Source: Salinibacterium sp. PAMC 21357 (GTDB taxonomy: Bacteria > Actinomycetota > Actinomycetes > Actinomycetales > Microbacteriaceae). From it: a DNA stretch of 64,000 bases. Below are positions 1 through 64,000 of the stretch, one piece after another (the stretch's first letter is position 1; each line of letters opens with the position of its first letter). The stretch covers positions 62,001 to 126,000 of the forward strand of contig NZ_AHWA01000002.1 of the NCBI RefSeq assembly GCF_000247645.1, in the 5' to 3' direction. The notes beneath the pieces are model-generated. The model was not told the origin of the DNA. It saw only the letters and a list, made by a program, of their open reading frames with translations, and made no database searches. The translations under genes and the position numbers were made by a program.

Positions 1-437
1 CCGTCGGCTTCGCCCTAGCCTCATACGTGCGGATGCGCTTGCTCCCCATCATGGCGATCGGCGCCGCCCTCGTGTTCGCCGTCTACTGGGTAATACTGCC
101 GTTGGTTTCCTCGCCCGGTCTCGCCCCGGCCATCGCCGGAACTGCCGCCGGCATCGTGAGCTACCTGCTCTACCGCTGGCTGAAAGTGCCAGAAGGCGCC
201 ACCAACATGGTCGGCATCATCGCCCTGCTGCCCGGCCTTGCCCTCTACCGCGGTATTTACGCGCTCATGGATTCCGAATTTGGGGTGACCGAAGCGTTGC
301 CGTCCATGGTCATGGCACTCGCGACCGGACTCGGCCTTGCCGCCGGCACAACCATCGGCGGATTCATTGCTCGACGCACCTTCGGATTCGACCGCGCGGC
401 AATGCTCGCGCTGAAGCGGTCGCGGACGCCGCGGTAG
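1..437 (+). CDS. Threonine/serine exporter family (ThrE-type) membrane protein, C-terminal part
   Basis: Carboxy-terminal part of a polytopic membrane protein; the frame is open to the left edge of the window, so the start is missing. The visible ~144 residues hold about four hydrophobic segments, a 'LLPGLALYRGIY' stretch and a glycine-rich 'AAGTTIGGF' segment near the end, the pattern of the ThrE/YjjB-type threonine/serine exporters (DUF1212/DUF3815). Members sit in the cytoplasmic membrane and export small amino acids. The last 26 codons including the stop lie within a direct repeat whose second copy is at 2363-2440. Family assignment is by pattern recognition of the C-terminal half only. 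Confidence 0.75.
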   Translation, partial: VGFALASYVRMRLLPIMAIGAALVFAVYWVILPLVSSPGLAPAIAGTAAGIVSYLLYRWLKVPEGATNMVGIIALLPGLALYRGIYALMDSEFGVTEALPSMVMALATGLGLAAGTTIGGFIARRTFGFDRAAMLALKRSRTPR

Positions 438-438
438 T
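361..438. repeat. 78-bp direct repeat, left copy (3' end of the exporter gene)
   Basis: Positions 361-438 match 2363-2440 with one mismatch (A366 against G2368); 367-438 is a perfect 72-bp match. The left copy is the last 26 codons of the exporter gene plus one base. Identity stops abruptly at both ends. The two copies bracket 1924 bp that hold only the restriction gene, as expected for an insertion that duplicated its target or brought its own copy of the gene end. Confidence 0.95.
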
Positions 439-516
439 GCTTTCGTCTATATGAATAGGACAGCGTCGTTTGCCAGCTTCGCTCAGTGAATCGCAACGAA
501 TGAGGAGCGCAGGAGA

Positions 517-2349
517 ATGCCCGAAACTACAGATGGCCGCTCAATGTCGAATTCAGAGGCCTTTAAAGTCTGGGGTCCTGTCGCTAGGCAGACACTCATC
601 GAAGCAGCGAGCACATTTGGTGGCTGGATCACCTACACCGAATTAGCTGACGCGATCCAAAATAGAACCGGTGTTATCGCCAAGCAACAACTGAACTATT
701 GGATCGGTGGGTTGCTGGAGGAAGTCTCTGAAGATGCTGCCCGCGACGGCGAGCCTCGCCTAACCTCACTATGTCTCCATGCTGATGAGTCAATCGGTGA
801 TGGTTACCCCTGGTCGCGAGGCATTGCTGACGAATCTGTCCGCGAAGAGATCGCGGCTCAAGATCGGCTTGAGTGCTATCGGCGCTATGCGAGCAATTTC
901 CCCGCCCAAGGGGCTGTTCCAGCGCTGCCGTCGAAAGTAGCGAAACGCCTAGAGCGTCGGGAAAAAGTTGGTGGTGCAGGGTCCGCAACATCGCGTGACC
1001 ACGAAGTCGCGTGGATTATCCCGTCTAACGGCGGCACGTTTGATTCCATCGCCGCATTCGCAGCTCGCGAAGAAATCGACTGGAGCGAGACAACTTCGGC
1101 CGGCATTAAGACCGGCGATACCGTTTTTCTTTACGGGACAGCACCCACAAGCGCGCTGACCCACAAGTGTGAAGTGGTGCAGACCGGAGTTCCCTTCGAA
1201 TCAGTGATCGACGATCGGGAATTTTGGAGAGACGACAGCGCGTTTCTTCAACGAAAGGGCCGCAGCTGGATGCGCCTGCGGCTAGTTCAAACTTTTTCAG
1301 CGGAGCAGCGGGAGGCGCTGTCGCTCGACACTATGAAGCGTCATGGGATGAAAGGGGCCCCACAAGGTCGCATGAGAGTGCCCGACACGATCCGATCCCT
1401 CATAGTGCGCGAGTCGACGACTTTACGTCATTTTTGGTGGGTCAACCAGGGCGGCACCGCAGATCGTGGCCAGAATTTCCGACATCTCTGGGCTCCGATT
1501 CGCGCGGCCGATGGTCGGCGTATGCGGCATTGGGACGCACTCGAAGCTGCATCTCGTGGCGACATCGTTGTCCACTATGCGCATAGGTTTGTGATTGGGA
1601 CGAGCGAGGTTGCTCAAACGCACCGTTCAGCGGTGCGTCCGCCAGACTTCGAGACCGGCGAATTCACGGGCGACACTGGTCGAGAGGTCTGGCTCGATCA
1701 CTTCCAGGAATTTGATGTGCCTGTCTCGCTCGAGCACATTCCGTTAGAGCTGAGAAAAGACGATTTAGGGGAGGGCAGCCCGTTTGAACACAGCGGTAAA
1801 GTGCAACAGGGGTATTTCTTCCCGATCATGCCAACGATTGCTGCGGCGGTATTCGGCGCCAACGGGCTCCTTGAAGACACGTCAACTGAGCTCGAGCCTT
1901 CGATCGAAGCGTATGACGGTGACTCGCATTCCGAACGCCTTCTTCGGTTGAATGAGACCGACGGCACAGCAACAGTTACCTATCGCAAAGAGCAATCAGG
2001 GCTTCGATCGCTCTTGTTCGGTAATCGAGCCACAGCGCAGTGTGGGATCTGTTCGCGGGAGTACCCAGTGCGGTTCCTTCACACCGCGCATATAAAATCG
2101 CGGAGTGCGTGCACCTTAGAAGAGCGGGTCGACTGGAAGAACATCGTCATGCCCGCGTGCGTTTTTGGCTGTGACGCGCTGTTCGAAATGGGCCTGTTGA
2201 ACGTTGGCATTGACGGTGTTATCAGCCTTCGTGGCAACTATGACGAAACTTCGTCGTTGAGACTCTTCGCCAAATCGCTTGAAGGCAAAGTAGCGCGAGC
2301 ATTCACGACAGAGAATCGCAATTACTTTGCATGGCGAAATGCTCAGTAG
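517..2349 (+). CDS. Modification-dependent (type IV-like) restriction endonuclease: wHTH + two EVE/PUA-like domains + HNH nuclease
   Basis: 610 residues. Residues ~10-95 form a winged-helix-like domain often found at the N-terminus of actinobacterial HNH nucleases ('GWITYTELADAIQ', 'GDGYPW'). Two EVE/PUA-like modules follow, at ~165-230 ('AWIIPSNGG' to 'GDTVFLYGT') and ~305-365 ('HFWWVNQGG' to 'GDIVVHYAHRFVIG'). Residues ~508-570 are an HNH/ββα-metal nuclease: Cys-x-x-Cys at ~509/512, 'AHIK' at ~524, 'WKNIVMPACVFGCDALFE' at ~540-557. EVE domains read modified bases, so this probably cuts modified foreign DNA. No methyltransferase lies nearby, which fits type IV. Start ATG 517 has AG-rich ribosome-site sequence (503-515). 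By eye the gene is AT-richer than its neighbours and lies inside a direct repeat, indicating transfer. Exact substrate unknown. Confidence 0.8.
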   Translation: MPETTDGRSMSNSEAFKVWGPVARQTLIEAASTFGGWITYTELADAIQNRTGVIAKQQLNYWIGGLLEEVSEDAARDGEPRLTSLCLHADESIGDGYPWSRGIADESVREEIAAQDRLECYRRYASNFPAQGAVPALPSKVAKRLERREKVGGAGSATSRDHEVAWIIPSNGGTFDSIAAFAAREEIDWSETTSAGIKTGDTVFLYGTAPTSALTHKCEVVQTGVPFESVIDDREFWRDDSAFLQRKGRSWMRLRLVQTFSAEQREALSLDTMKRHGMKGAPQGRMRVPDTIRSLIVRESTTLRHFWWVNQGGTADRGQNFRHLWAPIRAADGRRMRHWDALEAASRGDIVVHYAHRFVIGTSEVAQTHRSAVRPPDFETGEFTGDTGREVWLDHFQEFDVPVSLEHIPLELRKDDLGEGSPFEHSGKVQQGYFFPIMPTIAAAVFGANGLLEDTSTELEPSIEAYDGDSHSERLLRLNETDGTATVTYRKEQSGLRSLLFGNRATAQCGICSREYPVRFLHTAHIKSRSACTLEERVDWKNIVMPACVFGCDALFEMGLLNVGIDGVISLRGNYDETSSLRLFAKSLEGKVARAFTTENRNYFAWRNAQ

Positions 2350-2362
2350 GCGGCCCTAGCGC

Positions 2363-2440
2363 GATTCGTTGCTCGACGCACCTTCGGATTCGACCGCGCG
2401 GCAATGCTCGCGCTGAAGCGGTCGCGGACGCCGCGGTAGT
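2363..2440. repeat. 78-bp direct repeat, right copy
   Basis: Second copy of the exporter gene 3' end, including its TAG stop, now detached from any gene. It begins 13 bp after the stop of the restriction gene and ends 14 bp before the stop of the convergent PfkB gene. Deleting 439-2440 would leave the exporter gene and PfkB gene tail to tail with a 16-bp gap, the likely ancestral arrangement. Confidence 0.95.
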
Positions 2441-2454
2441 CGAACACTCACCAG

Positions 2455-3314
2455 TTAAGCGAGCGCCTCCTCAACGCAGGGATGAAGGTGCTTCGACTCC
2501 AGAGCAACGACCGCCTGCGAGGCTGCCGAAGCAAGTGCCTCAACCGTGGATGCACCCGACAACGTTGAGTGCAGAAAGCCTGCGAAAAATGCGTCACCGG
2601 CACCGTCGTATCGCGGATCTCGGCAGGCACCGCATCCACTCGGTGGAGTCCGTCGGCGTCGACGGCCATAGCTCCCTCGGCACCCAGCGTGCACATCGCC
2701 GCGGTGGCGCCCGCGTTCACCCGAGCGCGCATGAAGGGCAGCGGGTCCGGCATCCCATCGGCGTTCATGAAGAGGTACGACGCCGCCTGAACGAATGGAT
2801 CGTGAAAGTCAGACCGGCCATCGTAATCGTGGAGATCAGTCCAGATAGGGATGCCTGATCCCACAGCCTCAGGAAGAAGGGCTCGAGATATCTCGGATAG
2901 GTCCATGACAAGTGCGTCTGCGTCGGCGGTCAGCGTGCGAAACTGCGCAACATCCGGCTCGACGAAAGCGGGAGTCGACAGGTAGAGCGACACCCGCTCG
3001 CCTGCCCGGGTCATCAAATTCAGATGGCGTTCGCTAGCGCCGGGCGCGACGACGCAATCCAGCTCGATGTCGGCCGCTTCGAGAACGGAGCGCAGCCGGA
3101 TAGACGCCGCGTCGTCACCCACCGCTGTGTGACAGGCGACTTTGTGGCCCAGCCCGGCCAGATGCAAAGCCTTACCCGCGGAGGTTCCGCCGACGGTCTC
3201 GAAATCCTCTAACACGAACTGCATGTGCGGGCGAGGTTCAGGCAGGTGCTCGAGATAGACGATGCTGTTCCACGACACAGGGCCAGAGATGAGGATGCGG
3301 TTCGGCATGCTCAC
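2455..3314 (-). CDS. PfkB/ribokinase-family carbohydrate kinase (single frameshift)
   Basis: The N-terminal ~235 residues (from 3314 or ATG 3308) carry PfkB features: 'GGTSAGKALHLAGLG' near residue 42 and 'LGAEGAMAVDADG' near 220. The active-site segment then reads out of frame; in the next frame (end at 2455) 'DGAGDAFFAGFLHSTLSG' gives the PfkB signature with its catalytic Asp. One missing base at ~2603-2609 (between codons for Asp-Thr and Gly-Ala-Gly-Asp) rejoins the frames into ~286 residues, the usual size. A GG-run at the site suggests a sequencing indel, though a recent null mutation is possible. It phosphorylates a sugar or nucleoside; substrate not predictable. The gene converges on the repeat-bounded restriction gene. 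Confidence 0.8.
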
Positions 3315-3358
3315 ACAATAGTGGCGCGACCGGCGCTAGGTCGTGTGGCAGGTGATCG

Positions 3359-3394
3359 CTCACCAGAAACAACTCACCAGAAACAACTCACCAG
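3359..3394. repeat. 14-bp tandem repeat, about 2.6 copies
   Basis: Unit 'ctcaccagaaacaa' at 3359-3372 and 3373-3386, with a partial third copy to 3394. It lies between the start of the PfkB gene and the stop of the TetR gene, so it falls in the PfkB leader or promoter region. Probably simple slippage; copy number may vary between strains. Confidence 0.85.
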
Positions 3395-3401
3395 AGCCCA
3401 T

Positions 3402-4001
3402 TTACCAGCTGTCGACCGTGATGTGCATCGCGTGGAGCTGCTGGTGAATCTCTTCGGCGGTGGCCCCGGAACGCATGACGACCTCGAGACCGAGAAGGTA
3501 AGTTCTCAACAGATCGGTGCGCGCTTGGATGAGATCAGGAGCGGTGTCGGGCCTGGCCTGAGAAATCAGGGTGGTGAGGCATTCGCCCATTCGTTGGCGG
3601 TAGTCGGAGGCAAATTCGTAGCCGGGCAGCGAGCCGCGCAACTCGTTTGAGGCCATGACAATGAGGCAGCCGTCGCGACCGTGTTCGGAGACAGCATCCG
3701 CCTCGAAAAGGGTGAGGAACTGGTGTACGCCGTCGATGCCGGTGCCGGCCTGTTCGATCATGCTCGCGAATGCGGTGATGCGTTCGGTCAGGTAGCGGCG
3801 CAAGACGGTGGCGAAGAGTTCCTCTTTATTGCCGAAGGTGCGGTACAGGCTTGGTTTGTGAACGCCGCTCGCCTGCACGATGTCGTTCATGGAGGTCATT
3901 CCGTAGCCTTGACGCCAAAACATGGCTGTGAGCTCGGTCAGCACCGCATCTTCATCGAAGAGGCGAGGGCGGCCGGTTGCGGCGGTGACGGTGGAGCTCA
4001 T
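3402..4001 (-). CDS. TetR/AcrR-family transcriptional repressor
   Basis: 199 residues. N-terminal helix-turn-helix at ~28-60 with the family hallmark 'ASGVHKPSLYRTFGNKEELF', followed by an all-helical ligand domain. It is divergent from the short-chain dehydrogenase gene at 4145, and the 143-bp gap holds a TACCG-TT-CGGTA palindrome (4068-4079) of the kind TetR proteins bind. Most likely it represses itself and the dehydrogenase until an inducer is present. Ligand unknown. Confidence 0.9.
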   Translation of the reverse strand: MSSTVTAATGRPRLFDEDAVLTELTAMFWRQGYGMTSMNDIVQASGVHKPSLYRTFGNKEELFATVLRRYLTERITAFASMIEQAGTGIDGVHQFLTLFEADAVSEHGRDGCLIVMASNELRGSLPGYEFASDYRQRMGECLTTLISQARPDTAPDLIQARTDLLRTYLLGLEVVMRSGATAEEIHQQLHAMHITVDSW

Positions 4002-4067
4002 TTCTTCATCCTACGGTGTATCGAGCCAGTTTGGAACCTGTCGGTAACAAAGCCCAGAACCTTATGC

Positions 4068-4079
4068 TACCGTTCGGTA
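4068..4079. promoter_or_regulatory. Candidate TetR-type operator
   Basis: The 12-bp sequence taccgttcggta is a palindrome with 5-bp arms (TACCG/CGGTA) around two bases. It sits in the divergent promoter region of the tetR gene and the dehydrogenase gene, 66 bp before ATG 4145. A weaker half-site 'gtcggta' lies at ~4040-4046. ACCG-NN-CGGT cores are common TetR targets. Binding by this particular protein is inference. Confidence 0.55.
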
Positions 4080-4144
4080 CATAACGAGAGTTTGTTTCCG
4101 GGTCGCCCTCGCGGCCCGTCCCCACAATAGGAAGGATCCCCACA

Positions 4145-4944
4145 ATGGATCTCAACAACCGCCGCGGAATCATCACCGGAGCTGGCCAAGGAATCGGGCA
4201 AGCACTCGCCCTCGAATTCGCTGCCAAGGGCGCACACCTGCTGCTCGTCGGGCGCAAGGAAGCCACACTGCAGGAGACTGCAGACCTCGTAAAGAATGCC
4301 GGTGGAACATCCGAAATCCTGGTTCAAGACCTTGGCCAAGCGGATGGCGCACAGAACGTCGCTGACGCCGTGAAGTCCTGGGACACATCGACCTTCTCGT
4401 CAACAACGCCGGAAACGTGCGTGCCGGACGACTCGAAGAAGCCACCGCCGCAGAAGCCACCGCGATGATCGATCTCAACCTCACCGCGCCAGTACTGCTC
4501 ACGCAGGCACTGTTGCCACAACTGCGCACCAGCGGGGCAGCCAACGGCAGCCTCATCCTGAACATCTCCAGCGAGATCGCCCTCGTAGCGATGCCGTTCT
4601 ACGCCGTCTACGCCGCCACCAAGTCTGGCCTCGCCGCGTTCGGTGAAGCAATGCGTCGCGAACTGCACGGCACTGGCGTGCACGTGGCCACGGTTTACCC
4701 CGGTGCCACCGACACCGAGATGATGAGCAGCCAGAACGCAGACTGGGAGCGCCGCCCCGTCTCCGACGTTGTCGCTCAGGTCATGACTGGCCTCACCGCT
4801 GGTGAGCACGAGATCAACGCCTCAGCACCCGACGGCCGCGGAATGCAGGAGCTCAACGCTTCTGACCCCCTCGCCGTGGATGCTGCAATGGCGCCCGGCC
4901 TCGCCGACATGGAAGCTGCAGTAAAGGATCACAACAGCATCTAG
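4145..4944 (+). CDS. Short-chain dehydrogenase/reductase (single frameshift)
   Basis: Classical SDR of ~266 residues once one missing base at ~4382-4386 is restored. Part one (4145 on) has the NAD(P)-binding 'TGAGQGIGQAL' at residues ~11-21. After the shift the second frame gives 'LLVNNAG', then 'ISSEIALVAMPFYAVYAATK' with the catalytic Ser and Tyr-x-x-x-Lys, and 'YPGATDTEM'. It is a soluble NAD(P)-dependent oxidoreductase; substrate unknown. ATG 4145 has 'aggaaggatc' upstream. Divergent from and probably controlled by the TetR gene. The shift site follows a GG/CC-type run, so a read error is likely. Confidence 0.85.
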
Positions 4945-4953
4945 CTGTCACAG

Positions 4954-4989
4954 TTCCGAGGGGCGCCAGGTTTCTGGCGCCCCTCGGAA
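4954..4989 (+). terminator. Strong hairpin terminator after the dehydrogenase gene
   Basis: Perfect 16-bp inverted repeat (4954-4969 with 4974-4989) around a 4-base loop 'gttt', starting 9 bp after the TAG of the dehydrogenase gene. There is no following T-run, as is usual for actinomycete terminators. Confidence 0.85.
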
Positions 4990-5074
4990 TATCCGACGCC
5001 CCATTCGCCTTGTCGTCTGAGTAACTTCTCGTCACAGAACGATGACGCAACAGAAGCCCCAATACTCTTGAAAG

Positions 5075-5536
5075 GTGAACGCCGTGGAAACCTTGACTGT
5101 GCTTCTTGGCCTCGTGGCACTCGCCACCGCGCTAGGCCTGGTCTGGCGCGCCCGAACTGGCCGCATCCAGCGAAGCAAAACCCCCGTCGCAGCAGCCGCC
5201 GACGAGAATCGCATCACGATTCCCGGTGCAGAGCCCTTCGGAACCCGCATCACCCTGCTCCAGTTCTCCACCGCTGCCTGTGCAATCTGCCCAACGGTCC
5301 ACACGCAGTTGGGCGCCCTTGCCGACGAATTCGATGACGGAACCGGCTCAGTCGTTCATGTCGAGGTGGATGTCAGCGCGCGTCCCGAGATCGCCAACCA
5401 GTTCAACCTGCTGCAGTCTCCGACCACGTTCATCCTCGACGGCAACGGTGTTTTGCAGGCCCGCATCGGCGGCGCCCCCAAGATCAACGACCTCCGTGCC
5501 GAACTCGATCGGATGCTCGGCCCGGTGTTGGTCTAA
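5075..5536 (+). CDS. Membrane-anchored thioredoxin-fold protein
   Basis: 153 residues: an N-terminal membrane helix (~5-24), then a thioredoxin fold with the active site C69-A-I-C72-P and a cis-Pro region 'QSPTTFILDGNG'. Expected to act in thiol exchange outside the membrane. Start GTG 5075 follows 'gaaag'. The next gene is a DUF4395 protein, the usual actinomycete partner, and the CcdA/DsbA-like pair nearby supports a disulfide or thiol-stress role. Confidence 0.85.
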   Translation: MNAVETLTVLLGLVALATALGLVWRARTGRIQRSKTPVAAAADENRITIPGAEPFGTRITLLQFSTAACAICPTVHTQLGALADEFDDGTGSVVHVEVDVSARPEIANQFNLLQSPTTFILDGNGVLQARIGGAPKINDLRAELDRMLGPVLV

Positions 5537-5605
5537 CGGTCGGCCAAGGCACCCGTTCACCCCGAGACAGCGCTCCGGTACGGAGCAACACAGATAGCGA
5601 CACCA

Positions 5606-6178
5606 ATGACTACGAATGACACCCGCTCCGCCGGAACCGCTCAGCTCTCTGACTCCAAAGCTGCCCTCGCCGCCAAGCCTGGCCAGACAGGAATCGACCC
5701 CCGCGGACCACGCTTCGGCGCCGGCATCACCGCAGTGCTGTTGCTCACCGTGATCGGCCTCGGACTGGATGCTGCGGCAGCACTCCCGGCCACGCTCGCC
5801 GAGCGTGCCAGCCAGCCAGCATTCATTCTCTTTGCCGCGATTGCTGCACTCTTCGCGTGGGGCGCTTTTGCCGGCATCCGGCGTCACCCCTACGGTCTGT
5901 TCTTCAAAGCAGCAATTCGCCCGAGACTGAGCGCACCGAGCCACCTCGAAGACCCTCGACCACCCTCGTTCTCGCAGGGTGTCGGGTTCGCCATCACTGT
6001 GATCGGCATCGTGCTTCACCTCGCCGCCGTGCCCTACGCTCTCGTGATCTTCGCCGGCCTGGCGTTCATCGCCGCGTTCCTCAACTCAGTATTTGACTAC
6101 TGCCTCGGTTGCCAGCTCTACGTGCTGCTCGTGCGCGCCGGGCTGGTTGGTCGCGGTCGCGGTCGCACCGCGGCCTAG
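5606..6178 (+). CDS. DUF4395 family membrane protein
   Basis: 190 residues with a soluble N-terminus of ~30 residues that includes 'DPRGPRFGAG', then about four hydrophobic segments (two near 40-85, two near 125-165) and the conserved C-terminal 'DYCLGCQLYVLL' with a Cys-x-x-Cys. This combination marks DUF4395, proteins found next to thioredoxin-like genes in actinomycetes. The biochemical role is unknown; the CxxC and context suggest electron or disulfide transfer across the membrane. It lies 69 bp after the thioredoxin-like gene, probably in the same transcript. Confidence 0.85.
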   Translation: MTTNDTRSAGTAQLSDSKAALAAKPGQTGIDPRGPRFGAGITAVLLLTVIGLGLDAAAALPATLAERASQPAFILFAAIAALFAWGAFAGIRRHPYGLFFKAAIRPRLSAPSHLEDPRPPSFSQGVGFAITVIGIVLHLAAVPYALVIFAGLAFIAAFLNSVFDYCLGCQLYVLLVRAGLVGRGRGRTAA

Positions 6179-6243
6179 CTCGCGAAACGACCCCACGCCG
6201 GGCTAACCGCGCCGCGTATGACCTGCTCCGATAAGTTGGAGGC

Positions 6244-6711
6244 ATGCAACGCACGAGCCTGACTCTCCGCCTGATCATCCCGGCAATCTGGCTAGGACTG
6301 ATCATCGCCATTTCCTTCGTGGAAACACCGTTGAAGTTTCAAGCCCCGGGTATCACTCTTGAGCTGGGCCTTGGCATCGGTCGCCTCGTCTTCTTCGCTA
6401 TGAATATCACCGCGTTGGTGTTGGCCGCGATCTTGACTCTCGCCATGATCCGACCGCGAGCCTCGCGACTGCAATGGGGATTGCTGCTCGGGCTATGGGC
6501 GCTTCTCTTGACCCAAGTGCTGATCATCCGCCCGCCGCTTAATGCGCGAACGGATGCGCTGCTCGCCGGGCAAGAAACTGCCGGCTCACTCTGGCACTAC
6601 TTCTATATCGCCGCCGACGGTGCCATATTTTTGGCGCTCATCGTCTTCGTTATTGTGACTGCTCGACAGCTGATTCCTGCGGTGTCGCCGACTCATTCCG
6701 TCGACGCCTAA
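6244..6711 (+). CDS. Four-helix membrane protein of unknown function
   Basis: 155 residues with hydrophobic segments at about 8-25, 45-67, 77-95 and 122-147 and a conserved-looking 'ISFVETPLKFQAPG' motif after the first helix. I recognise the motif as that of a widespread small membrane protein family but cannot give a function. Start ATG 6244 follows 'gttggaggc'. The last 62 bp overlap the 3' end of the convergent ccdA-like gene (6650-6711). Confidence 0.75.
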   Translation: MQRTSLTLRLIIPAIWLGLIIAISFVETPLKFQAPGITLELGLGIGRLVFFAMNITALVLAAILTLAMIRPRASRLQWGLLLGLWALLLTQVLIIRPPLNARTDALLAGQETAGSLWHYFYIAADGAIFLALIVFVIVTARQLIPAVSPTHSVDA

Positions 6712-7516
6712 CACCCCACACTGTCAGCGCGATAGCAGCCAGCACCACGATCGCGACCATGTCGACGATGGGGTTAGCGAGAACGGTTCCGCGTTCCTGC
6801 ATCCATACCTGCACGTCGGTCGGGATGAGAGATGGCAGGCTGACGAGCCCGTTGGTAAACCAGAACAGGGCACCCACCGCCACGATGAGGGTCCCGGTGA
6901 TGACCGAGGTGCTGTGAAATTCGCGGCCGAGCACGGTGAAGGTTCGTCCGCGAAGCGCACGCCGCGCGCGCGTGCTCATTTTCTGCCACAGAGCCGCGAT
7001 GATGACCAGCGGCACGACCATCCCGAGCCCGTAGACGGCGAGTAACGCTCCAGCATTCCAGAGGTTGCTCTGGCCAAAGGCAAGAGTGAGGATGGCGCCG
7101 AGGATTGGTCCGGCACAGAATCCGGCGACGCCACCCACCGCACCTAACAACAGAGTGCGAAGCAGTCCCGTACGGGTGGATGCTGACTCTTGTAGCTTGG
7201 TCGCGCCGGGGAGCATGCGCGATAGATCGAATCCGAATCCGAAGATCTGCGCGAGACCGAGAATCACCAGCACCACCGCGGTCACCGCGATAATGAGGCC
7301 GCGCTCAGAGATGAGAAGCGAACCCAGCGCACCCAACCCAAGACCGAAAGGTACGAGGGTGAGGGCGAGCCCGAGATAGAAGACGGCGCCGTGGACGAGC
7401 AGTTGCATCTTCGTGCCCACGGTGGAGGCGAAGAATGCGGGGAGGAGAAGCGCGCTGCACGGACTCAGCAGCGCGAGCATTCCCCCGAGGAACGCGGTCA
7501 GTAAACCGATCTCCAT
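6650..7516 (-). CDS. Cytochrome c biogenesis/thiol transporter CcdA-like protein
   Basis: 288 residues, six or seven membrane helices. It has both hallmark cysteine motifs of the CcdA/DsbD family, 'LLSPCSALLLPAFF' (~16-29) and 'GFCAGPILGAILT' (~132-144). CcdA passes electrons from cytoplasmic thioredoxin to extracytoplasmic thiol proteins. The start ATG abuts the TAA of the upstream DsbA-like gene (TAAATG), so the two are translationally coupled. The 3' end overlaps the convergent gene 6244-6711 by 62 bp. Confidence 0.9.
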   Translation of the reverse strand: MEIGLLTAFLGGMLALLSPCSALLLPAFFASTVGTKMQLLVHGAVFYLGLALTLVPFGLGLGALGSLLISERGLIIAVTAVVLVILGLAQIFGFGFDLSRMLPGATKLQESASTRTGLLRTLLLGAVGGVAGFCAGPILGAILTLAFGQSNLWNAGALLAVYGLGMVVPLVIIAALWQKMSTRARRALRGRTFTVLGREFHSTSVITGTLIVAVGALFWFTNGLVSLPSLIPTDVQVWMQERGTVLANPIVDMVAIVVLAAIALTVWGVRRRRNESATPQESAVEQSQ

Positions 7517-8266
7517 TTATTGCCCGTTTTCTGCTGCAGTGAGTGCACTTTCGATCGCATCCACAAACACCTCGGTTGGTTGAGCGCCGACAATTGGTAC
7601 CCCGTTGAGGATGAACGTTGGGGTGCCAGTGACGCCAATTTGGCGTGCTTCCGCGGCACGCATGTTGATTGTTTCGACGACGGCAGGGGAGTCCATATCA
7701 GCAGCGAACTGCTCAGCGTCTAAGCCGAGTTCAGTGGCAAGCGCGACGAGTGCGTCTGTGGTGAGCTCTGCTTCGGGCAGGTGCACGCCGCCGCGGTAAA
7801 GCGCGTCATGGAATTGCCAAAACTGTGATTGGAGGCCCGCAGCGTGGGCTGCACGAGAGGCGCGCTCGGATGGTTCCCCATACATATTTATGTCTCGCCA
7901 TTCGATGCGAAGATCTCCGGCATCGGCGTATTCCATCATCGTCGGCAGCGAGTTTTGGGTCCACTTTGCGCAGAAGGCGCACTGATAGTCGGCGTAGACG
8001 ATGAGGCCGATCGGGGCATCGACGGGGCCCGCCGCTTGCACATCGGCGGGGTCGCGATACTCGAGCTGGGTGAGGTCAGGCTGCTCAGAGGGGGCGGTGT
8101 TGCTGTCGCCGGCGTCGGCGACCGTATCGGCTGGAGTCTGGTCTGGTCGAAACTGCAGGATCACCGTGGCGAGGAGCACGCCGGCGATCACGATGATGCC
8201 GATGGGAACGAGCCAGCTCCGTGCTCCGCGATTCTTTCGGCCGGTGGAGCTTGTTTGTTTACTCAT
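7517..8266 (-). CDS. DsbA-family extracytoplasmic thiol-disulfide oxidoreductase
   Basis: 249 residues: basic N-terminus, one membrane helix (~18-38), acidic/polar linker, then a thioredoxin_4/DsbA fold with C96-A-F-C99 in 'YADYQCAFCAKW' and the cis-Pro loop 'GVTGTPTFILNG' near 215. It resembles the membrane-anchored DsbA-like proteins of actinomycetes that introduce or shuffle disulfides. First gene of a two-gene operon with ccdA. Its promoter lies in the region with the large palindrome at 8292-8323, shared with the divergent 8348-9333 operon. Confidence 0.9.
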   Translation of the reverse strand: MSKQTSSTGRKNRGARSWLVPIGIIVIAGVLLATVILQFRPDQTPADTVADAGDSNTAPSEQPDLTQLEYRDPADVQAAGPVDAPIGLIVYADYQCAFCAKWTQNSLPTMMEYADAGDLRIEWRDINMYGEPSERASRAAHAAGLQSQFWQFHDALYRGGVHLPEAELTTDALVALATELGLDAEQFAADMDSPAVVETINMRAAEARQIGVTGTPTFILNGVPIVGAQPTEVFVDAIESALTAAENGQ

Positions 8267-8291
8267 CGATAATCCTCTCGGGGCGACATCA

Positions 8292-8323
8292 ACTATCCAA
8301 CATAGTCGACTATGCGGGATAGT
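8292..8323. promoter_or_regulatory. 32-bp dyad, candidate BlaI-type operator
   Basis: A perfect 14-bp palindrome catagtcgactatg (8301-8314) is flanked symmetrically by ACTATCC (8292-8298) and GGATAGT (8317-8323); 28 of 32 positions pair. A further half-site 'catagt' is at 8335-8340. The dyad lies between the DsbA-like gene (minus) and the operon that encodes a BlaI-type repressor (plus). ACTA/TAGT-type dyads are the usual form of BlaI/MecI operators, so autoregulation and joint control of both operons is likely. The assignment is inference. Confidence 0.65.
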
Positions 8324-8347
8324 AAAGAATCAGGCATAGTGGTGAGT

Positions 8348-8935
8348 ATGAATTTCGCCCAGCGTTGGCTTGTCGCTTCCCAGGAGTCCCTTGCGTTCGC
8401 CGGGCAGGCGCTCCGGGTGTGGACACCGCGGCAGATTTTCGCCGCGGTTCTCGCAACGATTGTGGTTGGCGTCGTTATCGGCATCGCGACAGTACTCATC
8501 CCCAACAGCCTCTTCACCCGCGAGATTCCGCCGGTATGGTGGAATTACCCCGTGTGGATCGTCACTTCTGTGATGTCGGGCATCCTTATGGCCACCTATG
8601 TTCGCCCGTACGGCCGAGCGGCGAGCGCCGACGTAGGCACAGCGGATACTGAAGAGCCGGTGGTGCTGCCAGCCTCAGCCGACCGCGAAGAACGCCGCAC
8701 CGGACGCTTCGCCCTCACCGGCGGAATGCTCGCCTGGTTCGCCGTTGGATGCCCGGTCTGCAACAAGATCGCCCTGCTCGCCCTCGGCTACACGGGCGCA
8801 CTGACCTGGTTTGCTCCGCTCCAGCCATTTCTGGCGGGAGCCGCACTCATTCTTACTGCTGTGGCAATGGTGTGGCGACTGCGCGGTCAGGTTGCCTGCC
8901 CGGTCACTATCCCTCGCGAAGTGGTCGCCGTATGA
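8348..8935 (+). CDS. Membrane protein with Cys-x-x-Cys motif, unknown function
   Basis: 195 residues from ATG 8348 (an in-frame GTG at 8342 and a longer frame from 8312 are also possible; the operator overlaps the longer one). Hydrophobic segments near 33-52, 67-84, 120-134 and 139-175. The notable motif is 'VGCPVCNKIALLALG' with C135 and C138 at a membrane boundary, and a last Cys in 'GQVACPV'. Position next to thioredoxin, DsbA and CcdA genes suggests redox or metal handling, but I cannot name the family. Stop overlaps the next start (ATGA). Confidence 0.75.
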   Translation: MNFAQRWLVASQESLAFAGQALRVWTPRQIFAAVLATIVVGVVIGIATVLIPNSLFTREIPPVWWNYPVWIVTSVMSGILMATYVRPYGRAASADVGTADTEEPVVLPASADREERRTGRFALTGGMLAWFAVGCPVCNKIALLALGYTGALTWFAPLQPFLAGAALILTAVAMVWRLRGQVACPVTIPREVVAV

Positions 8936-9333
8936 GTGACGAACAGAGCTCCGAACCACGCTCCGAACCACAGTGCCGGCCGCTACCTTTGGGCAGTTTG
9001 GAACAGCACGTGATGGATGCGCTGTGGGATGGCGGGCCGCTGAGCATCCGCGACGTCATCACGCGTCTCGGCGAAAAGCACGCCTATACAACCATTGCCA
9101 CGGTTCTGGGAAACCTTGACCGCAAGGAGCTTGTGGTCTCCGAACGCGAAGGTCGAGCCGTGAAATATGCTGCCCGTTGTACGCGTGAACAACACACGGC
9201 GCGCCTGATGGAGGTCGCCCTCGACACCAGTCGCGATCGTGCCACGGCGATTCTGCACTTTGTCGATTCGATCGCCCCGAACGACCTCAAACTCCTTCGT
9301 GACTACCTCGCCCAGCAGGACAAACTCGCGTGA
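8932..9333 (+). CDS. BlaI/MecI/CopY-family repressor
   Basis: 133 residues from ATG 8932, overlapping the previous stop. Winged-helix typical of the Penicillinase_R family: 'LGSLEQHVMDALWDGGPLSIRDVITRL', 'YTTIATVLGNLDRKELVVSEREGRAVKYA'. Such repressors are cleaved by a partner M56 protease, here the next gene (GTGA overlap). The probable operator is the dyad at 8292-8323. The signal could be envelope or thiol stress, a beta-lactam, or metal; no beta-lactamase is in sight. Confidence 0.9.
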   Translation: MSDEQSSEPRSEPQCRPLPLGSLEQHVMDALWDGGPLSIRDVITRLGEKHAYTTIATVLGNLDRKELVVSEREGRAVKYAARCTREQHTARLMEVALDTSRDRATAILHFVDSIAPNDLKLLRDYLAQQDKLA

Positions 9334-10331
9334 CCGCATTCCTCTTGCCCGTTCTCCTCGCCACAGCACTCGCGGCGACCATGCTGGCCGGACCGAAGCT
9401 CGTGCAGGCAGCAGCTCCCGCCCTCATGCGGGCACCCCGCGCAGCGATCGCGCTGCTGCTCGGCGCCGTCGCGCTCTGGCTAATGGCCGCGGCCGCATTG
9501 AGCCTCATGCTGGCGTGGATGTTCACCGGCCCCGCCATTCTGCCGGAGGCCGTCGCTGGAATCTGTCAACGCTGTATCGCTGCGGCCACACCCTTCCCCT
9601 CGACTGGCGTAGTCGCCACCGTCATTCCCTCGGCAATTCTCATCTTCCTACCTGCTCTCGCTCTGGCTGCACTCGTTGCTGTCGCCGTCGTTCGCGGGCT
9701 GCATCGCGGGCGAACAACAGCAGCAACCGCGCGTGACATTGCGGCGCGGGCGCAGCCTGCACGCCTCCAGGGGCACCGGGTTCTGGTTATTCGAGACCAG
9801 GATCCGACCGCGTTCTCCCTTCCGCAACACCGCGGCGGAATCGTGATCTCCGACAGCCTGATTGCAGCACTCCGCACCGAAGAACTCGTGGCGGTTCTTG
9901 CCCACGAACACGAGCACGTGCGTGCACATCACCACCTCATCCATGCCGCTCTCGATGTGGTGGTTGCGCCCCTACGCTGGTTACCGCTCATGGCGGCTGT
10001 GATCAATGCAGTGCCGCACTACCTTGAAATCGCAGCGGATGACGCGGCTCGCCGCACGGTAGGAACACCAGCGCTAGCGAGCGCATTGGTCAAGCTGGGG
10101 GAGCCGCCAGCCGGCATCACCGCTCAGCCGGATCGCTACACCGTCGGCACTCTCCTCCACGCCGCAGGCCCCAATCGCATCGGCCACCTGATTACACCGC
10201 CATCGATTCGTACGGCCGTCGCCCCCATTGCCGCTCTTGGTGTTCTGGCGATCACTTGTGCCGTGGCAACAACGGCGGTCCACGGCCCGTACCTTTACGT
10301 CATTGCTGCGGGCTGCCATTTCCCGCTCTGA
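9330..10331 (+). CDS. M56 family membrane metallopeptidase (BlaR1-like antirepressor)
   Basis: 333 residues, GTG start overlapping the blaI-like stop. Helices near 3-20, 38-65, 95-122, a cytoplasmic zinc-protease domain with H192-E-x-x-H196 ('VLAHEHEHVRAHHH') and the downstream 'YLEIAADDAAR' that supplies the third ligand, then a C-terminal helix near 295-315. The short extracytoplasmic tail lacks a penicillin-binding sensor domain, so this is a BlaR1-like protease core without a beta-lactam sensor. Likely degrades the adjacent BlaI-type repressor on a signal. Confidence 0.88.
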   Translation: MTAFLLPVLLATALAATMLAGPKLVQAAAPALMRAPRAAIALLLGAVALWLMAAAALSLMLAWMFTGPAILPEAVAGICQRCIAAATPFPSTGVVATVIPSAILIFLPALALAALVAVAVVRGLHRGRTTAATARDIAARAQPARLQGHRVLVIRDQDPTAFSLPQHRGGIVISDSLIAALRTEELVAVLAHEHEHVRAHHHLIHAALDVVVAPLRWLPLMAAVINAVPHYLEIAADDAARRTVGTPALASALVKLGEPPAGITAQPDRYTVGTLLHAAGPNRIGHLITPPSIRTAVAPIAALGVLAITCAVATTAVHGPYLYVIAAGCHFPL

Positions 10332-10395
10332 TGCAGAGCACGGCAGCAATCTGGTCGCGCCTTGACGTAAGAATCGATCGGGCCGCCGCTGCCGA

Positions 10396-10710
10396 TTAGA
10401 GGGAGACGCTGGTGTGCTCCCACTTCCACTTGGCGATTCGGGGTGCGACCCAGAAGCCGTAGATGCCGAGAGTGATCACGATGAGAAAGAACCATTTGAT
10501 CCAGAGACCGAAGAGCCCTAATCCGGTGCCCGTAAAGATCAACGGCTGACCGTCGATGAAGGAGTGCTTCGCACGCCAACGTTCGGTGAGCACCAAGCTG
10601 AACGGGTAGCAGATTCCTAACGTAAAGAATGTGATGAGACCACCGAGAAGTGCGGTGCCGAAGTAGGTGCCAGCCCCTCCGTCGAAGGTAAAGCTGCCGT
10701 TACGTGCCAT
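10396..10710 (-). CDS. DUF898-like (YjgN family) small membrane protein
   Basis: 104 residues from ATG 10710. Two hydrophobic hairpins ('FGTALLGGLITFFTLGICYPF', here split over residues 17-37, and ~68-92) with 'TGTGLGLFGLWIKWFFL' and 'TLGIYGFWVAPRIAKWKWEHT' close to the end, the pattern of DUF898/YjgN membrane proteins. Function unknown. A longer upstream frame exists but has no membrane-protein character, so the internal ATG is preferred. Stands alone, convergent with the M56 gene. Confidence 0.8.
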   Translation of the reverse strand: MARNGSFTFDGGAGTYFGTALLGGLITFFTLGICYPFSLVLTERWRAKHSFIDGQPLIFTGTGLGLFGLWIKWFFLIVITLGIYGFWVAPRIAKWKWEHTSVSL

Positions 10711-11133
10711 GGAAATCCCTAATATCAGGTGCGTGATTATCTGTGTGCTTCCTGAACGTAACATCGAGCGTTTGGGGGCGCCCACCAAATCATGACCCCA
10801 GTGCGAGGAGGGTGCTCCCGACGATGATCCCATCACCATCACCTCGGTCGAAGCTACCGACCCTCTCGGGGTAACGCTCGTCAGTGAAATCGACAAACCT
10901 GTCGACCGGTTCGCTTGAGGGACTGATGTTTCACTACACCGTGCTCGGCCGAGAGTATCTGGCCCGAAGGCATCAGCCTGAAGTTGCGCAGGGTGCCCTT
11001 CCCAGTGAGAATGCCGTGACCTCGACGGCAACTCTTCCTACGCCGTTGGCTCTCGATTATCGTGGCATTACAGTGGGCGGCTAACGAACACGATGGTTGC
11101 CCGATTCCTCAACGCGAGCGAAAAGGACAAATC
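10711..11133. other. Intergenic region, possible decayed coding sequence
   Basis: 423 bp between two divergent genes. No promoter motif or hairpin stands out. One open stretch of about 39 codons (10799-10917, plus) without a start reads 'EEGAPDDDPITITSVEATD' onward and has coding-like composition, so it may be a remnant of a lost gene. Otherwise nothing recognisable. Confidence 0.4.
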
Positions 11134-11397
11134 ATGTCTGATATCAACAGCCCCGCAGCCGCCGAAAATGGCTCCGGTCCTGACGCCCACAACATCCAAG
11201 ACTGGACCGATCTTGGTAAAGAAATGTGGTCGTATCTCACCGGTCGAAGCGCCGTTATCGATTACAACTTCATCGACATGACCGTCGAAGTTCCCCGTGA
11301 CGTTGGCCAAGATGCTCCGCGCGCGACGTGGAAACTCAATGGCACCCTCAGGGTGACCACCAGCGAGGGATCCGGCTCCGAACCGCTCGCTCCGTAA
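11134..11397 (+). CDS. Small conserved-looking soluble protein
   Basis: 87 residues from ATG 11134, preceded by 'aaaagga'. Acidic, no membrane segment. Contains 'WSYLTGRSAVIDYNFIDMTVEVPRD' (here 11222-11297) and a terminal 'ATWKLNGTLRVTTS'. I do not know its function. Its stop is 2 bp before the start of the next gene, so the pair is translationally coupled and likely works together. Confidence 0.75.
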   Translation: MSDINSPAAAENGSGPDAHNIQDWTDLGKEMWSYLTGRSAVIDYNFIDMTVEVPRDVGQDAPRATWKLNGTLRVTTSEGSGSEPLAP

Positions 11398-11399
11398 CG

Positions 11400-12350
11400 A
11401 TGAGTACCACAACGCGACTCGACATTGAGCTGTCGTTCTCGCTCATCGAACCATTACTCGACGGTGCGGATGCCGCGTCGCCGGGTTACGCGAATTCCGG
11501 AGCATCAACCTTCGAGACCGAAAAGATGACGGGCACCATCACCGCCAGCGGCCAAGACATCGAAGTTTTCTCCAGCAATCCCGAGCTCTTCGTGCAGGCG
11601 CGAACGGTGAAGCTCAAAGACGTGCGCATCGCCGCTAAAGCCTTGGCTGAGCGCGGACTCACCATCTCGCTCTCAGGACCTCTGGGACTAATCGGCCGCG
11701 TCGGTGCGATTAAGCCGTCGGTCGCGCAGCGGGTGCTCACAGGTTCGCCCCACATTGCGCTTGGCAGTCGTAACGCTCTGGCCCCGTTGCTACGACGCCG
11801 CGAGGCTGCGGCGTCGACTTCCACCGAAATGCGCTTTCCGCCCGGCACGCTGTTTCCGCTGGTGCCGACGTTTGACCGTCTCATCCGCCGCAAAATCACC
11901 ACGACGCATTACACGGCTGGCGCGGGACGACCTCGATTGTTTTTTGTTGTGGGGTCAGAGAACTGGAACGGTGAAATGCCGCGCGAGTGTGAACTGCGGT
12001 CGGATGTCACCACTATTGGGTCATCCTCCGCAGCAGACCTGCAGCTTCCCGGTCTCGAACCGATCCACGCCGAAATTCGTCACGATGACGAAGACGAGTA
12101 CGTACTCCACGCCATTGGCCCCGTCGGAGGGGGATCGCGTCCTCTCGCAGGCCAAGAGGAAGGTTCCCGCACCCTGCGTACGGGAGCGCGGATGGAGATG
12201 GGCCCGTGGCGAATAGGGTTCTTCCGCGAAGAATACGCCGACCATGGTCGCCCTCATGGCGGTCGAATGGGAGGCGAAATGGGTCACCAGAAACCGCAAC
12301 TCGGTCGGCGCCACACGGAGACGCGGCCCGCCGTGCCGCCGATCGAATAG
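11400..12350 (+). CDS. Protein with FHA-like C-terminal domain
   Basis: 316 residues from ATG 11400. The N-terminal ~180 residues are unrecognised ('LDIELSFSLIEPLL', 'VKLKDVRIAAKALAERGLTI'). Residues ~205-290 look like an FHA fold: 'TTIGSSSAADLQLPG', 'PIHAEIRHDDEDEYVLHA', 'RTLRTGARMEMGPWRIGF', the usual strand pattern with the Ser and His of the phospho-binding loops. FHA domains bind phosphothreonine, so it may report to a Ser/Thr kinase such as the one at 27106. Basic, Gly-rich tail. Coupled to the 87-residue gene. Confidence 0.7.
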   Translation: MSTTTRLDIELSFSLIEPLLDGADAASPGYANSGASTFETEKMTGTITASGQDIEVFSSNPELFVQARTVKLKDVRIAAKALAERGLTISLSGPLGLIGRVGAIKPSVAQRVLTGSPHIALGSRNALAPLLRRREAAASTSTEMRFPPGTLFPLVPTFDRLIRRKITTTHYTAGAGRPRLFFVVGSENWNGEMPRECELRSDVTTIGSSSAADLQLPGLEPIHAEIRHDDEDEYVLHAIGPVGGGSRPLAGQEEGSRTLRTGARMEMGPWRIGFFREEYADHGRPHGGRMGGEMGHQKPQLGRRHTETRPAVPPIE

Positions 12351-12379
12351 AGGCATCTAGGAAGAGCTGCGGCTGTGAG

Positions 12380-13105
12380 TTACTGCTCGATGAGCATTCT
12401 GCGCAACCTCGAACGAGTCGCAATCGAGACCCCGAGCAGGTCGAAGATTTCGTGAGCGCGCTCGGCGGTGTCGTGAACGATAGGGAGCTTGTCGAGCATC
12501 CACTCGTCAACCTCAGCGGGGGACCGGACTTCTTCTGGCTCGGTCCCTGGGGCGATCTGCTCGATGGTGGCCATAGCGTGCACGGAAGCGGCATAGTCTG
12601 CAGCAACAGCGGCAGGAGTGACACCGGCATTACCGAGGAGTAGGGCGCTGATCATCCCAGTGCGATCTCGCCCCGCACTGCAATGCACCAACGTTCCCGG
12701 TTGCGAAGACGCGATTGCTTCGAGGGTGCCGAGCACAAATTGGGGTTGCAGCCGCCAATTGTGGGCCCAGTATTCGGGGGAGTCGAGGATGGGGGTGCAG
12801 ACCTCCATGAACTCGGGGTCATTCTGATCTTCGGTCGGCGCATTGACGATCGCGATGCCAGCAAACACTTCATCAGGAATGACATGGTCGCCCTCGCCCG
12901 GGCCTACCTCATACGCGCAGCGGAGATCAATCACGGATGCCAAGCCCCAGGCGCGAGCATCTTTCCAGCCTGATTCGGTCAGGCGTTCTCGACGCGGCCC
13001 GCGGGCAACTCGACCTGACGCTGTCACCCCGGTGCTCGACAATTCGGTGGGAAGCCCGCCCAGGTCTCGAGCATTGATATAGCCATCCCACGTCAGTGTT
13101 GTCAT
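12380..13105 (-). CDS. Tyrosine phosphatase-family protein (DSP/PTP loop)
   Basis: 241 residues from ATG 13105 ('gaggaa' just upstream). The signature loop 'HCSAGRDRTG' (C-x5-R) near residue 145 and 'NARDLGGLP' near residue 10 identify the Tyr_phosphatase3 group of bacterial protein or lipid phosphatases, as in secreted PtpB-like enzymes. No signal peptide is seen, so it is probably cytoplasmic. Substrate unknown. An upstream in-frame start at 13159 adds 18 unconvincing residues. Confidence 0.88.
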   Translation of the reverse strand: MTTLTWDGYINARDLGGLPTELSSTGVTASGRVARGPRRERLTESGWKDARAWGLASVIDLRCAYEVGPGEGDHVIPDEVFAGIAIVNAPTEDQNDPEFMEVCTPILDSPEYWAHNWRLQPQFVLGTLEAIASSQPGTLVHCSAGRDRTGMISALLLGNAGVTPAAVAADYAASVHAMATIEQIAPGTEPEEVRSPAEVDEWMLDKLPIVHDTAERAHEIFDLLGVSIATRSRLRRMLIEQ

Positions 13106-13190
13106 TTCCTCAGCATACGGAGGGGCCGAGATTTCGACCAGAGCAGGGTCACGGGTCACGGCAAATTCGGATGTTTGCGCGCATCCACCG

Positions 13191-14114
13191 TTAGCGGGCT
13201 TTGAGTGGGAGAAGGATGTCTTTGACCGAAGGATCGTTCGCTAGGAATTCCTGCACCGCTGGATCATTGAATGCAGCCACCAAATTCTTCACATTCTCTG
13301 TGTCGGCGTAGTCGGTTCCGATTGTGAGTTGCCCTGCGAAGTCATCCGGGGTTGCGGGGGCAAAGATTTGCTTTGACAGCGGGATATTCGCCGCCAAATA
13401 GTATTCGGTGTATCCCACAGCCGCATCGAGATCGGGCAGTGCGCGCGACTGCGCTGCAAAATCGAGCAATACAAACTGCAGATTTTTGGGGTTCGTCGCA
13501 ATGTCATCCTGAGTCGCCCGCGACTCGTCGACGCCCTCTTGGAGGGTGATGAGACCAGCCTGCTCAAGCACCCATAGTCCCTGAGATTCATTGGCGGGAT
13601 CAGAGTAGAGGGAAATCGTGGCGCCATCGGGGATGTCGTCAACGTCGGCGTACTTCTCGGAATAGAGCCCAAAGCCCCAACGAAACACGGGAACTGCTGC
13701 CGTCAGCGCAAAGTCGGGGTTCGATTCAAGAACCTGGCCGAGCCAGAGCTTGTGCTGGTAGATGGTGCCGGCAACTTCGCCCTCGCTCACCGCACGATTG
13801 ATGGTGTTGCTGTCAGAGAGTCCCTTGAAGTCGATCGTGATGCCATATTTTGGGGCAACATTCTCGGCCACAAAATTGACGAGAGCCTGTTCGGCCGCAT
13901 TACCTTCGGCGGTAGCGACCAGAAGTGTCGCTCCGGGGATCTCATTGGCAGACTTCGCAGGGTTCAATAACGGAACTCCCACCGCCGCTGTCACGCCGAG
14001 AGCAACAACGGCGATGCCGGCGATCCAGGGCCACTGTCGTTTGCGCTTCAGCTCGAAACCATGCACCGGTTCGTCGTGTGAAGCTGTGGGTGGGGTGGCG
14101 GTGTCGTTACTCAT
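13191..14114 (-). CDS. metQ: MetQ/NlpA-family substrate-binding protein of an ABC importer
   Basis: 307 residues. The domain from ~60 on is NlpA/MetQ: 'LLVATAEGNAAEQALVNFV', 'DFKGLSDSNTINRAVSEGE', 'GFGLYSEKY', 'DGATISLYSDPANESQGLWVLEQAGL' (split by me at 13594-13671). Instead of a lipobox it has a cytoplasmic basic head and one membrane helix (~29-50), so it is anchored by a transmembrane helix. Last gene of a three-gene operon, with ATGA overlap to metI. Binds methionine or a similar amino acid. Confidence 0.85.
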   Translation of the reverse strand: MSNDTATPPTASHDEPVHGFELKRKRQWPWIAGIAVVALGVTAAVGVPLLNPAKSANEIPGATLLVATAEGNAAEQALVNFVAENVAPKYGITIDFKGLSDSNTINRAVSEGEVAGTIYQHKLWLGQVLESNPDFALTAAVPVFRWGFGLYSEKYADVDDIPDGATISLYSDPANESQGLWVLEQAGLITLQEGVDESRATQDDIATNPKNLQFVLLDFAAQSRALPDLDAAVGYTEYYLAANIPLSKQIFAPATPDDFAGQLTIGTDYADTENVKNLVAAFNDPAVQEFLANDPSVKDILLPLKAR

Positions 14115-14926
14115 GATCGGGTGCTCCTTGTGGGGGTTTTGGATGAGGTTGTGGCAGATTCGCTTGAGGCAGCGGGGGATGGCAGGAAATGATGCCGGGG
14201 GTTTGCGCCGCGCGGACGACGTCGCGCCGATTCTGTCGAGTGAGGGGTCGTAAAGCGCACAAGTCGGTCGCCGACTAACTGCACGGTGGCGACGAGGACG
14301 ATGAGCACGATGATGGTGGCGAGCATCACGCCGTGATCAAAACGGGCGTAGCCGTAGGTCACCGCGACATAGCCAATGCCGCCAGCACCGATCGTTCCGG
14401 CAATAGCGGAGTATTCGATCATGGCAATCGTGTTAATCGTGAGCCCGCCGATAATCGACGGCACTGCCTCGCTCAGCTGCGCGGTGCGGATGATCTGAAA
14501 TGGTGACGCTCCCGAACTGCGCGCAACCCGAGTGAGCTCAGGGGGAACGCTCCGAAGCGAGTTTTCGACAATGCGCGTGAAGAACGCAATGCCGGCGATA
14601 GACATCGGAACGACCGCGGCCGGAATGCCGATGTTGGTTCCCGTTACAAAACGCGTGAATGGGACTATCGCGGCCATCAAAATGAGAAACGGCAGCGACC
14701 GGCCGATGCTGATTACCCAACTGAGTACTGTGTGGGTGGCCCGGTTCTCAAACAGGCCGCCAGGAGCAAGATTGTGGATGAAACTCCCGAGCGGAATCCC
14801 CACAAGCACCACAATCGCCATCACGACGCCGACCATGGTCAGGGTGTCCCCGAGGGCGGGAAGCAGGAGAGCCGGGATTTCCTCTATCGGCACGTTGATT
14901 GTGAACACTATTGCTGGCGTGTTCAT
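14111..14926 (-). CDS. metI: MetI-type ABC permease
   Basis: 271 residues with five membrane helices and the MetI EAA region ('ELTRVARSSGASPFQIIRTAQL', at 14480-14545 on the minus strand). Forms the channel of the methionine-type importer with MetN and MetQ. Residues after ~222 are a low-complexity Arg/Ser/Pro tail absent from normal ~217-residue MetI proteins; the tail runs to the overlap with metQ. Start overlaps the metN stop (ATGA). Confidence 0.88.
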   Translation of the reverse strand: MNTPAIVFTINVPIEEIPALLLPALGDTLTMVGVVMAIVVLVGIPLGSFIHNLAPGGLFENRATHTVLSWVISIGRSLPFLILMAAIVPFTRFVTGTNIGIPAAVVPMSIAGIAFFTRIVENSLRSVPPELTRVARSSGASPFQIIRTAQLSEAVPSIIGGLTINTIAMIEYSAIAGTIGAGGIGYVAVTYGYARFDHGVMLATIIVLIVLVATVQLVGDRLVRFTTPHSTESARRRPRGANPRHHFLPSPAASSESATTSSKTPTRSTRS

Positions 14927-15984
14927 GCGTCGACCGACTCTCGAATCTGTGGCGGAGTAGCCGAAGCACCAGCGGCGGTGGTAGCAGTGCCGGAGCTGGA
15001 GCTGTCGTTGGCCCGCGCGGCGTCGAGGCCGAGAATCCGTAGCTCAGCGTCGACGAGGTCATGATGGGCCGTGGCGACGGCAATCGTCGCGTGGCCCGTG
15101 GTGGTTCCCCTCAACGTTTCAATGGATGCCCCCAAGAGCGAGACGGTTGTGTCGAGGCGTTCGGCGAGTAGCCCTGCCCAATCGGAGGGAACCGGATCTG
15201 ATCCATACGTCACCGCCCAGACGGTCGCGCCTTCCGGGGCTGGCTGATGAGAACGACGTGGTTGCAGAGCGCGACCCAACTTCGAGGAAGGGTCGGCAAG
15301 TAAGTCGAGCACCTTCCCCGATTCGACGATGCGACCGTGATCGAGGCGCGAGACAGAATCTGCGATCTGCAGCACGGTGTCCATCTCGTGGGTGATGAAC
15401 AGAATCGACAGGTCGAGGTCGTCACGGAGTTCCTTCAACAGCTCAACGATTGACACTGTTGCTTCGGGATCAAGACCCGAAGTCGCCTCATCCGACAGCA
15501 GCACGGTGGGGCGGAGTGCAAGTGCTCGGGCGATTCCCACTCGCTGACGCTGGCCACCCGATAACTGATGCGGGTAGTGCTTGGCCTTATCGGCAAGTCC
15601 GACCCGGTCGAGCAGTTCGTTTACTCGCCGACGGGACTCGGCTGCGGTGACCCCGAGGTATTCGAGCGGGAGCGCAACGTTCGCCGCCGCGGTGCGCCGG
15701 CTGAAAAGACCATCCGATTGAAAGATCGTGCCGATACGGCGACGGGCAACTCGCAACTCTCGTTCGCTCAGCTCAGAGAGGGACTCACCGTTGACAATGA
15801 CTGAACCGGATGTCGGGCGCTCCAACAGGGTGACGCACTGTGCCAGCGTGCTTTTGCCGGCACCGCTTGGCCCAACAACGGCAGAAATTTCTCGTGTCTC
15901 GACGTTCAAATCAAGGCCATCGAGCACGACAGCGCGCTCGAAGCCGTGACCAAATTCTTTGCGGAGTTTGTCGACTCGAATCAT
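14923..15984 (-). CDS. metN: MetN-type ABC transporter ATP-binding protein with NIL domain
   Basis: 353 residues. Walker A 'GPSGAGKST' near 39, signature 'LSGGQRQRVGIARAL' near 140, Walker B 'LLSDEATSGLD' near 161, H-loop 'FITHEMD'. The C-terminal ~80 residues ('GATVWAVTYGSDPV' on) are the NIL regulatory domain that senses intracellular methionine. First gene of metNIQ; ribosome site 'ggagg' 8 bp before ATG 15984. No SAM riboswitch was recognised in the leader. Confidence 0.92.
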   Translation of the reverse strand: MIRVDKLRKEFGHGFERAVVLDGLDLNVETREISAVVGPSGAGKSTLAQCVTLLERPTSGSVIVNGESLSELSERELRVARRRIGTIFQSDGLFSRRTAAANVALPLEYLGVTAAESRRRVNELLDRVGLADKAKHYPHQLSGGQRQRVGIARALALRPTVLLSDEATSGLDPEATVSIVELLKELRDDLDLSILFITHEMDTVLQIADSVSRLDHGRIVESGKVLDLLADPSSKLGRALQPRRSHQPAPEGATVWAVTYGSDPVPSDWAGLLAERLDTTVSLLGASIETLRGTTTGHATIAVATAHHDLVDAELRILGLDAARANDSSSSGTATTAAGASATPPQIRESVDA

Positions 15985-16270
15985 GGGAAACGCCTCCGGT
16001 GTGATCTTTGTGCTGCGATCTTTGTGGAAAGGGATTCCGCAAACATAGAGGTGAATTCGACCGGGGGAGACGTTGATTACCGACTGTGACTGACTGTGTC
16101 AGTGTGTGTCTCAGCACCCGACAATGCTGGGGCGAATGCGGCGCAACATCTGGCAACAATCGAGTCGTCGCTGAATGCTGTCTCCGACGTGAGCAGTGTC
16201 GAGATCGACGGACCTCCCGGTGGACTCTGAGTTCGCCGCTCTGGTGTGAACTGGCGTGCTCGGAGCCGAA

Positions 16271-16378
16271 ATGCAGAGCAAACGCCTAGCCCTGCTGCGC
16301 ATTGCCAGTGTCATTTTCGCTGTCATCTTGACACTGTTCTTAACGCCAACTATGTTGTTTGTAACGTGTTCATGTTAG
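16271..16378 (+). CDS. Possible small hydrophobic peptide
   Basis: 35-codon ORF with 'ggag' 5 bp before ATG 16271. The product has a basic head (MQSKR) and one long hydrophobic stretch ending in 'FVTCSC', like a membrane peptide or the signal part of a lost lipoprotein. It overlaps the candidate promoter of the polyol operon. It could be a remnant; there is no independent support. Confidence 0.25.
   Translation: MQSKRLALLRIASVIFAVILTLFLTPTMLFVTCSC
16328..16356 (+). promoter_or_regulatory. Candidate sigma-70-type promoter of the polyol operon
   Basis: TTGACA (16328-16333) and TATGTT (16351-16356) are 17 bp apart, close to the vegetative consensus, 127 bp upstream of ATG 16483. The leader contains the inverted repeat at 16397-16417. 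Confidence 0.5.
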
Positions 16379-16396
16379 ATGAATGCGCGAATGCCA

Positions 16397-16417
16397 CACG
16401 AAATATTCTCTTTCGTG
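16397..16417. promoter_or_regulatory. Inverted repeat, candidate operator in polyol operon leader
   Basis: CACGAAA-7-TTTCGTG, perfect 7-bp arms, about 40 bp downstream of the candidate -10 element and 66 bp before ATG 16483. Its place fits a repressor site, possibly for the DeoR-type regulator encoded at the end of the operon. Inference only. Confidence 0.4.
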
Positions 16418-16482
16418 GAAACTCATAACCTCCCAATGACGCGAAGTGATTGCGCCGAGGGAAACGTAAAACGGGAGCAACG

Positions 16483-17517
16483 ATGCGCGCAGTAGTTTTC
16501 ACTTCTCAAGGTGAGCTCGCTCTAGAAGAGCGGCCAAGACCTACCCCCGGCTACAAAGAAATTTTGATTAAGACCGCCGCGGTGGGCATTTGCGGAACCG
16601 ACACCCACGTGTTCGATGGGGAATTCGAAGGCACCGTCTTTCCACTGGTTCCCGGCCATGAAGCCACCGGCACGATTGTTGCGCTCGGCGAAGCTGTCAA
16701 CGACAAAGTCTTTGACTTCGAGGTCGGCGACAACGTCGCCATCAACCCCAGCACGACCTGCGGTGAATGCGAATTCTGCATCAACGGCCACCAGAACCTT
16801 TGTCGTTTCTGGAACGGACTCGGTGTTGTCGCCTCAGACGGAGCCTCGCAGGAATACTTCGTTGCACCAGCTAGCAACGTCTACAAACTCAAACCCGAAA
16901 CAGACATCTTTGAGGCCGCACTCATCGAGCCTCTCGCCTGCGCGATCCGCGGGTGGGATGTTCTGCCTCGCCGTCTCGGCGACCACGTCCTGGTGTACGG
17001 TGCCGGAACCATGGGGCTCCTCATGGCGCAACTAGCCACCCGCACCGGTGCGGCATCCGTCACCATCATCGACTTGAACGAAGACCGTCTTGGTGTCGCC
17101 GAAGAGTGCGGAATCGACCTGCGCTACACCTCGGCCAACGACGCCGACCGCGAGAAGTGGGATGTCGTCATTGACTGCACCGGCAATCTTCGTGCGATCG
17201 AAGATGGGCTCACCCGGGTGAAGCCGGCCGGTTTCTTCCAGGACTTCGGCGTTGCGCCAGCAGATGGCACCGCAAAGTTCTCGCCGTTCCGCATCTACCG
17301 CGATGAGATCTCCATTGTCGGAACCATGGCCGTGCTCAACTCCTTCGGCCGTGCTGTCGAAATGTTCGAAGCCGGAGCGGTGAACGCCACCGCAATGATC
17401 AGTCACTCGTTCACTCTTGATGACTACCAACAAGCGCTCGACCTGTTCCGTGCGGGCACCGGTCGGAAGCTTCAGATTCGCCCCAACGATGCTCAGTCCA
17501 AGGTCCTGATCCCGTGA
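16483..17517 (+). CDS. Zinc-dependent polyol (sorbitol/tetritol-type) dehydrogenase
   Basis: 344 residues from ATG 16483 ('cgggag' upstream). Medium-chain alcohol dehydrogenase: catalytic zinc ligands C37 ('GICGTD') and H59-E60 ('PGHEATG'), structural zinc cysteines C93, C96, C99 and C107, Rossmann motif 'GAGTMG' near 177. Related to sorbitol, erythritol or threitol dehydrogenases that oxidise a polyol to a ketose. First gene of the operon; with the DhaKL-type kinase and isomerases downstream it probably makes erythrulose from a tetritol. GTGA overlap with the next gene. Confidence 0.85.
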   Translation: MRAVVFTSQGELALEERPRPTPGYKEILIKTAAVGICGTDTHVFDGEFEGTVFPLVPGHEATGTIVALGEAVNDKVFDFEVGDNVAINPSTTCGECEFCINGHQNLCRFWNGLGVVASDGASQEYFVAPASNVYKLKPETDIFEAALIEPLACAIRGWDVLPRRLGDHVLVYGAGTMGLLMAQLATRTGAASVTIIDLNEDRLGVAEECGIDLRYTSANDADREKWDVVIDCTGNLRAIEDGLTRVKPAGFFQDFGVAPADGTAKFSPFRIYRDEISIVGTMAVLNSFGRAVEMFEAGAVNATAMISHSFTLDDYQQALDLFRAGTGRKLQIRPNDAQSKVLIP

Positions 17518-18185
17518 GCGCCCCCACTGCACCAGCAACGGATGTGAAGTCAGCGCGGAGCCCACTCTCCAAGGCAAGCAAACGGTATATCGGAATAGGC
17601 GCCATTGTCGTTGTACTCATTGCGATGGTTCTGGGCACCAAGATCGTGCCTGCCGACGACCCGCTCGCCCAAGGAACTCAAAAGTTCGACGCGGCAAGCT
17701 ACGGGGGAGAGACCTTCCCCGGAGTGCAATCTGCTATCGCCGATCAAGCAACTGATGCTGAGACCCTCGCCGCCGCTATCGCCGAAGACCCTGCAGCAGC
17801 AGCCGAAGAATACGCTGTACAAAGCTCGGGTGGCGCTGTCTACAGCACGACCTTTACTGGCGTCGTCGGCGAAGGGAAATCAGGGATTTATGAGGTTGCC
17901 GTCGAGGGTATCCCCGGCAACCTCCTGATTCGCATCCAGACCGGACCAGCGATCAACGGCACCGAACTTCGCGACGCGACCGGCGAAATCGAATTCGGCC
18001 AGTTCGTCAACCAGATCGACTACCAAAATGCGGCCGCCGCGCTTAACGAAGAACTCAAGGCGCAAGTACTTGCAGACGTAGACACGACGAACCTCACCGG
18101 CGCTACCGTCGAGATCACCGGCGCCTTTACTCTGATCAACCCCAGTTCTTGGTTGGTCACTCCGGTCGAAATGACGATCCAGTGA
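17514..18185 (+). CDS. DUF2291 family membrane-anchored protein
   Basis: 223 residues: N-terminal basic segment, a membrane helix (~24-42, 'GIGAIVVVLIAMVLGTKIV'), and a soluble domain with 'FDAASYGGETFPGVQSAI' and 'NQIDYQNAAAALNEELKAQV'. This is the DUF2291 family (predicted periplasmic protein), which recurs beside RbsABC-type sugar importers; function unknown but presumably linked to the transporter. Both ends overlap neighbours by 4 bp, so it is translated as part of the operon. Confidence 0.8.
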   Translation: MSAPTAPATDVKSARSPLSKASKRYIGIGAIVVVLIAMVLGTKIVPADDPLAQGTQKFDAASYGGETFPGVQSAIADQATDAETLAAAIAEDPAAAAEEYAVQSSGGAVYSTTFTGVVGEGKSGIYEVAVEGIPGNLLIRIQTGPAINGTELRDATGEIEFGQFVNQIDYQNAAAALNEELKAQVLADVDTTNLTGATVEITGAFTLINPSSWLVTPVEMTIQ

Positions 18186-19705
18186 CTGGCGGGCTCGACG
18201 AGGTCGTGCTCGAAGCGCGAGACATCGTGAAACAGTACGGCGGAACTCACGCACTCAAAGGGGTGAACTTCGAAATTCGGGCCGGCACTGTCACGACCCT
18301 TTTCGGGGAAAACGGTGCCGGAAAATCGACGCTCATGAAGATTCTGTCTGGAGTCGAGCAGCCGACTTCGGGAGACATCGTTCTCGATGGTGAGCCAGTG
18401 GTGTTTACTTCCACAACGGATGCTCGCGACCGGGGAATCTCAATTATTCACCAGGAGCTCAGTCTGGCGCCAAACCTCTCGGTGCGCGACAACATCTTTA
18501 TGGGTCGAGAAATCAGAGGGCCCTTCGGCGTGGACTATGCCGAGGAAACTCGCCAAACTCGTGTGCTCTTGGAAGAGATGCAGTTTCGAATCGAGCCAGA
18601 AACTCTAGTATCTGACCTCAGAGTCGGGCAGCAACAGATCATCGAGATCGCTCGTGCCCTTTCGGTTAACTCCAGAATTCTCATCATGGACGAACCGACC
18701 TCGGCGCTAGCAGCGGCCGAAGTCGAAATCTTGTTTACGATCATCCACGATCTCACCGCTCGCGGTGTTGCAATCGTCTACATCTCTCATCACCTTGAGG
18801 AAGCGCTGGAAGTTACCGACCACGCCGTTGTCCTACGCGACGGTGCAATGACCGCCAAGGACGAGCGCGCAAACATCGATCTTGAGTGGATCGTGCGCAA
18901 TATGGTTGGTGAAAATTTTGACCTCGGTTCGCCACCAAGCGGGTACGAATTCGGCGAGACAGTGTTGAGCGTTCAAGGGTTACGCGTTCTGGATCGGGAA
19001 AATGCCGAACGTGTTGTCGTCAACGACCTCGACCTTAGTGTTCGTGCCGGCGAGATCGTCTGTCTTTACGGGCTGATGGGTGCCGGGCGAACCGAACTGC
19101 TCGAAGCGATTGCTGGCCGTGAACCAGTCGAAAGCGGAACGATCGAGTTGGATGGTCGACCACTGGCTAGAGAGTCGATAGCCGAGCGAATCGCGCTCGG
19201 CGTTGGCCTCGTGCCTGAAGACCGTCAGCGTGATGGGCTCGTACAAACTTTCGATGTCGGATCTAACCTCACGCTCGCCAGTCTGCGCGACTCCGTCGTC
19301 AAAGGACTCATCTCACCTCGAGTTGAGAAGAGCCGATCCGAGCACCTCATTCGCACCGTGACGGTCAAGACTCCCGGGCCAGAACTCCCCATCGGCTCGC
19401 TGTCGGGCGGTAACCAGCAGAAAGTGGTCATTGGAAAAGTGGTTGCCACTGAGCCACGAGTGATGCTGCTCGACGAGCCCAGCCGCGGAATCGACATCGG
19501 AGCCAAAGCCGAAGTGTTTAATCTGCTTGCAGATCGAGCCCGCGAGGGCCTCGCGGTGGTTTATTCCACCTCAGAGGTTGGCGAGTGCCTCAGTATTGCC
19601 CATCGCATCATTGTGCTCCGCCGCGGACAAATCTCCGCCGAGTTCGGCCCCGATGCAACCAAAGAGATGATCATGGCCGCCTCAGGCGAAGCCGTGGCCG
19701 CGTAG
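18182..19705 (+). CDS. RbsA/MglA-family sugar ABC transporter ATP-binding protein
   Basis: 507 residues from GTG 18182 (overlaps the DUF2291 stop). Two fused nucleotide-binding domains as in RbsA. First: Walker A 'GENGAGKST', 'LRVGQQQIIEIARAL', 'MDEPTSAL'. Second: degenerate Walker A 'GLMGAGRTE', signature 'LSGGNQQKV', 'LDEPSRGIDIGAK'. Energises import of a pentose- or tetritol-like substrate with the permease and binding protein that follow. Confidence 0.92.
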   Translation: MTGGLDEVVLEARDIVKQYGGTHALKGVNFEIRAGTVTTLFGENGAGKSTLMKILSGVEQPTSGDIVLDGEPVVFTSTTDARDRGISIIHQELSLAPNLSVRDNIFMGREIRGPFGVDYAEETRQTRVLLEEMQFRIEPETLVSDLRVGQQQIIEIARALSVNSRILIMDEPTSALAAAEVEILFTIIHDLTARGVAIVYISHHLEEALEVTDHAVVLRDGAMTAKDERANIDLEWIVRNMVGENFDLGSPPSGYEFGETVLSVQGLRVLDRENAERVVVNDLDLSVRAGEIVCLYGLMGAGRTELLEAIAGREPVESGTIELDGRPLARESIAERIALGVGLVPEDRQRDGLVQTFDVGSNLTLASLRDSVVKGLISPRVEKSRSEHLIRTVTVKTPGPELPIGSLSGGNQQKVVIGKVVATEPRVMLLDEPSRGIDIGAKAEVFNLLADRAREGLAVVYSTSEVGECLSIAHRIIVLRRGQISAEFGPDATKEMIMAASGEAVAA

Positions 19706-19727
19706 CGCACCCCAGGACGGATCGACA

Positions 19728-20849
19728 ATGACGACGACAATTATGACCATTACGGAGAACAAGAAGAAGTTCTCCATCACCAAACTACTGATTGAGGGCC
19801 GAGCGTTCCTCGCGCTGATTCTCATCATCATCGTTTTCTCGATGCTCTCGCCGAACTATCTGACCACGGGAAACGTGCTGATCATGGCATCGCACGTGGC
19901 GATCTACGCGATCCTGGGCATGGGAATGCTGCTTGTAGTGCTGAACGGTGGGATCGACCTCTCGGTCGGATCTACGCTCGGATTCTCCGCAGTAATCGCG
20001 GGCTTCTTAATGCAAGGCGTGCCGCTCACAATCTTTGGCGTCGTTCTTTACCCCAGCGTGCCGGTCGTGGTGATTATCTCGTGTGGTGTCGGTGCCGCCA
20101 TCGGATTTGTCAACGGCTTCCTCATCTCTCGATTCAACGTCGCACCCTTCGTCGCCACGCTGGGCATGCTCTACGTTGTCCGCGGATTCGCTCTGCTGAT
20201 GACCAACGGTCTCACCATCAACAAGTTGTCTGGCGATTCAGAACTCGGGAACACCGGGTTCGCGTGGCTCGGGTTCAACCGCATCTTCAACATCCCCATC
20301 GGCGTGCTCATCATGGGCATCATCGCGATCGTGCTCGGCCTCATTCTTAGCCGTTCAGTGTTCGGACGCTGGCTCTACGCCTCCGGTGGAAACGAACGAG
20401 CGGCAGAACTCTCCGGTGTCCCTGTTCGTGGAGTCAAAATTTGGGTCTATGTTGTCTCAGGAATTTGCGCGTCTATCGCAGGACTCATCCTCGCTTCGAC
20501 GCTAACAAGCGCCAGCCCCACCGCGGGAAACACCTACGAACTCACCGCCATCGCGGCCGTGGTTATCGGCGGGGCCTCGCTCATGGGCGGCCGCGGCAGT
20601 GTCAAGGGCACTCTTCTCGGGGCCTTCGTTATCGGATTCCTCTCCGACGGTCTCGTAATCGTCGGTGTTTCGGCCTACTGGCAGATGGTATTCATCGGTG
20701 CCGTCATTGTCATCGCCGTTCTCTTGAACAGCCTGCAATATGGCCGCCGCCGGCGTCCGGCCAAGGCCAAGAGTGCGACTGCAACTCCATCCACGACACC
20801 ACCCGCAACGTCGAGTCAGAACCTGCCGACCCCCGTCGGCAAGGACTGA
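19728..20849 (+). CDS. RbsC-family sugar ABC transporter permease
   Basis: 373 residues, eight to ten membrane helices, with family segments 'LNGGIDLSVGS', 'NGFLISRFNVAPFVATLGM', 'YASGGNERAAELSGVPVR' and 'GGASLMGGRGS'. The C-terminal ~35 residues are a polar Thr/Ala/Pro-rich tail. Forms the membrane pore of the importer; 22 bp after the ATPase gene. Confidence 0.92.
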   Translation: MTTTIMTITENKKKFSITKLLIEGRAFLALILIIIVFSMLSPNYLTTGNVLIMASHVAIYAILGMGMLLVVLNGGIDLSVGSTLGFSAVIAGFLMQGVPLTIFGVVLYPSVPVVVIISCGVGAAIGFVNGFLISRFNVAPFVATLGMLYVVRGFALLMTNGLTINKLSGDSELGNTGFAWLGFNRIFNIPIGVLIMGIIAIVLGLILSRSVFGRWLYASGGNERAAELSGVPVRGVKIWVYVVSGICASIAGLILASTLTSASPTAGNTYELTAIAAVVIGGASLMGGRGSVKGTLLGAFVIGFLSDGLVIVGVSAYWQMVFIGAVIVIAVLLNSLQYGRRRRPAKAKSATATPSTTPPATSSQNLPTPVGKD

Positions 20850-20929
20850 TTCGCCGTGCAGCGCGCGATTCTCTGTGCTGCACAACTCAAAGAACCACCA
20901 AGGGAAAAACAACAGAAAGGACGCATCTC

Positions 20930-21913
20930 ATGATGCGCAAGAAGGCAATCACCGCCCTCATCACCGTGGGCGCAGTCGTATTGACGATCGCAGGATGCTC
21001 TGCGGCGGAACCTGACTCTTCCGATACGGCTGGCGGAGAAAGCGGCGGTCTGATTACGATCATTGTCAACGACCCCGCCAACCCCTATTGGAAGACGGAA
21101 GGGGACGTCGCAAAAGCCGCAGCAGAGGAGCTCGGCTATGAGGCAACCGTGGGAGCCCACAAGGGTGACACCAACACGGAAAACACCCTGATCGACACCG
21201 CAATTTCGAACAAGTCAGTCGCGATCATCCTCGACCCGGCCAACGCCGACGGGTCAGTGGCTGCCGTACAAAAGGCTGATGCTGCCGGGATCCCCGTGTT
21301 CCTGGTGAACGCAGAGATCAACGAGACGGGGCTTGCGAAGGCGCAACTCGTTTCGAACAACGCCCAGGGAGCCGCTATCGGCGCCCAAGAATGGGTCGCC
21401 CAAATGGGTGAAGTCGGCGACTATGTCGAACTATTCGGTGCACCTTCCGATAACAACGCTCAGACACGATCCAACGGATTCACCACGGTTATCGGCCAGT
21501 ACCCCGACCTCGTTCAGGCAGGCAGCGAAGTAGCGGACTGGGACCGCACCAAAGGCCACGACAAGATGCAATCTTTGCTCCAGTCGAACCCTGCACTCAC
21601 CGGCGTGATCTCGGGAAACGATGAGATGGCGCTCGGTGCAATCGCTGCCCTCAAAGAAGCAGGGAAGCTTGACGGCGTTATCGTCGGAGGCTTCGACGGA
21701 TCACCCGACGCAGTCGATGCAGTGGCTGCAGGCGAACTCGCCTACACCGTGCTGCAGCCGGTAGCAGTCTTTGCGAAGGAAGCGGTGATGTTGGCCGACA
21801 AGTTCATCAAGACGGGCGAGGCTCCTGAGACCGAGAAGCAGTCGTTCGACTGCATCCTCATCACCGTCGACAACGTCGACAAGATGACGGAGCCGTTCAC
21901 CTACGGCGGCTAG
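20930..21913 (+). CDS. RbsB-like sugar-binding lipoprotein
   Basis: 327 residues from ATG 20930 ('gaaagga' 9 bp upstream). Signal peptide with lipobox 'LTIAGC' (Cys ~22), then a periplasmic_binding_4 domain: 'IIVNDPANPYWKTEGDVAKAAAEELGYEATVG', shown here at 21057-21150, 'NTENTLIDTAISNKSVAIIL', 'SGNDEMALGAIAAL'. Binds the imported sugar or polyol outside the cell. Long intergenic hairpins follow it. Confidence 0.92.
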   Translation: MMRKKAITALITVGAVVLTIAGCSAAEPDSSDTAGGESGGLITIIVNDPANPYWKTEGDVAKAAAEELGYEATVGAHKGDTNTENTLIDTAISNKSVAIILDPANADGSVAAVQKADAAGIPVFLVNAEINETGLAKAQLVSNNAQGAAIGAQEWVAQMGEVGDYVELFGAPSDNNAQTRSNGFTTVIGQYPDLVQAGSEVADWDRTKGHDKMQSLLQSNPALTGVISGNDEMALGAIAALKEAGKLDGVIVGGFDGSPDAVDAVAAGELAYTVLQPVAVFAKEAVMLADKFIKTGEAPETEKQSFDCILITVDNVDKMTEPFTYGG

Positions 21914-21928
21914 TCCTACCGCACTGTC

Positions 21929-21947
21929 GGTCATCCTTCGGGTGACC
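21929..21947 (+). terminator. Short hairpin after the binding-protein gene
   Basis: GGTCATCC-TTC-GGGTGACC forms an 8-bp stem (one G-U pair) 16 bp after the rbsB-like stop. Together with the next, longer hairpin it probably attenuates readthrough or protects the upstream mRNA. Confidence 0.55.
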
Positions 21948-21948
21948 A

Positions 21949-21988
21949 GGTGGGGCGGATGAGCGTTCACACGAGCATCCGCCCCACC
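21949..21988 (+). terminator. Long hairpin, attenuator between binding-protein and kinase genes
   Basis: Perfect 13-bp inverted repeat (21949-21961 with 21976-21988) around a 14-base loop, no T-run. It sits mid-operon, where a partial terminator or stabilising stem would raise binding-protein mRNA relative to the downstream enzymes. Confidence 0.7.
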
Positions 21989-22035
21989 ATCGCGTAACCC
22001 ATCCACACCATCCACTTTGAGTCACGAGAGACACC

Positions 22036-23774
22036 ATGAGCTACGTTCTGAATGATCCGGCAGATTTCGCCGATGAGTCCGCGGCCGGATTCGTTGCCGC
22101 CCATAGAACCCTCGTGCGCCGTGTGACTGGGGGAGTCGCACGAGCAACGGCGAGACCACCCGGAGAGGTCGCCGTTGTTATAGGCGGCGGCTCGGGTCAC
22201 TACCCCGCTTTTGCCGGGCTGGTCGGTGCTGGCCTTGCCCATGCCGCAGCTATGGGCAACGTGTTCGCGTCCCCGAGCGCACAACAAATCTACGCGGTCG
22301 CCAAATCTGTGGCGACTGAGGCTGGAGTCCTCTTTAGCTACGGCAACTATGCCGGTGACGTCCTGAACTTTGATCAGGCAGAGAGGCGACTCAACGACGA
22401 AGGAATCCCTTGCCGCACAGTACGGGTGACGGATGACGTCTACAGCGCGTCTCCCGCAGAGCACACCAAACGTCGGGGTATCGCCGGAGACCTCGCAGTC
22501 TTTCGGGCGGCAGCCTGGGCAGCGAACAAGGCTTGAGTCTTGACGCGGTCTTTGAATTTACGACTCACGCAAACGCGCGAGTTCGATCGCTCGGCGTGGC
22601 ATTCTCCGGCTGCACGCTCCCCGGTGCGAGTGAACCGCTCTTCACCGTTCCGGCAGGCCACATGGCCGTCGGTATGGGAATTCATGGTGAACCAGGTATC
22701 GAAACTGTGGCGCTACCCACCGCCAATGAGATCGCCGCACGACTCGTCGCTGGGCTGCTCAAAGAACTTCCAAGCGACGTTACCGCGGCAGGGGCCCGCG
22801 CGGCAGTGATAGTCAATGGCCTCGGGTCTGTTAAATCCGAAGAACTGTTCATAATTTATGCCGGAGTCGAGAAACTTCTCACCGAGGCGGGCATCACTGT
22901 GATCGAGCCTGAGGTCGGCGAGTACGCCACGAGTTTCGAAATGGCTGGTGTCTCGTTGACGTTGTTCTGGCTCGACGAGGATCTCGAAGCAGCATGGTCG
23001 TCACCCAGCTATACGCCCGCCTACCGCAAAGGCGTCGTCGCGCCCGCTAATGCAACCTTCGCTCCTGTAGAGGAATCGATCAACAGCGAGCTCTCGGAAC
23101 CGATTCCGACGGCCTCCGCTGAGTCCGCCGCAACTGCACCGATTGCTCAAGCAGTGATCGCCGCTATCCGAGACATGATCGAGCGCGACGCCGACGAGCT
23201 TGGCCGCTTAGATGCAATCGCCGGCGACGGAGACCACGGCATCGGCATGCAGCGGGGGACTCGAGCAGCCTCTGCCGCAGCAGATGCGGCTATCGCGGGC
23301 GGTGCCGGCACCGGAACGGTATTGATACTCGCCGGGGATGCCTGGGCAGATAAAGCGGGCGGTACCTCTGGTGCGCTCTGGGGCGCTGCGCTTCGGGCTG
23401 CTGGCGAGCGAATCGGCGACGACAACGCTCCCTCCGCATCCGACATTGCAGATTCAGTGAGCGCAGCCTGCGCCTCCATCCAGAGCTATGGAAAAGCCGA
23501 AGTCGGCGACAAAACAATGGTGGACGCACTCGTGCCATTCGCAGAAACACTTGCCTCGCAAGTCGCAGCCGGAGAGTCGCTTGCTGCAGCGTGGATCGTA
23601 GCGGCGCGTGAATCGACGCGAGCCGCCGTCGCCACCAGCAACTTGCTCCCTCGAATGGGACGCGCTCGCCCGCACATGGAAAAAAGCCTCGGAACTCCCG
23701 ACCCCGGCGCGATCTCTCTTGCTCGAGCGGTGACCGTCGCTGGACACGTGCTCGCAACAACCACTACAAACTAA
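22036..23774 (+). CDS. DhaK-DhaL fused dihydroxyacetone/erythrulose kinase (single frameshift)
   Basis: ~579 residues after restoring one base at ~22520-22526, where 'AANKA' runs into a stop but the next frame continues '[20 protein letters not shown]'. DhaK part: '[21 protein letters not shown]' (22171-22233) and the substrate-binding His in '[10 protein letters not shown]'. DhaL part: '[10 protein letters not shown]', 'GGTSGALWG', 'GDKTMVDAL'. Fused, ATP-using kinases of this type phosphorylate dihydroxyacetone or, in tetritol pathways, erythrulose. With polyol dehydrogenase, RpiB and TIM-like genes around it, erythrulose kinase is the better guess. The frameshift lies by a short GC run and is probably a read error. 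Confidence 0.87.
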
Positions 23775-23784
23775 GGACAGCATT

Positions 23785-24258
23785 ATGGCCCCCACATGGC
23801 GTGTAGTCGTCGGATCTGACGAAGCAGGATTCCAGTACAAAGAAGCGCTAAAGGCCGATCTTGAGAATGATCCGCGAGTTTCAGAAGTAATCGATGTCGG
23901 CGTTGACGCCGAAGGCTCCACCGCATACCCGGCGGTCGCTATTGCCGCAGCAGAGAAAGTACGAGACGGGGGCGCCGACCGCGCGCTTTTGGTCTGCGGA
24001 ACAGGTCTGGGTGTTGCCATCGCGGCCAACAAAGTGCCCGGTATCCGTGCTGTCACGGCACACGACAGCTTCAGTGTCGAGCGAAGTGTGCTCAGCAACA
24101 ACGCCCAAATTTTGACCTTTGGTCAACGCGTCGTTGGCTTAGAACTCGCGCGAAGACTTGCCAAAGAGTGGTTGGGGTACGAATTCGATTCGTTTTCCGC
24201 CTCGGCAGACAAGGTCGCAGAAATCGAAAGATACGAGAGCACTGGATCCTGTGGCTGA
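23785..24258 (+). CDS. rpiB: RpiB/LacAB-family sugar-phosphate isomerase
   Basis: 157 residues. Family motifs: '[14 protein letters not shown]' at the start, the active-site '[19 protein letters not shown]' (Cys ~72) and '[18 protein letters not shown]'. RpiB proteins interconvert aldose and ketose phosphates; in tetritol catabolism a homologue converts D-erythrulose 4-phosphate to D-erythrose 4-phosphate. 10 bp after the kinase gene and overlapping the next gene by 8 bp. Confidence 0.88.
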
Positions 24259-25015
24259 TCATCGAACGCCCATAACTTTAGGAGCAAGTCTCAAGCTCTA
24301 TCTCGATGTGGACGCCAGCGTCGAATGGGCCGCAGCGCTCAGAGAGACGGCACAAGAGCATCCGTCCGTGATTTCAGGGGATGTGCGCCTTTTCGTGCTT
24401 CCCTCGTTTCCCGCCCTCAGCGCCGTCATTGATGTTCTTGCTGGCTCGCCGATCGCGGTCGGAGCGCAGGACCTTTTCTGGGAAGATCGTGGCGCCTATA
24501 CGGGAGGTGTAAGTGGAGCGGATCTTGCCCGTCTCGGCTGCACATATGTAGAAGTTGGTCATGTTGAACGGCGCCGCGTCTTCAATGAGGATGAGCTCAC
24601 GATTCGACTCAAGTTCGCCGCGGCCTTGCGCAACGGGCTAACTCCGGTGTTGTGCGTCGGCGAGACAGCCCAGATCGATGCCGAGACTGCAGCAGAACTG
24701 TGTATTGCCCAGCTTGATTCAGCCATGTCGAATTCGACTGGATTGCGTGACCTTGTCGTGGCCTACGAGCCTGAGTGGGCAATCGGGCAAGCCGAGCCAG
24801 CACCATCGGCGCATGTAGTGGCCGTTATCGAAAAATTGCGGCAACACGTCGACGGGCTTGGATTGGCCGATGCCGCGGTAATCTATGGTGGCAGCGCGAA
24901 GCCCGGCCTGCTGCGCACCCTCGGGGGCGGAGTAGACGGGCTCTTTCTGGGCAGGTTTGCCCACGATCCGGCAGCGTTTGCGAGCATTATCGATGAGGCA
25001 GCGGGGCTGCGGTAG
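24251..25015 (+). CDS. Triosephosphate isomerase homologue (erythrulose-phosphate isomerase-like)
   Basis: 254 residues from GTG 24251. TIM barrel with catalytic Glu in '[10 protein letters not shown]' (~174-183), the catalytic His region '[11 protein letters not shown]' (normal TIM: GHSERR, here Ser to Val) and phosphate loop 'YGGSAKPG'. Being the third enzyme of a polyol operon and not part of gap-pgk, it is likely a specialised isomerase such as LerI/EryH acting on L-erythrulose 1-phosphate. Lys of the N-terminal 'NxK' is kept as 'GASLKLY'. Confidence 0.85.
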
Positions 25016-25035
25016 TGAAAACCAGGAGGCTTTAA

Positions 25036-25851
25036 ATGGCGAGCATGTCTTCAAACTTGCCCTCACGAGCTGGCCGACAGCATTCGCGACAACTGGCGAT
25101 AAGCGAGGTTGTTATGGCAGAAGGTTCAGTGCGGATCGAACAGCTCGCTGAGCAATTCGGTATCAGCGCAATGACCATTCACCGTGACCTTGACGAGCTC
25201 GAGGACCAAGGGCTGTTGCGCAAGAGCAGAGGTGTAGCCACTGCGACATCCACTGCCCTCGTCGAATCGAGCGACGCCTATCGTGTTGGCCGTCAGCACG
25301 CCGAGAAAGAAGCAATGGCACTTGCGGCGATGGAATACATCGAGCCGAACCAGGCAATCATGCTCGATGATTCGACTTCTGTGTTGCACCTCGTTCCCCA
25401 TCTGAGCACGAAGGGGCCGCTCAAAGTCATTACTAATACGCTCACGATCATGAACGAACTCCGCGGTACGCGGGGCATCGAGATGATCGGCCTCGGCGGA
25501 GAGTACTTCAACTGGTGCAGCGCCTTTATGGGCCGGATGACCGTTCGCGAAATCGCTGAGCTGCGTGCTGACCTTTTTGTGATGTCCACCTCGGCCATCG
25601 TTGACGACATTTGTTTTCACCAGACGTTAGAGACTGTTGATGTCAAACGCGCAATGTTTGAGGCTGCCAGCGTGAGGGTGCTCCTCGCTGACTCGACCAA
25701 GTTTGAGAAGCGAGCACTGCATGCCATGCTCCCGCTCTCTGATTTCGACGTCGTTATCGTGGATGCCGATATCGATATGCGTCACGTCAACAGGTTGCGA
25801 GAAAAGGGTGTCAACGTGCAGGTAGCGCGGCGCCCCTCCGCGGTTCGGTGA
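25036..25851 (+). CDS. DeoR-family transcriptional regulator
   Basis: 271 residues, strong ribosome site 'aggagg' before ATG 25036. N-terminal DeoR helix-turn-helix ('IEQLAEQFGISAMTIHRDL' ~37-55) and a C-terminal sugar-phosphate sensor domain with 'LDDSTS', 'VITNTLTIMNEL', 'LLADSTKF'. Last gene of the polyol operon; expected to repress it until a phosphorylated intermediate (for example erythrulose phosphate) binds. Candidate operator at 16397-16417. Confidence 0.9.
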   Translation: MASMSSNLPSRAGRQHSRQLAISEVVMAEGSVRIEQLAEQFGISAMTIHRDLDELEDQGLLRKSRGVATATSTALVESSDAYRVGRQHAEKEAMALAAMEYIEPNQAIMLDDSTSVLHLVPHLSTKGPLKVITNTLTIMNELRGTRGIEMIGLGGEYFNWCSAFMGRMTVREIAELRADLFVMSTSAIVDDICFHQTLETVDVKRAMFEAASVRVLLADSTKFEKRALHAMLPLSDFDVVIVDADIDMRHVNRLREKGVNVQVARRPSAVR

Positions 25852-25866
25852 CCGGGACACGATTGG

Positions 25867-25994
25867 GCATCCCGGCCACGGAGGCTCTACTCGTGGCTAT
25901 CTCCCGCTTCGAAGGGCTCGACGTTCACGGCACCTCGATTGAACGCGCTGGTGAACTAGTAACGGCTGTTGCCTGTCCTCCGCTTTGGGGGTAA
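25867..25994 (+). pseudogene. Truncated copy of the 5' end of the methyltransferase gene at 42101
   Basis: 25867-25927 aligns with 42075-42135 without gaps at about 51 of 61 positions, including 21 consecutive bases (25894-25914). The match covers the upstream region and first ~11 codons of the 42101 gene (MAISRFEELDF there, VAISRFEGLDVH here). A GTG at 25893 with 'ggagg' upstream opens a 33-codon frame that ends at 25994, after which homology is lost. It is a dead remnant, separated from the full gene by exactly the 16-kb FHA/kinase operon. Confidence 0.75.
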
Positions 25995-26048
25995 CCGATG
26001 ACGGAAATTGTGGCACGGGCCAGTACCGAAACCCCATAATATAGAGGG

Positions 26049-27104
26049 ATGTTCAGCTATTCCCTCGCGCCGCAAGGCACCCCCGGATTCGCTGCCATTA
26101 CCGACAGATTCGTCGCCCTTGTCGCTGGCGTCGACATCTCGGCCGCTTCTGAGCTGTACGAATTTATGGCTGGCCCCGATGCCACCATCGACGACCTTCT
26201 TGATGCCGTTTCGGCACGCAACATTCCTACTTTTGCCATCGTTGAGTTGCTCACTGCGAGCCCCGTTGCTGTGGCGATCGCCGCAAGCGGAAGCGCTCGA
26301 GTCGACATTGACGGTGCAGCGTCAACCACAATCGCTGGCCCTCCCGGGGCCACGTGGGTTATTGGCAAGGCCCGCGAGATTAGGTCCATTGTCATGTCGC
26401 TCGGCGGCGAACCAGGATCACCGGCGCGGCTGCCGATCGCCCGCGGCGTTGTACCCGCTGATTCGATTCTGATTGACGAATCTCACGCGTCAGCGCCGAT
26501 CCGCAAGGCTCCGGCACACCCCGCCACTATGCCGATCGTGCTGCCCCAGCTGAGTACACCTTCTGAGCCGACACCGCAAAGGTCGGCACGCAGCGCAGAG
26601 TCACCGGCCGCAGAGTCGCTGGCTGCGCCCTCGCTGGCCACACCCGCACCTGCCGCGCCGGACGCATCCTCAGACGCATCCTCCGCCCCATCGTCAAGTG
26701 ACCTCCTCGTAATCGAACTTCCGGACGGCAACCGGCTCGACCCGCGAACCCCAGTGCTCGTGGGGCGACGCCCGTGGAACAACGCCACCGAAGATGCCTC
26801 CCGCTTTCACGTCACAGCAGAATCACCCGAACGGCAGATCTCGGCACGCCATCTACTGCTGACCGCAACAGAGGGTCAGGTCATCGCTCAAGACTTCAAC
26901 TCCACCAACGGAACCGTCGTCATCCGTTTCGGCCGCCCGCCGTGGCTCCTCCACGAAGGAAGCACGACCGTGCTGCTTGCGGGGGACACGCTCGATCTTG
27001 GCGAAAGCTACCGGGTCAGTATCGTTCGCTCGAGTGCCGCAACAGAACTCAGCTCGCGCACCGCAATGCTCATGAACTCGCTCAACAACCCGAAGGACAT
27101 CTAA
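26049..27104 (+). CDS. FHA-domain protein (first gene of phospho-signalling cluster)
   Basis: 351 residues, ATG after 'agaggg'. Residues 1-120 form a domain I do not recognise ('FVALVAGVDISAASELYEFM', 'SPVAVAIAASGSARVDIDG'); ~125-220 is a Pro/Ala/Ser-rich linker; ~220-335 is an FHA domain with 'VLVGRRP', 'SARHLLLT' and 'DFNSTNGTVV', the conserved Gly-Arg, Ser-x-x-His and Asn-Gly positions for phosphothreonine binding. No membrane helix, so cytoplasmic. Two bases upstream of the Ser/Thr kinase gene; it probably reads a phosphosite of that kinase. Confidence 0.88.
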   Translation: MFSYSLAPQGTPGFAAITDRFVALVAGVDISAASELYEFMAGPDATIDDLLDAVSARNIPTFAIVELLTASPVAVAIAASGSARVDIDGAASTTIAGPPGATWVIGKAREIRSIVMSLGGEPGSPARLPIARGVVPADSILIDESHASAPIRKAPAHPATMPIVLPQLSTPSEPTPQRSARSAESPAAESLAAPSLATPAPAAPDASSDASSAPSSSDLLVIELPDGNRLDPRTPVLVGRRPWNNATEDASRFHVTAESPERQISARHLLLTATEGQVIAQDFNSTNGTVVIRFGRPPWLLHEGSTTVLLAGDTLDLGESYRVSIVRSSAATELSSRTAMLMNSLNNPKDI

Positions 27105-27105
27105 G

Positions 27106-28241
27106 TTGGCGCGACGCTCACCAATGCTGCCGCCAGTGCTCGCGGGGTTCACTTATGTGCGCCCTCTGGGATCTGGCGGATTCGCCGACGTGTTCCTGTA
27201 CGAACAAGACATGCCGCGTCGCGTCGTCGCCGTCAAAGTGCTGCTCGCCGACGCCATTAACTCCGAAGTGCGACGTCTTTTCAATGCCGAAGCGGATGTC
27301 ATGGCTCGCCTCAGCTCTCACCCGTCAGTGCTCACAATCTTTCAGCCAGCATCTCGTCAGATGGCCGCCCCTACCTCGCAACCGAGTATTGCGCCGACTC
27401 AATGAGTGCCCGCTACAAAGAGGCTCCATTGTCGTTAGCGTCGGTTCTCGATACCAGCGTACGGATGGCGGCGGCGCTAGAAACTGCACACCGCTCCGGG
27501 CTGCTGCATCGCGATATCAAGCCCTCGAACATCCTCATTACTACGCTCGGCACTCCCGTTCTTGCCGACTTTGGAATCGCGATGTCGCTGGGTGGCGTCG
27601 AAGACACCGACAGCCTCATTGCGATGAGCGTTCCCTGGTCGAGCCCAGAAGCATTGCAAGAATCGACAACCGGAACCGTTGCTAGCGAAGTGTGGAGCCT
27701 CGGAGCAACGATCTACACGCTCCTCGCCGGTCACAGCCCGTTCGCCACCACCGACCGCGCAAAAGATTCTCACGACCAATTGCGAGCTCGCATCTACAAA
27801 GCGGCCTACACTCCGCTGGGCCGAACCGACGTTCCCATGGCCTTCGAACAGTTTCTCGCGCGCACCATGTCTCGCGACCCCGCGAAGCGGCCCATAAGCA
27901 TGCTTGCGTTTGCCGAAGAGGTTCGCTGGATGCAGTACGAGCTTGGGCTGCCTCCCACCACGATCGAGGTTGCTGCCGCCGAGTGGGCTGCTGCAGCCCC
28001 CGTCTCGTTCGCCGATAACGCTCCCCGCGGACCAGTACTCACCACCGTTAACAAGAATTCGCGACGGGCAACCCGCGCGCAGAAAATTTCACCGCAAGCA
28101 GCGCGACGCGGTGAAGTGCCAGCCGCTCCGGCATCCGCAACGTCGCCCATGCGCGCCGCCATAATCGGCGGCGTTATTGGCGCTACCGGACTTCTGCTGG
28201 TTGGCGCTCTCGTGCTGTGGCTCACCGGGGTGATCGGCTAA
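27106..28241 (+). CDS. Ser/Thr protein kinase with C-terminal membrane anchor (single frameshift)
   Basis: ~378 residues after restoring one base at ~27345-27350; the two frames (27106-27405 and the frame ending 28241) join as '...VLTIFQ' to 'SISSDGRPYLATEY'. Kinase motifs in order: 'GSGGFADVFL', Lys in 'VAVKVL', 'HRDIKPSNIL', 'DFGIA', 'SPEAL', 'WSLGATIYTLLAG'. A single helix (~353-375) ends the protein with almost nothing outside, so there is no PASTA or other external sensor. TTG start 27106, 2 bp after the FHA gene; its stop touches the next start. The lost base is in a GG run. Confidence 0.87.
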
Positions 28242-31200
28242 GTGTCCTCAACTTCATCCGCACCACGCGTTGCGTGGTGGCGCACCCCCGTGACCAAGAT
28301 TGTGGCCGGTGTCGCTGTCGCAACGCTCTTGGTTACTGGCGCTGTAGTGGCGCAAGGGTACGACGCCCAAGAGGTACCTCGCGTTGAATCGAGTGTGTGG
28401 GTTGTTCGCGACTCGGGGCAATACGCCCGGGTCAACACTGACCTCGGCGAGATCGACACGGTGCGTTCCGTTGACGATCCCAGCACCATCGCCCAATCAG
28501 GGGCCGACGCCGTGGTGTTCGGGCAAGGCAACCGACAATTCTGGACAATCGACCCCGCCGTTCCGGCAGATCTCATCGCCGATGGCGCCCCCATCGAAAG
28601 CGAAACCGAAAGCGACACCAGCTCTCAGACCGAAGCAGCGACGGCAACGCCGGTTGGTACTCGCACGATCGTGACAGCAGGGGACTATTCGGTAGCTCTC
28701 ACGGAGCTCGGAGCTGTCTTCGTCGGCTCACTGAGCGCGCCCGGTGACGGCTTTGTCGCCGTAAATCCGTTCGCGAGCGTCGAGGTCGCCGAGGGTGAAG
28801 ACCCCCCGACATTTGTGGCAACCGCCGCGTCCGTAAGCCCCACCGGCGAGGTCGTCGTCTACTCGTCAGCAGAGAACGGTATTCGACGATTCGATGCGGT
28901 GACCCGCGAATTCACCAGCGAGCTCATCGAGATTGATTCGCCGCCAGATGCCTCAGAACCCGTCACAATGACCATGATCGGCTCCGACTGGGTATTGCAT
29001 GCGCCGGGAGAACAACTCGTCTGGATTGACGGGCGCGGCGAACCGATCGCGACCAGCCTCGGCGCGGATGCCCTGCTCCAAGAACCCACAACATCCGGCC
29101 CCGCCGTCTGGTTAGCCGATGCGACAGGCATCGTCTCAATCGATCTTGCTACCGGCCAGGTCAGCACGGCGGTCGGCGGCGGCGCAACACCGGCGGCACC
29201 CATCGTCATCAATGGCACTGCCTATGGCGCGTGGCTAAACAAAGACGGCGGCTCGCTCTATGCGAGTGATACCGGCGAGATCGTCACCCTAGAGGCGGAA
29301 CCCGAACCGCTCGAGGATGTCTCGGCGGTACTTCCCGTCATCCGCAGCAATGGGGATCGGGCTGTGCTCAATGAGACTGCCAGCGGAATGCTATGGACCA
29401 TTCCCGACGGGCGTCTGATTTCCACCGAGCAGTGGAACCTAGACAACAATGACGACGTCGAAGACGACACCGTGGTGATTGACGACGCTGACGAACAAGA
29501 ACCGCCAACAGCGGTAGCCGACTCCTTTGGGGTGCGTTCGGGAGCACTCGTGTCGTTGCCGTTGTTGTTCAACGACCATGACCCCAACCGTGCTGACGTG
29601 CTCACAATCGATCGCACTAGTCTTGGCGGGCTCTCCGATCCCGCATTCGGTGACATTGCTCTGGTCGGAAACTCTCAAACCGCGACGGTGCGAGTGGGGG
29701 CAGCTTCTGGCACCGCCACCTTCGCCTACGCCGTGAGCGACGGTGCCGCCGTTTCGGCTCCCGCTCCGGTGTCGCTCACCGTCGTACCGAACGACATTAA
29801 CTCTGCTCCGGTGTGGTGCGGTGTTGAGGCGTGCACTCAAACCTGGCCGACACCAGTGCTCGCCTCTGGCGGCACAATAACCGTTCCGGTCTTGAACGGC
29901 TGGGTCGACCCCGAGGGCGACGCGTTCGTGCTCGCCGACGTAAGCAAAGCGGACGCCTCGGACCCCATCGCCGTTGTCGCTACCGCGGATGGTTCAGTCG
30001 CTATCCGTCACACCGACCCCAACGCACCCTCTGGTTCGATGGTCATCACGATCTCAGTGATGGACTCTTTCGGTGCCGTAGCCGAGAAGGAGATGACCGT
30101 TTCGGTCAGTTCGGCGCCGCAACTCGAATTACGTCCTTCGGCCATTAGCGCGGCAGTCGGAGAGCTCGCGACGATTAAAGTCGCCGACCTCGTTAGCAGC
30201 GGATCAGGCTCGTACCGACTCGTGGACGCTATCGACTCATCGGCAACGCCTGGAGTCTTAGTGTCTCGCCGAACTCGTCGACCAACCTGATCGATGTTTC
30301 CGCTGCGACGCCAGGGGAGTACCTTGTCACGTTTGCGGTGCAAGACACTCTCACCCTTGCCGAGAAAACCGCGATTGTTCGAGTGACTGTTGTTCCTGTC
30401 ACCTCCACCATCGCGTTAGCGCCCCTTACGGCATTCGTGCGGCCCGGTGAAGACGTCACCGTCGGAGTACTCGATGCTGTTCAGAACGACACCGGCCGTG
30501 TGCTGATCGTTTATCAAGCTAACCCTCGCCAACCGCAGCTCACCGCGAGCGTTGTCGGGCAATCCAGTGTGCGCGTGCGCGGCACCACAACCGACGGCCT
30601 GCCCGGCCCGATCGGTACTGTCGGCGTCACTGTCACGGATGGTGCTGGCACCTTTGCCGAAGGAGAGATTGCCGTCTTCCTGGTGCAGCCGGCACGCGAC
30701 ATCGCCCCGATCGCGGTACCCGATACCGTCACGGTGCGCGCAGGAGCCCAAATTGACATCCCGGTTCTCGACAATGATGTAAGCCCTCGCGGCGAGAAAC
30801 TTGCCATCTCGCCCGACTTGGTCACTTCGGCAACCGCGGGAGAGCTCGCGTTCGTTGCGAGCGGCGTTGTGCGCTATCTCGCACCAACGGTACCCGGCAA
30901 CTACAGCGTGACCTATAACGCTTATCTTGAGGGCGCCCCCGAGCGACTGGCGGCTGCCACGATCACCATCACGGTGTTGGCGCCCGGCTCCAACCGCGCG
31001 CCACAACCCCGCACCCTCGTCGGTCGCGCGCTAGCCGGCGGCAGCACAACTGTTGTCGTGCCTCTGGTCGGCGCCGACCCCGACGGGGATGCGGTGTCTC
31101 TCGTTTCGGTGACGCAACCCGCCGCAGGAGAGGGCTCCGCGAGCATCTCCGCCGAGGGCACTTCCCTTATCTATCGTGCGCCCGCCGCTGGCGTCGCCGA

Positions 31201-34200
31201 TGGCCAAACGTCGTTCACCTACACTCTGCGCGATTCTGAGGGGGAGTCCGGCCGCGGCACCGTTCGCATGGGAGTGCTCAGCGACGAGAACGCCGACCTC
31301 ACGCCGCTGACATTCAGCACCCAAGTGCGAGCCCAGGTCGGATCGCAGGCGCCTCTGACAATTCTTCCGTTGCTCACCGATAGCGACCCTGCTGGCGGAA
31401 CACTCAGTCTCATCGATCTTGTACCCAACGCACCGGCGAACACAGAAAACCCGGAATATGCGCGGCTCAAGTCGCTCATCGATCCCGCGACTAACCTCGA
31501 CAAGGGCATCGTTTCGCTGCGCGCCGGCGACGTTGTCGGGTCGCACTCCTACATCTATACCGTTCAGTCGTCGAAGTCGTCGTCAACGGCGCAAGGCCTT
31601 ATCGTCGTCAGTGTCTCTGAGAACGTTGCTGCCGATTACCCCACCGTTATCGACACGACCGTGACTCTTGTTACCCGCGACAAGCTCAAGTCGGGGCTCA
31701 GCGTTGTCAGCGACAAAGTTCAGTGGATCACCGGCGATGCTGGTGCCCTAACGCTGAGCGTGTGGGGTAGCGCCGCCGAGAAATACACTGCCAAGGGCGG
31801 AAGCATTTCTGGCCCTCTGCCCAAAGCCGGAACCCTTGTTCCCTTTCAGCTCACGGGCACAGCTCCGAATGGCGACGACGTCGTGGCCTACGGATTTCTG
31901 CGCATCCCTTCCTTCGACGACATGCGTGTGCAGTCGCGCGCCAGCGCCGAACCAGTAAAAGTAAACGAAGAAGCGACGAAGTCGATCTCCGTCTCTGACT
32001 ACGTGCAAATCGGTTCGGATGACCGGCTAGAGGTGCGAGACGACGAACCATTCGCGGTTCAGCGCACCAACGCAACCTGCACGCCCGGAGAAGGTGCGAC
32101 GGTTACGTACAGTGCCGGTCGCGAAGCACCGTGGTCTGACACCTGCACTCTCGCTGTGCGCGTGGACGGTCAATCAACGTGGACGGTCATCACCATCCCG
32201 ATCACTATTCTTCCGAAAGACCCGCAGGCTATCCTCAACCCAATCTCGCGCACCGTAGCGCCCGGGGCGACAGAGAAAGTCAACCTCTACGACAATGTCA
32301 CCACGTGGGAGGGCGGTCGTGAAGGAAAGCGTGCCGACCTCGACTACTCGACGACCTATTCCGGCTCAGTCTTCACTGTCACTCAGGCGGGGGATTCGGT
32401 CACTTTCGAAGCGCACGCTGACGCGGTGCCCGGCACCCGCGAAACAATCACTGTTGGCGTAACAAGCTTCGGCGGGCTCAGCTCGACCATCTCGCTCGTC
32501 GTCGGTATTGCGCCGCCCGATGCCCCCAAGGGCGCATCGTTCGCTCATCAGTGCACCGTGAGCGCAGGCCCATCCTGCGTCATCACTGCCATCGGAATCG
32601 GTGGCGAATATGATCCCTTCGCCGGCAAAACTGGCGGTGGGCTGACGCTCGTTAATGTTGTCTCCCAATCGTGTTCTGTCGCCACCATCTCCGTTTCTGG
32701 TGCCAACAATTTGCTGGCGACCTGGCCGGGCGGACCGAGACCGGCCGGTGGCGACTGTACGGCCACGTTCACCGTCAAGGATGCTCAGGGTCGTGCCGGG
32801 CTCGGAGAGCTGCGCCTTGATGTGCTCGGCTACCCGGCCAGCCCTTCCAGCGTCGTGACCACCAATTTTGGACCGACCTGGGTCGATCTCACGGTGTCAC
32901 TTGGCGAGGCTTCATTGGCGCACCCCAGCCTGAGCGGCGTAGCGATTTATGAAGGAGGAAGCGCCGTTGCGGCATCCTGCTCCTCAGCATCAGGGGCTTA
33001 CATCTGCCGAGTCAACGGACTGACCCACGGTGCACACCGTTTCTTCACTGCACGCGCGGTGAACTCGGTCGGAGAGTCGCTCGACACGTCAGCGCACGAA
33101 ACATGGTCGTACGACTTCCCGGTAGTGAATGCCGTCAGCGGGGCCCCTGCCTACGATGCTGGCATCACCTCAGCCACCGCCGGAGCAGTCGACCTCACGA
33201 TCACTGCCGGGCCGACCGCAACAGAGTTCCGGGTGCTGGTCGACGGCGGCGTTATCGCAACCCTGGCTACCGCCGGCCCCGTCACGAGCCAGCGCGTGGC
33301 CATCACCGGAACCGGGACTCGCACCGTGACGGTTGAGCCGAACAGTGGAACAATCGCCCCGCCGATACCGCGTGCCCACGACGGGTCAAAGTCGGCGGCA
33401 GTAACTGTTGCTGGCTCACCGAGCATCAGTGCCGGAGGCAGTATTTCGGCAACAGCGACGAGCATCACGGCAACCTTCGGAACACAAAACCCGAACGGGG
33501 CAACAGCGCCGTTCCCGACGGTGTACGGCATTGCGCAGAACTCGAACCTCTCCTGCACCGGCTCGCCAACGGGAGCACCAACCGTGAATGGTGCGTCGCT
33601 CACACAAGGCACTGGGGCGTTTACCGGTCTCGAGAACAACAAGCAATTCTGGGTTATCGCGTGCTACGGCAATGGCTACGGGATCGCCTCGTCGGACATC
33701 AAATCAGACTTCACGTTCAATTCGCCGGGCTCACCGGGCGGCGACCTTGAATATCGGGTTGCCAGTGCTGCGACGGATAACGGAGGTGGCGCATACAGCT
33801 GGAATCTGGAGTCTGGTCCGAATCCGACTGCTCCGCCCTTCTTCAGTTTGGTGTGGAATCCGCACCCCTTCCCCAGTTCGCTCGACCCAGACGTCGTGCC
33901 GAATTACACCGTGAAGGGCTGTATTTTCAACAACTCGCGCTGCGGGCCCGAATCGCCGATCACTCCGGAAGCCGGAAGTGCGCCGACCGCGATTGTTGTG
34001 CAATTTGTCCCGGGTAGATGTCTTCAAGCTCCGCTCGGCGTTGACGATGGCATCAATCCATTGTCGTTCGCCGCTGACGACGCTGAAGCAACGCAAAAGA
34101 TCGTTGTCAGCCAAGCGGCAAAACCCTTCACTGACGCGAAGGCTAAGTGGGATCCCATGATTGGGGCGTGGACCTACACTGCGTCGTTCTTCGGAGCCTA

Positions 34201-34240
34201 CGCAAACACGGCCGCTGTCAGCTTCGTGTGCACCCCGTAA
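28242..34240 (+). CDS. Giant Ig-like repeat surface protein (single frameshift)
   Basis: 1999 residues once one G is restored at ~30241-30244 ('DSS' then 'GNAWSLSVSP' in the next frame). Residues ~18-40 are a signal/membrane helix; ~40-420 look like a beta-propeller-type region; ~430-1500 are tandem Ig/cadherin-like modules with Asp-rich loops ('VDPEGDAF', 'ADPDGDAVSL', 'LLFNDHDPNRADVLTI'); ~1540-1750 fibronectin-III-like ('GLTHGAHRFFTARAVNSVGES'). No LPxTG or C-terminal anchor, so it is held by the N-terminal helix or released. GTG start directly after the kinase stop. Likely a long surface fibre or adhesin, or an envelope scaffold; function unproven. Confidence 0.85.
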
Positions 34241-34280
34241 CTCAGACCATCACGATATTTCACCCCTTCGAAAGGACCCC

Positions 34281-35246
34281 ATGACCACGACGCCAGAACA
34301 GGCTGCCTGGTTTGCCGAATCTTTTTCCGTGCTCGCGGGAAACGTCGAACAGGCGATCCTCGGCAAACGTCACGTCATTGAGCTCGTGCTCGCGACTGCT
34401 CTCAGCGAGGGTCACGTGCTCCTCGAAGATGTGCCGGGCACCGGAAAGACGGCCCTCGCTCGCACGCTCGCGCAGTCGGTCGATGGTGTTGCTTCGCGCA
34501 TCCAGTTCACGCCGGATCTGCTTCCGGGTGACGTGACCGGTATCACCGTGTACGACCAGAAGCGCGGCGAGTTCGACTTTCACGCTGGCCCCATCTTCGC
34601 CAACATTGTGCTCGCCGATGAGATCAACCGCGCGAGCCCGAAAACGCAATCCGCTCTTCTCGAAGTGATGGAAGAGGGCAACGTGACCGTGGATGGTGTC
34701 ACCCGCCCCGTCGGAACGCCATTTCTGGTGATCGCAACTCAGAACCCCGTTGAGCAGGCCGGAACGTACCGCCTTCCTGAGGCACAACTCGACCGCTTTA
34801 TGATCAAAACGTCAATTGGGTACCCGGATGACGCGGCGCTTCTGCGCATCCTCGGTGGCATTGGCGGCGGCAAAAAGGTCGTCGAAAAAATTGTCGAACT
34901 TTCCACCCTGAGCGCCATGACGGAACTAGCTCGGGGGGTTTATGTCAACCCACTCGTACTCGACTACATCATGCGCATCGTCAATGCCACGCGACTGGCA
35001 ACCGAGGTTCGTCTCGGCGTGAGCGTTCGTGGAGCGATTGCGCTGTCCCGCCTCGCGATGACGTGGGCTCTTGTGCACGGGCGTACCTTTGTGACACCCG
35101 ATGATGTCGCCCAACTCGCAATTCCGGCACTCTCGCACCGCATCATCCTCGAACCAGAAGCCGAATTTGATGGCGTAACGGCGGTCGACATCGTGGGGCA
35201 GGTTCTTCTTGACGTTCCCGCACCAAGGGAGAACGGCGCGGCGTGA
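34281..35246 (+). CDS. MoxR-family AAA+ ATPase
   Basis: 321 residues from ATG 34281 ('aaagga'). Walker A 'EDVPGTGKTAL' (~50), Walker B 'IVLADEINRASPKTQSALLE', sensor region 'ATQNPVEQAGTYRLPEAQLDRF' (34735-34800), typical of MoxR. MoxR ATPases act as chaperones in maturation of partner complexes and are nearly always next to DUF58 genes, as here (GTGA overlap with 35243). Confidence 0.93.
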   Translation: MTTTPEQAAWFAESFSVLAGNVEQAILGKRHVIELVLATALSEGHVLLEDVPGTGKTALARTLAQSVDGVASRIQFTPDLLPGDVTGITVYDQKRGEFDFHAGPIFANIVLADEINRASPKTQSALLEVMEEGNVTVDGVTRPVGTPFLVIATQNPVEQAGTYRLPEAQLDRFMIKTSIGYPDDAALLRILGGIGGGKKVVEKIVELSTLSAMTELARGVYVNPLVLDYIMRIVNATRLATEVRLGVSVRGAIALSRLAMTWALVHGRTFVTPDDVAQLAIPALSHRIILEPEAEFDGVTAVDIVGQVLLDVPAPRENGAA

Positions 35247-36610
35247 ATAACGAAGTCAACGGACACACCAGCACCAGGGCCGAACACACCGGCACCTGGT
35301 CGCGCTTCGGCGGGGCGACGGTAACCCGTCACGCTTCGACGCGCGTTGGTGTTGTCGGCGGGGGAGTAGCAGCGGGGCGGCGTGCATTTTCTGTCGTCGT
35401 TCGCACGCTCGCCGCGGCCAGCCGCTGGCTGCGCGAGACGGTAACCGCGGCCGGTTGGCTCGTACTATTTGCCCTCGTCGGTGGCGCAGCGGTTGGCTTC
35501 ACCTTCGGCATGGTTGAGGGATGGGTCGTTGCCGCCATTGCGGCCGTGTTGCTCATCGCGGCGACCCCTTTTCTTCTCGGTGGTGCGACCTTAGCGGTGC
35601 GCCTCGAAATCGATCGTGATCGCGTCGTTGCGGGCAGCAGTGTGACGGCACAACTCCACATGCAGAACGCCTCGGTGAGGATCGCCCTGCCAAGCATTAT
35701 TGATATTCCTGTGGGCGATGGCCTTGTTGAGGTGCACGTTCCTCTGTTGCTTGGCAAAGCCGATCACGTTGAAACCGTCGCCATTGCGGCCACCAAACGC
35801 GGCGTGATTTCGGTGGGGCCCATGACGATTGCGCGGGGAGACCCCGTCGGGCTACTCCGCCGTGAAGTGTCGTGGCCGCAAGTGGAACACATCAACGTGC
35901 ATCCGGTGACTGCTGTCGTTCCTTCAACCTCGGCGGGCTTCATCCGTGACATCGAGGGTTCGTCGACCAAAAATATTGTCGACTCAGATCTCGCGTTCCA
36001 TGCGATTCGTGAATACGTTACGGGTGACTCACCCCGCCATATCAACTGGAAGTCCACCGCCAAGACCGGCAAGCTCATGGTGCGCCAGTACGAAGAGACT
36101 CGTCGTGCCCGTATCGCTGTTGTGCTTGATGTGAATATCACCGAGTTCACCGATGACGATGAATTTGAGATGGCGGTGAGCGCCGCCGCCTCGCTTTCCG
36201 TTCAAGGGATCACCGAAGGTCGGGAGGTGCTCGTCTCGCTTGCTGCAGCACAGGGCCGCGACGGCTCATTATCGATCCGCACCCTGCCAACAATTTCACC
36301 GCGCGCCTTTCTCGATGCCACAAGCCGCATTGACTCCAGTGATACTGCGGTGCGCATCGAAGAAGTCACAAAACTTACCTCTCAGTCGTTTCCCGAACTA
36401 TCAATTGCGTTCGTGCTCACGGGAAGCCAAATTCCGCTTGATCGACTGCGGCTTGCGGCGTTTGCGTTTCCGACCAACGTTCGCACCGTGATAATCCGCT
36501 GCGAACTCGGTGCTGAACCGACCGTCAAATCCACTCGCGACTACACCATTCTTACTATTGGCGTTCTTGGCGATCTTGGTCACCTCATCGCGAGAGGAGC
36601 TCTCGGATGA
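35243..36610 (+). CDS. DUF58 (vWA-like) membrane protein
   Basis: 455 residues. Two membrane helices near 72-115, then a beta-rich domain and the DUF58 core 'YVTGDSPRHINWKSTAKTG' (~258-276) with the vWA-like continuation 'IAVVLDVN'. DUF58 proteins are obligate neighbours of MoxR and transglutaminase-like proteins. The N-terminal ~55 residues are an unusual basic, Thr-rich cytoplasmic extension. Translationally coupled on both sides. Confidence 0.92.
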   Translation: MNNEVNGHTSTRAEHTGTWSRFGGATVTRHASTRVGVVGGGVAAGRRAFSVVVRTLAAASRWLRETVTAAGWLVLFALVGGAAVGFTFGMVEGWVVAAIAAVLLIAATPFLLGGATLAVRLEIDRDRVVAGSSVTAQLHMQNASVRIALPSIIDIPVGDGLVEVHVPLLLGKADHVETVAIAATKRGVISVGPMTIARGDPVGLLRREVSWPQVEHINVHPVTAVVPSTSAGFIRDIEGSSTKNIVDSDLAFHAIREYVTGDSPRHINWKSTAKTGKLMVRQYEETRRARIAVVLDVNITEFTDDDEFEMAVSAAASLSVQGITEGREVLVSLAAAQGRDGSLSIRTLPTISPRAFLDATSRIDSSDTAVRIEEVTKLTSQSFPELSIAFVLTGSQIPLDRLRLAAFAFPTNVRTVIIRCELGAEPTVKSTRDYTILTIGVLGDLGHLIARGALG

Positions 36611-39090
36611 GTCGTCGCAACACTCTGCCTTCGCTCGGTCGTACCCTGTGGTCTGTCGGATTCGTCGCGCTCGGAATCGCTATCGCGGCAGCGGCAGCCT
36701 GGCCGATCTATCAGACGCCGCGCGTTATTCTCCTAGCGGTCGTCGCGGGCATTGCGGGAATGGGGATCGCTTACCTTGCCGCCCGACGGGCTATGAGCTG
36801 GTGGGCAGCCACTCTCGCTGTGCTTCTTGTCTACGGCATTCTTGTGGTCCCGTTGGCGATACCGGCTGCCCTGCAGTCTCCGCTGCGAGTGTTAGCAGGA
36901 ATTCGGGATGGGTTCGCGGGAATCGTCCTCGGCTGGAAACAACTCGTGACGATCGAGTTGCCACTCGGCGACTATCAGGCTGTCCTTGTTCCCCTCTTCG
37001 TGGTCATCTTTTTGGGCGCTTTTGGCGCGCTTTCCCTCGCGCTGCGTCCCGGAAAAATCTCGGTGCTGGCCGTACCAGTCGTACTCGGAATGTTTGCCTT
37101 TGGCCTTGCATTCGGGTCGAGCGCCCTCGGTGCTCCGGTGCCCGTGCTGTGGTGGAGTCTTCCCGGTGGGGCACTCGTATTACTCGGTGTCGCGGTTATT
37201 ACGCTCAGCATGTCGTGGCTCATCGGGCGCTCGAGGCTCGCCAGAGTCGAGGCACTCAAACGTGCGCGCGGTACTGCGGTAGGCATTCGCCAGGCGCGTG
37301 AGACAACGTGGCCAATTGTGCGCCGGAACGCTCTCGGCGCGGCGATTCTCATCGTCGCAATCAGTGTTGGCTTCGCGGTCGCGCCGCTGGCGGCCAATAC
37401 CCTGCAGCGCACAACAGTGCGCGATGGCGTCGAACCGTTCCTCAATATCAGTCGAGTTCAGTCGCCGCTCATCACCTACCGTGGTTGGTTTGCCGGAGAT
37501 GCTCTCACGACAGAGCTGTTCACTGTCACGGATGCGCCGGAGAATCTTGATCGGCTGCGACTAGCTACCCTCACCGGGTTCGATGGCACGCGTTTCGAAC
37601 TCACTGATTCTGCAGCCGCCAACTTCACGCGCCTAGCCAATTCTGTGCCGGCGGCAACCGATCTTGAGGTTGCTGTCACGATCGGTGAAGGCTACGCGGG
37701 GCCGTGGCTTCCTTTGCCTGGTGTCACGAGTGCCGCGCCGTCGTTCTCCGGAGAACGAAGCGAGCTATTGACCGATGGCCTTTTTGTCGCGCCGGGTGGT
37801 ATTTCGGCGGTCGTCGTCGATGGCCAGACGGCAGACGCAGGGATCATCACTGCAACTCTTTCTCCGGGGGATCGGTTCGTCGTCAGCGGCAGCCCGCTGC
37901 CCGAATCGGGGGTGCTCGAGGGTGCCCAGGGCGGTGAACCGCTCATCGACGGCGAAGTGCACGTTGCTCTCGCTGACTGGGTTGACCGCCAAAAACTCCC
38001 GCGCACCGGCGATGGTCTGTTGGATGCCGTCAGCAAGTTGCGTGAGCGCGGATTCCTTTCGCACGCCCGCACCGAGGACACTGCGTCTGAGGGGTGGATC
38101 ACGGCGCTATCGTCACGCGCGGACTATCTCTTCGAGCCGAGTCTTGCCGGGCATTCGACGGCGCGAATCGAGACACTGTTCACGAGCCTTACTGATCAGG
38201 AAGTTAAGGCCGGCGAGGACGCATCCGAAGAATCGTTGATTTCTGCGGTGGGGGATGACGAACAGTTCTCGGTAGCGGCGGCGTTGCTCGCACGCTATTT
38301 CGGGTTCGATTCGCGCATTGTTTTTGGGGTGCTGCTCGCTTCTGATGAGTCCCAACCCTCAGTAGTGCCGTGCAGCGCTGATGGCGTCTGCACCGGTGCA
38401 AACATCACAGCGTGGACTGAAGTGCGTTCTCCCGACGGTCAATGGGTGCAATTGGATGCCACACCGCAGTTTTCCGAGCCTCTCTCGCGTGTTGTGGTGG
38501 GAGAGATTCTTCCGGAGCATCCGACCGAGCCTGACGAACCGTCAAGCGAAGTGCTGGCACCTCCCGTATCGATTCGCGCCGAATCGGATGAGCCGCCGGC
38601 CTCCGCCGAGAACTCTGCGGCCGGGCAACGCGTGTGGGAGATCGTGCGTTGGGTCGCATTAGCTGTCGCAATCGTGCTGCTGCCACTACTGCCGATCGTT
38701 GTTCTCGCCGGGGCGAAGACGCTACAACGTCGTCGTCGCCGCGCAGACCCCATTCCTGAAGTTGCGATCGTCGGAGCTTGGGACGAGCTCATTGACCGCT
38801 ATATTGATGCCGGGATTATTAGTTCGCCTCGGGGCACCCGCCGTCAGATTGCTCTCGCGACCGGTCGTCCGGCAGCACTTGCTGTCGCAGAGGCGGCAGA
38901 TACTGCCGTCTTCAACGTTTCGGCATCGTTGCCTGCGACAGCAGACGCCGTGTGGAACATTGTCGAAGCGGAACGCGGCGAGGTCGCGAAGTTAGCGTCG
39001 TGGCGCCAGCGTCTTGCCGTCACGCTGAGCACAGCATCCTTTGTTCGACACATCAAAGAAGCACAGGTGCGCCTTCGCGGCGCCGCCTGA
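36607..39090 (+). CDS. TgpA/transglutaminase-like membrane protein lacking catalytic residues
   Basis: 827 residues. Six or seven helices in the first ~260 residues (DUF3488/TgpA type), an extracytoplasmic region, a transglutaminase-core fold (~535-620), another helix (~680-702) and a cytoplasmic DUF4129-like C-terminus. In the core the usual Cys position reads 'GDDEQFSVAAALLARYFG' and the usual His-Ala-Trp reads 'ITAWTEV': both Cys and His are absent, so no transglutaminase or protease activity is expected; it is probably a binding module. Coupled to DUF58 by ATGA. Confidence 0.88.
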   Translation: MSRRNTLPSLGRTLWSVGFVALGIAIAAAAAWPIYQTPRVILLAVVAGIAGMGIAYLAARRAMSWWAATLAVLLVYGILVVPLAIPAALQSPLRVLAGIRDGFAGIVLGWKQLVTIELPLGDYQAVLVPLFVVIFLGAFGALSLALRPGKISVLAVPVVLGMFAFGLAFGSSALGAPVPVLWWSLPGGALVLLGVAVITLSMSWLIGRSRLARVEALKRARGTAVGIRQARETTWPIVRRNALGAAILIVAISVGFAVAPLAANTLQRTTVRDGVEPFLNISRVQSPLITYRGWFAGDALTTELFTVTDAPENLDRLRLATLTGFDGTRFELTDSAAANFTRLANSVPAATDLEVAVTIGEGYAGPWLPLPGVTSAAPSFSGERSELLTDGLFVAPGGISAVVVDGQTADAGIITATLSPGDRFVVSGSPLPESGVLEGAQGGEPLIDGEVHVALADWVDRQKLPRTGDGLLDAVSKLRERGFLSHARTEDTASEGWITALSSRADYLFEPSLAGHSTARIETLFTSLTDQEVKAGEDASEESLISAVGDDEQFSVAAALLARYFGFDSRIVFGVLLASDESQPSVVPCSADGVCTGANITAWTEVRSPDGQWVQLDATPQFSEPLSRVVVGEILPEHPTEPDEPSSEVLAPPVSIRAESDEPPASAENSAAGQRVWEIVRWVALAVAIVLLPLLPIVVLAGAKTLQRRRRRADPIPEVAIVGAWDELIDRYIDAGIISSPRGTRRQIALATGRPAALAVAEAADTAVFNVSASLPATADAVWNIVEAERGEVAKLASWRQRLAVTLSTASFVRHIKEAQVRLRGAA

Positions 39091-39108
39091 CAGGAGAAGG
39101 AGTAAGAG

Positions 39109-40446
39109 ATGAATGACACCGGGGACACCCTTACTTTGATCCTCGTGAGCTCTCTCGTGTATCTCGTGGTGTTTGCCGCGGTCTATGTGTGGATTTCACT
39201 GGCGCTCAGTAAACTCTTTGCCAAGCTCGGCATTCCCACCTGGAAGGCATGGGTTCCTTTCGTCAACACGATTGAGCTCTTGCGTCTTGGCGGCTATGAG
39301 GCGTGGAACATTGTGTGGTTCTTCGTCCCCTTGCTTAATGCGTACGGCGTCGTTTTGCTGATCATCTCGATTCACCGCATCAACGAACGATTCGCCCTCG
39401 GAGCGGGTATGACCGTTCTCGGTGCGATCGCCTTTCCCATTTGGGCCACAGTTCTTGGCTTCGGCCAGGCGCAACCGGTGGGCTCGGCCGACCGCCGAAT
39501 TGCCGGCCTCATGTCGGGAAACCGAGAGATGAGAGCACCCGCCGGTCAGGCTTCGACGAACGCCTTCGGCGGATCGCCTGCCATACCGAACAACGCTCCG
39601 GCTCCAGCATCATTCGCTCCTTTTGGATCACCCGGAAACCCCGCTGCAGCAGAAGCGGATCCAGAGCCGTATCCGGAACCAGCGCCGCTAGGGACTCTAC
39701 GATCCGCGCCAGCGCAACAACTTCAGTCCGGGCCCACGGCACCCCCAGCACCGCCGGTGCAGCCGCCAAGCTCGGGGTTCATTATGCCGATGCCGACGTC
39801 ATTCCCCGAAGCGGCAGCTCCGGCCCAGCACAGTCCTTCGTCTCCATTCGCGGCACAGGCTTCTCCCGAGATGCCTTCAGCACCGGCGATACCTGCGGCA
39901 CCTGCACCATTAGTGCCGCCCGTATTCTCGGCCGCACCGGCCGCACCGGCCGCACCGGCGTTCTCAGGCGCGCCGGCCGCACCCGCCGCAGATTCGTGGG
40001 CCCGCGATCAGCACGCAGCCACGTCGATGCCTCCCCAGCCTGCCGGTGATGACTTCGATGACGACGACGACGAAGACGAACGTACCGTTGTCGTGAACCG
40101 CAAGCCGATCATCCACTGGAACTTGGTGACCTCAACGGGCCAACGGTTGCCGCTGGCGAGTGACAACGTTGTGCTCGGGCGTAAACCTACTGCCGCGGAT
40201 GGCGGAACACCCTTGCCAGTGCCCGACAGCACGAAAACATTGTCGCGAGTGCACGCACGGCTCACTCGAACCGATGATTTGTGGACGATCACCGACCTCA
40301 ACGCCACCAATGGTGTTGTCGTGATCGATGCGTCCGGGGTCGAGACCGAGCTTGCCTCCGGTGCGAGTGCGCCGATCGCATTGTCGTTCATCCTCGGAGA
40401 GTTGCGTCTCTCAATCGAGTTCGATGCCGAAGGTAGGACTGCGTGA
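39109..40446 (+). CDS. Membrane-anchored FHA-domain protein
   Basis: 445 residues; ribosome site 'ggagaagga'. Residues ~5-125 have three or four membrane helices (DUF5684-like: 'KLGIPTWKAWVPFVN'). Residues ~140-305 are a Pro/Ala-rich linker with short repeats, ending in an acidic patch followed by 'DERTVVVNRKP'. FHA domain at ~340-440: 'VVLGRKP', 'LSRVHARLTR', 'DLNATNGVVV'. The TVVV-N-R motif just before the FHA domain matches the repeats of the 41285 protein and could be a phosphosite for docking. GTGA overlap with the phosphatase. Confidence 0.88.
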   Translation: MNDTGDTLTLILVSSLVYLVVFAAVYVWISLALSKLFAKLGIPTWKAWVPFVNTIELLRLGGYEAWNIVWFFVPLLNAYGVVLLIISIHRINERFALGAGMTVLGAIAFPIWATVLGFGQAQPVGSADRRIAGLMSGNREMRAPAGQASTNAFGGSPAIPNNAPAPASFAPFGSPGNPAAAEADPEPYPEPAPLGTLRSAPAQQLQSGPTAPPAPPVQPPSSGFIMPMPTSFPEAAAPAQHSPSSPFAAQASPEMPSAPAIPAAPAPLVPPVFSAAPAAPAAPAFSGAPAAPAADSWARDQHAATSMPPQPAGDDFDDDDDEDERTVVVNRKPIIHWNLVTSTGQRLPLASDNVVLGRKPTAADGGTPLPVPDSTKTLSRVHARLTRTDDLWTITDLNATNGVVVIDASGVETELASGASAPIALSFILGELRLSIEFDAEGRTA

Positions 40447-41288
40447 CCCGAACTCACCGAGTCGGTGGAGTGACGCTCTCAGTGGGAGTGGTCACCGACG
40501 TCGGTATGAAACGTCAACTCAACGAAGATAGCTATGTGGCCCAAGCCCCCATCTATGTCGTTGCTGATGGAATGGGCGGCTATGAGGCAGGGGATCGGGC
40601 AAGTTCTGCGGTCGTCGACGCCTTCGAGACAGTGCTGCGGGGCAATACAGTAGCCACCGTCGAGCTCATCTCGGCAGCCCTTGAACGAGCCGATGAACTC
40701 GTCGCCGCTGTAGCCGGAACCACTTCTCGTGGTGCAGGCTCGACCGTCACTGGCGCAGCGATTGTCGATCACGATGGAGTGCCCAGTTGGCTGGTTTTTA
40801 ACGTCGGTGACTCACGGGTCTACCGGAATATCGGAAGCTTGCTTCAGCAAATCACTGTTGACCATTCCCTTGGTCAGGAACTTTTCGATGCTGGCGAGCT
40901 TACGGCCGAAGAGTTTGCGTCTTTTCCCGACCGCAATGTGATCACGCGGGCTATCGGTGCCCCCGATTCAACCGCCGACAGCTGGATCACACCCATCGTC
41001 AACGGCGAACGGCTACTGATCTGTTCCGACGGGCTCACGTCGGAGGTTGCGGATGAAACCATTCGCGCCAGCCTCACGATGGGCGGCGTGCCTGATTCTG
41101 TGGCCTGGGGACTCGTTGATCTTGCCAAGCGCGCTGGTGGCAAAGACAACATCACCGTCATCGTCATCGATGTTATTTCTGGTGGGGGAGATGTGGCACG
41201 GGACGGTTCGACGGGCAGCTGGATGCGTGTGGGTTTGAGCGCTGAGGACGAAAACGACGAAACTACGATCCCCGTGGGGCGCCGATGA
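40443..41288 (+). CDS. PP2C-family Ser/Thr protein phosphatase
   Basis: 281 residues from GTG 40443. PP2C metal-binding motifs in order: 'NEDSYVAQ', 'VVADGMGGYEAGDRAS', 'NVGDSRVYR', 'ICSDGLTSEV', 'GGKDNITVIVID'. No membrane segment. Counterpart of the kinase at 27106. The C-terminal tail ends 'DENDETTIPVGRR', an acidic E-T-T-x-x-V sequence like the kinase/FHA docking motifs of GarA-type proteins, so the phosphatase itself may be a kinase target (inference). Confidence 0.92.
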   Translation: MTRTHRVGGVTLSVGVVTDVGMKRQLNEDSYVAQAPIYVVADGMGGYEAGDRASSAVVDAFETVLRGNTVATVELISAALERADELVAAVAGTTSRGAGSTVTGAAIVDHDGVPSWLVFNVGDSRVYRNIGSLLQQITVDHSLGQELFDAGELTAEEFASFPDRNVITRAIGAPDSTADSWITPIVNGERLLICSDGLTSEVADETIRASLTMGGVPDSVAWGLVDLAKRAGGKDNITVIVIDVISGGGDVARDGSTGSWMRVGLSAEDENDETTIPVGRR

Positions 41289-42043
41289 TCGACGACGAGG
41301 ATAGTGAAATCACTATCAGCAGGCCGGGCGTGACTGAGGCTGTCGACTATGGCGAGTCCGTGGATGAGTCGACGGTAGTTGTCGACCGCAGGAATGCTTC
41401 CTTAAACGAAGTCGACGAATCCACTGTCGTTGTCGACCGTCGGCATATCTCTGTCAGCGAAGTGGACGAGTCGACGGTAGTTGTCGACCGCAGAAGCAGC
41501 TCTTCTTCCGAGGTCGATGAGGCTACCGTCGTTGTAGCTCGTCACAGAGATGAGGCTGATGAATCTACCGTGGTCGTGAATCGTCACGCCCCAGACCCCG
41601 AAGCAACCGTGGTTGTAGCGGCGAAACCTCGGCTGACGGAGTCGGAGGCCGACATCGTTGCTGACGACGACGACGGCGCCGATGATGATCCTGAGGCGAC
41701 TCGTGCCGTCGATCGGGGTAACCAACGAGCACTCAAAAAGGCGCCACCGCGGCGTCGCGGAACGCTGAGGCCAGCACCAGTCTCAGTAGAGATGCTCGAT
41801 CGGGCAGTGCCGGCTGCTGGCCCTGGTGCTATCGCGACTTACGCCAGTCGAGAGATTCTGTCGCCTCCATTGGCGGGGAACATTGATACGGGTGCCGCGA
41901 TTGCCCGCGAGAATCCGGCGGCACTGCCCTCCGTGGCGCGCCGTTCGGCCCGTACCGCCCTAATCACTTTCGGCAGCGTGGCGGCATCAATCGTGGTTGC
42001 TGTCGGTGGTCTGATCCTTATTGGGGTGTGGATCTTCGGCTAG
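41285..42043 (+). CDS. Tail-anchored protein with tandem (D/E)-S/A-T-V-V-V repeats
   Basis: 252 residues. Residues 26-116 are six tandem copies of a motif 'VDESTVVVDRR' (three 17-residue units, then shorter ones: VDEATVVVARH, ADESTVVVNRH, PEATVVVAAK), plus a degraded 'PEATRAVDRG' near 137. Then an acidic stretch, a basic linker, and one C-terminal helix (~228-250), giving a cytoplasmic N-terminus. Each acidic-Thr-hydrophobic unit resembles a Ser/Thr kinase acceptor that FHA domains read. Encoded last in the kinase/FHA/PP2C operon, it is probably the scaffold or substrate of that system. I know no named family. Confidence 0.8.
   Translation: MIDDEDSEITISRPGVTEAVDYGESVDESTVVVDRRNASLNEVDESTVVVDRRHISVSEVDESTVVVDRRSSSSSEVDEATVVVARHRDEADESTVVVNRHAPDPEATVVVAAKPRLTESEADIVADDDDGADDDPEATRAVDRGNQRALKKAPPRRRGTLRPAPVSVEMLDRAVPAAGPGAIATYASREILSPPLAGNIDTGAAIARENPAALPSVARRSARTALITFGSVAASIVVAVGGLILIGVWIFG
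41360..41632 (+). repeat. Tandem coding repeats (51-bp units, then shorter)
   Basis: Three 51-bp units at 41360-41410, 41411-41461 and 41462-41512, followed by shorter units to 41632, encode the STVVV repeats. Codons differ between units (for example TCG-ACG against TCC-ACT for Ser-Thr), so the protein repeat is under selection and not a fresh slippage product. Confidence 0.85.
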
Positions 42044-42100
42044 GCACGCTGCGCGTCGCGTCTGCATTGCGCAAGCATCCACTGCACGTAGGCTCAACCC

Positions 42101-42802
42101 ATGGCTATCTCCCGCTTCGAAGAGCTCGACTTTCAAGAAACACCGATGGGGGAGCTCACTCTGCGACGCCGACGCGAGCCCACGCTCGACGTTGATGTTT
42201 ATGAGGTGAAACTCGGCGAGGAATACCTCATGTCGAGCCTCTTCACGGTTGCCGAAATTGCCCTCTCCGACCTCGGGCTTGCAGCCGCCAGCGGCGACCA
42301 ATTGCGCGTCGTAAACGGGGGACTCGGGCTCGGCTATACAGCCGTTGCTGCTCTAGCCGATCCGCGCGTGACCTCACTCGAGGTGATCGACGCGTTGCCC
42401 ACAGTGATCGACTGGCACAATCGTGGACTCCTTCCGGAGTCTGCAGAGCTCACGGGCGACAGCCGCACGACCCTCACCCACGCCGACTTCTTTGCTGTGA
42501 TGCGTGCCGAACCGACCTTGCCGTACGACGTGATCCTGCTGGATGTCGACCACTCACCCCGGCACCAGCTCGACCCTAGCCATGCCGACCTCTATACCGT
42601 TGATGGTCTGCGCCGCGTGCGGGCTCATCTCACCGACGGCGGAGTATTCGCGCTCTGGTCGGATGACCCGTCTGACGAAGAATTCATGGAACGCTTAGGC
42701 CAGGTCTTCGAGAATCCCATCGCACATGCCGTGGACTTTGATAATGCGCTAACGGGTGGGGTGTCGTCCAACACCGTGTACGTCGCGACTAGGGGAGCGT
42801 AG
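42101..42802 (+). CDS. Spermidine synthase-like/class I methyltransferase-fold protein
   Basis: 233 residues. Rossmann-like nucleotide-binding core: 'VVNGGLGLGYTAVAALADP' (~70-88), 'SLEVIDALP', 'YDVILLDVDHSP', and a late 'GGVFALWSDDP'. This is the spermidine synthase-like family common in actinomycetes; few residues of a true polyamine active site are recognisable, so substrate is open. A decayed copy of its promoter and first codons lies at 25867-25927, on the far side of the FHA/kinase operon. Confidence 0.8.
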   Translation: MAISRFEELDFQETPMGELTLRRRREPTLDVDVYEVKLGEEYLMSSLFTVAEIALSDLGLAAASGDQLRVVNGGLGLGYTAVAALADPRVTSLEVIDALPTVIDWHNRGLLPESAELTGDSRTTLTHADFFAVMRAEPTLPYDVILLDVDHSPRHQLDPSHADLYTVDGLRRVRAHLTDGGVFALWSDDPSDEEFMERLGQVFENPIAHAVDFDNALTGGVSSNTVYVATRGA

Positions 42803-42833
42803 TGCTCAACCCGAGTCGGCAATGGTTTAAGGA

Positions 42834-42868
42834 GAGGGGCGCTGGGCCGTGCGAGCCCAACACCCCTC
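42834..42868 (+). terminator. Hairpin terminator after the methyltransferase-like gene
   Basis: GAGGGG (42834-42839) pairs with CCCCTC (42863-42868) and TGGGC (42843-42847) with GCCCA (42855-42859), a two-part stem with small internal loop, 32 bp after the stop. It may serve both convergent transcripts. Confidence 0.6.
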
Positions 42869-42938
42869 GATCAGTTCATCCGGTTCCGAGGGGAATACCG
42901 CGATGAACCGCTTCTGCTAAGTCAGCGGATGGAGGTTA

Positions 42939-43100
42939 TTAGACTCGACCACCCGTGAGCTTGCGAGCGAGAAAGACGATGACGGCGAGAACAGCCAGCA
43001 CGAGTCCTACCCAGAGGAGGAAGTTGAGCGACTGAACAAGGCCGCCGGTGAGAAGCAGAATAACGGCGATAACGGCGACGACGATAAGAAGAGTATTCAT
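42939..43100 (-). CDS. Small two-helix membrane protein (DUF6131-like)
   Basis: 53 residues from ATG 43100 ('aaagga' upstream), almost entirely two hydrophobic segments: 'TLLIVVAVIAVILLLTGGLV' and 'FLLWVGLVLAVLAVIVFLA', ending 'RKLTGGRV'. Such short hydrophobic proteins accompany CsbD genes in actinomycetes as stress-induced products; the exact role is unknown. It follows the CsbD gene with a 55-bp gap, probably same transcript. Confidence 0.75.
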   Translation of the reverse strand: MNTLLIVVAVIAVILLLTGGLVQSLNFLLWVGLVLAVLAVIVFLARKLTGGRV

Positions 43101-43155
43101 AAAAGAGTGGTCCTTTCGAACGGATGAGGGAAGGGCGTGCTGAAGTCGGTGCTGG

Positions 43156-43329
43156 TTATTCTGAGACGGCGTCTTTGACGTTCTCGGCAGCCTTCTTGAG
43201 GTCAGCTTTTGCTTGATCTGTCTTGCCTTCAGCAACGAGTTCTTCGTTGTCGGTCGCCTTTCCCGCGGCTTCCTTGGTCTTGCCTTTGAGATCTTCAGCT
43301 GAGTTTTCGATCTTGTCTGATGCACTCAC
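43156..43329 (-). CDS. CsbD-like general stress protein
   Basis: 57 residues from GTG 43329 with 'aggag' 8 bp upstream. Highly charged and Ala-rich: 'SDKIENSAEDLKGKTKEAAG', 'NEELVAEGKTDQAKADLKKA', the CsbD pattern. CsbD proteins are small, predicted helical, induced by general or envelope stress; molecular role unknown. A longer frame upstream exists but the ribosome site and family start support GTG 43329. Confidence 0.9.
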   Translation of the reverse strand: MSASDKIENSAEDLKGKTKEAAGKATDNEELVAEGKTDQAKADLKKAAENVKDAVSE

Positions 43330-43499
43330 GATTGAGCTCCTACTCTTGGGGGAGGCTCGCGAACGGGGGTTAGCGAAGCCATGAGCGCAGCCGAAAACCA
43401 CGCCCACAACCTGAGAATATTCGGGAAATCGGCTGAGTGGCTTCACCCTAAAGGGTGAAGAAATGCATTCTTCGAGCTAGGCAGCAATATTGTTGACGA

Positions 43500-44183
43500 A
43501 TGAATGAAGTGCGAGTTGCCCTAGTCAACGATTATGAGGTTGTCGCCCGCGGCGTCGTTAGCATGCTGCGCTCCTATCGAAACCGGATTCACGTGGTCGA
43601 GCTTGACCTCAATAAGCAGGTCAATGAGCACGTTGACATTGCCCTTTACGACACCTTCGCCTCCACTCGGGAAGACCGCGCTGCCGTTCGGGAGCTCGCA
43701 GCAAACCCTCTCGTTGCTGCGGTAGTTGTCTACTCGTGGAATCTTGATCCGACTCTCGTGAATACTGCGATTACTCACGGAGCTGGCGGCTACGTCTCTA
43801 AAGGGTTGCCAGCTGCCCAACTTGTTGCCGCCCTCGAAGCAATTCGCAATGGAGGCGAGCGCGTTCACCTCGGAGCGACGGGCACTTCCGGTGTTATTGG
43901 CGGTGACTGGCCGGGACGAGAAGAGGGACTGACAGAACGCGAAGCCGAAGTGTTAGCGCTCATCACCCAAGGTCTCTCGAATACCGAGATCGCTGAGCGA
44001 ACCCACCTCTCGATCAACTCCATCAAAACCTACATTCGAAGCTGCTACCGAACGATCGGTGTGAGCAGCAGAACCAACGCCGTGCTGTGGGGAATCGAAC
44101 ACGGCTTTCGCCCCGATCGCGTCAGGATCGAGCATCCAGAACCTGCACCCGGCGGCGGCGTAGATCTGATGGCACGTCCATGA
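43500..44183 (+). CDS. LuxR/NarL-family regulator with atypical receiver domain
   Basis: 227 residues. Receiver-like domain 1-115: 'RVALVNDYEVVARGVVSML' with a single Asp where most receivers have two, phosphoacceptor candidate Asp in 'IALYDTFAS' (~51), Lys in 'GYVSKGL'. C-terminal LuxR helix-turn-helix ~145-205: 'LTEREAEVLALITQGLSNTEIAERTHLSINSIKTYIRS' (43929-44043). No kinase gene adjacent. ATGA overlap with the FUSC-type gene suggests shared envelope-stress function. Confidence 0.85.
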   Translation: MNEVRVALVNDYEVVARGVVSMLRSYRNRIHVVELDLNKQVNEHVDIALYDTFASTREDRAAVRELAANPLVAAVVVYSWNLDPTLVNTAITHGAGGYVSKGLPAAQLVAALEAIRNGGERVHLGATGTSGVIGGDWPGREEGLTEREAEVLALITQGLSNTEIAERTHLSINSIKTYIRSCYRTIGVSSRTNAVLWGIEHGFRPDRVRIEHPEPAPGGGVDLMARP

Positions 44184-45352
44184 GGCGACGCGAACTGGCC
44201 GACAACACGCTCAGGCCAGTAAGAAGAACCGCATGGCGAATGAAGTCAGACATCACCAGGTTGCGGATATTGCAAGCAGCAAAGACTGCCCTCGCCGTCG
44301 GCATTGCCTGGACGCTCGCGCCCTACCTGCCCGGAGTCGCCGATAACTATCCCTACTACGCCCCGCTTGGCGCCATCGTCAGCATGTACCCCACCCTGAT
44401 GGGGTCGATGAAGAACGCGCTGCAAACTCTCGGAAGTCTTACGGTCGCTATTGTTCTCGCGGGCGCCGTGATTATCTTCAGTTCGCCGAGCCTTCTCACC
44501 ATGTCTCTCGCCGTTGGGGCCGGCGCGCTCATCGCCGCCACCGGCTGGTTCGGAGCCAACCGCGAATATATCCCCGTCACCGTCCTGTTCGTACTCATCA
44601 TTGGTGGTCCGGATGCTGACGACTATTCGATCGGATACCTTGAGCAAGTCAGCCTCGGCATAATCGTCGGCTTACTCGTAAACGTGCTCATCTTTCCGGC
44701 GCTCAGCCACAACGAAGTTGACCAACAACTCTCCAACTTTCGCCGAGTTCTCTCTGACCATCTGTCAGAGATTGCCGAGGCACTGGCCGAAAGTTGGCCG
44801 CCAGAACGTGACGGTTGGGCATCCGCTAAAGACACTCTTGTCAGCGTGTCCGGCGAAGTTCGAGCAGCGGTGCAGCTCGCCGACGAAAGCCGTAAGGCCA
44901 ACCCGCGAGCCCGGCGCTATCGGCGTGATCTGCGCGCCGACTACGACGACCTCGCCGCCCTCGAAAATGTCACTTTCCACGTACGAGACATCACCGACGT
45001 TCTCACCGGCGCCGTCTGGGGCACCCCCATCAAAATCCAGCTTCGCCCCGAACTGCGGCCGGTGCTCAGCGAGGCGCTCAAAGCACTGTCGACGCTGCTG
45101 CACGATTGGGAGTCAGAAGAGGAGCGTGAAACGGCCCACAGCGCAGCAGTTGAAGCCCTGGCGTCGCTAACCGCGGAGCTGGATGAACGACAATCCACCG
45201 CGACCGCAACAACGATGGGAGCTTCTGCAGCAATCGCCATGGACCTCGCCCGGATCCTCGCAGCGTTGAACGACCGCACCGAACAAACCGCGAAACAGGA
45301 AGACCCCGACCCCGGCCCCGACTCCGAGACGGAGACGGAGACCGCAGAGTAG
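44180..45352 (+). CDS. FUSC/aromatic acid exporter-like membrane protein
   Basis: 390 residues from ATG 44180. N-terminal ~180 residues hold about five or six helices ('ALAVGIAWTLAPYLPG', 'YYAPLGAIVSMYPTLMGSMK', 'YIPVTVLFVLIIGGP'), followed by a long cytoplasmic helical domain (~195-370) and an acidic tail of Glu/Thr. This half-size architecture fits FUSC/ArAE_2-type exporters. Substrate unknown. Overlaps the LuxR regulator stop by 4 bp. Confidence 0.8.
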   Translation: MRRRELADNTLRPVRRTAWRMKSDITRLRILQAAKTALAVGIAWTLAPYLPGVADNYPYYAPLGAIVSMYPTLMGSMKNALQTLGSLTVAIVLAGAVIIFSSPSLLTMSLAVGAGALIAATGWFGANREYIPVTVLFVLIIGGPDADDYSIGYLEQVSLGIIVGLLVNVLIFPALSHNEVDQQLSNFRRVLSDHLSEIAEALAESWPPERDGWASAKDTLVSVSGEVRAAVQLADESRKANPRARRYRRDLRADYDDLAALENVTFHVRDITDVLTGAVWGTPIKIQLRPELRPVLSEALKALSTLLHDWESEEERETAHSAAVEALASLTAELDERQSTATATTMGASAAIAMDLARILAALNDRTEQTAKQEDPDPGPDSETETETAE

Positions 45353-45376
45353 GTCGAACCGGAGACCCGATCAGCG

Positions 45377-45399
45377 CCTCTGCCGAATTATGGCAGGGG
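45377..45399. terminator. Hairpin between convergent genes
   Basis: CCTCTGCC (45377-45384) and GGCAGGGG (45392-45399) pair (one G-U) around 'gaattat'. It covers the gap between the FUSC-type gene and the stop region of the lipid kinase gene and could end both transcripts. Confidence 0.6.
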
Positions 45400-46374
45400 C
45401 ACGCGCATCCGCAGTCCGGCCGGCTTGATGCGAGTCTTGAACGCGATCGCCTTTCCGAAGCTGTCTCCATCGAGTTCAATTTCTTCGGCGTGATTCAGGC
45501 GCACGGTCATCTGCTTCGCCTTCACATAGTTCAACGCGCGCACGTCTTTGGTCGTTAGTGCTTCCCCGCCCTTGATTCGGCGAAGAACCCCGTTTTCCCA
45601 GAAGACCTTGCCCATGATCTGCAGCCAGCCGATGACCCCCTGAGGCCGCATGACGGCAACGTCAAAGAACCCGTCATCCGGTGCGGCATCGGGAAGGAGA
45701 AGCACATTGGCTGTGAGCGAGCCGCAGTTTCCGACGATGATGGTGTGGGCACGCGCGGAGCGAGATCGCCCACCATCAACTCGATATTTCAGCTGAAGCT
45801 CGCTCTGATCAGTGAGAGCTTTGACGATTGCGCCGACATACGCGAGCCAACCGATCTTCTTCTTGAGATCCTCATCAGTGTTCACCAACATTTTTGCGTC
45901 GAGCCCTAAACCGGCCATGACCACGAACGCGTGCTTCGACAGTTTTTCGTTCTCGTCGCGAATATCGATCAGGCCGATGTCGACGAGGCGATCCTCGCCC
46001 TCAAAAGCTGTCTGAACCGAACCCTCGATGTCATCCAGAGGGAGATCAAGATTGCGGGCGAAGAGATTGCCCGTTCCCGATGGCATCAGCGCCAACGCTG
46101 CATCACTGTCGTGCACGATCTCGGCGACTGCACGCACTGTTCCGTCGCCGCCTGCGACGATGACCACGTCGGCACCGGCATCCAGAGCTTGCTGCGTCAC
46201 ACCCTGCCCCGAATCTTCTTTGCTCGTCGGAAAGTACTGGGTGGGACTCCAGCCAGCCGCCTCTTCGTGCACCGCAACGGCCTTCTTGATCGCTTCAAGA
46301 TCGACCTTTACGGGGTTGTAAACCACGGCAGCGATCAAGGCTGGTGACGTAGTGGCACGGGGTGATTTGGTCAT
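45388..46374 (-). CDS. Diacylglycerol kinase family lipid kinase
   Basis: 328 residues. DAGK catalytic core: 'AAVVYNPVKVDLEAIKKAV' near the start, 'VVIVAGGDGTVRAVAEIV' (~68-85) and 'LMPSGTGNLFARNLDLP' (~96-112), then the C-terminal beta domain with 'APDDGFFDVAVMRPQG'. Phosphorylates diacylglycerol or a sphingoid/undecaprenol-type lipid. The nearby PAP2 gene could do the reverse step. Stands alone on the minus strand. Confidence 0.92.
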   Translation of the reverse strand: MTKSPRATTSPALIAAVVYNPVKVDLEAIKKAVAVHEEAAGWSPTQYFPTSKEDSGQGVTQQALDAGADVVIVAGGDGTVRAVAEIVHDSDAALALMPSGTGNLFARNLDLPLDDIEGSVQTAFEGEDRLVDIGLIDIRDENEKLSKHAFVVMAGLGLDAKMLVNTDEDLKKKIGWLAYVGAIVKALTDQSELQLKYRVDGGRSRSARAHTIIVGNCGSLTANVLLLPDAAPDDGFFDVAVMRPQGVIGWLQIMGKVFWENGVLRRIKGGEALTTKDVRALNYVKAKQMTVRLNHAEEIELDGDSFGKAIAFKTRIKPAGLRMRVPLP

Positions 46375-46534
46375 TTATCCACCTCAGACTTTCGGGGCTT
46401 CATCCGTCAGCTAACCGGGCGGATGTGATGGGATTCTGTCAGCGGAAGCCGATAGTGAAATGACTATAGCGGGTGATCGCGGCAGGTGTTCTGTATGTTT
46501 ACCTTTCGCCCAAAGAAAGTTTTAGCATTACCTC

Positions 46535-47266
46535 ATGGTGAAGAAACATCCGGAGGTCGCCGCCACCGAGCGGGCACGGCGCGTCCGTCGCTTTTGGCCA
46601 CTTTTGAGTGGACTAGTGGCCCTTGGGCTGGTCGTGGCTTTGGGAGCCCTCATCGTGGTTCGTGACCACGGGATGCCCCTCGCCGTGGACACCTTCTGGA
46701 TGAAGGTGCTCTCCGATAGCCGCAATCCGCTCTGGCAATCGGTATCGCTAGTGATGAACTACCTGGGCGCGGGGGTCGTCGCCAGCTTTATCGTGCCCGG
46801 CGCGATAATCATTGCGCTGCTTCTCATCAAGCGACCCTGGGGTGCGCTGTACTTCACGATTGCCACAGTCGTTACCGGTGGATCGGTGCAGCTACTCAAG
46901 CACCTCTTTGCTCGAACACGCCCGGACACCATTCTCGTTACCGTCGACTTCGGTTCATTCCCTTCAGGGCACGTAGCGAACGCAGCAGTGATGGCCCTCC
47001 TGCTGTCCATCCTGTTTCCTCGCGTATGGGTGTGGATTGCAGCGAGTATCTACACGGTTGTCATGATGCTCAGCCGCACCTATTTAGGGGCGCACTGGCT
47101 CACCGACACTGTTGGCGCATTGCTGCTCGGCATCGGAATTGCCGTTGTGGTCGCAGCACCGCTAGCCGCAAAGATCGACGGTGAGCGCCGCATCCGCAAG
47201 CGCTCCAGTTCTGGCCGGGTGCGCGACCTACAGCCGAGCGAAGCGAGCTCGGACGAAACAATATAG
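46535..47266 (+). CDS. PAP2-family lipid phosphatase
   Basis: 243 residues with about six helices. Phosphatase motifs: 'KHLFARTRPD' (KxxxxxxRP, ~125-134), 'SFPSGHVANA' and 'SRTYLGAHWLTDTVGALL' (SRxxxxxHxxxD). Dephosphorylates phosphatidate or undecaprenyl diphosphate at the outer face of the membrane. The last 39 bp overlap the convergent DUF1206 gene. Confidence 0.92.
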   Translation: MVKKHPEVAATERARRVRRFWPLLSGLVALGLVVALGALIVVRDHGMPLAVDTFWMKVLSDSRNPLWQSVSLVMNYLGAGVVASFIVPGAIIIALLLIKRPWGALYFTIATVVTGGSVQLLKHLFARTRPDTILVTVDFGSFPSGHVANAAVMALLLSILFPRVWVWIAASIYTVVMMLSRTYLGAHWLTDTVGALLLGIGIAVVVAAPLAAKIDGERRIRKRSSSGRVRDLQPSEASSDETI

Positions 47267-48037
47267 TCCGTAGGCGATCAGTCCGATTGCGATGACGATC
47301 AAGATGACGGCCCCAAACGGAAGTGCCGCCAAGCTTGTCAGTGCACCATCTAGCCCCGTGGATTTGCTGGGATCGTGCGTCACCGCCGCTACGACGACGA
47401 GAATTCCTGCAATGCCAATGGCGATACCTTTTGCGACGTAGCCTGAAATGCCGAGGGCGAGAACACTCTTTCGCATCGGTTCGCGGGGGAGCGAAATGTC
47501 GTCCGTGAATTTCTGGGTGACGCCCTTTCGTATGAAATAGACACCGACCCCGACCACCGCAACGCCGACAACAATCAAGACAATGACGCCGGCCGGGGAC
47601 GACATCAGAGTGGCGCTGAGGCTGCTCGAGCTGCCCGACGAACTTGTTGAGCCTCCGAGAGCAAACGGCACTGCGGTTGCTCCTAGGGCAATGTACGTCA
47701 GGCCCTTGGCCGCTTCAGCGACGCGACGTGCCCATCTGCGTTTGGAATCGCCACCTGGCATCAGGAACGCCGAAATGAGGAGCCACAGTCCCAGCGCGAA
47801 CATGCCAACGACCACCGTCCACAGGAGGAACACACCGCCCGGCGTAGACGCGAGTTGCTGGAATGCGCCTGACTGGTCTGCGTCAGTGCTCCCGCCGCCC
47901 GTCGCAATACCCACCGCCAGGGCGCCGATGAGAACGTGCACCAAACCATTCACGGCGAAACCTAGTCGCGCCAAAACGCGGAGGGCAGTGCTGTTCTTTG
48001 CGCTGCGGGCTGTGCCCGACACGGATGCATCATTCAT
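47228..48037 (-). CDS. DUF1206 membrane protein
   Basis: 269 residues from ATG 48037. Three repeats of a two-helix unit, each opening with an Arg/Gly-type motif: 'LARLGFAVNGLVHVLIGALA', 'VAEAAKGLTYIALGATAVPF', 'LGISGYVAKGIAIGIAGILV'. This is the DUF1206 layout (six helices); function unknown. A Ser-rich insert lies between the second and fourth helices. 39-bp overlap with the convergent PAP2 gene, and divergent from PPK2. Confidence 0.9.
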   Translation of the reverse strand: MNDASVSGTARSAKNSTALRVLARLGFAVNGLVHVLIGALAVGIATGGGSTDADQSGAFQQLASTPGGVFLLWTVVVGMFALGLWLLISAFLMPGGDSKRRWARRVAEAAKGLTYIALGATAVPFALGGSTSSSGSSSSLSATLMSSPAGVIVLIVVGVAVVGVGVYFIRKGVTQKFTDDISLPREPMRKSVLALGISGYVAKGIAIGIAGILVVVAAVTHDPSKSTGLDGALTSLAALPFGAVILIVIAIGLIAYGLYCFVRARFARL

Positions 48038-48080
48038 GACGAATAGTGTAAGCGAGCGCATCAAAGAGTTACTATCTCCT

Positions 48081-48932
48081 ATGAAAAAATCTGAGTGGTC
48101 TGGCAAGCCAAGCGAGCTGCTTCGGGTTGACAAGGGCTTCCGACTTGCCGAAGTAGATCCCGAAGCAACTCCCGGAATTGTTGCCACAAAAGAGTCGGGA
48201 ACGGCACTGCTGCGCAAAAACCGACGTGCGCTAGCACGACTCCAAGGCAAGCTCTTCGCCGACAGCACCGTGGGAGGCAAACGATCACTGTTGATCGTCT
48301 TGCAAGGTATGGACTCCTCCGGCAAAGGCGGCATCGTTAAACATGCGCTCTCGGCCATGAATTCGTCAGGCGTCGTCGTTCACGGCTTTACGGCGCCGAC
48401 TGACGAGGAATTACGCCACGATTTTCTCTGGAGAATACGTAAGCATCTTCCCGCACCGGGGATGGTTAGTGTCTTCGATCGGTCACACTACGAGGATGTT
48501 CTCGCCGCCCGGGTTCAGAACCTTGCTGACCCAGACACCATCGAAGCGCGTTACGACACAATCATCGCCTTTGAGCAGGAGGCCATCGCTAACGGCACGG
48601 TGATTGTCAAACTGATGCTTCAGATCGGTGAAGAACAGCAGAAAAAGCGGCTAGTCGCCAGGCTTCACCGCAAGTCAAAGTTGTGGAAATATAACCCAAG
48701 CGACGTCGACGACCGTGAGCGTTGGACAGCGCTCCAAGACGCCTACCAAATCGCTCTGGAACGAACATCCACGGCTGAAGCGCCCTGGTACGTTATTCCG
48801 GCAAACCACAAATGGTATGCCCGCCTTGCTTCGCAAGAAATCATCATGAGCAAACTCAAAGAGCTGGATATGAACTGGCCTCGCCCGGAGTACGACCTCG
48901 ACGAGGAACGCGGACGGGTTGCGCACTCATGA
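48081..48932 (+). CDS. PPK2-family polyphosphate kinase
   Basis: 283 residues from ATG 48081 (ATG 48036 would add 15 residues and overlap the divergent start). PPK2 motifs: Walker A 'LQGMDSSGKGGIVKHAL', 'FLWRIRKHLPAPGMVSVFDRSHYEDVL' (48424-48504), 'RLHRKSKLWKYNPSDVDDRERW' (48661-48726), lid 'APWYVIPANHKWYARL'. Uses polyphosphate to phosphorylate nucleotides (class by sequence not resolved). ATGA overlap with the next PAP2 gene. Confidence 0.92.
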   Translation: MKKSEWSGKPSELLRVDKGFRLAEVDPEATPGIVATKESGTALLRKNRRALARLQGKLFADSTVGGKRSLLIVLQGMDSSGKGGIVKHALSAMNSSGVVVHGFTAPTDEELRHDFLWRIRKHLPAPGMVSVFDRSHYEDVLAARVQNLADPDTIEARYDTIIAFEQEAIANGTVIVKLMLQIGEEQQKKRLVARLHRKSKLWKYNPSDVDDRERWTALQDAYQIALERTSTAEAPWYVIPANHKWYARLASQEIIMSKLKELDMNWPRPEYDLDEERGRVAHS

Positions 48933-49702
48933 GTGCTACCACGAACGGTTCAGGCTCATCATCAACGGATACGCGGCGCTCCCGCCTCCGTAGAAGGCTC
49001 TTTGTTGACGCTCGAACGGTGCCTGCCGCGACAAAGGTGCGGCTCTATGTGATTGCGGCCTCCCTGATTTTCGTTGGCATCACCAGCCTTTCGGTTCTGT
49101 GGTGGTCTGTGCTCCAACCGGACGTTCTTACCGCGATGGACACCGCGATTCAGCAGTGGCTCGAGGAACGCCAAACAGCAACATTGACGGTTGTGATGAT
49201 CGTCTTCACGGAGATGTTTGGGCCCATTGCACTCCCCATCATTGTGCTGGCTGTGGTTGTGATCTGGGGTGTCAGGTCTGACCGCTCATGGCGACCGTTT
49301 CTTCTGGCAGCAGGCACGCTCACTGGGGTGATCATCGTGCAGATCATCACGCGCGTTGTCGGAAGAAGCCGACCGCCTGAAGACCTCATGTTGTATGGCC
49401 CAGACACGACATTCTCGTTCCCGTCAGGACATGTTCTTGGGGTTGCCGACTTCTTTCTCATTCTGACTTTCTTAGTGTTTTCGCGGCGCAATACTCCCCA
49501 ATTGGCGGCAATTTCTTATGTAGCAGCAGCGCTCTTGGTGATCGCTACTGCTCTCAGCCGCCTCTATTTGGGGTACCACTGGACTAGTGATGTTCTCGCG
49601 TCGATGGCACTATCGCTGGTCATTCTCGGCACAGTGATCGCCGTTGACACGTATCGAACAGCACGAGTCGCTCCTGGTGCGCACTCGGTCGTCTCGGGGT
49701 AG
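48929..49702 (+). CDS. PAP2-family phosphatase
   Basis: 257 residues from ATG 48929. About six helices and full PAP2 signature: 'RVVGRSRPPED', 'SFPSGHVLGV', 'SRLYLGYHWTSDVLASM'. The polar, Ser/Thr-rich N-terminus is cytoplasmic. Translationally coupled to PPK2, linking polyphosphate and lipid-phosphate turnover. Substrate probably undecaprenyl diphosphate or phosphatidate. Confidence 0.92.
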   Translation: MSATTNGSGSSSTDTRRSRLRRRLFVDARTVPAATKVRLYVIAASLIFVGITSLSVLWWSVLQPDVLTAMDTAIQQWLEERQTATLTVVMIVFTEMFGPIALPIIVLAVVVIWGVRSDRSWRPFLLAAGTLTGVIIVQIITRVVGRSRPPEDLMLYGPDTTFSFPSGHVLGVADFFLILTFLVFSRRNTPQLAAISYVAAALLVIATALSRLYLGYHWTSDVLASMALSLVILGTVIAVDTYRTARVAPGAHSVVSG

Positions 49703-49781
49703 CCGGTTTTCCGCGCGTGTCTCGGCTCCCGCCTGTGGACATTCGCAGCCGCATCCCAGCGGCCAGTCGCAGAATGAACGG

Positions 49782-50309
49782 ATGACGCCAGCCGCCGGTT
49801 TTCCCCGATCACGCCCCCGCCCCAAGCCGATCAAGCCTCGCGCCGGTCAAGAGTCGGTATGGGACTATCCGCGGCCTCCACGAGTGGAACGCCGGCATGA
49901 ACGTGTAATCGTGCGGTTGGGCGGCCAAGTGATCGTCGACACAACGGATTCCGTGCGGGTGCTTGAGACGAGTCATCCACCCGTCTACTACGTGCCAATC
50001 GCCGCGTTCCCCGACGGCGTTCTGATGCCAGTAGCGGGCACAAGCTTCTGCGAGTTCAAAGGAGAAGCCCACTACTTCGATCTTGTTTCCGGGGGAGTAG
50101 TCGGTGATCGAGCGGGTTGGACCTACCCCGATCCGACCCGAGGATTTGCGGAATTGGCGACACGAGTAGCGCTCTACCCGAGTCAAATGGACTTATGCGA
50201 AATCGACGGCGAACGCGTGAGCACTCAAGCCGGTGACTTCTACGGCGGGTGGATCACCTCTCGTATTGTTGGACCGTTTAAGGGTGGCCCGGGTACAACT
50301 AACTGGTAA
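49782..50309 (+). CDS. DUF427 domain protein
   Basis: 175 residues from ATG 49782. Core 'VWDYPRPPRVE', 'VIVDTTDSVRVLETSHPPVYYVP', shown at 49930-49998, 'TSFCEFKGEAHYFDLVSG' and 'GWTYPDPTRGF' are diagnostic for DUF427. Soluble; function unknown. The upstream in-frame extension from 49644 overlaps the PAP2 gene end and is unlikely to be translated. Confidence 0.9.
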   Translation: MTPAAGFPRSRPRPKPIKPRAGQESVWDYPRPPRVERRHERVIVRLGGQVIVDTTDSVRVLETSHPPVYYVPIAAFPDGVLMPVAGTSFCEFKGEAHYFDLVSGGVVGDRAGWTYPDPTRGFAELATRVALYPSQMDLCEIDGERVSTQAGDFYGGWITSRIVGPFKGGPGTTNW

Positions 50310-50380
50310 CACCGATAATGACGGCCCGATCTGGACATCGACGATAGCTGTCACCGGCGCGCAACGCTCGAATCCGCAAT

Positions 50381-51514
50381 CTACAGTGCCCCGCGGAATA
50401 TTGCGGCGACCGGCTTGTCGTCCGGGAGATCCTCTAGGCGTACCGCCCGCACCGTGCCGCCAGTACGGAGAACACGCACCGCGATCTCATCGACGAGGCC
50501 ATAGGTAGTAGGGCTAGGCTCAGCTGCGAAAGTGACAGCGCCGCTCTCGTCAATACTTCCTTCCTCAACGGATGCGAGATCGAACAGAAGGGTATCAACA
50601 AGGCCGGCGGATGCTGCCCGTGCGACATCGGTCAACTGCGAACTAGCGTGGCCGTTGGCTCTCATTGTTCCGAACGACTCACGCCACGAAGCGAGTTCGT
50701 CATCGAAGTGCTTCTTCACCGCTTCACGACCTCGCTTTTCTAGATCAGAGGCCGAAAGTGAGCTGGGGTTCGCCGCAATACCGTGCTCGAGCAGACCCCG
50801 GTAGCTATTCACCTCACGGTACGCAGCCTCAAGATCTGACGAGGCTGCGAGAACTAGCGGAAGTGCGGAATCACCAATTCGATCAAGCACCGCATCCTGC
50901 ACAGCCGAGCAATAGCGGCGCTGTTCAACCTTCGGGCCTAGCGCACCTGTGGCGCGACGGCGATCAAACCTGCCATCTGTATCCGTCGTTTCGAGAGTCT
51001 CAGCGACGTCAGCGGGCAGGTTCGGAAGATCAACGAGATGGATAGACGCATCCGGATGAAGTGCAAGCAACCGCACGTCACCCTCAGTAACAGCCAGAAC
51101 GTAACCGCTGTGCGTGAACGATGTTGCCCGCAAGAGCGGACCGATATCGAACCTGTCGCCAACCGCGGTGTGGTTGGGTAGCTCGTTTCGCAACCGGAAG
51201 GCGCGCATGTTTTCCGGCGAAACGAAGACCGCAATCGAACGGGCGGGAGTTTCCCAAAAATCGCGGTCGTTGTCGAGGGACTCAAGAGATTCGCTGATCT
51301 TTTGGCGTTCGGCGCTGTCTAGGTCGATCTTAGTGAGCTGCGCGAGTGCTGCGGTCGCCGCAGAGCGGAGTGCGAGGCGGGCGACGTCGGAATCGCGGCC
51401 GATCGGTGGACTAGAGTCACCTGCCCCCGAGCCTAAATAGAGCGAAACACTGCCATCATTGCGCTGTTGAGACAGTTCTACGAAGCCTTCCCTAGTAGGG
51501 ATGTCTATGCCCAT
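50381..51514 (-). CDS. baeRF-type (bacterial eRF1-like, family 11) protein
   Basis: 377 residues, no membrane segment. N-terminal 'VSLYLGSGAGDSSPP', 'FWETPARSIAVFVSPENMRAFRL' (51192-51260), central 'SGYVLAVTEGDVRLLAL', 'LVLAASSDLEAAYREVN', and a C-terminal 'DEIAVRVLRTGGTVRAVRLEDLPD' (50429-50500) place it with bacterial homologues of archaeo-eukaryotic release factor domains. Members are suspected to act on stalled ribosomes or stress; role not established. AT-richer upstream region likely holds its promoter. Confidence 0.75.
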   Translation of the reverse strand: MGIDIPTREGFVELSQQRNDGSVSLYLGSGAGDSSPPIGRDSDVARLALRSAATAALAQLTKIDLDSAERQKISESLESLDNDRDFWETPARSIAVFVSPENMRAFRLRNELPNHTAVGDRFDIGPLLRATSFTHSGYVLAVTEGDVRLLALHPDASIHLVDLPNLPADVAETLETTDTDGRFDRRRATGALGPKVEQRRYCSAVQDAVLDRIGDSALPLVLAASSDLEAAYREVNSYRGLLEHGIAANPSSLSASDLEKRGREAVKKHFDDELASWRESFGTMRANGHASSQLTDVARAASAGLVDTLLFDLASVEEGSIDESGAVTFAAEPSPTTYGLVDEIAVRVLRTGGTVRAVRLEDLPDDKPVAAIFRGAL

Positions 51515-51614
51515 GGCGGCACGATACTCCGCTTAGATGGAAATTCAATCAGTGTTCACAACCACCGCATTCGTGCGTTTCATAATTCGCTGCCGGGGAA
51601 AGGGTTGTGTGGCG

Positions 51615-52277
51615 CTAATTATTTGTCGCCCAAATCTCGACCTCACTGATCGATGTGTCTGACTCCTGCTGAGAATCTTGACCGGCTCTCGCCGTGCCAA
51701 TCGTCAAGCGGATGCTCGCAGTGAGTCCTTTCGCGATATTGAGCGACTGGTATCCCGCGTAAAGTTCAAGCGGTTTCTCGGGGAGCACGGAATCTGTGGT
51801 TCCCGCATCGGTTACGACACTGAACTGACGAACTCGAGAGTTATGAAGATACAACTCTTGTGTTCTCGCGAATCCGTTAATTACGCACACCAATTGCACG
51901 TTGCGAGGCTCGGCGAGCGTAATGGTCAGATACTCGCCCTCGCCGTACTTGTTTTCGTCTGAATCGAGTTTGCCTTCGACCCAGGAGGTGCTCGAGTCAC
52001 CGTCTATTGCACGCGAGGCTTCATAGGTAGCGCCCGCCTCTTCGCCATTCACGCTGGAGGCTTCCGCTGTCAGCTCTGAACGACTCACTAAGCGCAGGTC
52101 GCCAGGGTCATCACAACTTGGTTCCGTCAGAATGCTCTGAATTGTCGGAGTTATAAGGACTGATGCGGCACTTGCCAAACCGATTGTTAGTCCGGCCTTC
52201 CATAGTTCGTGCCACACCGCGGCTACATGGGTGCGCGCTGTGACGGCGATAATCGCCTTAGGCGTTTCCTGGACCAT
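51615..52277 (-). CDS. Membrane-anchored discoidin-like (NADase-type glycan-binding) domain protein
   Basis: 220 residues: cytoplasmic N-terminus, one helix (~28-47, 'AGLTIGLASAASVLITPTI'), then an extracytoplasmic beta domain: 'SRAIDGDSSTSWVEG', 'GEGEYLTITLAEPRNVQLV', 'VRQFSVVTDAG', 'SISEVEIWA'. This is the F5/8-like fold called NADase-type glycan-binding domain. Likely binds surface sugars. By eye the gene is less GC-rich than its neighbours and has no operon partners, so it may be acquired. Confidence 0.75.
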   Translation of the reverse strand: MVQETPKAIIAVTARTHVAAVWHELWKAGLTIGLASAASVLITPTIQSILTEPSCDDPGDLRLVSRSELTAEASSVNGEEAGATYEASRAIDGDSSTSWVEGKLDSDENKYGEGEYLTITLAEPRNVQLVCVINGFARTQELYLHNSRVRQFSVVTDAGTTDSVLPEKPLELYAGYQSLNIAKGLTASIRLTIGTARAGQDSQQESDTSISEVEIWATNN

Positions 52278-52548
52278 TAGTGCTCCATTGCTCAGCCCCC
52301 GGCTTCACCCTGTGACGCGTTCTGTACTGTGTTTGGCTCGGCCAACGGACCATGTCGACAGCACCGTGTAGGGGACGATACTCCCAGCCGTGCTTTAACG
52401 CATCAGAAATTTTTGTGCACCCCAACCACGTCACACGTGCGCTCGACAATCAGCCCTATCGCTCGCGCGTGCGGATGCGAGACGATGAAGTCTGCATGTG
52501 GGCTACTGCCCGAATCGCTGCAGTGCTTTTAGCGAGGGAAAGACGACA

Positions 52549-53688
52549 ATGACCGTGAAACCAGTGGACTCCACAGCAGGTTGGTATGTGAATGCGGCGG
52601 CGCGTTCGTGGCGCACGAGTCCGCTAGATTCGACAATTCGTGAGTTTCACCGGTCGCTGCCCGGCTATGCGCCGACTCCGCTGGTTGCTGTGCCCGAGAT
52701 CGCGGCGACGGTGAACATGGGGTCTGTGTTCGTGAAGGATGAATCGCAGCGGCTCGGGTTGCCAGCGTTTAAGATATTGGGGGCGTCGTATGCAATCTCG
52801 CGCGCTCTTTCTGCTCGATTGGATGCCGCCGATCGTGCTCTATCGCTCGAGGAGTTGCGTGATCGGCTGGGATCTTCCTCAAAGCTCTCGCTTGCTGCCG
52901 CGACCGACGGAAATCACGGCCGTGCAGTAGCGCACGTCGCGAACTTGCTCGGCCTGCCTGCCACCATCTATGTTCCCGACGGAGTCTCTCAAGCGGCAAA
53001 GCATGCAATTGTCGGGGAGGGCGCAACACTGTTCGTGCTCGACGTGCCCTATGACGATGTCGTGCAGCACGCCAAGAGTGTTTCGACCGGCGACGTTGTG
53101 CTGATTCAAGATACGGCGTGGAGCGGATATGAAGACATTCCGCAGTGGATCGTCGACGGCTACGACACGATGTTCGCCGAAATTGATGAGCAACTGCGGG
53201 AAGCAGGGATCGACCATGTCGATCTCGTCGTTGCTCCCTCGGGCGTTGGGTCATTTGCGCAGGCGGTCGTCGCACATTATCGTTCCACCGAACATGTTCC
53301 TGCAGTGCTCTCGGTTGAACCTGACACAGCTTCGTCAGTAACGAGCTCGTTGAACGCCGGACAGCTCACGTCGGTGTTCACCGCAGACACCATAATGACG
53401 GGCCTCAATTGCGGCACCGTTTCTGACCTTGCGTGGCCCATCCTGCAGGCTGGACTTGATGCATCCGTCACTGTTGCTGACTCCGACGCAGCGGATGCCG
53501 TGCGCGACCTTGCGCAGCAGGGCGTCGACTCTGGGCCGTGTGGTGCCTCGACCTTGGCGGGTGCCCGCGCCGTGCTCTCTCACCCTGATCGCCGGGCCGC
53601 GCTCGGACTCACGACCGAATCCGTGATCGTTCTTCTGAGCACTGAGGGTCGAGCCGCGAACCCGAAGGGCTTCGGTTCAACGATCTGA
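52549..53688 (+). CDS. Diaminopropionate ammonia-lyase family PLP enzyme
   Basis: 379 residues from ATG 52549 ('gagggaaaga' upstream). PLP fold type II: Lys in 'LGLPAFKILGASYAI' (~75), 'AATDGNHGRAVAH', phosphate loop 'APSGVGSFAQAV', 'SGPCGASTLAGARAV'. Matches 2,3-diaminopropionate ammonia-lyase (DpaL), which deaminates diaminopropionate to pyruvate and ammonia, although threonine/serine-type substrates are possible. Stands alone. Confidence 0.85.
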   Translation: MTVKPVDSTAGWYVNAAARSWRTSPLDSTIREFHRSLPGYAPTPLVAVPEIAATVNMGSVFVKDESQRLGLPAFKILGASYAISRALSARLDAADRALSLEELRDRLGSSSKLSLAAATDGNHGRAVAHVANLLGLPATIYVPDGVSQAAKHAIVGEGATLFVLDVPYDDVVQHAKSVSTGDVVLIQDTAWSGYEDIPQWIVDGYDTMFAEIDEQLREAGIDHVDLVVAPSGVGSFAQAVVAHYRSTEHVPAVLSVEPDTASSVTSSLNAGQLTSVFTADTIMTGLNCGTVSDLAWPILQAGLDASVTVADSDAADAVRDLAQQGVDSGPCGASTLAGARAVLSHPDRRAALGLTTESVIVLLSTEGRAANPKGFGSTI

Positions 53689-53928
53689 AAACCGACACCA
53701 GCACGCTCCGCACTTTGAGGTGCCCGAGCGCGAGGAGTCTGCGGTTATCGCAGGGACACCGTCAGCGCGACTAGACCACTCGCTCGCGATGGGAGTGGCC
53801 TACCCGATACGATGTTGAGAGATTGTCGCCCGCTGAAGTCTTTACCCCACAACGGCGCTGCCTACAGCGCCCGCGCGAGAGTTGTTCGATAGCGGCCGAC
53901 CCAGCAACGAGTCGATGGGATTAGACGC

Positions 53929-55134
53929 ATGGGATTCATCAAAGCTTTCGCAGGGGCGATCGGCGGAACGTTCGCAGACCAGTGGAAAGACTTCCTCACC
54001 CCGCCAGCTCATCTGGCTCCTACCGCAGCGATCTTCCCGGCGGTAACACAGGGCACGAACGCCGGTCGTGGATCGAATACGCAAGGTTCCGAGCACATCA
54101 TCACTAACGGCAGCCGGATTGTGGTGCCCGAGGGTTATGGACTGATGACGTTCCAGGATGGACAACTCACCGGTTTTGTTGGTGAACCCGGTGGATTTAT
54201 CTTCACCTCCGAGGATCAGAACGCCGAGTCATTCTTCGCCGGCGACGGAATCATCAGCTCCACGCTGAAAACGTCGTGGGAGCGCTTCAAATTTGGCGGC
54301 CAGCCTGGCTCCCAGCAGCTCGCGTTCTACGTCAATCTCAAAGAGATCCCCAACAACAAGTTCGGCACTCAGTCTGAGATCTACTGGGATGACGCCTATC
54401 TCGGTGCGCAAGTTGGCGCCATCACTCGCGGAAGCTACTCCCTCAAGATCGTCGATCCCATCCTCTTGGTGAAGAACTTTGTTCCCCTCACGTACCTTGG
54501 TCAGTCTCCCAAAGTCTTCGACTTCTCGGACCTCGACAATGACGCCGCAAGTCAACTCTTTAACGAAGTGGTCGGCTCCCTTGCCGCAGCCTTCTCGTAC
54601 TACACGAATGACCCCAGCAAGGGAAACCGCATCGCGCGCATCCAGAGCGACGCGATCGGCTTCGCCCAGTCGCTGAGCGCGGCGGTGGATGATGGCTACC
54701 AGTGGACCAAGGACCGTGGACTCACCATCGAAAAGGTCGCTCTACAGTCCATCGAATATGACGAAGACACCCGTGCTCTGCTCAGCGATGTCAAGAAGGC
54801 GGATGCTCTCGGGGGTGCCCGTGGAAACTCGTTCATGCAGCAAGCTGCTGCCCGTGGCTTTGAAGCTGCCGGATCAAATGAAGGTGGCGGCGGGGGAGGA
54901 GCAGGCATGGCGTTCCTCGGAATGGGAATGAATGCGGCCGGTGGCGCCGCGGCAGGGTTCCAGCAACCCAATGCAGCTCCCCAACAGCCCACTGCGCCCG
55001 CCGCGGCACCGGCTGCTGCGCCCGCAGCTGACGACCCCATGGCAAAATTGCAACAATTCAAAACGATGCTTGACCAAGGTCTGATCACCGAAGCCGACTA
55101 CGAGGCAGCTAAAGCTAAAGTTCTCGGACTGTAG
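53929..55134 (+). CDS. SPFH-domain (YdjI/virion core-like) protein with SHOCT tail
   Basis: 401 residues. 'FADQWKDFLTPP' start, 'GSRIVVPEGYGLMTFQDGQ', 'GGFIFTSEDQ', 'AITRGSYSLKIVDPILLVKNFVP' (54419-54487) form the SPFH core used in membrane-associated scaffolds. After ~300 comes a Gly/Ala/Pro-rich linker and a terminal SHOCT motif 'LQQFKTMLDQGLITEADYEAAKAKVLGL' (55049-55132). Followed by a zinc-ribbon protein and a small membrane protein, like the B. subtilis ydjGHI set. Likely a membrane-stress or -organisation module. Confidence 0.88.
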   Translation: MGFIKAFAGAIGGTFADQWKDFLTPPAHLAPTAAIFPAVTQGTNAGRGSNTQGSEHIITNGSRIVVPEGYGLMTFQDGQLTGFVGEPGGFIFTSEDQNAESFFAGDGIISSTLKTSWERFKFGGQPGSQQLAFYVNLKEIPNNKFGTQSEIYWDDAYLGAQVGAITRGSYSLKIVDPILLVKNFVPLTYLGQSPKVFDFSDLDNDAASQLFNEVVGSLAAAFSYYTNDPSKGNRIARIQSDAIGFAQSLSAAVDDGYQWTKDRGLTIEKVALQSIEYDEDTRALLSDVKKADALGGARGNSFMQQAAARGFEAAGSNEGGGGGGAGMAFLGMGMNAAGGAAAGFQQPNAAPQQPTAPAAAPAAAPAADDPMAKLQQFKTMLDQGLITEADYEAAKAKVLGL

Positions 55135-55140
55135 CCGGTC

Positions 55141-56364
55141 ATGCCGATGGACAATGTCGAGCCAGATGCTCACCAGCAGGCGAGCCCCCAGAACACGCCT
55201 GACGTGTTCCGCACTGATGAAGGGGCACAGGACGGACTTGCCAAGTGTGCCCGTTGTGGCGCGACCGAGATCTCGCTCAACGTGGCCACCGGAAATCTGC
55301 GCTGCGGTTTTTGTCGCTTCGAATGGGCAACCGAAAACGCGATTGAGGCTTTCAATCTCAATGGCGACATCAGTGGACTCACTGGGATTCTGGTCGGGTC
55401 GGGGTCAAGCGATATTGTTCCTTCGACCGAAGAAATTCTTACTTTCAAGTGCAGCGCTTGTGGTGCTGAGGTCGTTATCGACACCAACAACAGCACTCAG
55501 GCTCGCTGCCATTGGTGCCGCAACACCCTTTCGATGAACCAACAGGTCGCCAATGGTGCCGTTCCCGACATGATCCTGCCGTTTAGAGTCGAGAAGTCGA
55601 CAGCAGTAGAAAAAATTGCAAGCTTCGTCGGCAAGCGCAAGTTCTTCGCGCACCCGAAATTTAGGGCAGAGTTCAACGCCGAGAACGTGATGGGCGTTTA
55701 CCTCCCCTATATGGTCGTTGATATCAATGCTCACGCTCGATTGACGGGAGAGGGCGAACACCAGACTCGCTCATACACGGTCAAGGTCGGCGACAAAGAG
55801 CAACAACGCTACGACGCCGACGTCTACAACGTGGTGCGAGAGTTTGACATCCAGGTGAACGACCTCACTGTGGAATCGTCAAGCGATCGACTCGATCAGA
55901 ACACTTCGCAGAACTCGAACAACATCATCAACACGATCATGCCGTTCGACGTTGAAAACTCAGTTCGATACGACTCAAACTATCTCGCAGGGTTCACTTC
56001 AGAACGTCGCGACAGCAACCTCGATCAGCTCTCTCCGATCGCGCATACACAGGCCGGCGACATCACACGTCATCGCGTCAATGATTCCCTCACGTTTTAT
56101 GACCGCGGCGTACGGTGGACTGCCGAAGAAGTTGATGTGCGCGGTCAGCGCTGGGTTTCGGCCTATCTCCCGGTGTGGCTCTATAGCTACCAGCAGCGAA
56201 ATTCGAGTGGGAAATCTTTCCTGCACTATGTTGCTGTAAATGCTCGGACAGGGGAGACGATGGGAAGCATCCCGTTGAACCAGAGCAAATTGTTACTCGT
56301 AGCGGGAGCCGTACAGCTTGTCGGTACTGTTATCGGCCTAGTGCTCGTGGTGGTGGGATTCTGA
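55141..56364 (+). CDS. TFIIB-type zinc-ribbon membrane protein
   Basis: 407 residues. Two zinc ribbons: 'CARCGATEISL...CGFC' (~35-58) and 'CSACGAEVVIDTN...CHWC' (~103-123). A large beta-rich domain follows ('GVYLPYMVVDINAHARLTGEGE', 55690-55755) and one C-terminal helix (~383-405). Same layout as YdjG/TFIIB-type zinc finger proteins next to SPFH genes. Start 6 bp after the SPFH stop; the stop overlaps the next start (TGATG). Confidence 0.85.
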   Translation: MPMDNVEPDAHQQASPQNTPDVFRTDEGAQDGLAKCARCGATEISLNVATGNLRCGFCRFEWATENAIEAFNLNGDISGLTGILVGSGSSDIVPSTEEILTFKCSACGAEVVIDTNNSTQARCHWCRNTLSMNQQVANGAVPDMILPFRVEKSTAVEKIASFVGKRKFFAHPKFRAEFNAENVMGVYLPYMVVDINAHARLTGEGEHQTRSYTVKVGDKEQQRYDADVYNVVREFDIQVNDLTVESSSDRLDQNTSQNSNNIINTIMPFDVENSVRYDSNYLAGFTSERRDSNLDQLSPIAHTQAGDITRHRVNDSLTFYDRGVRWTAEEVDVRGQRWVSAYLPVWLYSYQQRNSSGKSFLHYVAVNARTGETMGSIPLNQSKLLLVAGAVQLVGTVIGLVLVVVGF

Positions 56365-56666
56365 TGGTGACAGATTTTGTTCGAATGGCGGAGAGCAGCC
56401 AGATCATTGCTGCCAGTTCTTCCGATGACGGATTTGGCGGCTTCGGACTCGTTTTTTTGCTTTCTGGCTTTATCTTCTATGCAGTGATCTATGTGCGGTA
56501 TCGGAATGTTGACAAGCGGCACAATCACGAGTCCGAGACGGAATCGGCCATGTTCAACATGCAGGAAGCTAACGACTTCGTCGCCTCAAAGAGTGGACTC
56601 ACTAATAGCAAGATCGACGGGGCGAACAACGATGTTGTGCGTGGTGCTCGACGAAAATTCTTCTAA
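56364..56666 (+). CDS. Small single-helix membrane protein
   Basis: 100 residues. Hydrophobic helix ~27-45 ('LVFLLSGFIFYAVIYVRYR'), then a charged cytoplasmic tail with 'TDSAMFNMQEA'-like region (actual residues ETESAMFNMQEAND) ending 'RGARRKFF'. Function unknown; third member of the SPFH/zinc-ribbon module by translational coupling. The ATG at 56364 overlaps the preceding TGA. Confidence 0.75.
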   Translation: MVTDFVRMAESSQIIAASSSDDGFGGFGLVFLLSGFIFYAVIYVRYRNVDKRHNHESETESAMFNMQEANDFVASKSGLTNSKIDGANNDVVRGARRKFF

Positions 56667-56710
56667 TCGGGTCTATTCGGTTCTGATCGGGTTTGGGCGT
56701 GTAAGGCCGA

Positions 56711-57193
56711 TCAGCGACGTCCCTGATTGCGTCGACGAATAACACGCGGGGCTCGACCGCCGAGGAACGATTTGTCGGAATCGACGAGAAAGCCTTGGCT
56801 GAGAGCTTCGCGGCCAATGAGCATCCGGAATCCCATCTCGTCACGATTTGTGAGACTGGTTTCGGCAGCGACCGTGCGGCCGGCAAGCTCGACATCGATG
56901 GTCACGACGATGCGATCTTCACTGTGGCCAGAGGAACTGCGCACTGCGCGGCGGTCGTGAATGACGCGTTCGACGACGACGGAATCTGCATCCGAGTTCT
57001 GCCAAGGTTTTACGTGAAAACGAACCCATTCGTTGCCGTCGGCTCCCACATATTCTTCGATGTGGTCGGCGTGCAGGGCAGAACTCTGAGCGCCGCTGTC
57101 GATCTTTGCCTTGATCCACGGCACACCAATGCTCCGGAGGGCAACCCATTCACGCCAGCCCAGAATAGTGTTTGAATGGGTAGGTTCTATCAC
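56711..57193 (-). CDS. Putative ATP-dependent zinc protease (RimB-like, pfam05618)
   Basis: About 160 residues if GTG 57193 is used; the start is uncertain because no good ribosome site is seen. Motifs of the retropepsin-like zinc protease family: 'LGWREWVALRSIGVPWIKAKIDSGAQSSALHAD' (57057-57155) with the Asp-Ser-Gly, and 'NRDEMGFRMLIGREAL'. Homologues in Proteobacteria remove glutamates added by RimK; here it is divergent from a RimK-type ligase with start codons ~25 bp apart, so the pair probably adds and removes a peptide modification. Confidence 0.85.
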   Translation of the reverse strand: MIEPTHSNTILGWREWVALRSIGVPWIKAKIDSGAQSSALHADHIEEYVGADGNEWVRFHVKPWQNSDADSVVVERVIHDRRAVRSSSGHSEDRIVVTIDVELAGRTVAAETSLTNRDEMGFRMLIGREALSQGFLVDSDKSFLGGRAPRVIRRRNQGRR

Positions 57194-57217
57194 CCCCCTA
57201 TCTTGGCAGGACCTCCG

Positions 57218-58408
57218 ATGAAACTTGCTATTCTCTCGCGCGCCCCGCAGGCGTATTCCACAATACGACTGCAAGCAGCTGCGCAAGAACGTGGGCATCA
57301 GGTCCGGATTCTCAATACTCTGCGCTTCGCGATCGACCTCACGGGTGACGAACCTGACCTGCAATATCGTGGCAAGTTGCTCTCGGATTACGACGCCATC
57401 CTGCCGCGTATCGGCAATTCCATCACCTACTTCGGCACGGCTGTTGTTCGACAATTTGAACAAATGGATGTGTACACGCCTAACACTTCGAGCGGAATCA
57501 CGAACTCGCGAGACAAGTTGCGGGCTACCCAAATTCTTTCTCGCCACGACATCGCTATGCCCGCCACCACGTTCGTGCACAATCGAGCTGATGTTGAGAT
57601 GGCGATTGAGCGCGTTGGCGGTGCGCCGGTCGTCATCAAGTTGCTCGAAGGAACCCAGGGAATCGGTGTCATTTTGGCGCCAGATACTCAAGTCGCTAAA
57701 GCGATCATCGAGACGCTGCATTCAACGAAGCAGAACGTGCTGATTCAGAGCTTCATCTCTGAGAGCAAGGGCCGCGACATCCGCGCCCTCGTTGTTGGAG
57801 ACCGCGTTGTTGCGGCGATGCGTCGGGTTGCCGTCGGTGATGAGTTCCGTTCTAACGTGCACCGTGGTGGCAACGTTGAAGCGGTGGAGCTCACGCCCGA
57901 ATACCACCGTGCCGCCGTGAAGGCCGCACAAATCATGGGCTTGCGGGTTGCTGGCGTTGACATGTTGGAGGGCAAAGACGGCCCCCTCGTGATGGAGGTC
58001 AACTCGTCGCCAGGGCTTGAAGGCATTGAGCGCGCTACTGGGCTGGATGTCGCGGGCGCCATCATCGACTACATCGCCAACCAGGTGGCATTCCCCGAGA
58101 TCGATGTGCGCCAACGCCTCAGCGTGTCGACTGGCTATGGCGTTGCTGAAATTGTTGTGGGCAGCGATGCGGATTTTGTGGGCAAGCAGCTGGGCGAATC
58201 GGGGCTTGGCGAGAAAGACATCTCGGTGCTGACGCTGCACCGTGGCTCGAGCGTCGTCCCGAACCCGAACCGTCGCACCGTCCTCGAAGCGAACGATCGC
58301 CTTCTCTGCTTTGGCAAGCTCGAAGAGATGCGCGCCATGATCCCGGCGCGTCGTCGCCGTCGCGCAAAGGTGCGCAAGTTGCCGCCGCAGCCTGTTGTTG
58401 AGGACTAG
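57218..58408 (+). CDS. rimK: RimK-family ATP-grasp ligase with C-terminal TrkA-C-like domain
   Basis: 396 residues, ATG 57218 with 'cagga'. ATP-grasp core as in RimK: 'LPRIGNSITYFGTAVVRQFE', 'PVVIKLLEGTQGIGVIL', 'FISESKGRDIRALVVGD', 'GVDMLEGKDGPLVMEVNSSPGLEGIE' (57954-58031). E. coli RimK is ~300 residues; here ~95 more form a TrkA-C (RCK_C)-type domain: 'GYGVAEIVVGSDADFVGKQL', 'VLTLHRGSSVVPNP', 'EANDRLLCFG'. That domain usually binds a nucleotide ligand such as a cyclic dinucleotide. Adds glutamate to a protein or peptide. Confidence 0.88.
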   Translation: MKLAILSRAPQAYSTIRLQAAAQERGHQVRILNTLRFAIDLTGDEPDLQYRGKLLSDYDAILPRIGNSITYFGTAVVRQFEQMDVYTPNTSSGITNSRDKLRATQILSRHDIAMPATTFVHNRADVEMAIERVGGAPVVIKLLEGTQGIGVILAPDTQVAKAIIETLHSTKQNVLIQSFISESKGRDIRALVVGDRVVAAMRRVAVGDEFRSNVHRGGNVEAVELTPEYHRAAVKAAQIMGLRVAGVDMLEGKDGPLVMEVNSSPGLEGIERATGLDVAGAIIDYIANQVAFPEIDVRQRLSVSTGYGVAEIVVGSDADFVGKQLGESGLGEKDISVLTLHRGSSVVPNPNRRTVLEANDRLLCFGKLEEMRAMIPARRRRRAKVRKLPPQPVVED

Positions 58409-58410
58409 GA

Positions 58411-59285
58411 GTGGCGAGCGACCCTAACGGAATTGTGAACCGTCTCATCAGAGCGATTTATCGTGGGCGGGGCGTGTTGCTCTTCGTGTCGATTATCGCG
58501 ATCTTTACGGGCACAATTGGTGCCCAGTTTGTTCCGTTTGTGCCTTTAATGAGGGTGCTATCGGTGCTGCCCGTGGTCGGCATTCTGGGAATGTTGCTCG
58601 TTCTCGCCGTGGTCATTCCCGGAGTGAAACTCCTGCCCCAGTGGCAACCACTGACGGTGACGCCACCGATCACCGGTCGGTGGATGGCGTTGAACAGTCC
58701 CGCGACGCGTGTGCCGAGCCACGGTGTTCGTGCCTACGGCCAGACGCATGCTGTTGATCTCGTTTTCGACCCCGAAGATCGTGTACGGCCTGAATTCGGC
58801 ACGGGCATCGTGCTGCGTTATCCGACCGACTATCCGGCGTTTGGTGAGCCGGTGCGGGCCATGATCGACGGTGTCGTAGTGCGTGTCACTGACTCTCAGC
58901 GAGACCACCGCGCCCGTGCATCACTCGTTGGTTTCGGTTACATGATGGTCGAGGGCACGATTAGAGAGTTTGGCGGTCCGCGCTTCATCGTGGGAAATTA
59001 CATCACGATCCGTGGCGACGACGGTGTGTTTGCTCTTGTTGCCCACGTGAAGCAGCGATCGGCGATCGTGCGTGTTGGCGACAGGGTCACGGCGGGTCAG
59101 ACCATTGGCGCCTGCGGAAACTCAGGCAACTCCAGCGAGCCCCACGTGCACGCTCAACTGATGGATCGAGCCTCGCCCTGGACCGGGCACGAATGCCGAT
59201 AGTTTTCGGATCCGTGACAGTCGACGAGGAATCAGAAGAGCGCGACGCGATGCCCGCGGACAATGAGCACATCACCGTCCGTTAG
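58411..59285 (+). CDS. M23/LytM-family peptidase with membrane anchor (single frameshift)
   Basis: ~291 residues after restoring one base near 59182-59186; as read, the frame stops at 59202 with 'WTGHECR', but the other frame continues 'ARMPIVFGSVTVDEESEERD' to TAG 59283-59285, the expected family C-terminus. Two helices (~22-42, ~52-72), then LytM motifs 'SHGVRAYGQTHAVDLVF', 'LVAHVKQRS' and 'GNSGNSSEPHVHAQL'. GTG start 2 bp after rimK. Likely a cell-wall endopeptidase. The loss is in a GGGG-type run. Confidence 0.85.
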
Positions 59286-60388
59286 CCTTTGAGCGCTTGC
59301 GACCAGCTCACGCGGCTGCCGACCTTCAGTAGTGAGTTGTTGTAGATGCGGGCGCCGAGTAGGACGGCGAGCCCGGCGGTGATGAGCAGTAGCACCAGGG
59401 AGATCAAGGGCTCCCACCACGCCGCGGTGCCGAGGAAGAGCCGCATCGGCATTCCGACCGGCGCCGAGAACGGAACGTACGACATGATCGCGAGCGCAAC
59501 CGGGTTGTCGTGGAGAAAGATAATCGCGAAGTACGGCAACATGATGAGCATTGTCACCGGAGTCATTGTTGATCCCAAGTCTTCTTGACGGGAAACCATC
59601 GCACCGACAGCGGCGAAAAGTGCGGCCAGAAGGATGAAGCCGATGATGAAGAATCCGACGAACCAGAGCAGTGGCGCGCCGAGCAGCGTAAGAAGCTCGG
59701 CCTGTCCTGTGACCGACAACCCCACTATGGCAAGCACCGCGATCGCGATGATCTGAGCGAAGGCCAGTAGCGAGTTGCCGATTACTTTTCCGGCCATGAG
59801 AGCCGAAACGGGCACTGCCGACATGAGAATTTCAACGATGCGTGTCTGTTTTTCTTCAACAACGCTCTGCGCAATCATTGGACCAAAGGTCATTCCCGAG
59901 GCGAAGAAGATGATGCCGAATCCAAAAGCAGCCAGATAGCTCAAAAGAAAACTTGTATCGCTGGGATCGAGCAACACAAGCTCCGGGCTTACGCTGAGTC
60001 CCTGCATGAGCGACGAAGGCGCTTCGCTCTCGGCGATAACGGTTACCGGGACCGTGGCGCCGTCCGCAGACGGAACGACCGCAGCCTCCACCGTTCCCGC
60101 GGTGACGAGGTCTTCAGCCTCTGCACGGTTCTCCACGATGGTAATTTCGAGCCCGTCGATGTTCGAGAGTTCAGATTCGAGTGAACTGACGACGGCCACC
60201 GGTGTGGTCGAGACGTTTTTCGACATGATTCCACCAGCGATTACGCCGCCGAGAACGAGCAGCAGAAGAATACCGGTAGTGATGAGAAAGCTTTTGGAAC
60301 GCAGCCGGGTGGTGATTTCCCGTTCTGCCACGAGGGCAACAGATTGCGTGAAACTGGGGGAGCGGCGAGCAGTGGTGTTGGCGTTCAT
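59282..60388 (-). CDS. ABC-2 type permease (NatB-like)
   Basis: 368 residues. One N-terminal helix (~35-55), a large extracytoplasmic domain (~60-150), then five or six helices with 'GMTFGPMIAQSVVEEKQTRIVEILMSAVPVSALMAGKVIG' (59768-59887), the ABC-2 pattern of NatB/YhaP-type exporters. Works with the ATPase encoded upstream (TAATG overlap). Substrate could be sodium, a peptide or a lipid. Confidence 0.9.
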   Translation of the reverse strand: MNANTTARRSPSFTQSVALVAEREITTRLRSKSFLITTGILLLLVLGGVIAGGIMSKNVSTTPVAVVSSLESELSNIDGLEITIVENRAEAEDLVTAGTVEAAVVPSADGATVPVTVIAESEAPSSLMQGLSVSPELVLLDPSDTSFLLSYLAAFGFGIIFFASGMTFGPMIAQSVVEEKQTRIVEILMSAVPVSALMAGKVIGNSLLAFAQIIAIAVLAIVGLSVTGQAELLTLLGAPLLWFVGFFIIGFILLAALFAAVGAMVSRQEDLGSTMTPVTMLIMLPYFAIIFLHDNPVALAIMSYVPFSAPVGMPMRLFLGTAAWWEPLISLVLLLITAGLAVLLGARIYNNSLLKVGSRVSWSQALKG

Positions 60389-61269
60389 TAGATGACCTCT
60401 CGAAAGATTTGGGCGAGGGACGCGCGTTGCGGTGCGAATGAGGTGACGTCTCCATCACTCACAGCTCGTCGCAAAACTCGCTGTGCTGCGGCGGGCTCCA
60501 CGGCATCGAAGGTGGCATGGCCGCCATCAAACTCGACCACGGTGATGTCGGGTTCGGCGCGCAACCACCCGAGGTCGGTGCTGCACTCGATCGCATAGCG
60601 CGGGGCGGAATGCTGAGCGCGCAGGGCTTCCCGTTCTCCGGATGCTCGGATGCTGCCCTCCGCAATGATCACAAGATCGTCGCACAGCCGTTCAACGATT
60701 TCGAGCTGGTGAGAGGAGAACAACACGGATGCTCCGGCCGCGGCCCGCTGTTTGAGAGCCTCCACCACGGTATCGACGGCGAGAGGATCGAGCCCCGAGA
60801 ATGGCTCGTCGAGAACCAGCACCTCAGGATCGTGAACAAGTGACGCGGCGATTTGGGCACGCTGCTGGTTTCCGAGGGAGAGGCTCTCGAGGGTGGAATC
60901 GCGACGTTCACCGAGGCCAAGCTCCTCAAGCAGACTGTCGGCATTGCGACCGGCTGCAGCCGACGTGAACCCATGAAGCCGAGCGAGATACACGAGTTGT
61001 TCCCGAACCTTCATCTTCGGGTACAGTCCACGTTCCTCGGGCATATAGCCGAAGCGACGTCGCTGTTCTGCACCGAGAGGTTTGCCATCGAGGTGAATCT
61101 CGCCGGCATCCGAATTGAGGACGCCCAACAGGATGCGCATGGCCGTCGTTTTGCCGGCACCGTTGCCGCCGACGAAGCCCGTCATGCGGCCGTCACGCAC
61201 CGCAAAGGTAACCCTGTTGAGGGCGGGGCGCGCCCCAAAACTCTTCGTGATGTTGTCGAGTTGGAGCAC
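60388..61269 (-). CDS. ABC transporter ATP-binding protein (NatA-like)
   Basis: 293 residues from GTG 61269, which has 'aaggcgg' 7 bp upstream; TTG 61290 is an alternative. Walker A 'GGNGAGKTTAMRILLG', signature 'LSLGNQQRAQIAASLVHDP' (LSLGN instead of LSGGQ), Walker B 'LVLDEPFSGLDP', H-loop 'FSSHQLE'. The C-terminal ~70 residues are the extra domain of NatA-type subunits. Forms an exporter with the downstream permease. Confidence 0.92.
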   Translation of the reverse strand: MLQLDNITKSFGARPALNRVTFAVRDGRMTGFVGGNGAGKTTAMRILLGVLNSDAGEIHLDGKPLGAEQRRRFGYMPEERGLYPKMKVREQLVYLARLHGFTSAAAGRNADSLLEELGLGERRDSTLESLSLGNQQRAQIAASLVHDPEVLVLDEPFSGLDPLAVDTVVEALKQRAAAGASVLFSSHQLEIVERLCDDLVIIAEGSIRASGEREALRAQHSAPRYAIECSTDLGWLRAEPDITVVEFDGGHATFDAVEPAAAQRVLRRAVSDGDVTSFAPQRASLAQIFREVI

Positions 61270-61438
61270 AAATACCGCCTTAGTTCGCAATGAATCTCTC
61301 TGCGAACAACGCTACGGGCAACAACGCCTGCGGAAATCAGTCTGCAGGTGGGTTTGTGCTCTCCACCCTGCGGGGGAGGTGAGAGCGAATGCGAGCCGCT
61401 GAGCCGCGCTAACACGCGTGGGCACGATCCGTAGCGAA

Positions 61439-62125
61439 CTACCCCCGATTGCTGCTGGGCACAACGACGGCATTCTCGTAGGCGAAGACAATGGCCTGAA
61501 TGCGATCGCGCAACCGCAGTTTATGGAGGATCTTCGAAACATGGGTCTTTACCGTCGCCTCGCCGACAAAGAGCGCACTGGCGATTTCGGCATTCGACAG
61601 TCCCTCGGCAACAAGAACGAGCACTTCGCGTTCGCGAGCGGTGAGGTCGGCCGTTGTTGCGGCATCCGGCTGAGGGGCCGAACGGCGATCGGCGCGAGTT
61701 AACCTCTGGAGAACCCGTCGAGTGACGGCGGGTGAGAGCAGTGCGTCACCACTCGCGAGGGTGCGAATTGCCGCTGCCAAATCGTCAGGCGAAGAGTTTT
61801 TTAGCAAGAAACCGCTCGCGCCGGCGTCGAGGGCATTGAAGAGGTGTTCCTCGTTGTCAAAGGTGGTGAGGATGAGCACTGCAGCATCGGCCGTTGGATC
61901 AGCAACGATCATCCGCGTGGCGTCAATTCCGTTGATTTCGGGCATCTGTACGTCCATGCAGATCACATCAGGATGAAGTTTGGCTGCCAGATCGACGGCT
62001 TCGCGACCGTTGCGCGCCTCTCCCACGATCTCAAAGTCGGGCTGCGCACTGAGGATCACCCGAAAGCCCGCCCGCACTAACTCGTGGTCGTCGGCGAGCA
62101 GAACCCGGATTGGTGAATCATTCAT
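61439..62125 (-). CDS. NarL/LuxR-family response regulator
   Basis: 228 residues from ATG 62125 (an ATG at 62134 adds three). Full receiver: 'LLADDHELVRAGF', phosphoacceptor Asp in 'VICMDVQMPEING', Lys in 'SGFLLKNS'. LuxR helix-turn-helix at the end: 'LTAREREVLVLVAEGLSNAEIASALFVGEATVKTHVSKIL' (61525-61644). Overlaps the histidine kinase stop; the pair sits directly upstream of the ABC exporter and probably controls it. Confidence 0.93.
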   Translation of the reverse strand: MNDSPIRVLLADDHELVRAGFRVILSAQPDFEIVGEARNGREAVDLAAKLHPDVICMDVQMPEINGIDATRMIVADPTADAAVLILTTFDNEEHLFNALDAGASGFLLKNSSPDDLAAAIRTLASGDALLSPAVTRRVLQRLTRADRRSAPQPDAATTADLTAREREVLVLVAEGLSNAEIASALFVGEATVKTHVSKILHKLRLRDRIQAIVFAYENAVVVPSSNRG

Positions 62126-63500
62126 GCGCAGCATCTGCCTTTTCTCGCGCTGTGGGAAGTTCTGCGCGCACTAGATACCCGCCTCGCGACAGGGTGCGAA
62201 GTTCCAACGTTCCTCCGACGGCATTGACGCGTTCCGCCATGCCGATCAGACCGAGGCCAGTGGATGATCGTCTGCTCGCCGAGCGCCCCGTATTGCTGAT
62301 TTCGATCTCGACGCTGTGCTCGCTCCACCGCAATCGCACATCCGCCGTACCCGCTGGGCCGGCATGTTTGCGCGCGTTGGTGAGGGCCTCTTGGGCAATC
62401 CGATAGAGGGTGACGGAGGTGGCGGCACTAATCGGATGCGCGTCGCCGAGTTCCTGAAATTGGGTCGGGAGTCCGGCTGCGCGACTGGAGTTAATGAGCT
62501 CCCTAATACTGTGGAGGCCCAAGGTCGATGCCGCAGCGGTGTCCGTCTCGCGAGCGTCGGCATCGCGCAGGGTGCCCAGCAGGCGGTGCATTTCATCGAT
62601 TGCCTGCCGTGACCCGCTCTCAACGGCCTCAAGCGATTGGGAGGCAGCATCCGCATCCGTTCTCAGCACAGTGCGGGCTGCCGCCGCTTGCACTCCCATG
62701 ATGGAGACGTGGTGGGCGACAACGTCATGCAGCTCGCGCGCAATTCGTAGTCGTTCGATCGTTACCGCTTGCGCCGCAATAAGTTCACGTTCGCGCACCA
62801 GCTCGAGTGAGCGTTCTTTGAGCGCTTGCCGTTCGAGTCGCGAATGGTAAGCGCGCTCCCCGAAATAGTAGGCGGCACCGAAGTAGAGAACGTTGGTCAG
62901 CAGTTGGATGACAAGGTACGCGAGAAGCGGGGAAAATGCTCCGGCCCGCGAAAGTCCGCTGAGCGCATCAGGATCTGTCGTCGAACGAGCGATAGCGATC
63001 GCGAGCCACACAAACATCGCGGCGATGATGATGACTCTGATGAGTGTTGCGATGCGACGACGGGGCTCCCAGACCCCTACCGAGTAGATACCGATAAAGA
63101 GCGCAATATTGTTGAAGGTGATCTCAGGAACCTGGATTGTTGCGCCAAAAATGAAGACGGCAGACACGATAATCGCTACGAGTACTGGCCACTTACGGCG
63201 GTAGAGCAGGGGCAGCGCGATTAGTGCCGCCCACACCAGAGTAAGCACCGGTTCGGCGGGTTCGTCATAGAACCCAGCGATGCGATAGAGAACGGTGCTC
63301 AACGCTGTGCCAACAAACAGACCGACCGCTAAAACGACATCCCAACGCCCCACCGGGACAATTGCGGCGTCGAGTGCTGCGGCATCCGGGGTTGCGGCGT
63401 CGAGTGCTGCGGCATCCGGGGTTGCGGCGTCGAGTGTTGGGGCATCCGGGGTTGCGGCGTCAGGGCGGGGCTCTGTCGCCGTATTGATTTCCGTGCGCAT
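62118..63500 (-). CDS. Sensor histidine kinase (NarL-partner type, HisKA_3)
   Basis: 460 residues. N-terminal ~48 residues are a low-complexity repeat (AATPDAAALD units). Then about five or six helices (~52-225), a coiled-coil linker, the phosphoacceptor 'ARELHDVVAHHVSIMGVQAA' (~262-281), and an HATPase with 'ALTNARKHAG' and 'GLGLIGMAERV'. Lacks a large external domain, so it likely senses membrane or envelope state. Coupled to the response regulator gene. Confidence 0.93.
   Translation of the reverse strand: MRTEINTATEPRPDAATPDAPTLDAATPDAAALDAATPDAAALDAAIVPVGRWDVVLAVGLFVGTALSTVLYRIAGFYDEPAEPVLTLVWAALIALPLLYRRKWPVLVAIIVSAVFIFGATIQVPEITFNNIALFIGIYSVGVWEPRRRIATLIRVIIIAAMFVWLAIAIARSTTDPDALSGLSRAGAFSPLLAYLVIQLLTNVLYFGAAYYFGERAYHSRLERQALKERSLELVRERELIAAQAVTIERLRIARELHDVVAHHVSIMGVQAAAARTVLRTDADAASQSLEAVESGSRQAIDEMHRLLGTLRDADARETDTAAASTLGLHSIRELINSSRAAGLPTQFQELGDAHPISAATSVTLYRIAQEALTNARKHAGPAGTADVRLRWSEHSVEIEISNTGRSASRRSSTGLGLIGMAERVNAVGGTLELRTLSRGGYLVRAELPTAREKADAAHE
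63361..63462. repeat. 30-bp tandem repeat inside the histidine kinase gene
   Basis: Units 63361-63390, 63391-63420 and 63421-63450 (third with a CTGC to TTGG change) plus a 12-bp partial copy. On the minus strand they encode repeated Ala-Ala-Thr-Pro-Asp-Ala-x-x-Leu-Asp in the cytoplasmic N-terminus of the sensor kinase. Being a multiple of three, changes in copy number keep the frame. Confidence 0.9.
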
Positions 63501-63543
63501 GCCCCTAGAGTAACCGGCGGGCTGCTCTGTTAGTCGCTGGCCT

Positions 63544-64000
63544 TCACGCCGCGACTAACGGCTGCGACGGACTAACTGTTTCGATGTGGGCAAAGTGCCC
63601 AGCCCGTGCGGCCACTTGCTGCTGAGCGTGCGGAAGCATGTTCGCAAACCAGGCATCATCGCGGTCACTCACAAATACGTCCCGTTTTCCTCGTACTAAC
63701 GTGACGGGGCACTGAATTGTCGCCCACTGGTTTTCATCGTACTGACCGGCGGCCTGGGCACCGCGTACGAATGAACGCGGCCGCAGCTCGGATGCTAGCG
63801 AATCGATTACGGAGGCATCGATGTCATGCCAGTTCGCGAATAGTGGACTACTCAACGGGCCGAGCGCTCCCAAACGATGAAGGCCACGCACCAACCAGTT
63901 GCCCGCGGGGCCGATCGCTGAGAGGAAGCGCATTGCCCCCATCATTCCGGCCAACAAGGGAAGAACGGAGAAACGACGGAGCGGATGCCGCAGCACCGAC
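63544..64000 (-). CDS. Alpha/beta hydrolase, C-terminal part
   Basis: About 150 residues at the window edge; the N-terminus, including the nucleophile elbow, lies outside. Visible are the typical late elements: 'CPVTLVRGKRDVFVSDRDD' with the acid residue and 'ARAGHFAHIETV' with the catalytic His. Substrate cannot be predicted from this part. Confidence 0.8.
   Translation of the reverse strand, partial: SVLRHPLRRFSVLPLLAGMMGAMRFLSAIGPAGNWLVRGLHRLGALGPLSSPLFANWHDIDASVIDSLASELRPRSFVRGAQAAGQYDENQWATIQCPVTLVRGKRDVFVSDRDDAWFANMLPHAQQQVAARAGHFAHIETVSPSQPLVAA

Follow-up and report, generated by a model that had tools for sequence, protein, structure and literature searches.

Closest Described Systems

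The nearest described counterpart of this locus is the PFNA operon (pkb2, fn3, aaa-atp, duf58, tgm, prpC, a hypothetical gene and fha), which was described from Bifidobacterium and is stated to be exclusive to that genus (PMC8430577, PMC10688814). The PFNA genes of B. longum are reported to be co-transcribed and Pkb2 to phosphorylate MoxR in the bifidobacterial version (PMC8430577); fragments of FN3 are reported to bind TNF (PMC8430577, PMC10688814), and the published role is host immune sensing with the giant protein as cytokine receptor.

Similar components have been described in the type VII secretion variants T7SSd and T7SSe (Garrett et al. 2024, PMC11217815). There, a huge Ig-like protein of the envelope occurs together with a Ser/Thr kinase, an EssC-type ATPase bearing FHA domains and WXG100 genes; the main text makes no mention of MoxR, DUF58, transglutaminase or fibronectin. 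The same source describes threonine-phosphorylation control of type VI secretion, in which kinase, phosphatase and FHA proteins govern how a surface machine is put together. In the mycobacterial moxR operon MoxR adjoins DUF58, and the pair is discussed together with the rip cell-wall hydrolases; the review likens this operon to PFNA, and its account of the operon describes no set of kinase, giant and Tgm like that of our cluster (PMC12067865). The FHA proteins OdhI and GarA bind a phosphothreonine of their own (PMC2784874), and an ETTS motif is the precedent for such a ligand (PMC8546545). The TgpA transglutaminase (PDB 6g49) and the stand-alone MoxR-DUF58-Tgm triads share the domain family and the gene trio.

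Composition and Identity of the Cluster

The cluster analyzed here is of the PFNA type and belongs to a branch without secretion ATPase, which we name type A. In the window (the whole stretch of DNA under analysis, 64,000 nucleotides) it comprises nine genes on the forward strand at 26049..42043, and the ORFs and domain matches bear out the gene order proposed in the first-pass annotation. Domains were called with Pfam, and NCBIfam was run in addition.

The first gene, FHA1 (26049..27104), codes for an FHA-domain protein of 351 aa (PF00498, E 2.3e-5) that compares at 34% with the orthologues of type A relatives. It is followed by a Pkb2-like Ser/Thr kinase (27106..28241; PF00069 on both of its pieces, 2.9e-6 for the N-lobe and 9.8e-26 for the C-terminal part) and by the giant Ig-array protein, the homologue of FN3 (28242..34240; Big_9 at 3.4e-11 and 2.5e-16 in two pieces). 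Then come a MoxR-family AAA+ ATPase (34281..35246; AAA_3 PF07726, E 1.8e-62; AAA_lid_2, 2.8e-23; 80% to one relative), a DUF58 protein with N-terminal hydrophobic segments seen by eye (35243..36610; PF01882, E 1.1e-10) and Tgm (36607..39090), a membrane protein whose transglutaminase-like domain (Transglut_core PF01841, E 1.9e-10) is without the catalytic Cys and His in alignment. The last three genes code for FHA2 (39109..40446), a membrane protein with DUF5684 (PF18936, 5e-12) and FHA (PF00498, 1.2e-5) domains and an ERTVVVNR motif just before the latter; a PP2C-type phosphatase with a TTIPV tail (40443..41288; PP2C_2 PF13672, 1.5e-9; Stp1-type NF033484 at 1.7e-54, under the cut-off of that model); and Rep (41285..42043), a protein of repeated [DE]xTVVVxR motifs with a C-terminal hydrophobic anchor, which has no NCBIfam match and was recognized by orthologue comparison and motif conservation.

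Four of the eight junctions are 4-bp overlaps (35243/35246, 36607/36610, 40443/40446 and 41285/41288) and the others are gaps of 1, 0, 40 and 18 bp. Inspection by eye showed hydrophobic segments at the C-termini of the kinase and Rep and at the N-terminus of FHA2, in agreement with the helices that had been ascribed to these three proteins.

The first-pass annotation could not match the system to a described one. It does match PFNA: the core genes are homologous, kinase, giant, MoxR, DUF58 and Tgm follow one another in the same order on a single strand, and PP2C and FHA genes lie towards the end. For comparison we used genomes whose presumed assignment to Bifidobacteriaceae rests on a 16S primer motif; a search with such a motif at class level had yielded no bifidobacteria. 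Kinase, giant, DUF58 and Tgm stand in that order in 8 of their regions, with MoxR seen in 6 of the 8, and the giants of the three clusters of the source genome reach best phmmer scores of 381-529 bits against eight Bifidobacteriaceae giants. Unlike the PFNA operon, the window cluster opens with an FHA gene and includes the repeat protein as well as a membrane FHA protein of the DUF5684 type, its genome holds three clusters, and its sister branches include an EccC/EssC-type ATPase. Moreover, neither piece of the window giant has an Fn3 family in Pfam at E 0.01, the threshold used for this question. The expectation of an Ig/Fn3 protein of about 2000 residues stands as to family size (relatives have single open frames of 1965 and 1984 aa) and fails as to an intact frame in this assembly; the domains detected are Ig (Big_9).

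Distribution and Copies

How far does the cluster extend beyond bifidobacteria? Tgm homologues were detected in all 27 genomes of the source genus. Outside it, 33 of 39 giant-bearing regions have the giant followed downstream on the same strand by MoxR or DUF58 plus Tgm. The genes are thus not scattered in relatives, as the gene-order check suggested at first pass could have revealed, and the conserved core outside the genus is giant-MoxR/DUF58-Tgm. The kinase lies directly upstream of the giant in 19 of the 39 regions and, in the rest, elsewhere in the stretch or beyond it. Among 27 named loci, kinase, giant, MoxR and Tgm occur together in 14 (Leucobacter, Demequina, Sanguibacter, Agromyces, Salinibacterium and a Leifsonia MAG), three are cut short, and ten have giant genes only, one of them with a MoxR fragment. 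Two of these ten (L105 and L110) have no MoxR despite about 5 kb of downstream flank, which shows that an adjacent trio is not a constant companion of the giant.

The three clusters of the source genome are the window copy of type A, copy B and copy C. The genome additionally has a stand-alone MoxR-DUF58-Tgm triad, whose Tgm retains Cys and His.

Properties of the Encoded Proteins

The giant begins with a hydrophobic anchor, continues with a region like a beta-propeller and then consists of tandem Ig-like domains. Two pieces were modelled separately. The N-terminus was predicted as propeller plus Ig (pLDDT 78.4), and its best PDB matches are mostly proteins which we take to be propellers; the next 1200 residues gave an all-beta model with PDB matches to contactin, titin and cadherin arrays. 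No hydrophobic segment was seen by eye at the C-terminus of the C-piece. TsdI of T7SSd has a C-terminal transmembrane segment (PMC11217815), whereas the anchor of the window giant, judged by eye, is N-terminal.

The transglutaminase-like domain named at first pass is present, but all 53 copies read (ORFs below 100 bits being left out of this count) have no Cys at the aligned catalytic position. The catalytic His is kept in 5 of the 53 by motif reading, and the window copy has D and T. This loss, not previously described, sets the cluster Tgm apart from TgpA and from the stand-alone triads, including that of the same genome. Replacement of the Cys by a conserved Glu was considered and rejected, as TgpA alignments put the Cys position at a variable residue before that Glu. 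The "transglutaminase" of the cluster, lacking this Cys, is predicted to be catalytically dead.

Rep with its repeated motifs is likewise new. Its orthologues occur in four of the 27 genomes of the genus, exactly those with type A. The motif is conserved while the spacers vary; equivalents were found in G239 and, with degenerate motifs, in G221. In five Rep proteins [DE]xTVVVxR has 26 matches against 0.06 expected (one site can count twice). Among other families of the cluster, MoxR has one match in 52, DUF58 none in 42 and Tgm none in 53. FHA proteins match in 14 of 67 cases, a count that includes some genes twice because they belong to two loci (L026 and L088), and 7 of these 14 proteins have the match, by our own reading, inside the FHA fold itself. 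The motif appears to resemble FHA-ligand phosphosites. As in GarA/OdhI, FHA2 has a threonine motif shortly before its FHA domain, a possible self-ligand; it differs from them in being a membrane protein accompanied by a separate multi-motif repeat protein. Unlike the case of type VI secretion, the only match to a T6SS FHA protein (TagH) is that of FHA2, at E 0.009 and under the NCBIfam cut-off.

Possible Function

Our best explanation, held with about even confidence, is that in this PFNA-type cluster of the ATPase-free branch phosphorylation governs how a propeller/Ig fibre anchored in the membrane is assembled or displayed. We infer this mechanism, including the control of giant display by the kinase. 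The giant would be anchored N-terminally, with the propeller near the membrane and the Ig string reaching through and beyond the wall. MoxR and its DUF58 partner would act at a platform in the membrane, of which the presumably dead Tgm forms part, and in this way the giant would be assembled or placed. The kinase and PP2C would set the phosphorylation of the [DE]xTVVVxR threonines in FHA2, in the related PP2C tail and in tail-anchored Rep. FHA1 and FHA2 would bind the phosphorylated motifs, and Rep may act as a multivalent membrane docking site through which the assembly machinery is switched, in the manner of GarA/OdhI with their single site. Since sister branches couple this module to an EccC/EssC-type ATPase, it probably serves in general to make a fibre that crosses the wall, be it for contact or for export.

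MoxR is presumably cytosolic and hence would have no direct contact with the giant, which counts against this mechanism. The broken frames of the kinase and giant genes in this assembly, the giants found without a trio and the motif matches inside the FHA fold also count against it. So do the type A kinases, which show no domain beyond the hydrophobic segment; the six intact ones that were read stop right behind it.

Possible Relation to Type VII Secretion

The cluster could instead be an envelope component of type VII secretion, a reading that we consider possible though doubtful. The giant would cross the wall, as proposed for EsaA and TsdI, the kinase/FHA set would control the ATPase, and type A would use an ESX system elsewhere or have lost the ATPase. 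The kinase, FHA-bearing ATPase and Ig-like giant of T7SSd speak for it, as does linkage within the genus, where an EccC/EssC-type FtsK/SpoIIIE domain lies within 10 kb of 36 of 43 Tgm loci and in 25 of 27 genomes. Outside the genus such a domain was found in 8 of 19 two-part regions, five of the eight also having a WXG100-like gene by phmmer. A WXG100 scan of 10 small or neighbouring proteins gave three above the Pfam cut-off (best 8e-20) and four more below it. In the Tgm tree the type B group, whose rows are without exception ATPase-linked, is the sister of type A. In G019 and G024, furthermore, about 2.7 kb separate the Rep gene of type A from an EccD gene of ESX, and EccD occurs in 3 of the 27 genus genomes, all three among the four with type A.

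Against this reading, the window has no homologue of a secretion ATPase, EccC, EccD or mycosin (S8), nor of WXG100 as queried with two WXG100-like reference sequences; membership of the window cluster itself in a type VII system was rejected on the lack of ATPase and WXG100 matches. This absence from the window's own branch also separates it from T7SSd, with whose ATPase and WXG100 genes the sister branches compare. Elsewhere in the source genome the FtsK_SpoIIIE matches, among those listed, lie on contigs C1 and C2 with none on the window's contig C5, and EccD matches lie on contig C1 only. A tie between type A and ESX fails outside the genus, where EccD is present in only 2 of 9 type A genomes and in eight genomes with other giant types; within the genus, G006 is a type A genome lacking EccD. 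In copy B the ATPase is present, but among the ORFs listed for the following 7.5 kb of that strand none is a WXG100-sized gene of at least 75 aa. None of 7 bifidobacterial clusters has FtsK/SpoIIIE nearby. A match besides the canonical one does exist in 17 of 18 bifidobacterial genomes, but G556 and G759, which have no Tgm match, also possess it, and so there is no co-occurrence of ATPase and cluster in bifidobacteria.

What is new is an EccC/EssC-type ATPase beside the cluster in sister lineages, in some with WXG100, and its absence from the window's branch and from the bifidobacterial clusters read. The view of the system as self-contained is right for the window's branch and wrong for its sisters. 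We propose only tentatively a type VII secretion lineage, so far undescribed, to which PFNA-type clusters would contribute the envelope half and in which the giant would be a wall-crossing tube or tether, the trio would build it and Rep would gate through FHA. The bifidobacterial operon would then be an ATPase-free descendant with secondary cytokine binding, and the window's branch a second ATPase-free offshoot.

Frame Breaks and Other Alternatives

It is unlikely, though worth weighing, that in this strain the cluster is in decay and non-functional. The giant is split in this assembly into two frames, 682 aa from 28242 and 1300 aa ending at 34240, and the N-lobe and C-part of the kinase lie in different frames, giving two collinear tblastn segments against intact relatives of 377 aa. 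Comparison with intact relatives placed the breaks near 27345 (kinase) and 30224-30263 (giant). In copy B the giant and DUF58 genes are broken as well, and copy C is without the EssC/WXG100 block that is present in G006 and G022. On the other side, the remaining cluster genes of the window are open, and two unrelated genes of the window, one for a sugar kinase (near 2608), the other of the SDR type (near 4373), are broken likewise; small sequencing indels are therefore the likely cause, and the idea of selective decay of PFNA genes is weakened. A screen of 76 position bins flagged the kinase of the window, giant and DUF58 of copy B, and a short ORF antisense to a gene, which was dismissed; the window giant fell below its identity cut, and its break is evident from alignment to relatives. 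A coding-frame scan gave similar event rates for own and relative loci (0.78 and 0.98 per 10 kb; three window events were inspected by eye), although it is insensitive: neither the kinase break nor those of copy B were picked up.

We regard as rather improbable that the cluster signals wall integrity, with the giant as mechanical or ligand sensor, MoxR/DUF58/Tgm tuning wall synthesis and giant display not being the regulated step. The type B and C kinases of the source genome extend beyond the hydrophobic segment, as judged by eye, and the link of the mycobacterial MoxR-DUF58 pair to rip hydrolases, in an operon likened to PFNA, points the same way. Against this, the cluster has no wall enzyme, and its constant parts are the giant, MoxR/DUF58 and Tgm.

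Host immune sensing is very improbable despite the TNF binding of FN3 fragments, since cluster relatives sit beside protein-secretion genes, no Fn3 family reaches E 0.01 in the window giant, and wide, multi-copy occurrence outside bifidobacteria (27 of 27 genus genomes including Salinibacterium soli, three clusters in the source genome) rules against cytokine sensing as the original role. Gut species alone could have adopted it later. Bacteria of this genus live free.

Implications for the PFNA Family

The published type VII variants with a kinase and an Ig giant are described without the MoxR-DUF58-transglutaminase trio, which here occurs in loci with EccC/EssC-type ATPases. The findings speak against taking the Tgm of these clusters for an active transglutaminase. 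Contrary to the published bifidobacterial exclusivity, PFNA homologues are spread over several actinobacterial families, including a genus with free-living species, and the functions of DUF58 and of the giant become testable in easy laboratory species.

The nine-gene cluster and its frame breaks

The window (G000:C5:62001-126000, within a 3.1-Mb genome) carries a nine-gene cluster on the plus strand at 26049-42043. By gene reading and family matches, its components are, in order, FHA, kinase, Big_9 Ig, MoxR AAA_3, DUF58, Transglut_core (here Tgm), DUF5684+FHA (FHA2), PP2C and a repeat protein (Rep), for which an NCBIfam search gave no match. The nine genes on one strand described in the first-pass annotation are borne out, but two points in it need correction: the kinase and giant genes are both frame-broken, and the families detected in the giant, called Ig/Fn3 there, are Ig and not Fn3.

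The arrangement is of the PFNA type, and we have demonstrated homology to this type together with a conserved core. In the text available from PMC8430577, the Bifidobacterium operon consists of pkb2-fn3-aaa-atp-duf58-tgm with prpC, a hypothetical gene and fha; the PFNA operon of B. longum is co-transcribed there, and MoxR is a substrate of Pkb2. Three such clusters lie in G000, namely A in the window, B (locus L008) and C (locus L007).

Comparison with intact relatives placed the breaks in the kinase and giant of the window, as well as those in the giant and DUF58 genes of copy B. Two window genes outside the cluster also look broken by coding-frame scan and by eye: a carbohydrate (sugar) kinase (2448-3314, minus strand, break near 2608) and a short-chain dehydrogenase (about 4200-4560, plus strand, break near 4373). 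These two argue for small sequencing indels in the contig, and the breaks are more simply read as short indels from sequencing or assembly. The EccD match of G000 has one internal stop.

Distribution of the cluster

The PFNA operon is said, in the accessible part of PMC10688814, to occur in bifidobacteria only; we find the PFNA-type cluster widespread outside them. Tgm matches were present in 27/27 genomes of the genus; reading of the locus itself covered 11 of these genomes, two of them only in part (short contigs). The N-terminal profile of the giant matched 31 of the 296 genomes of the class, in some cases weakly, and also 27 named loci. Kinase, giant, MoxR and Tgm occur together in 14 of these loci (Leucobacter, Demequina, Sanguibacter, Agromyces, Salinibacterium and a Leifsonia MAG), and three end too early for full reading. 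The other ten, from Promicromonospora, Cellulosimicrobium, Sphaerisporangium and one Salinibacterium, have giants only, one with a MoxR fragment; several end at contig or locus limits, but L105 and L110 do not, and in their fetched flanks no kinase or MoxR/DUF58/Tgm was detected.

Among 39 giant regions outside the genus, a count holding one G213 cluster twice, MoxR or DUF58 plus Tgm lies downstream of the giant in 33 and a kinase just upstream in 19. Type A, the window's own branch, was recognised by giant best match in nine genomes of the family that lie outside the genus (G120, G143, G174, G213, G221, G230, G239, G265 and G291). Giant genes stand in tandem in several genomes, for example Agromyces, Promicromonospora, G315 and G265 (L138, L148, L108, L109, L112, L097, L099, L100).

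Eighteen genomes we take to be Bifidobacteriaceae from a 16S motif. Tgm-profile matches occur in 16 of them, including a partial one in G688. Kinase, giant, DUF58 and Tgm follow in that order in eight of the nine with regions read, and six of these eight also showed MoxR; the ninth region, that of G688, showed no giant. By eye, rpoC adjoins the cluster in two genomes, G006 (L026, of type A) and the Bifidobacterium genome G732 (L164).

Association with type VII secretion

Behind cluster B, in G000 as in its relatives, stands the gene of an EccC-like FtsK/SpoIIIE ATPase. In cluster C of G006 and G022 the stretch from Tgm to the final FHA gene holds an EssC-like ATPase, FHA-bearing in G006, together with WXG100-like genes. 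Copy C of G000 (L007, G000:C3) lacks this block of roughly 8-10 kb, the corresponding interval being 3575 to 3645. An EccC/EssC-type FtsK/SpoIIIE domain lies within 10 kb of Tgm in 36 of 43 genus loci and 25 of 27 genomes; the seven unlinked loci are four of type A, copy C of G000 and one each in G018 and G024, which we interpret as contig-end effects. The ATPase occurs outside the genus in 8/19 two-part regions (a fragment of 121 aa at the outer edge of the G074 region was left out), and in the single regions L179 (G230), L186 (G120, edge match) and L196 (G172, weak match). None of seven bifidobacterial clusters is linked to it. Two Bifidobacteriaceae contigs (G480:C2, G641:C1) have a 1524-aa frame with two FtsK/SpoIIIE matches at a distance of some 34-35 kb from their PFNA Tgm gene.

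Of ten proteins scanned with Pfam WXG100, three pass the cut-off, four match below it and two have no match; the remaining one, a large neighbour in L131, passes WXG100_2. This 1231-aa protein (L131:940-4632, minus strand, G132), a candidate type VII substrate, is encoded in a PFNA-type locus and has as neighbours an EssC-type ATPase and WXG100 genes.

In a Tgm tree of 47 rows (quick search, SH-aLRT support only), the rows called type A form one branch with Demequina inside (support 100), adjoining the type B group (support 98), in which 11/11 rows are ATPase-linked; over the labelled rows the link label needs seven changes. In G019 and G024 some 2.7 kb separate the Rep gene of type A from an ESX EccD; outside the genus, EccD was found in only 2/9 type A genomes. 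From these linkage counts, tree and EccD counts, the association with type VII secretion is therefore strong for clusters B and C, and for the branch of the window it is weak. The ESX-type locus of G000 (L006, G000:C1:198000-217000; subtilase, EccD, FHA protein, EccC) is unlinked to the window.

We found no paper joining PFNA and type VII secretion in the open-licence PMC literature. T7SSd of Olsenella and Bifidobacterium, as far as the text available from PMC11217815 describes it, combines a kinase with an ATPase that bears FHA and with an Ig-like giant, TsdI; unlike the present cluster, it is described there without MoxR, DUF58 or transglutaminase.

Tgm, the giant and the repeat protein

The Tgm profile matches TgpA (6g49) weakly (E 3.7e-5). 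By motif reading of 53 copies, 21 of them aligned, the Cys position holds D, Q, G, A, E or S in all 53 and the His position lacks His in 48, so that Tgm, judged by its residues, is probably not active as an enzyme. The stand-alone MoxR-DUF58-transglutaminase triad of G000 (L009:8140-12559, minus strand) keeps both catalytic Cys and His.

For the N-terminal 520 residues of the giant the model shows a propeller-like region and, after it, an Ig domain (pLDDT 78.4); the next 1200 modelled form an all-beta string (pLDDT 79.1). The best PDB matches of the former are mostly proteins that we presume to be propellers, and the latter matches contactin, titin and cadherin arrays. Because TM-scores are low, mostly under 0.5, a predicted fold class alone is claimed.

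Five Rep orthologues, with differing spacers, contain 26 matches to [DE]xTVVVxR against 0.06 expected by shuffling. The motif occurs in 14/67 FHA proteins (0.50 matches expected), 2/40 PP2C, 1/50 kinase and 1/52 MoxR proteins, and in none of 42 DUF58 and 53 Tgm proteins. By our reading, seven of the 14 FHA cases fall within the FHA fold and seven in linkers or tails, that of the window FHA2 among the latter. In the Rep equivalent of G221 the motifs persist in degenerate form, and a hydrophobic segment is retained at the C-terminus. Rep may function on the model of the GarA/OdhI switch, as far as the source texts describe it; alternatively, TVVVxR could mimic an FHA edge strand (VxxGR). The mechanism of the window cluster we infer. 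The cluster itself is of a known kind, but its setting is new and parts of it are new.
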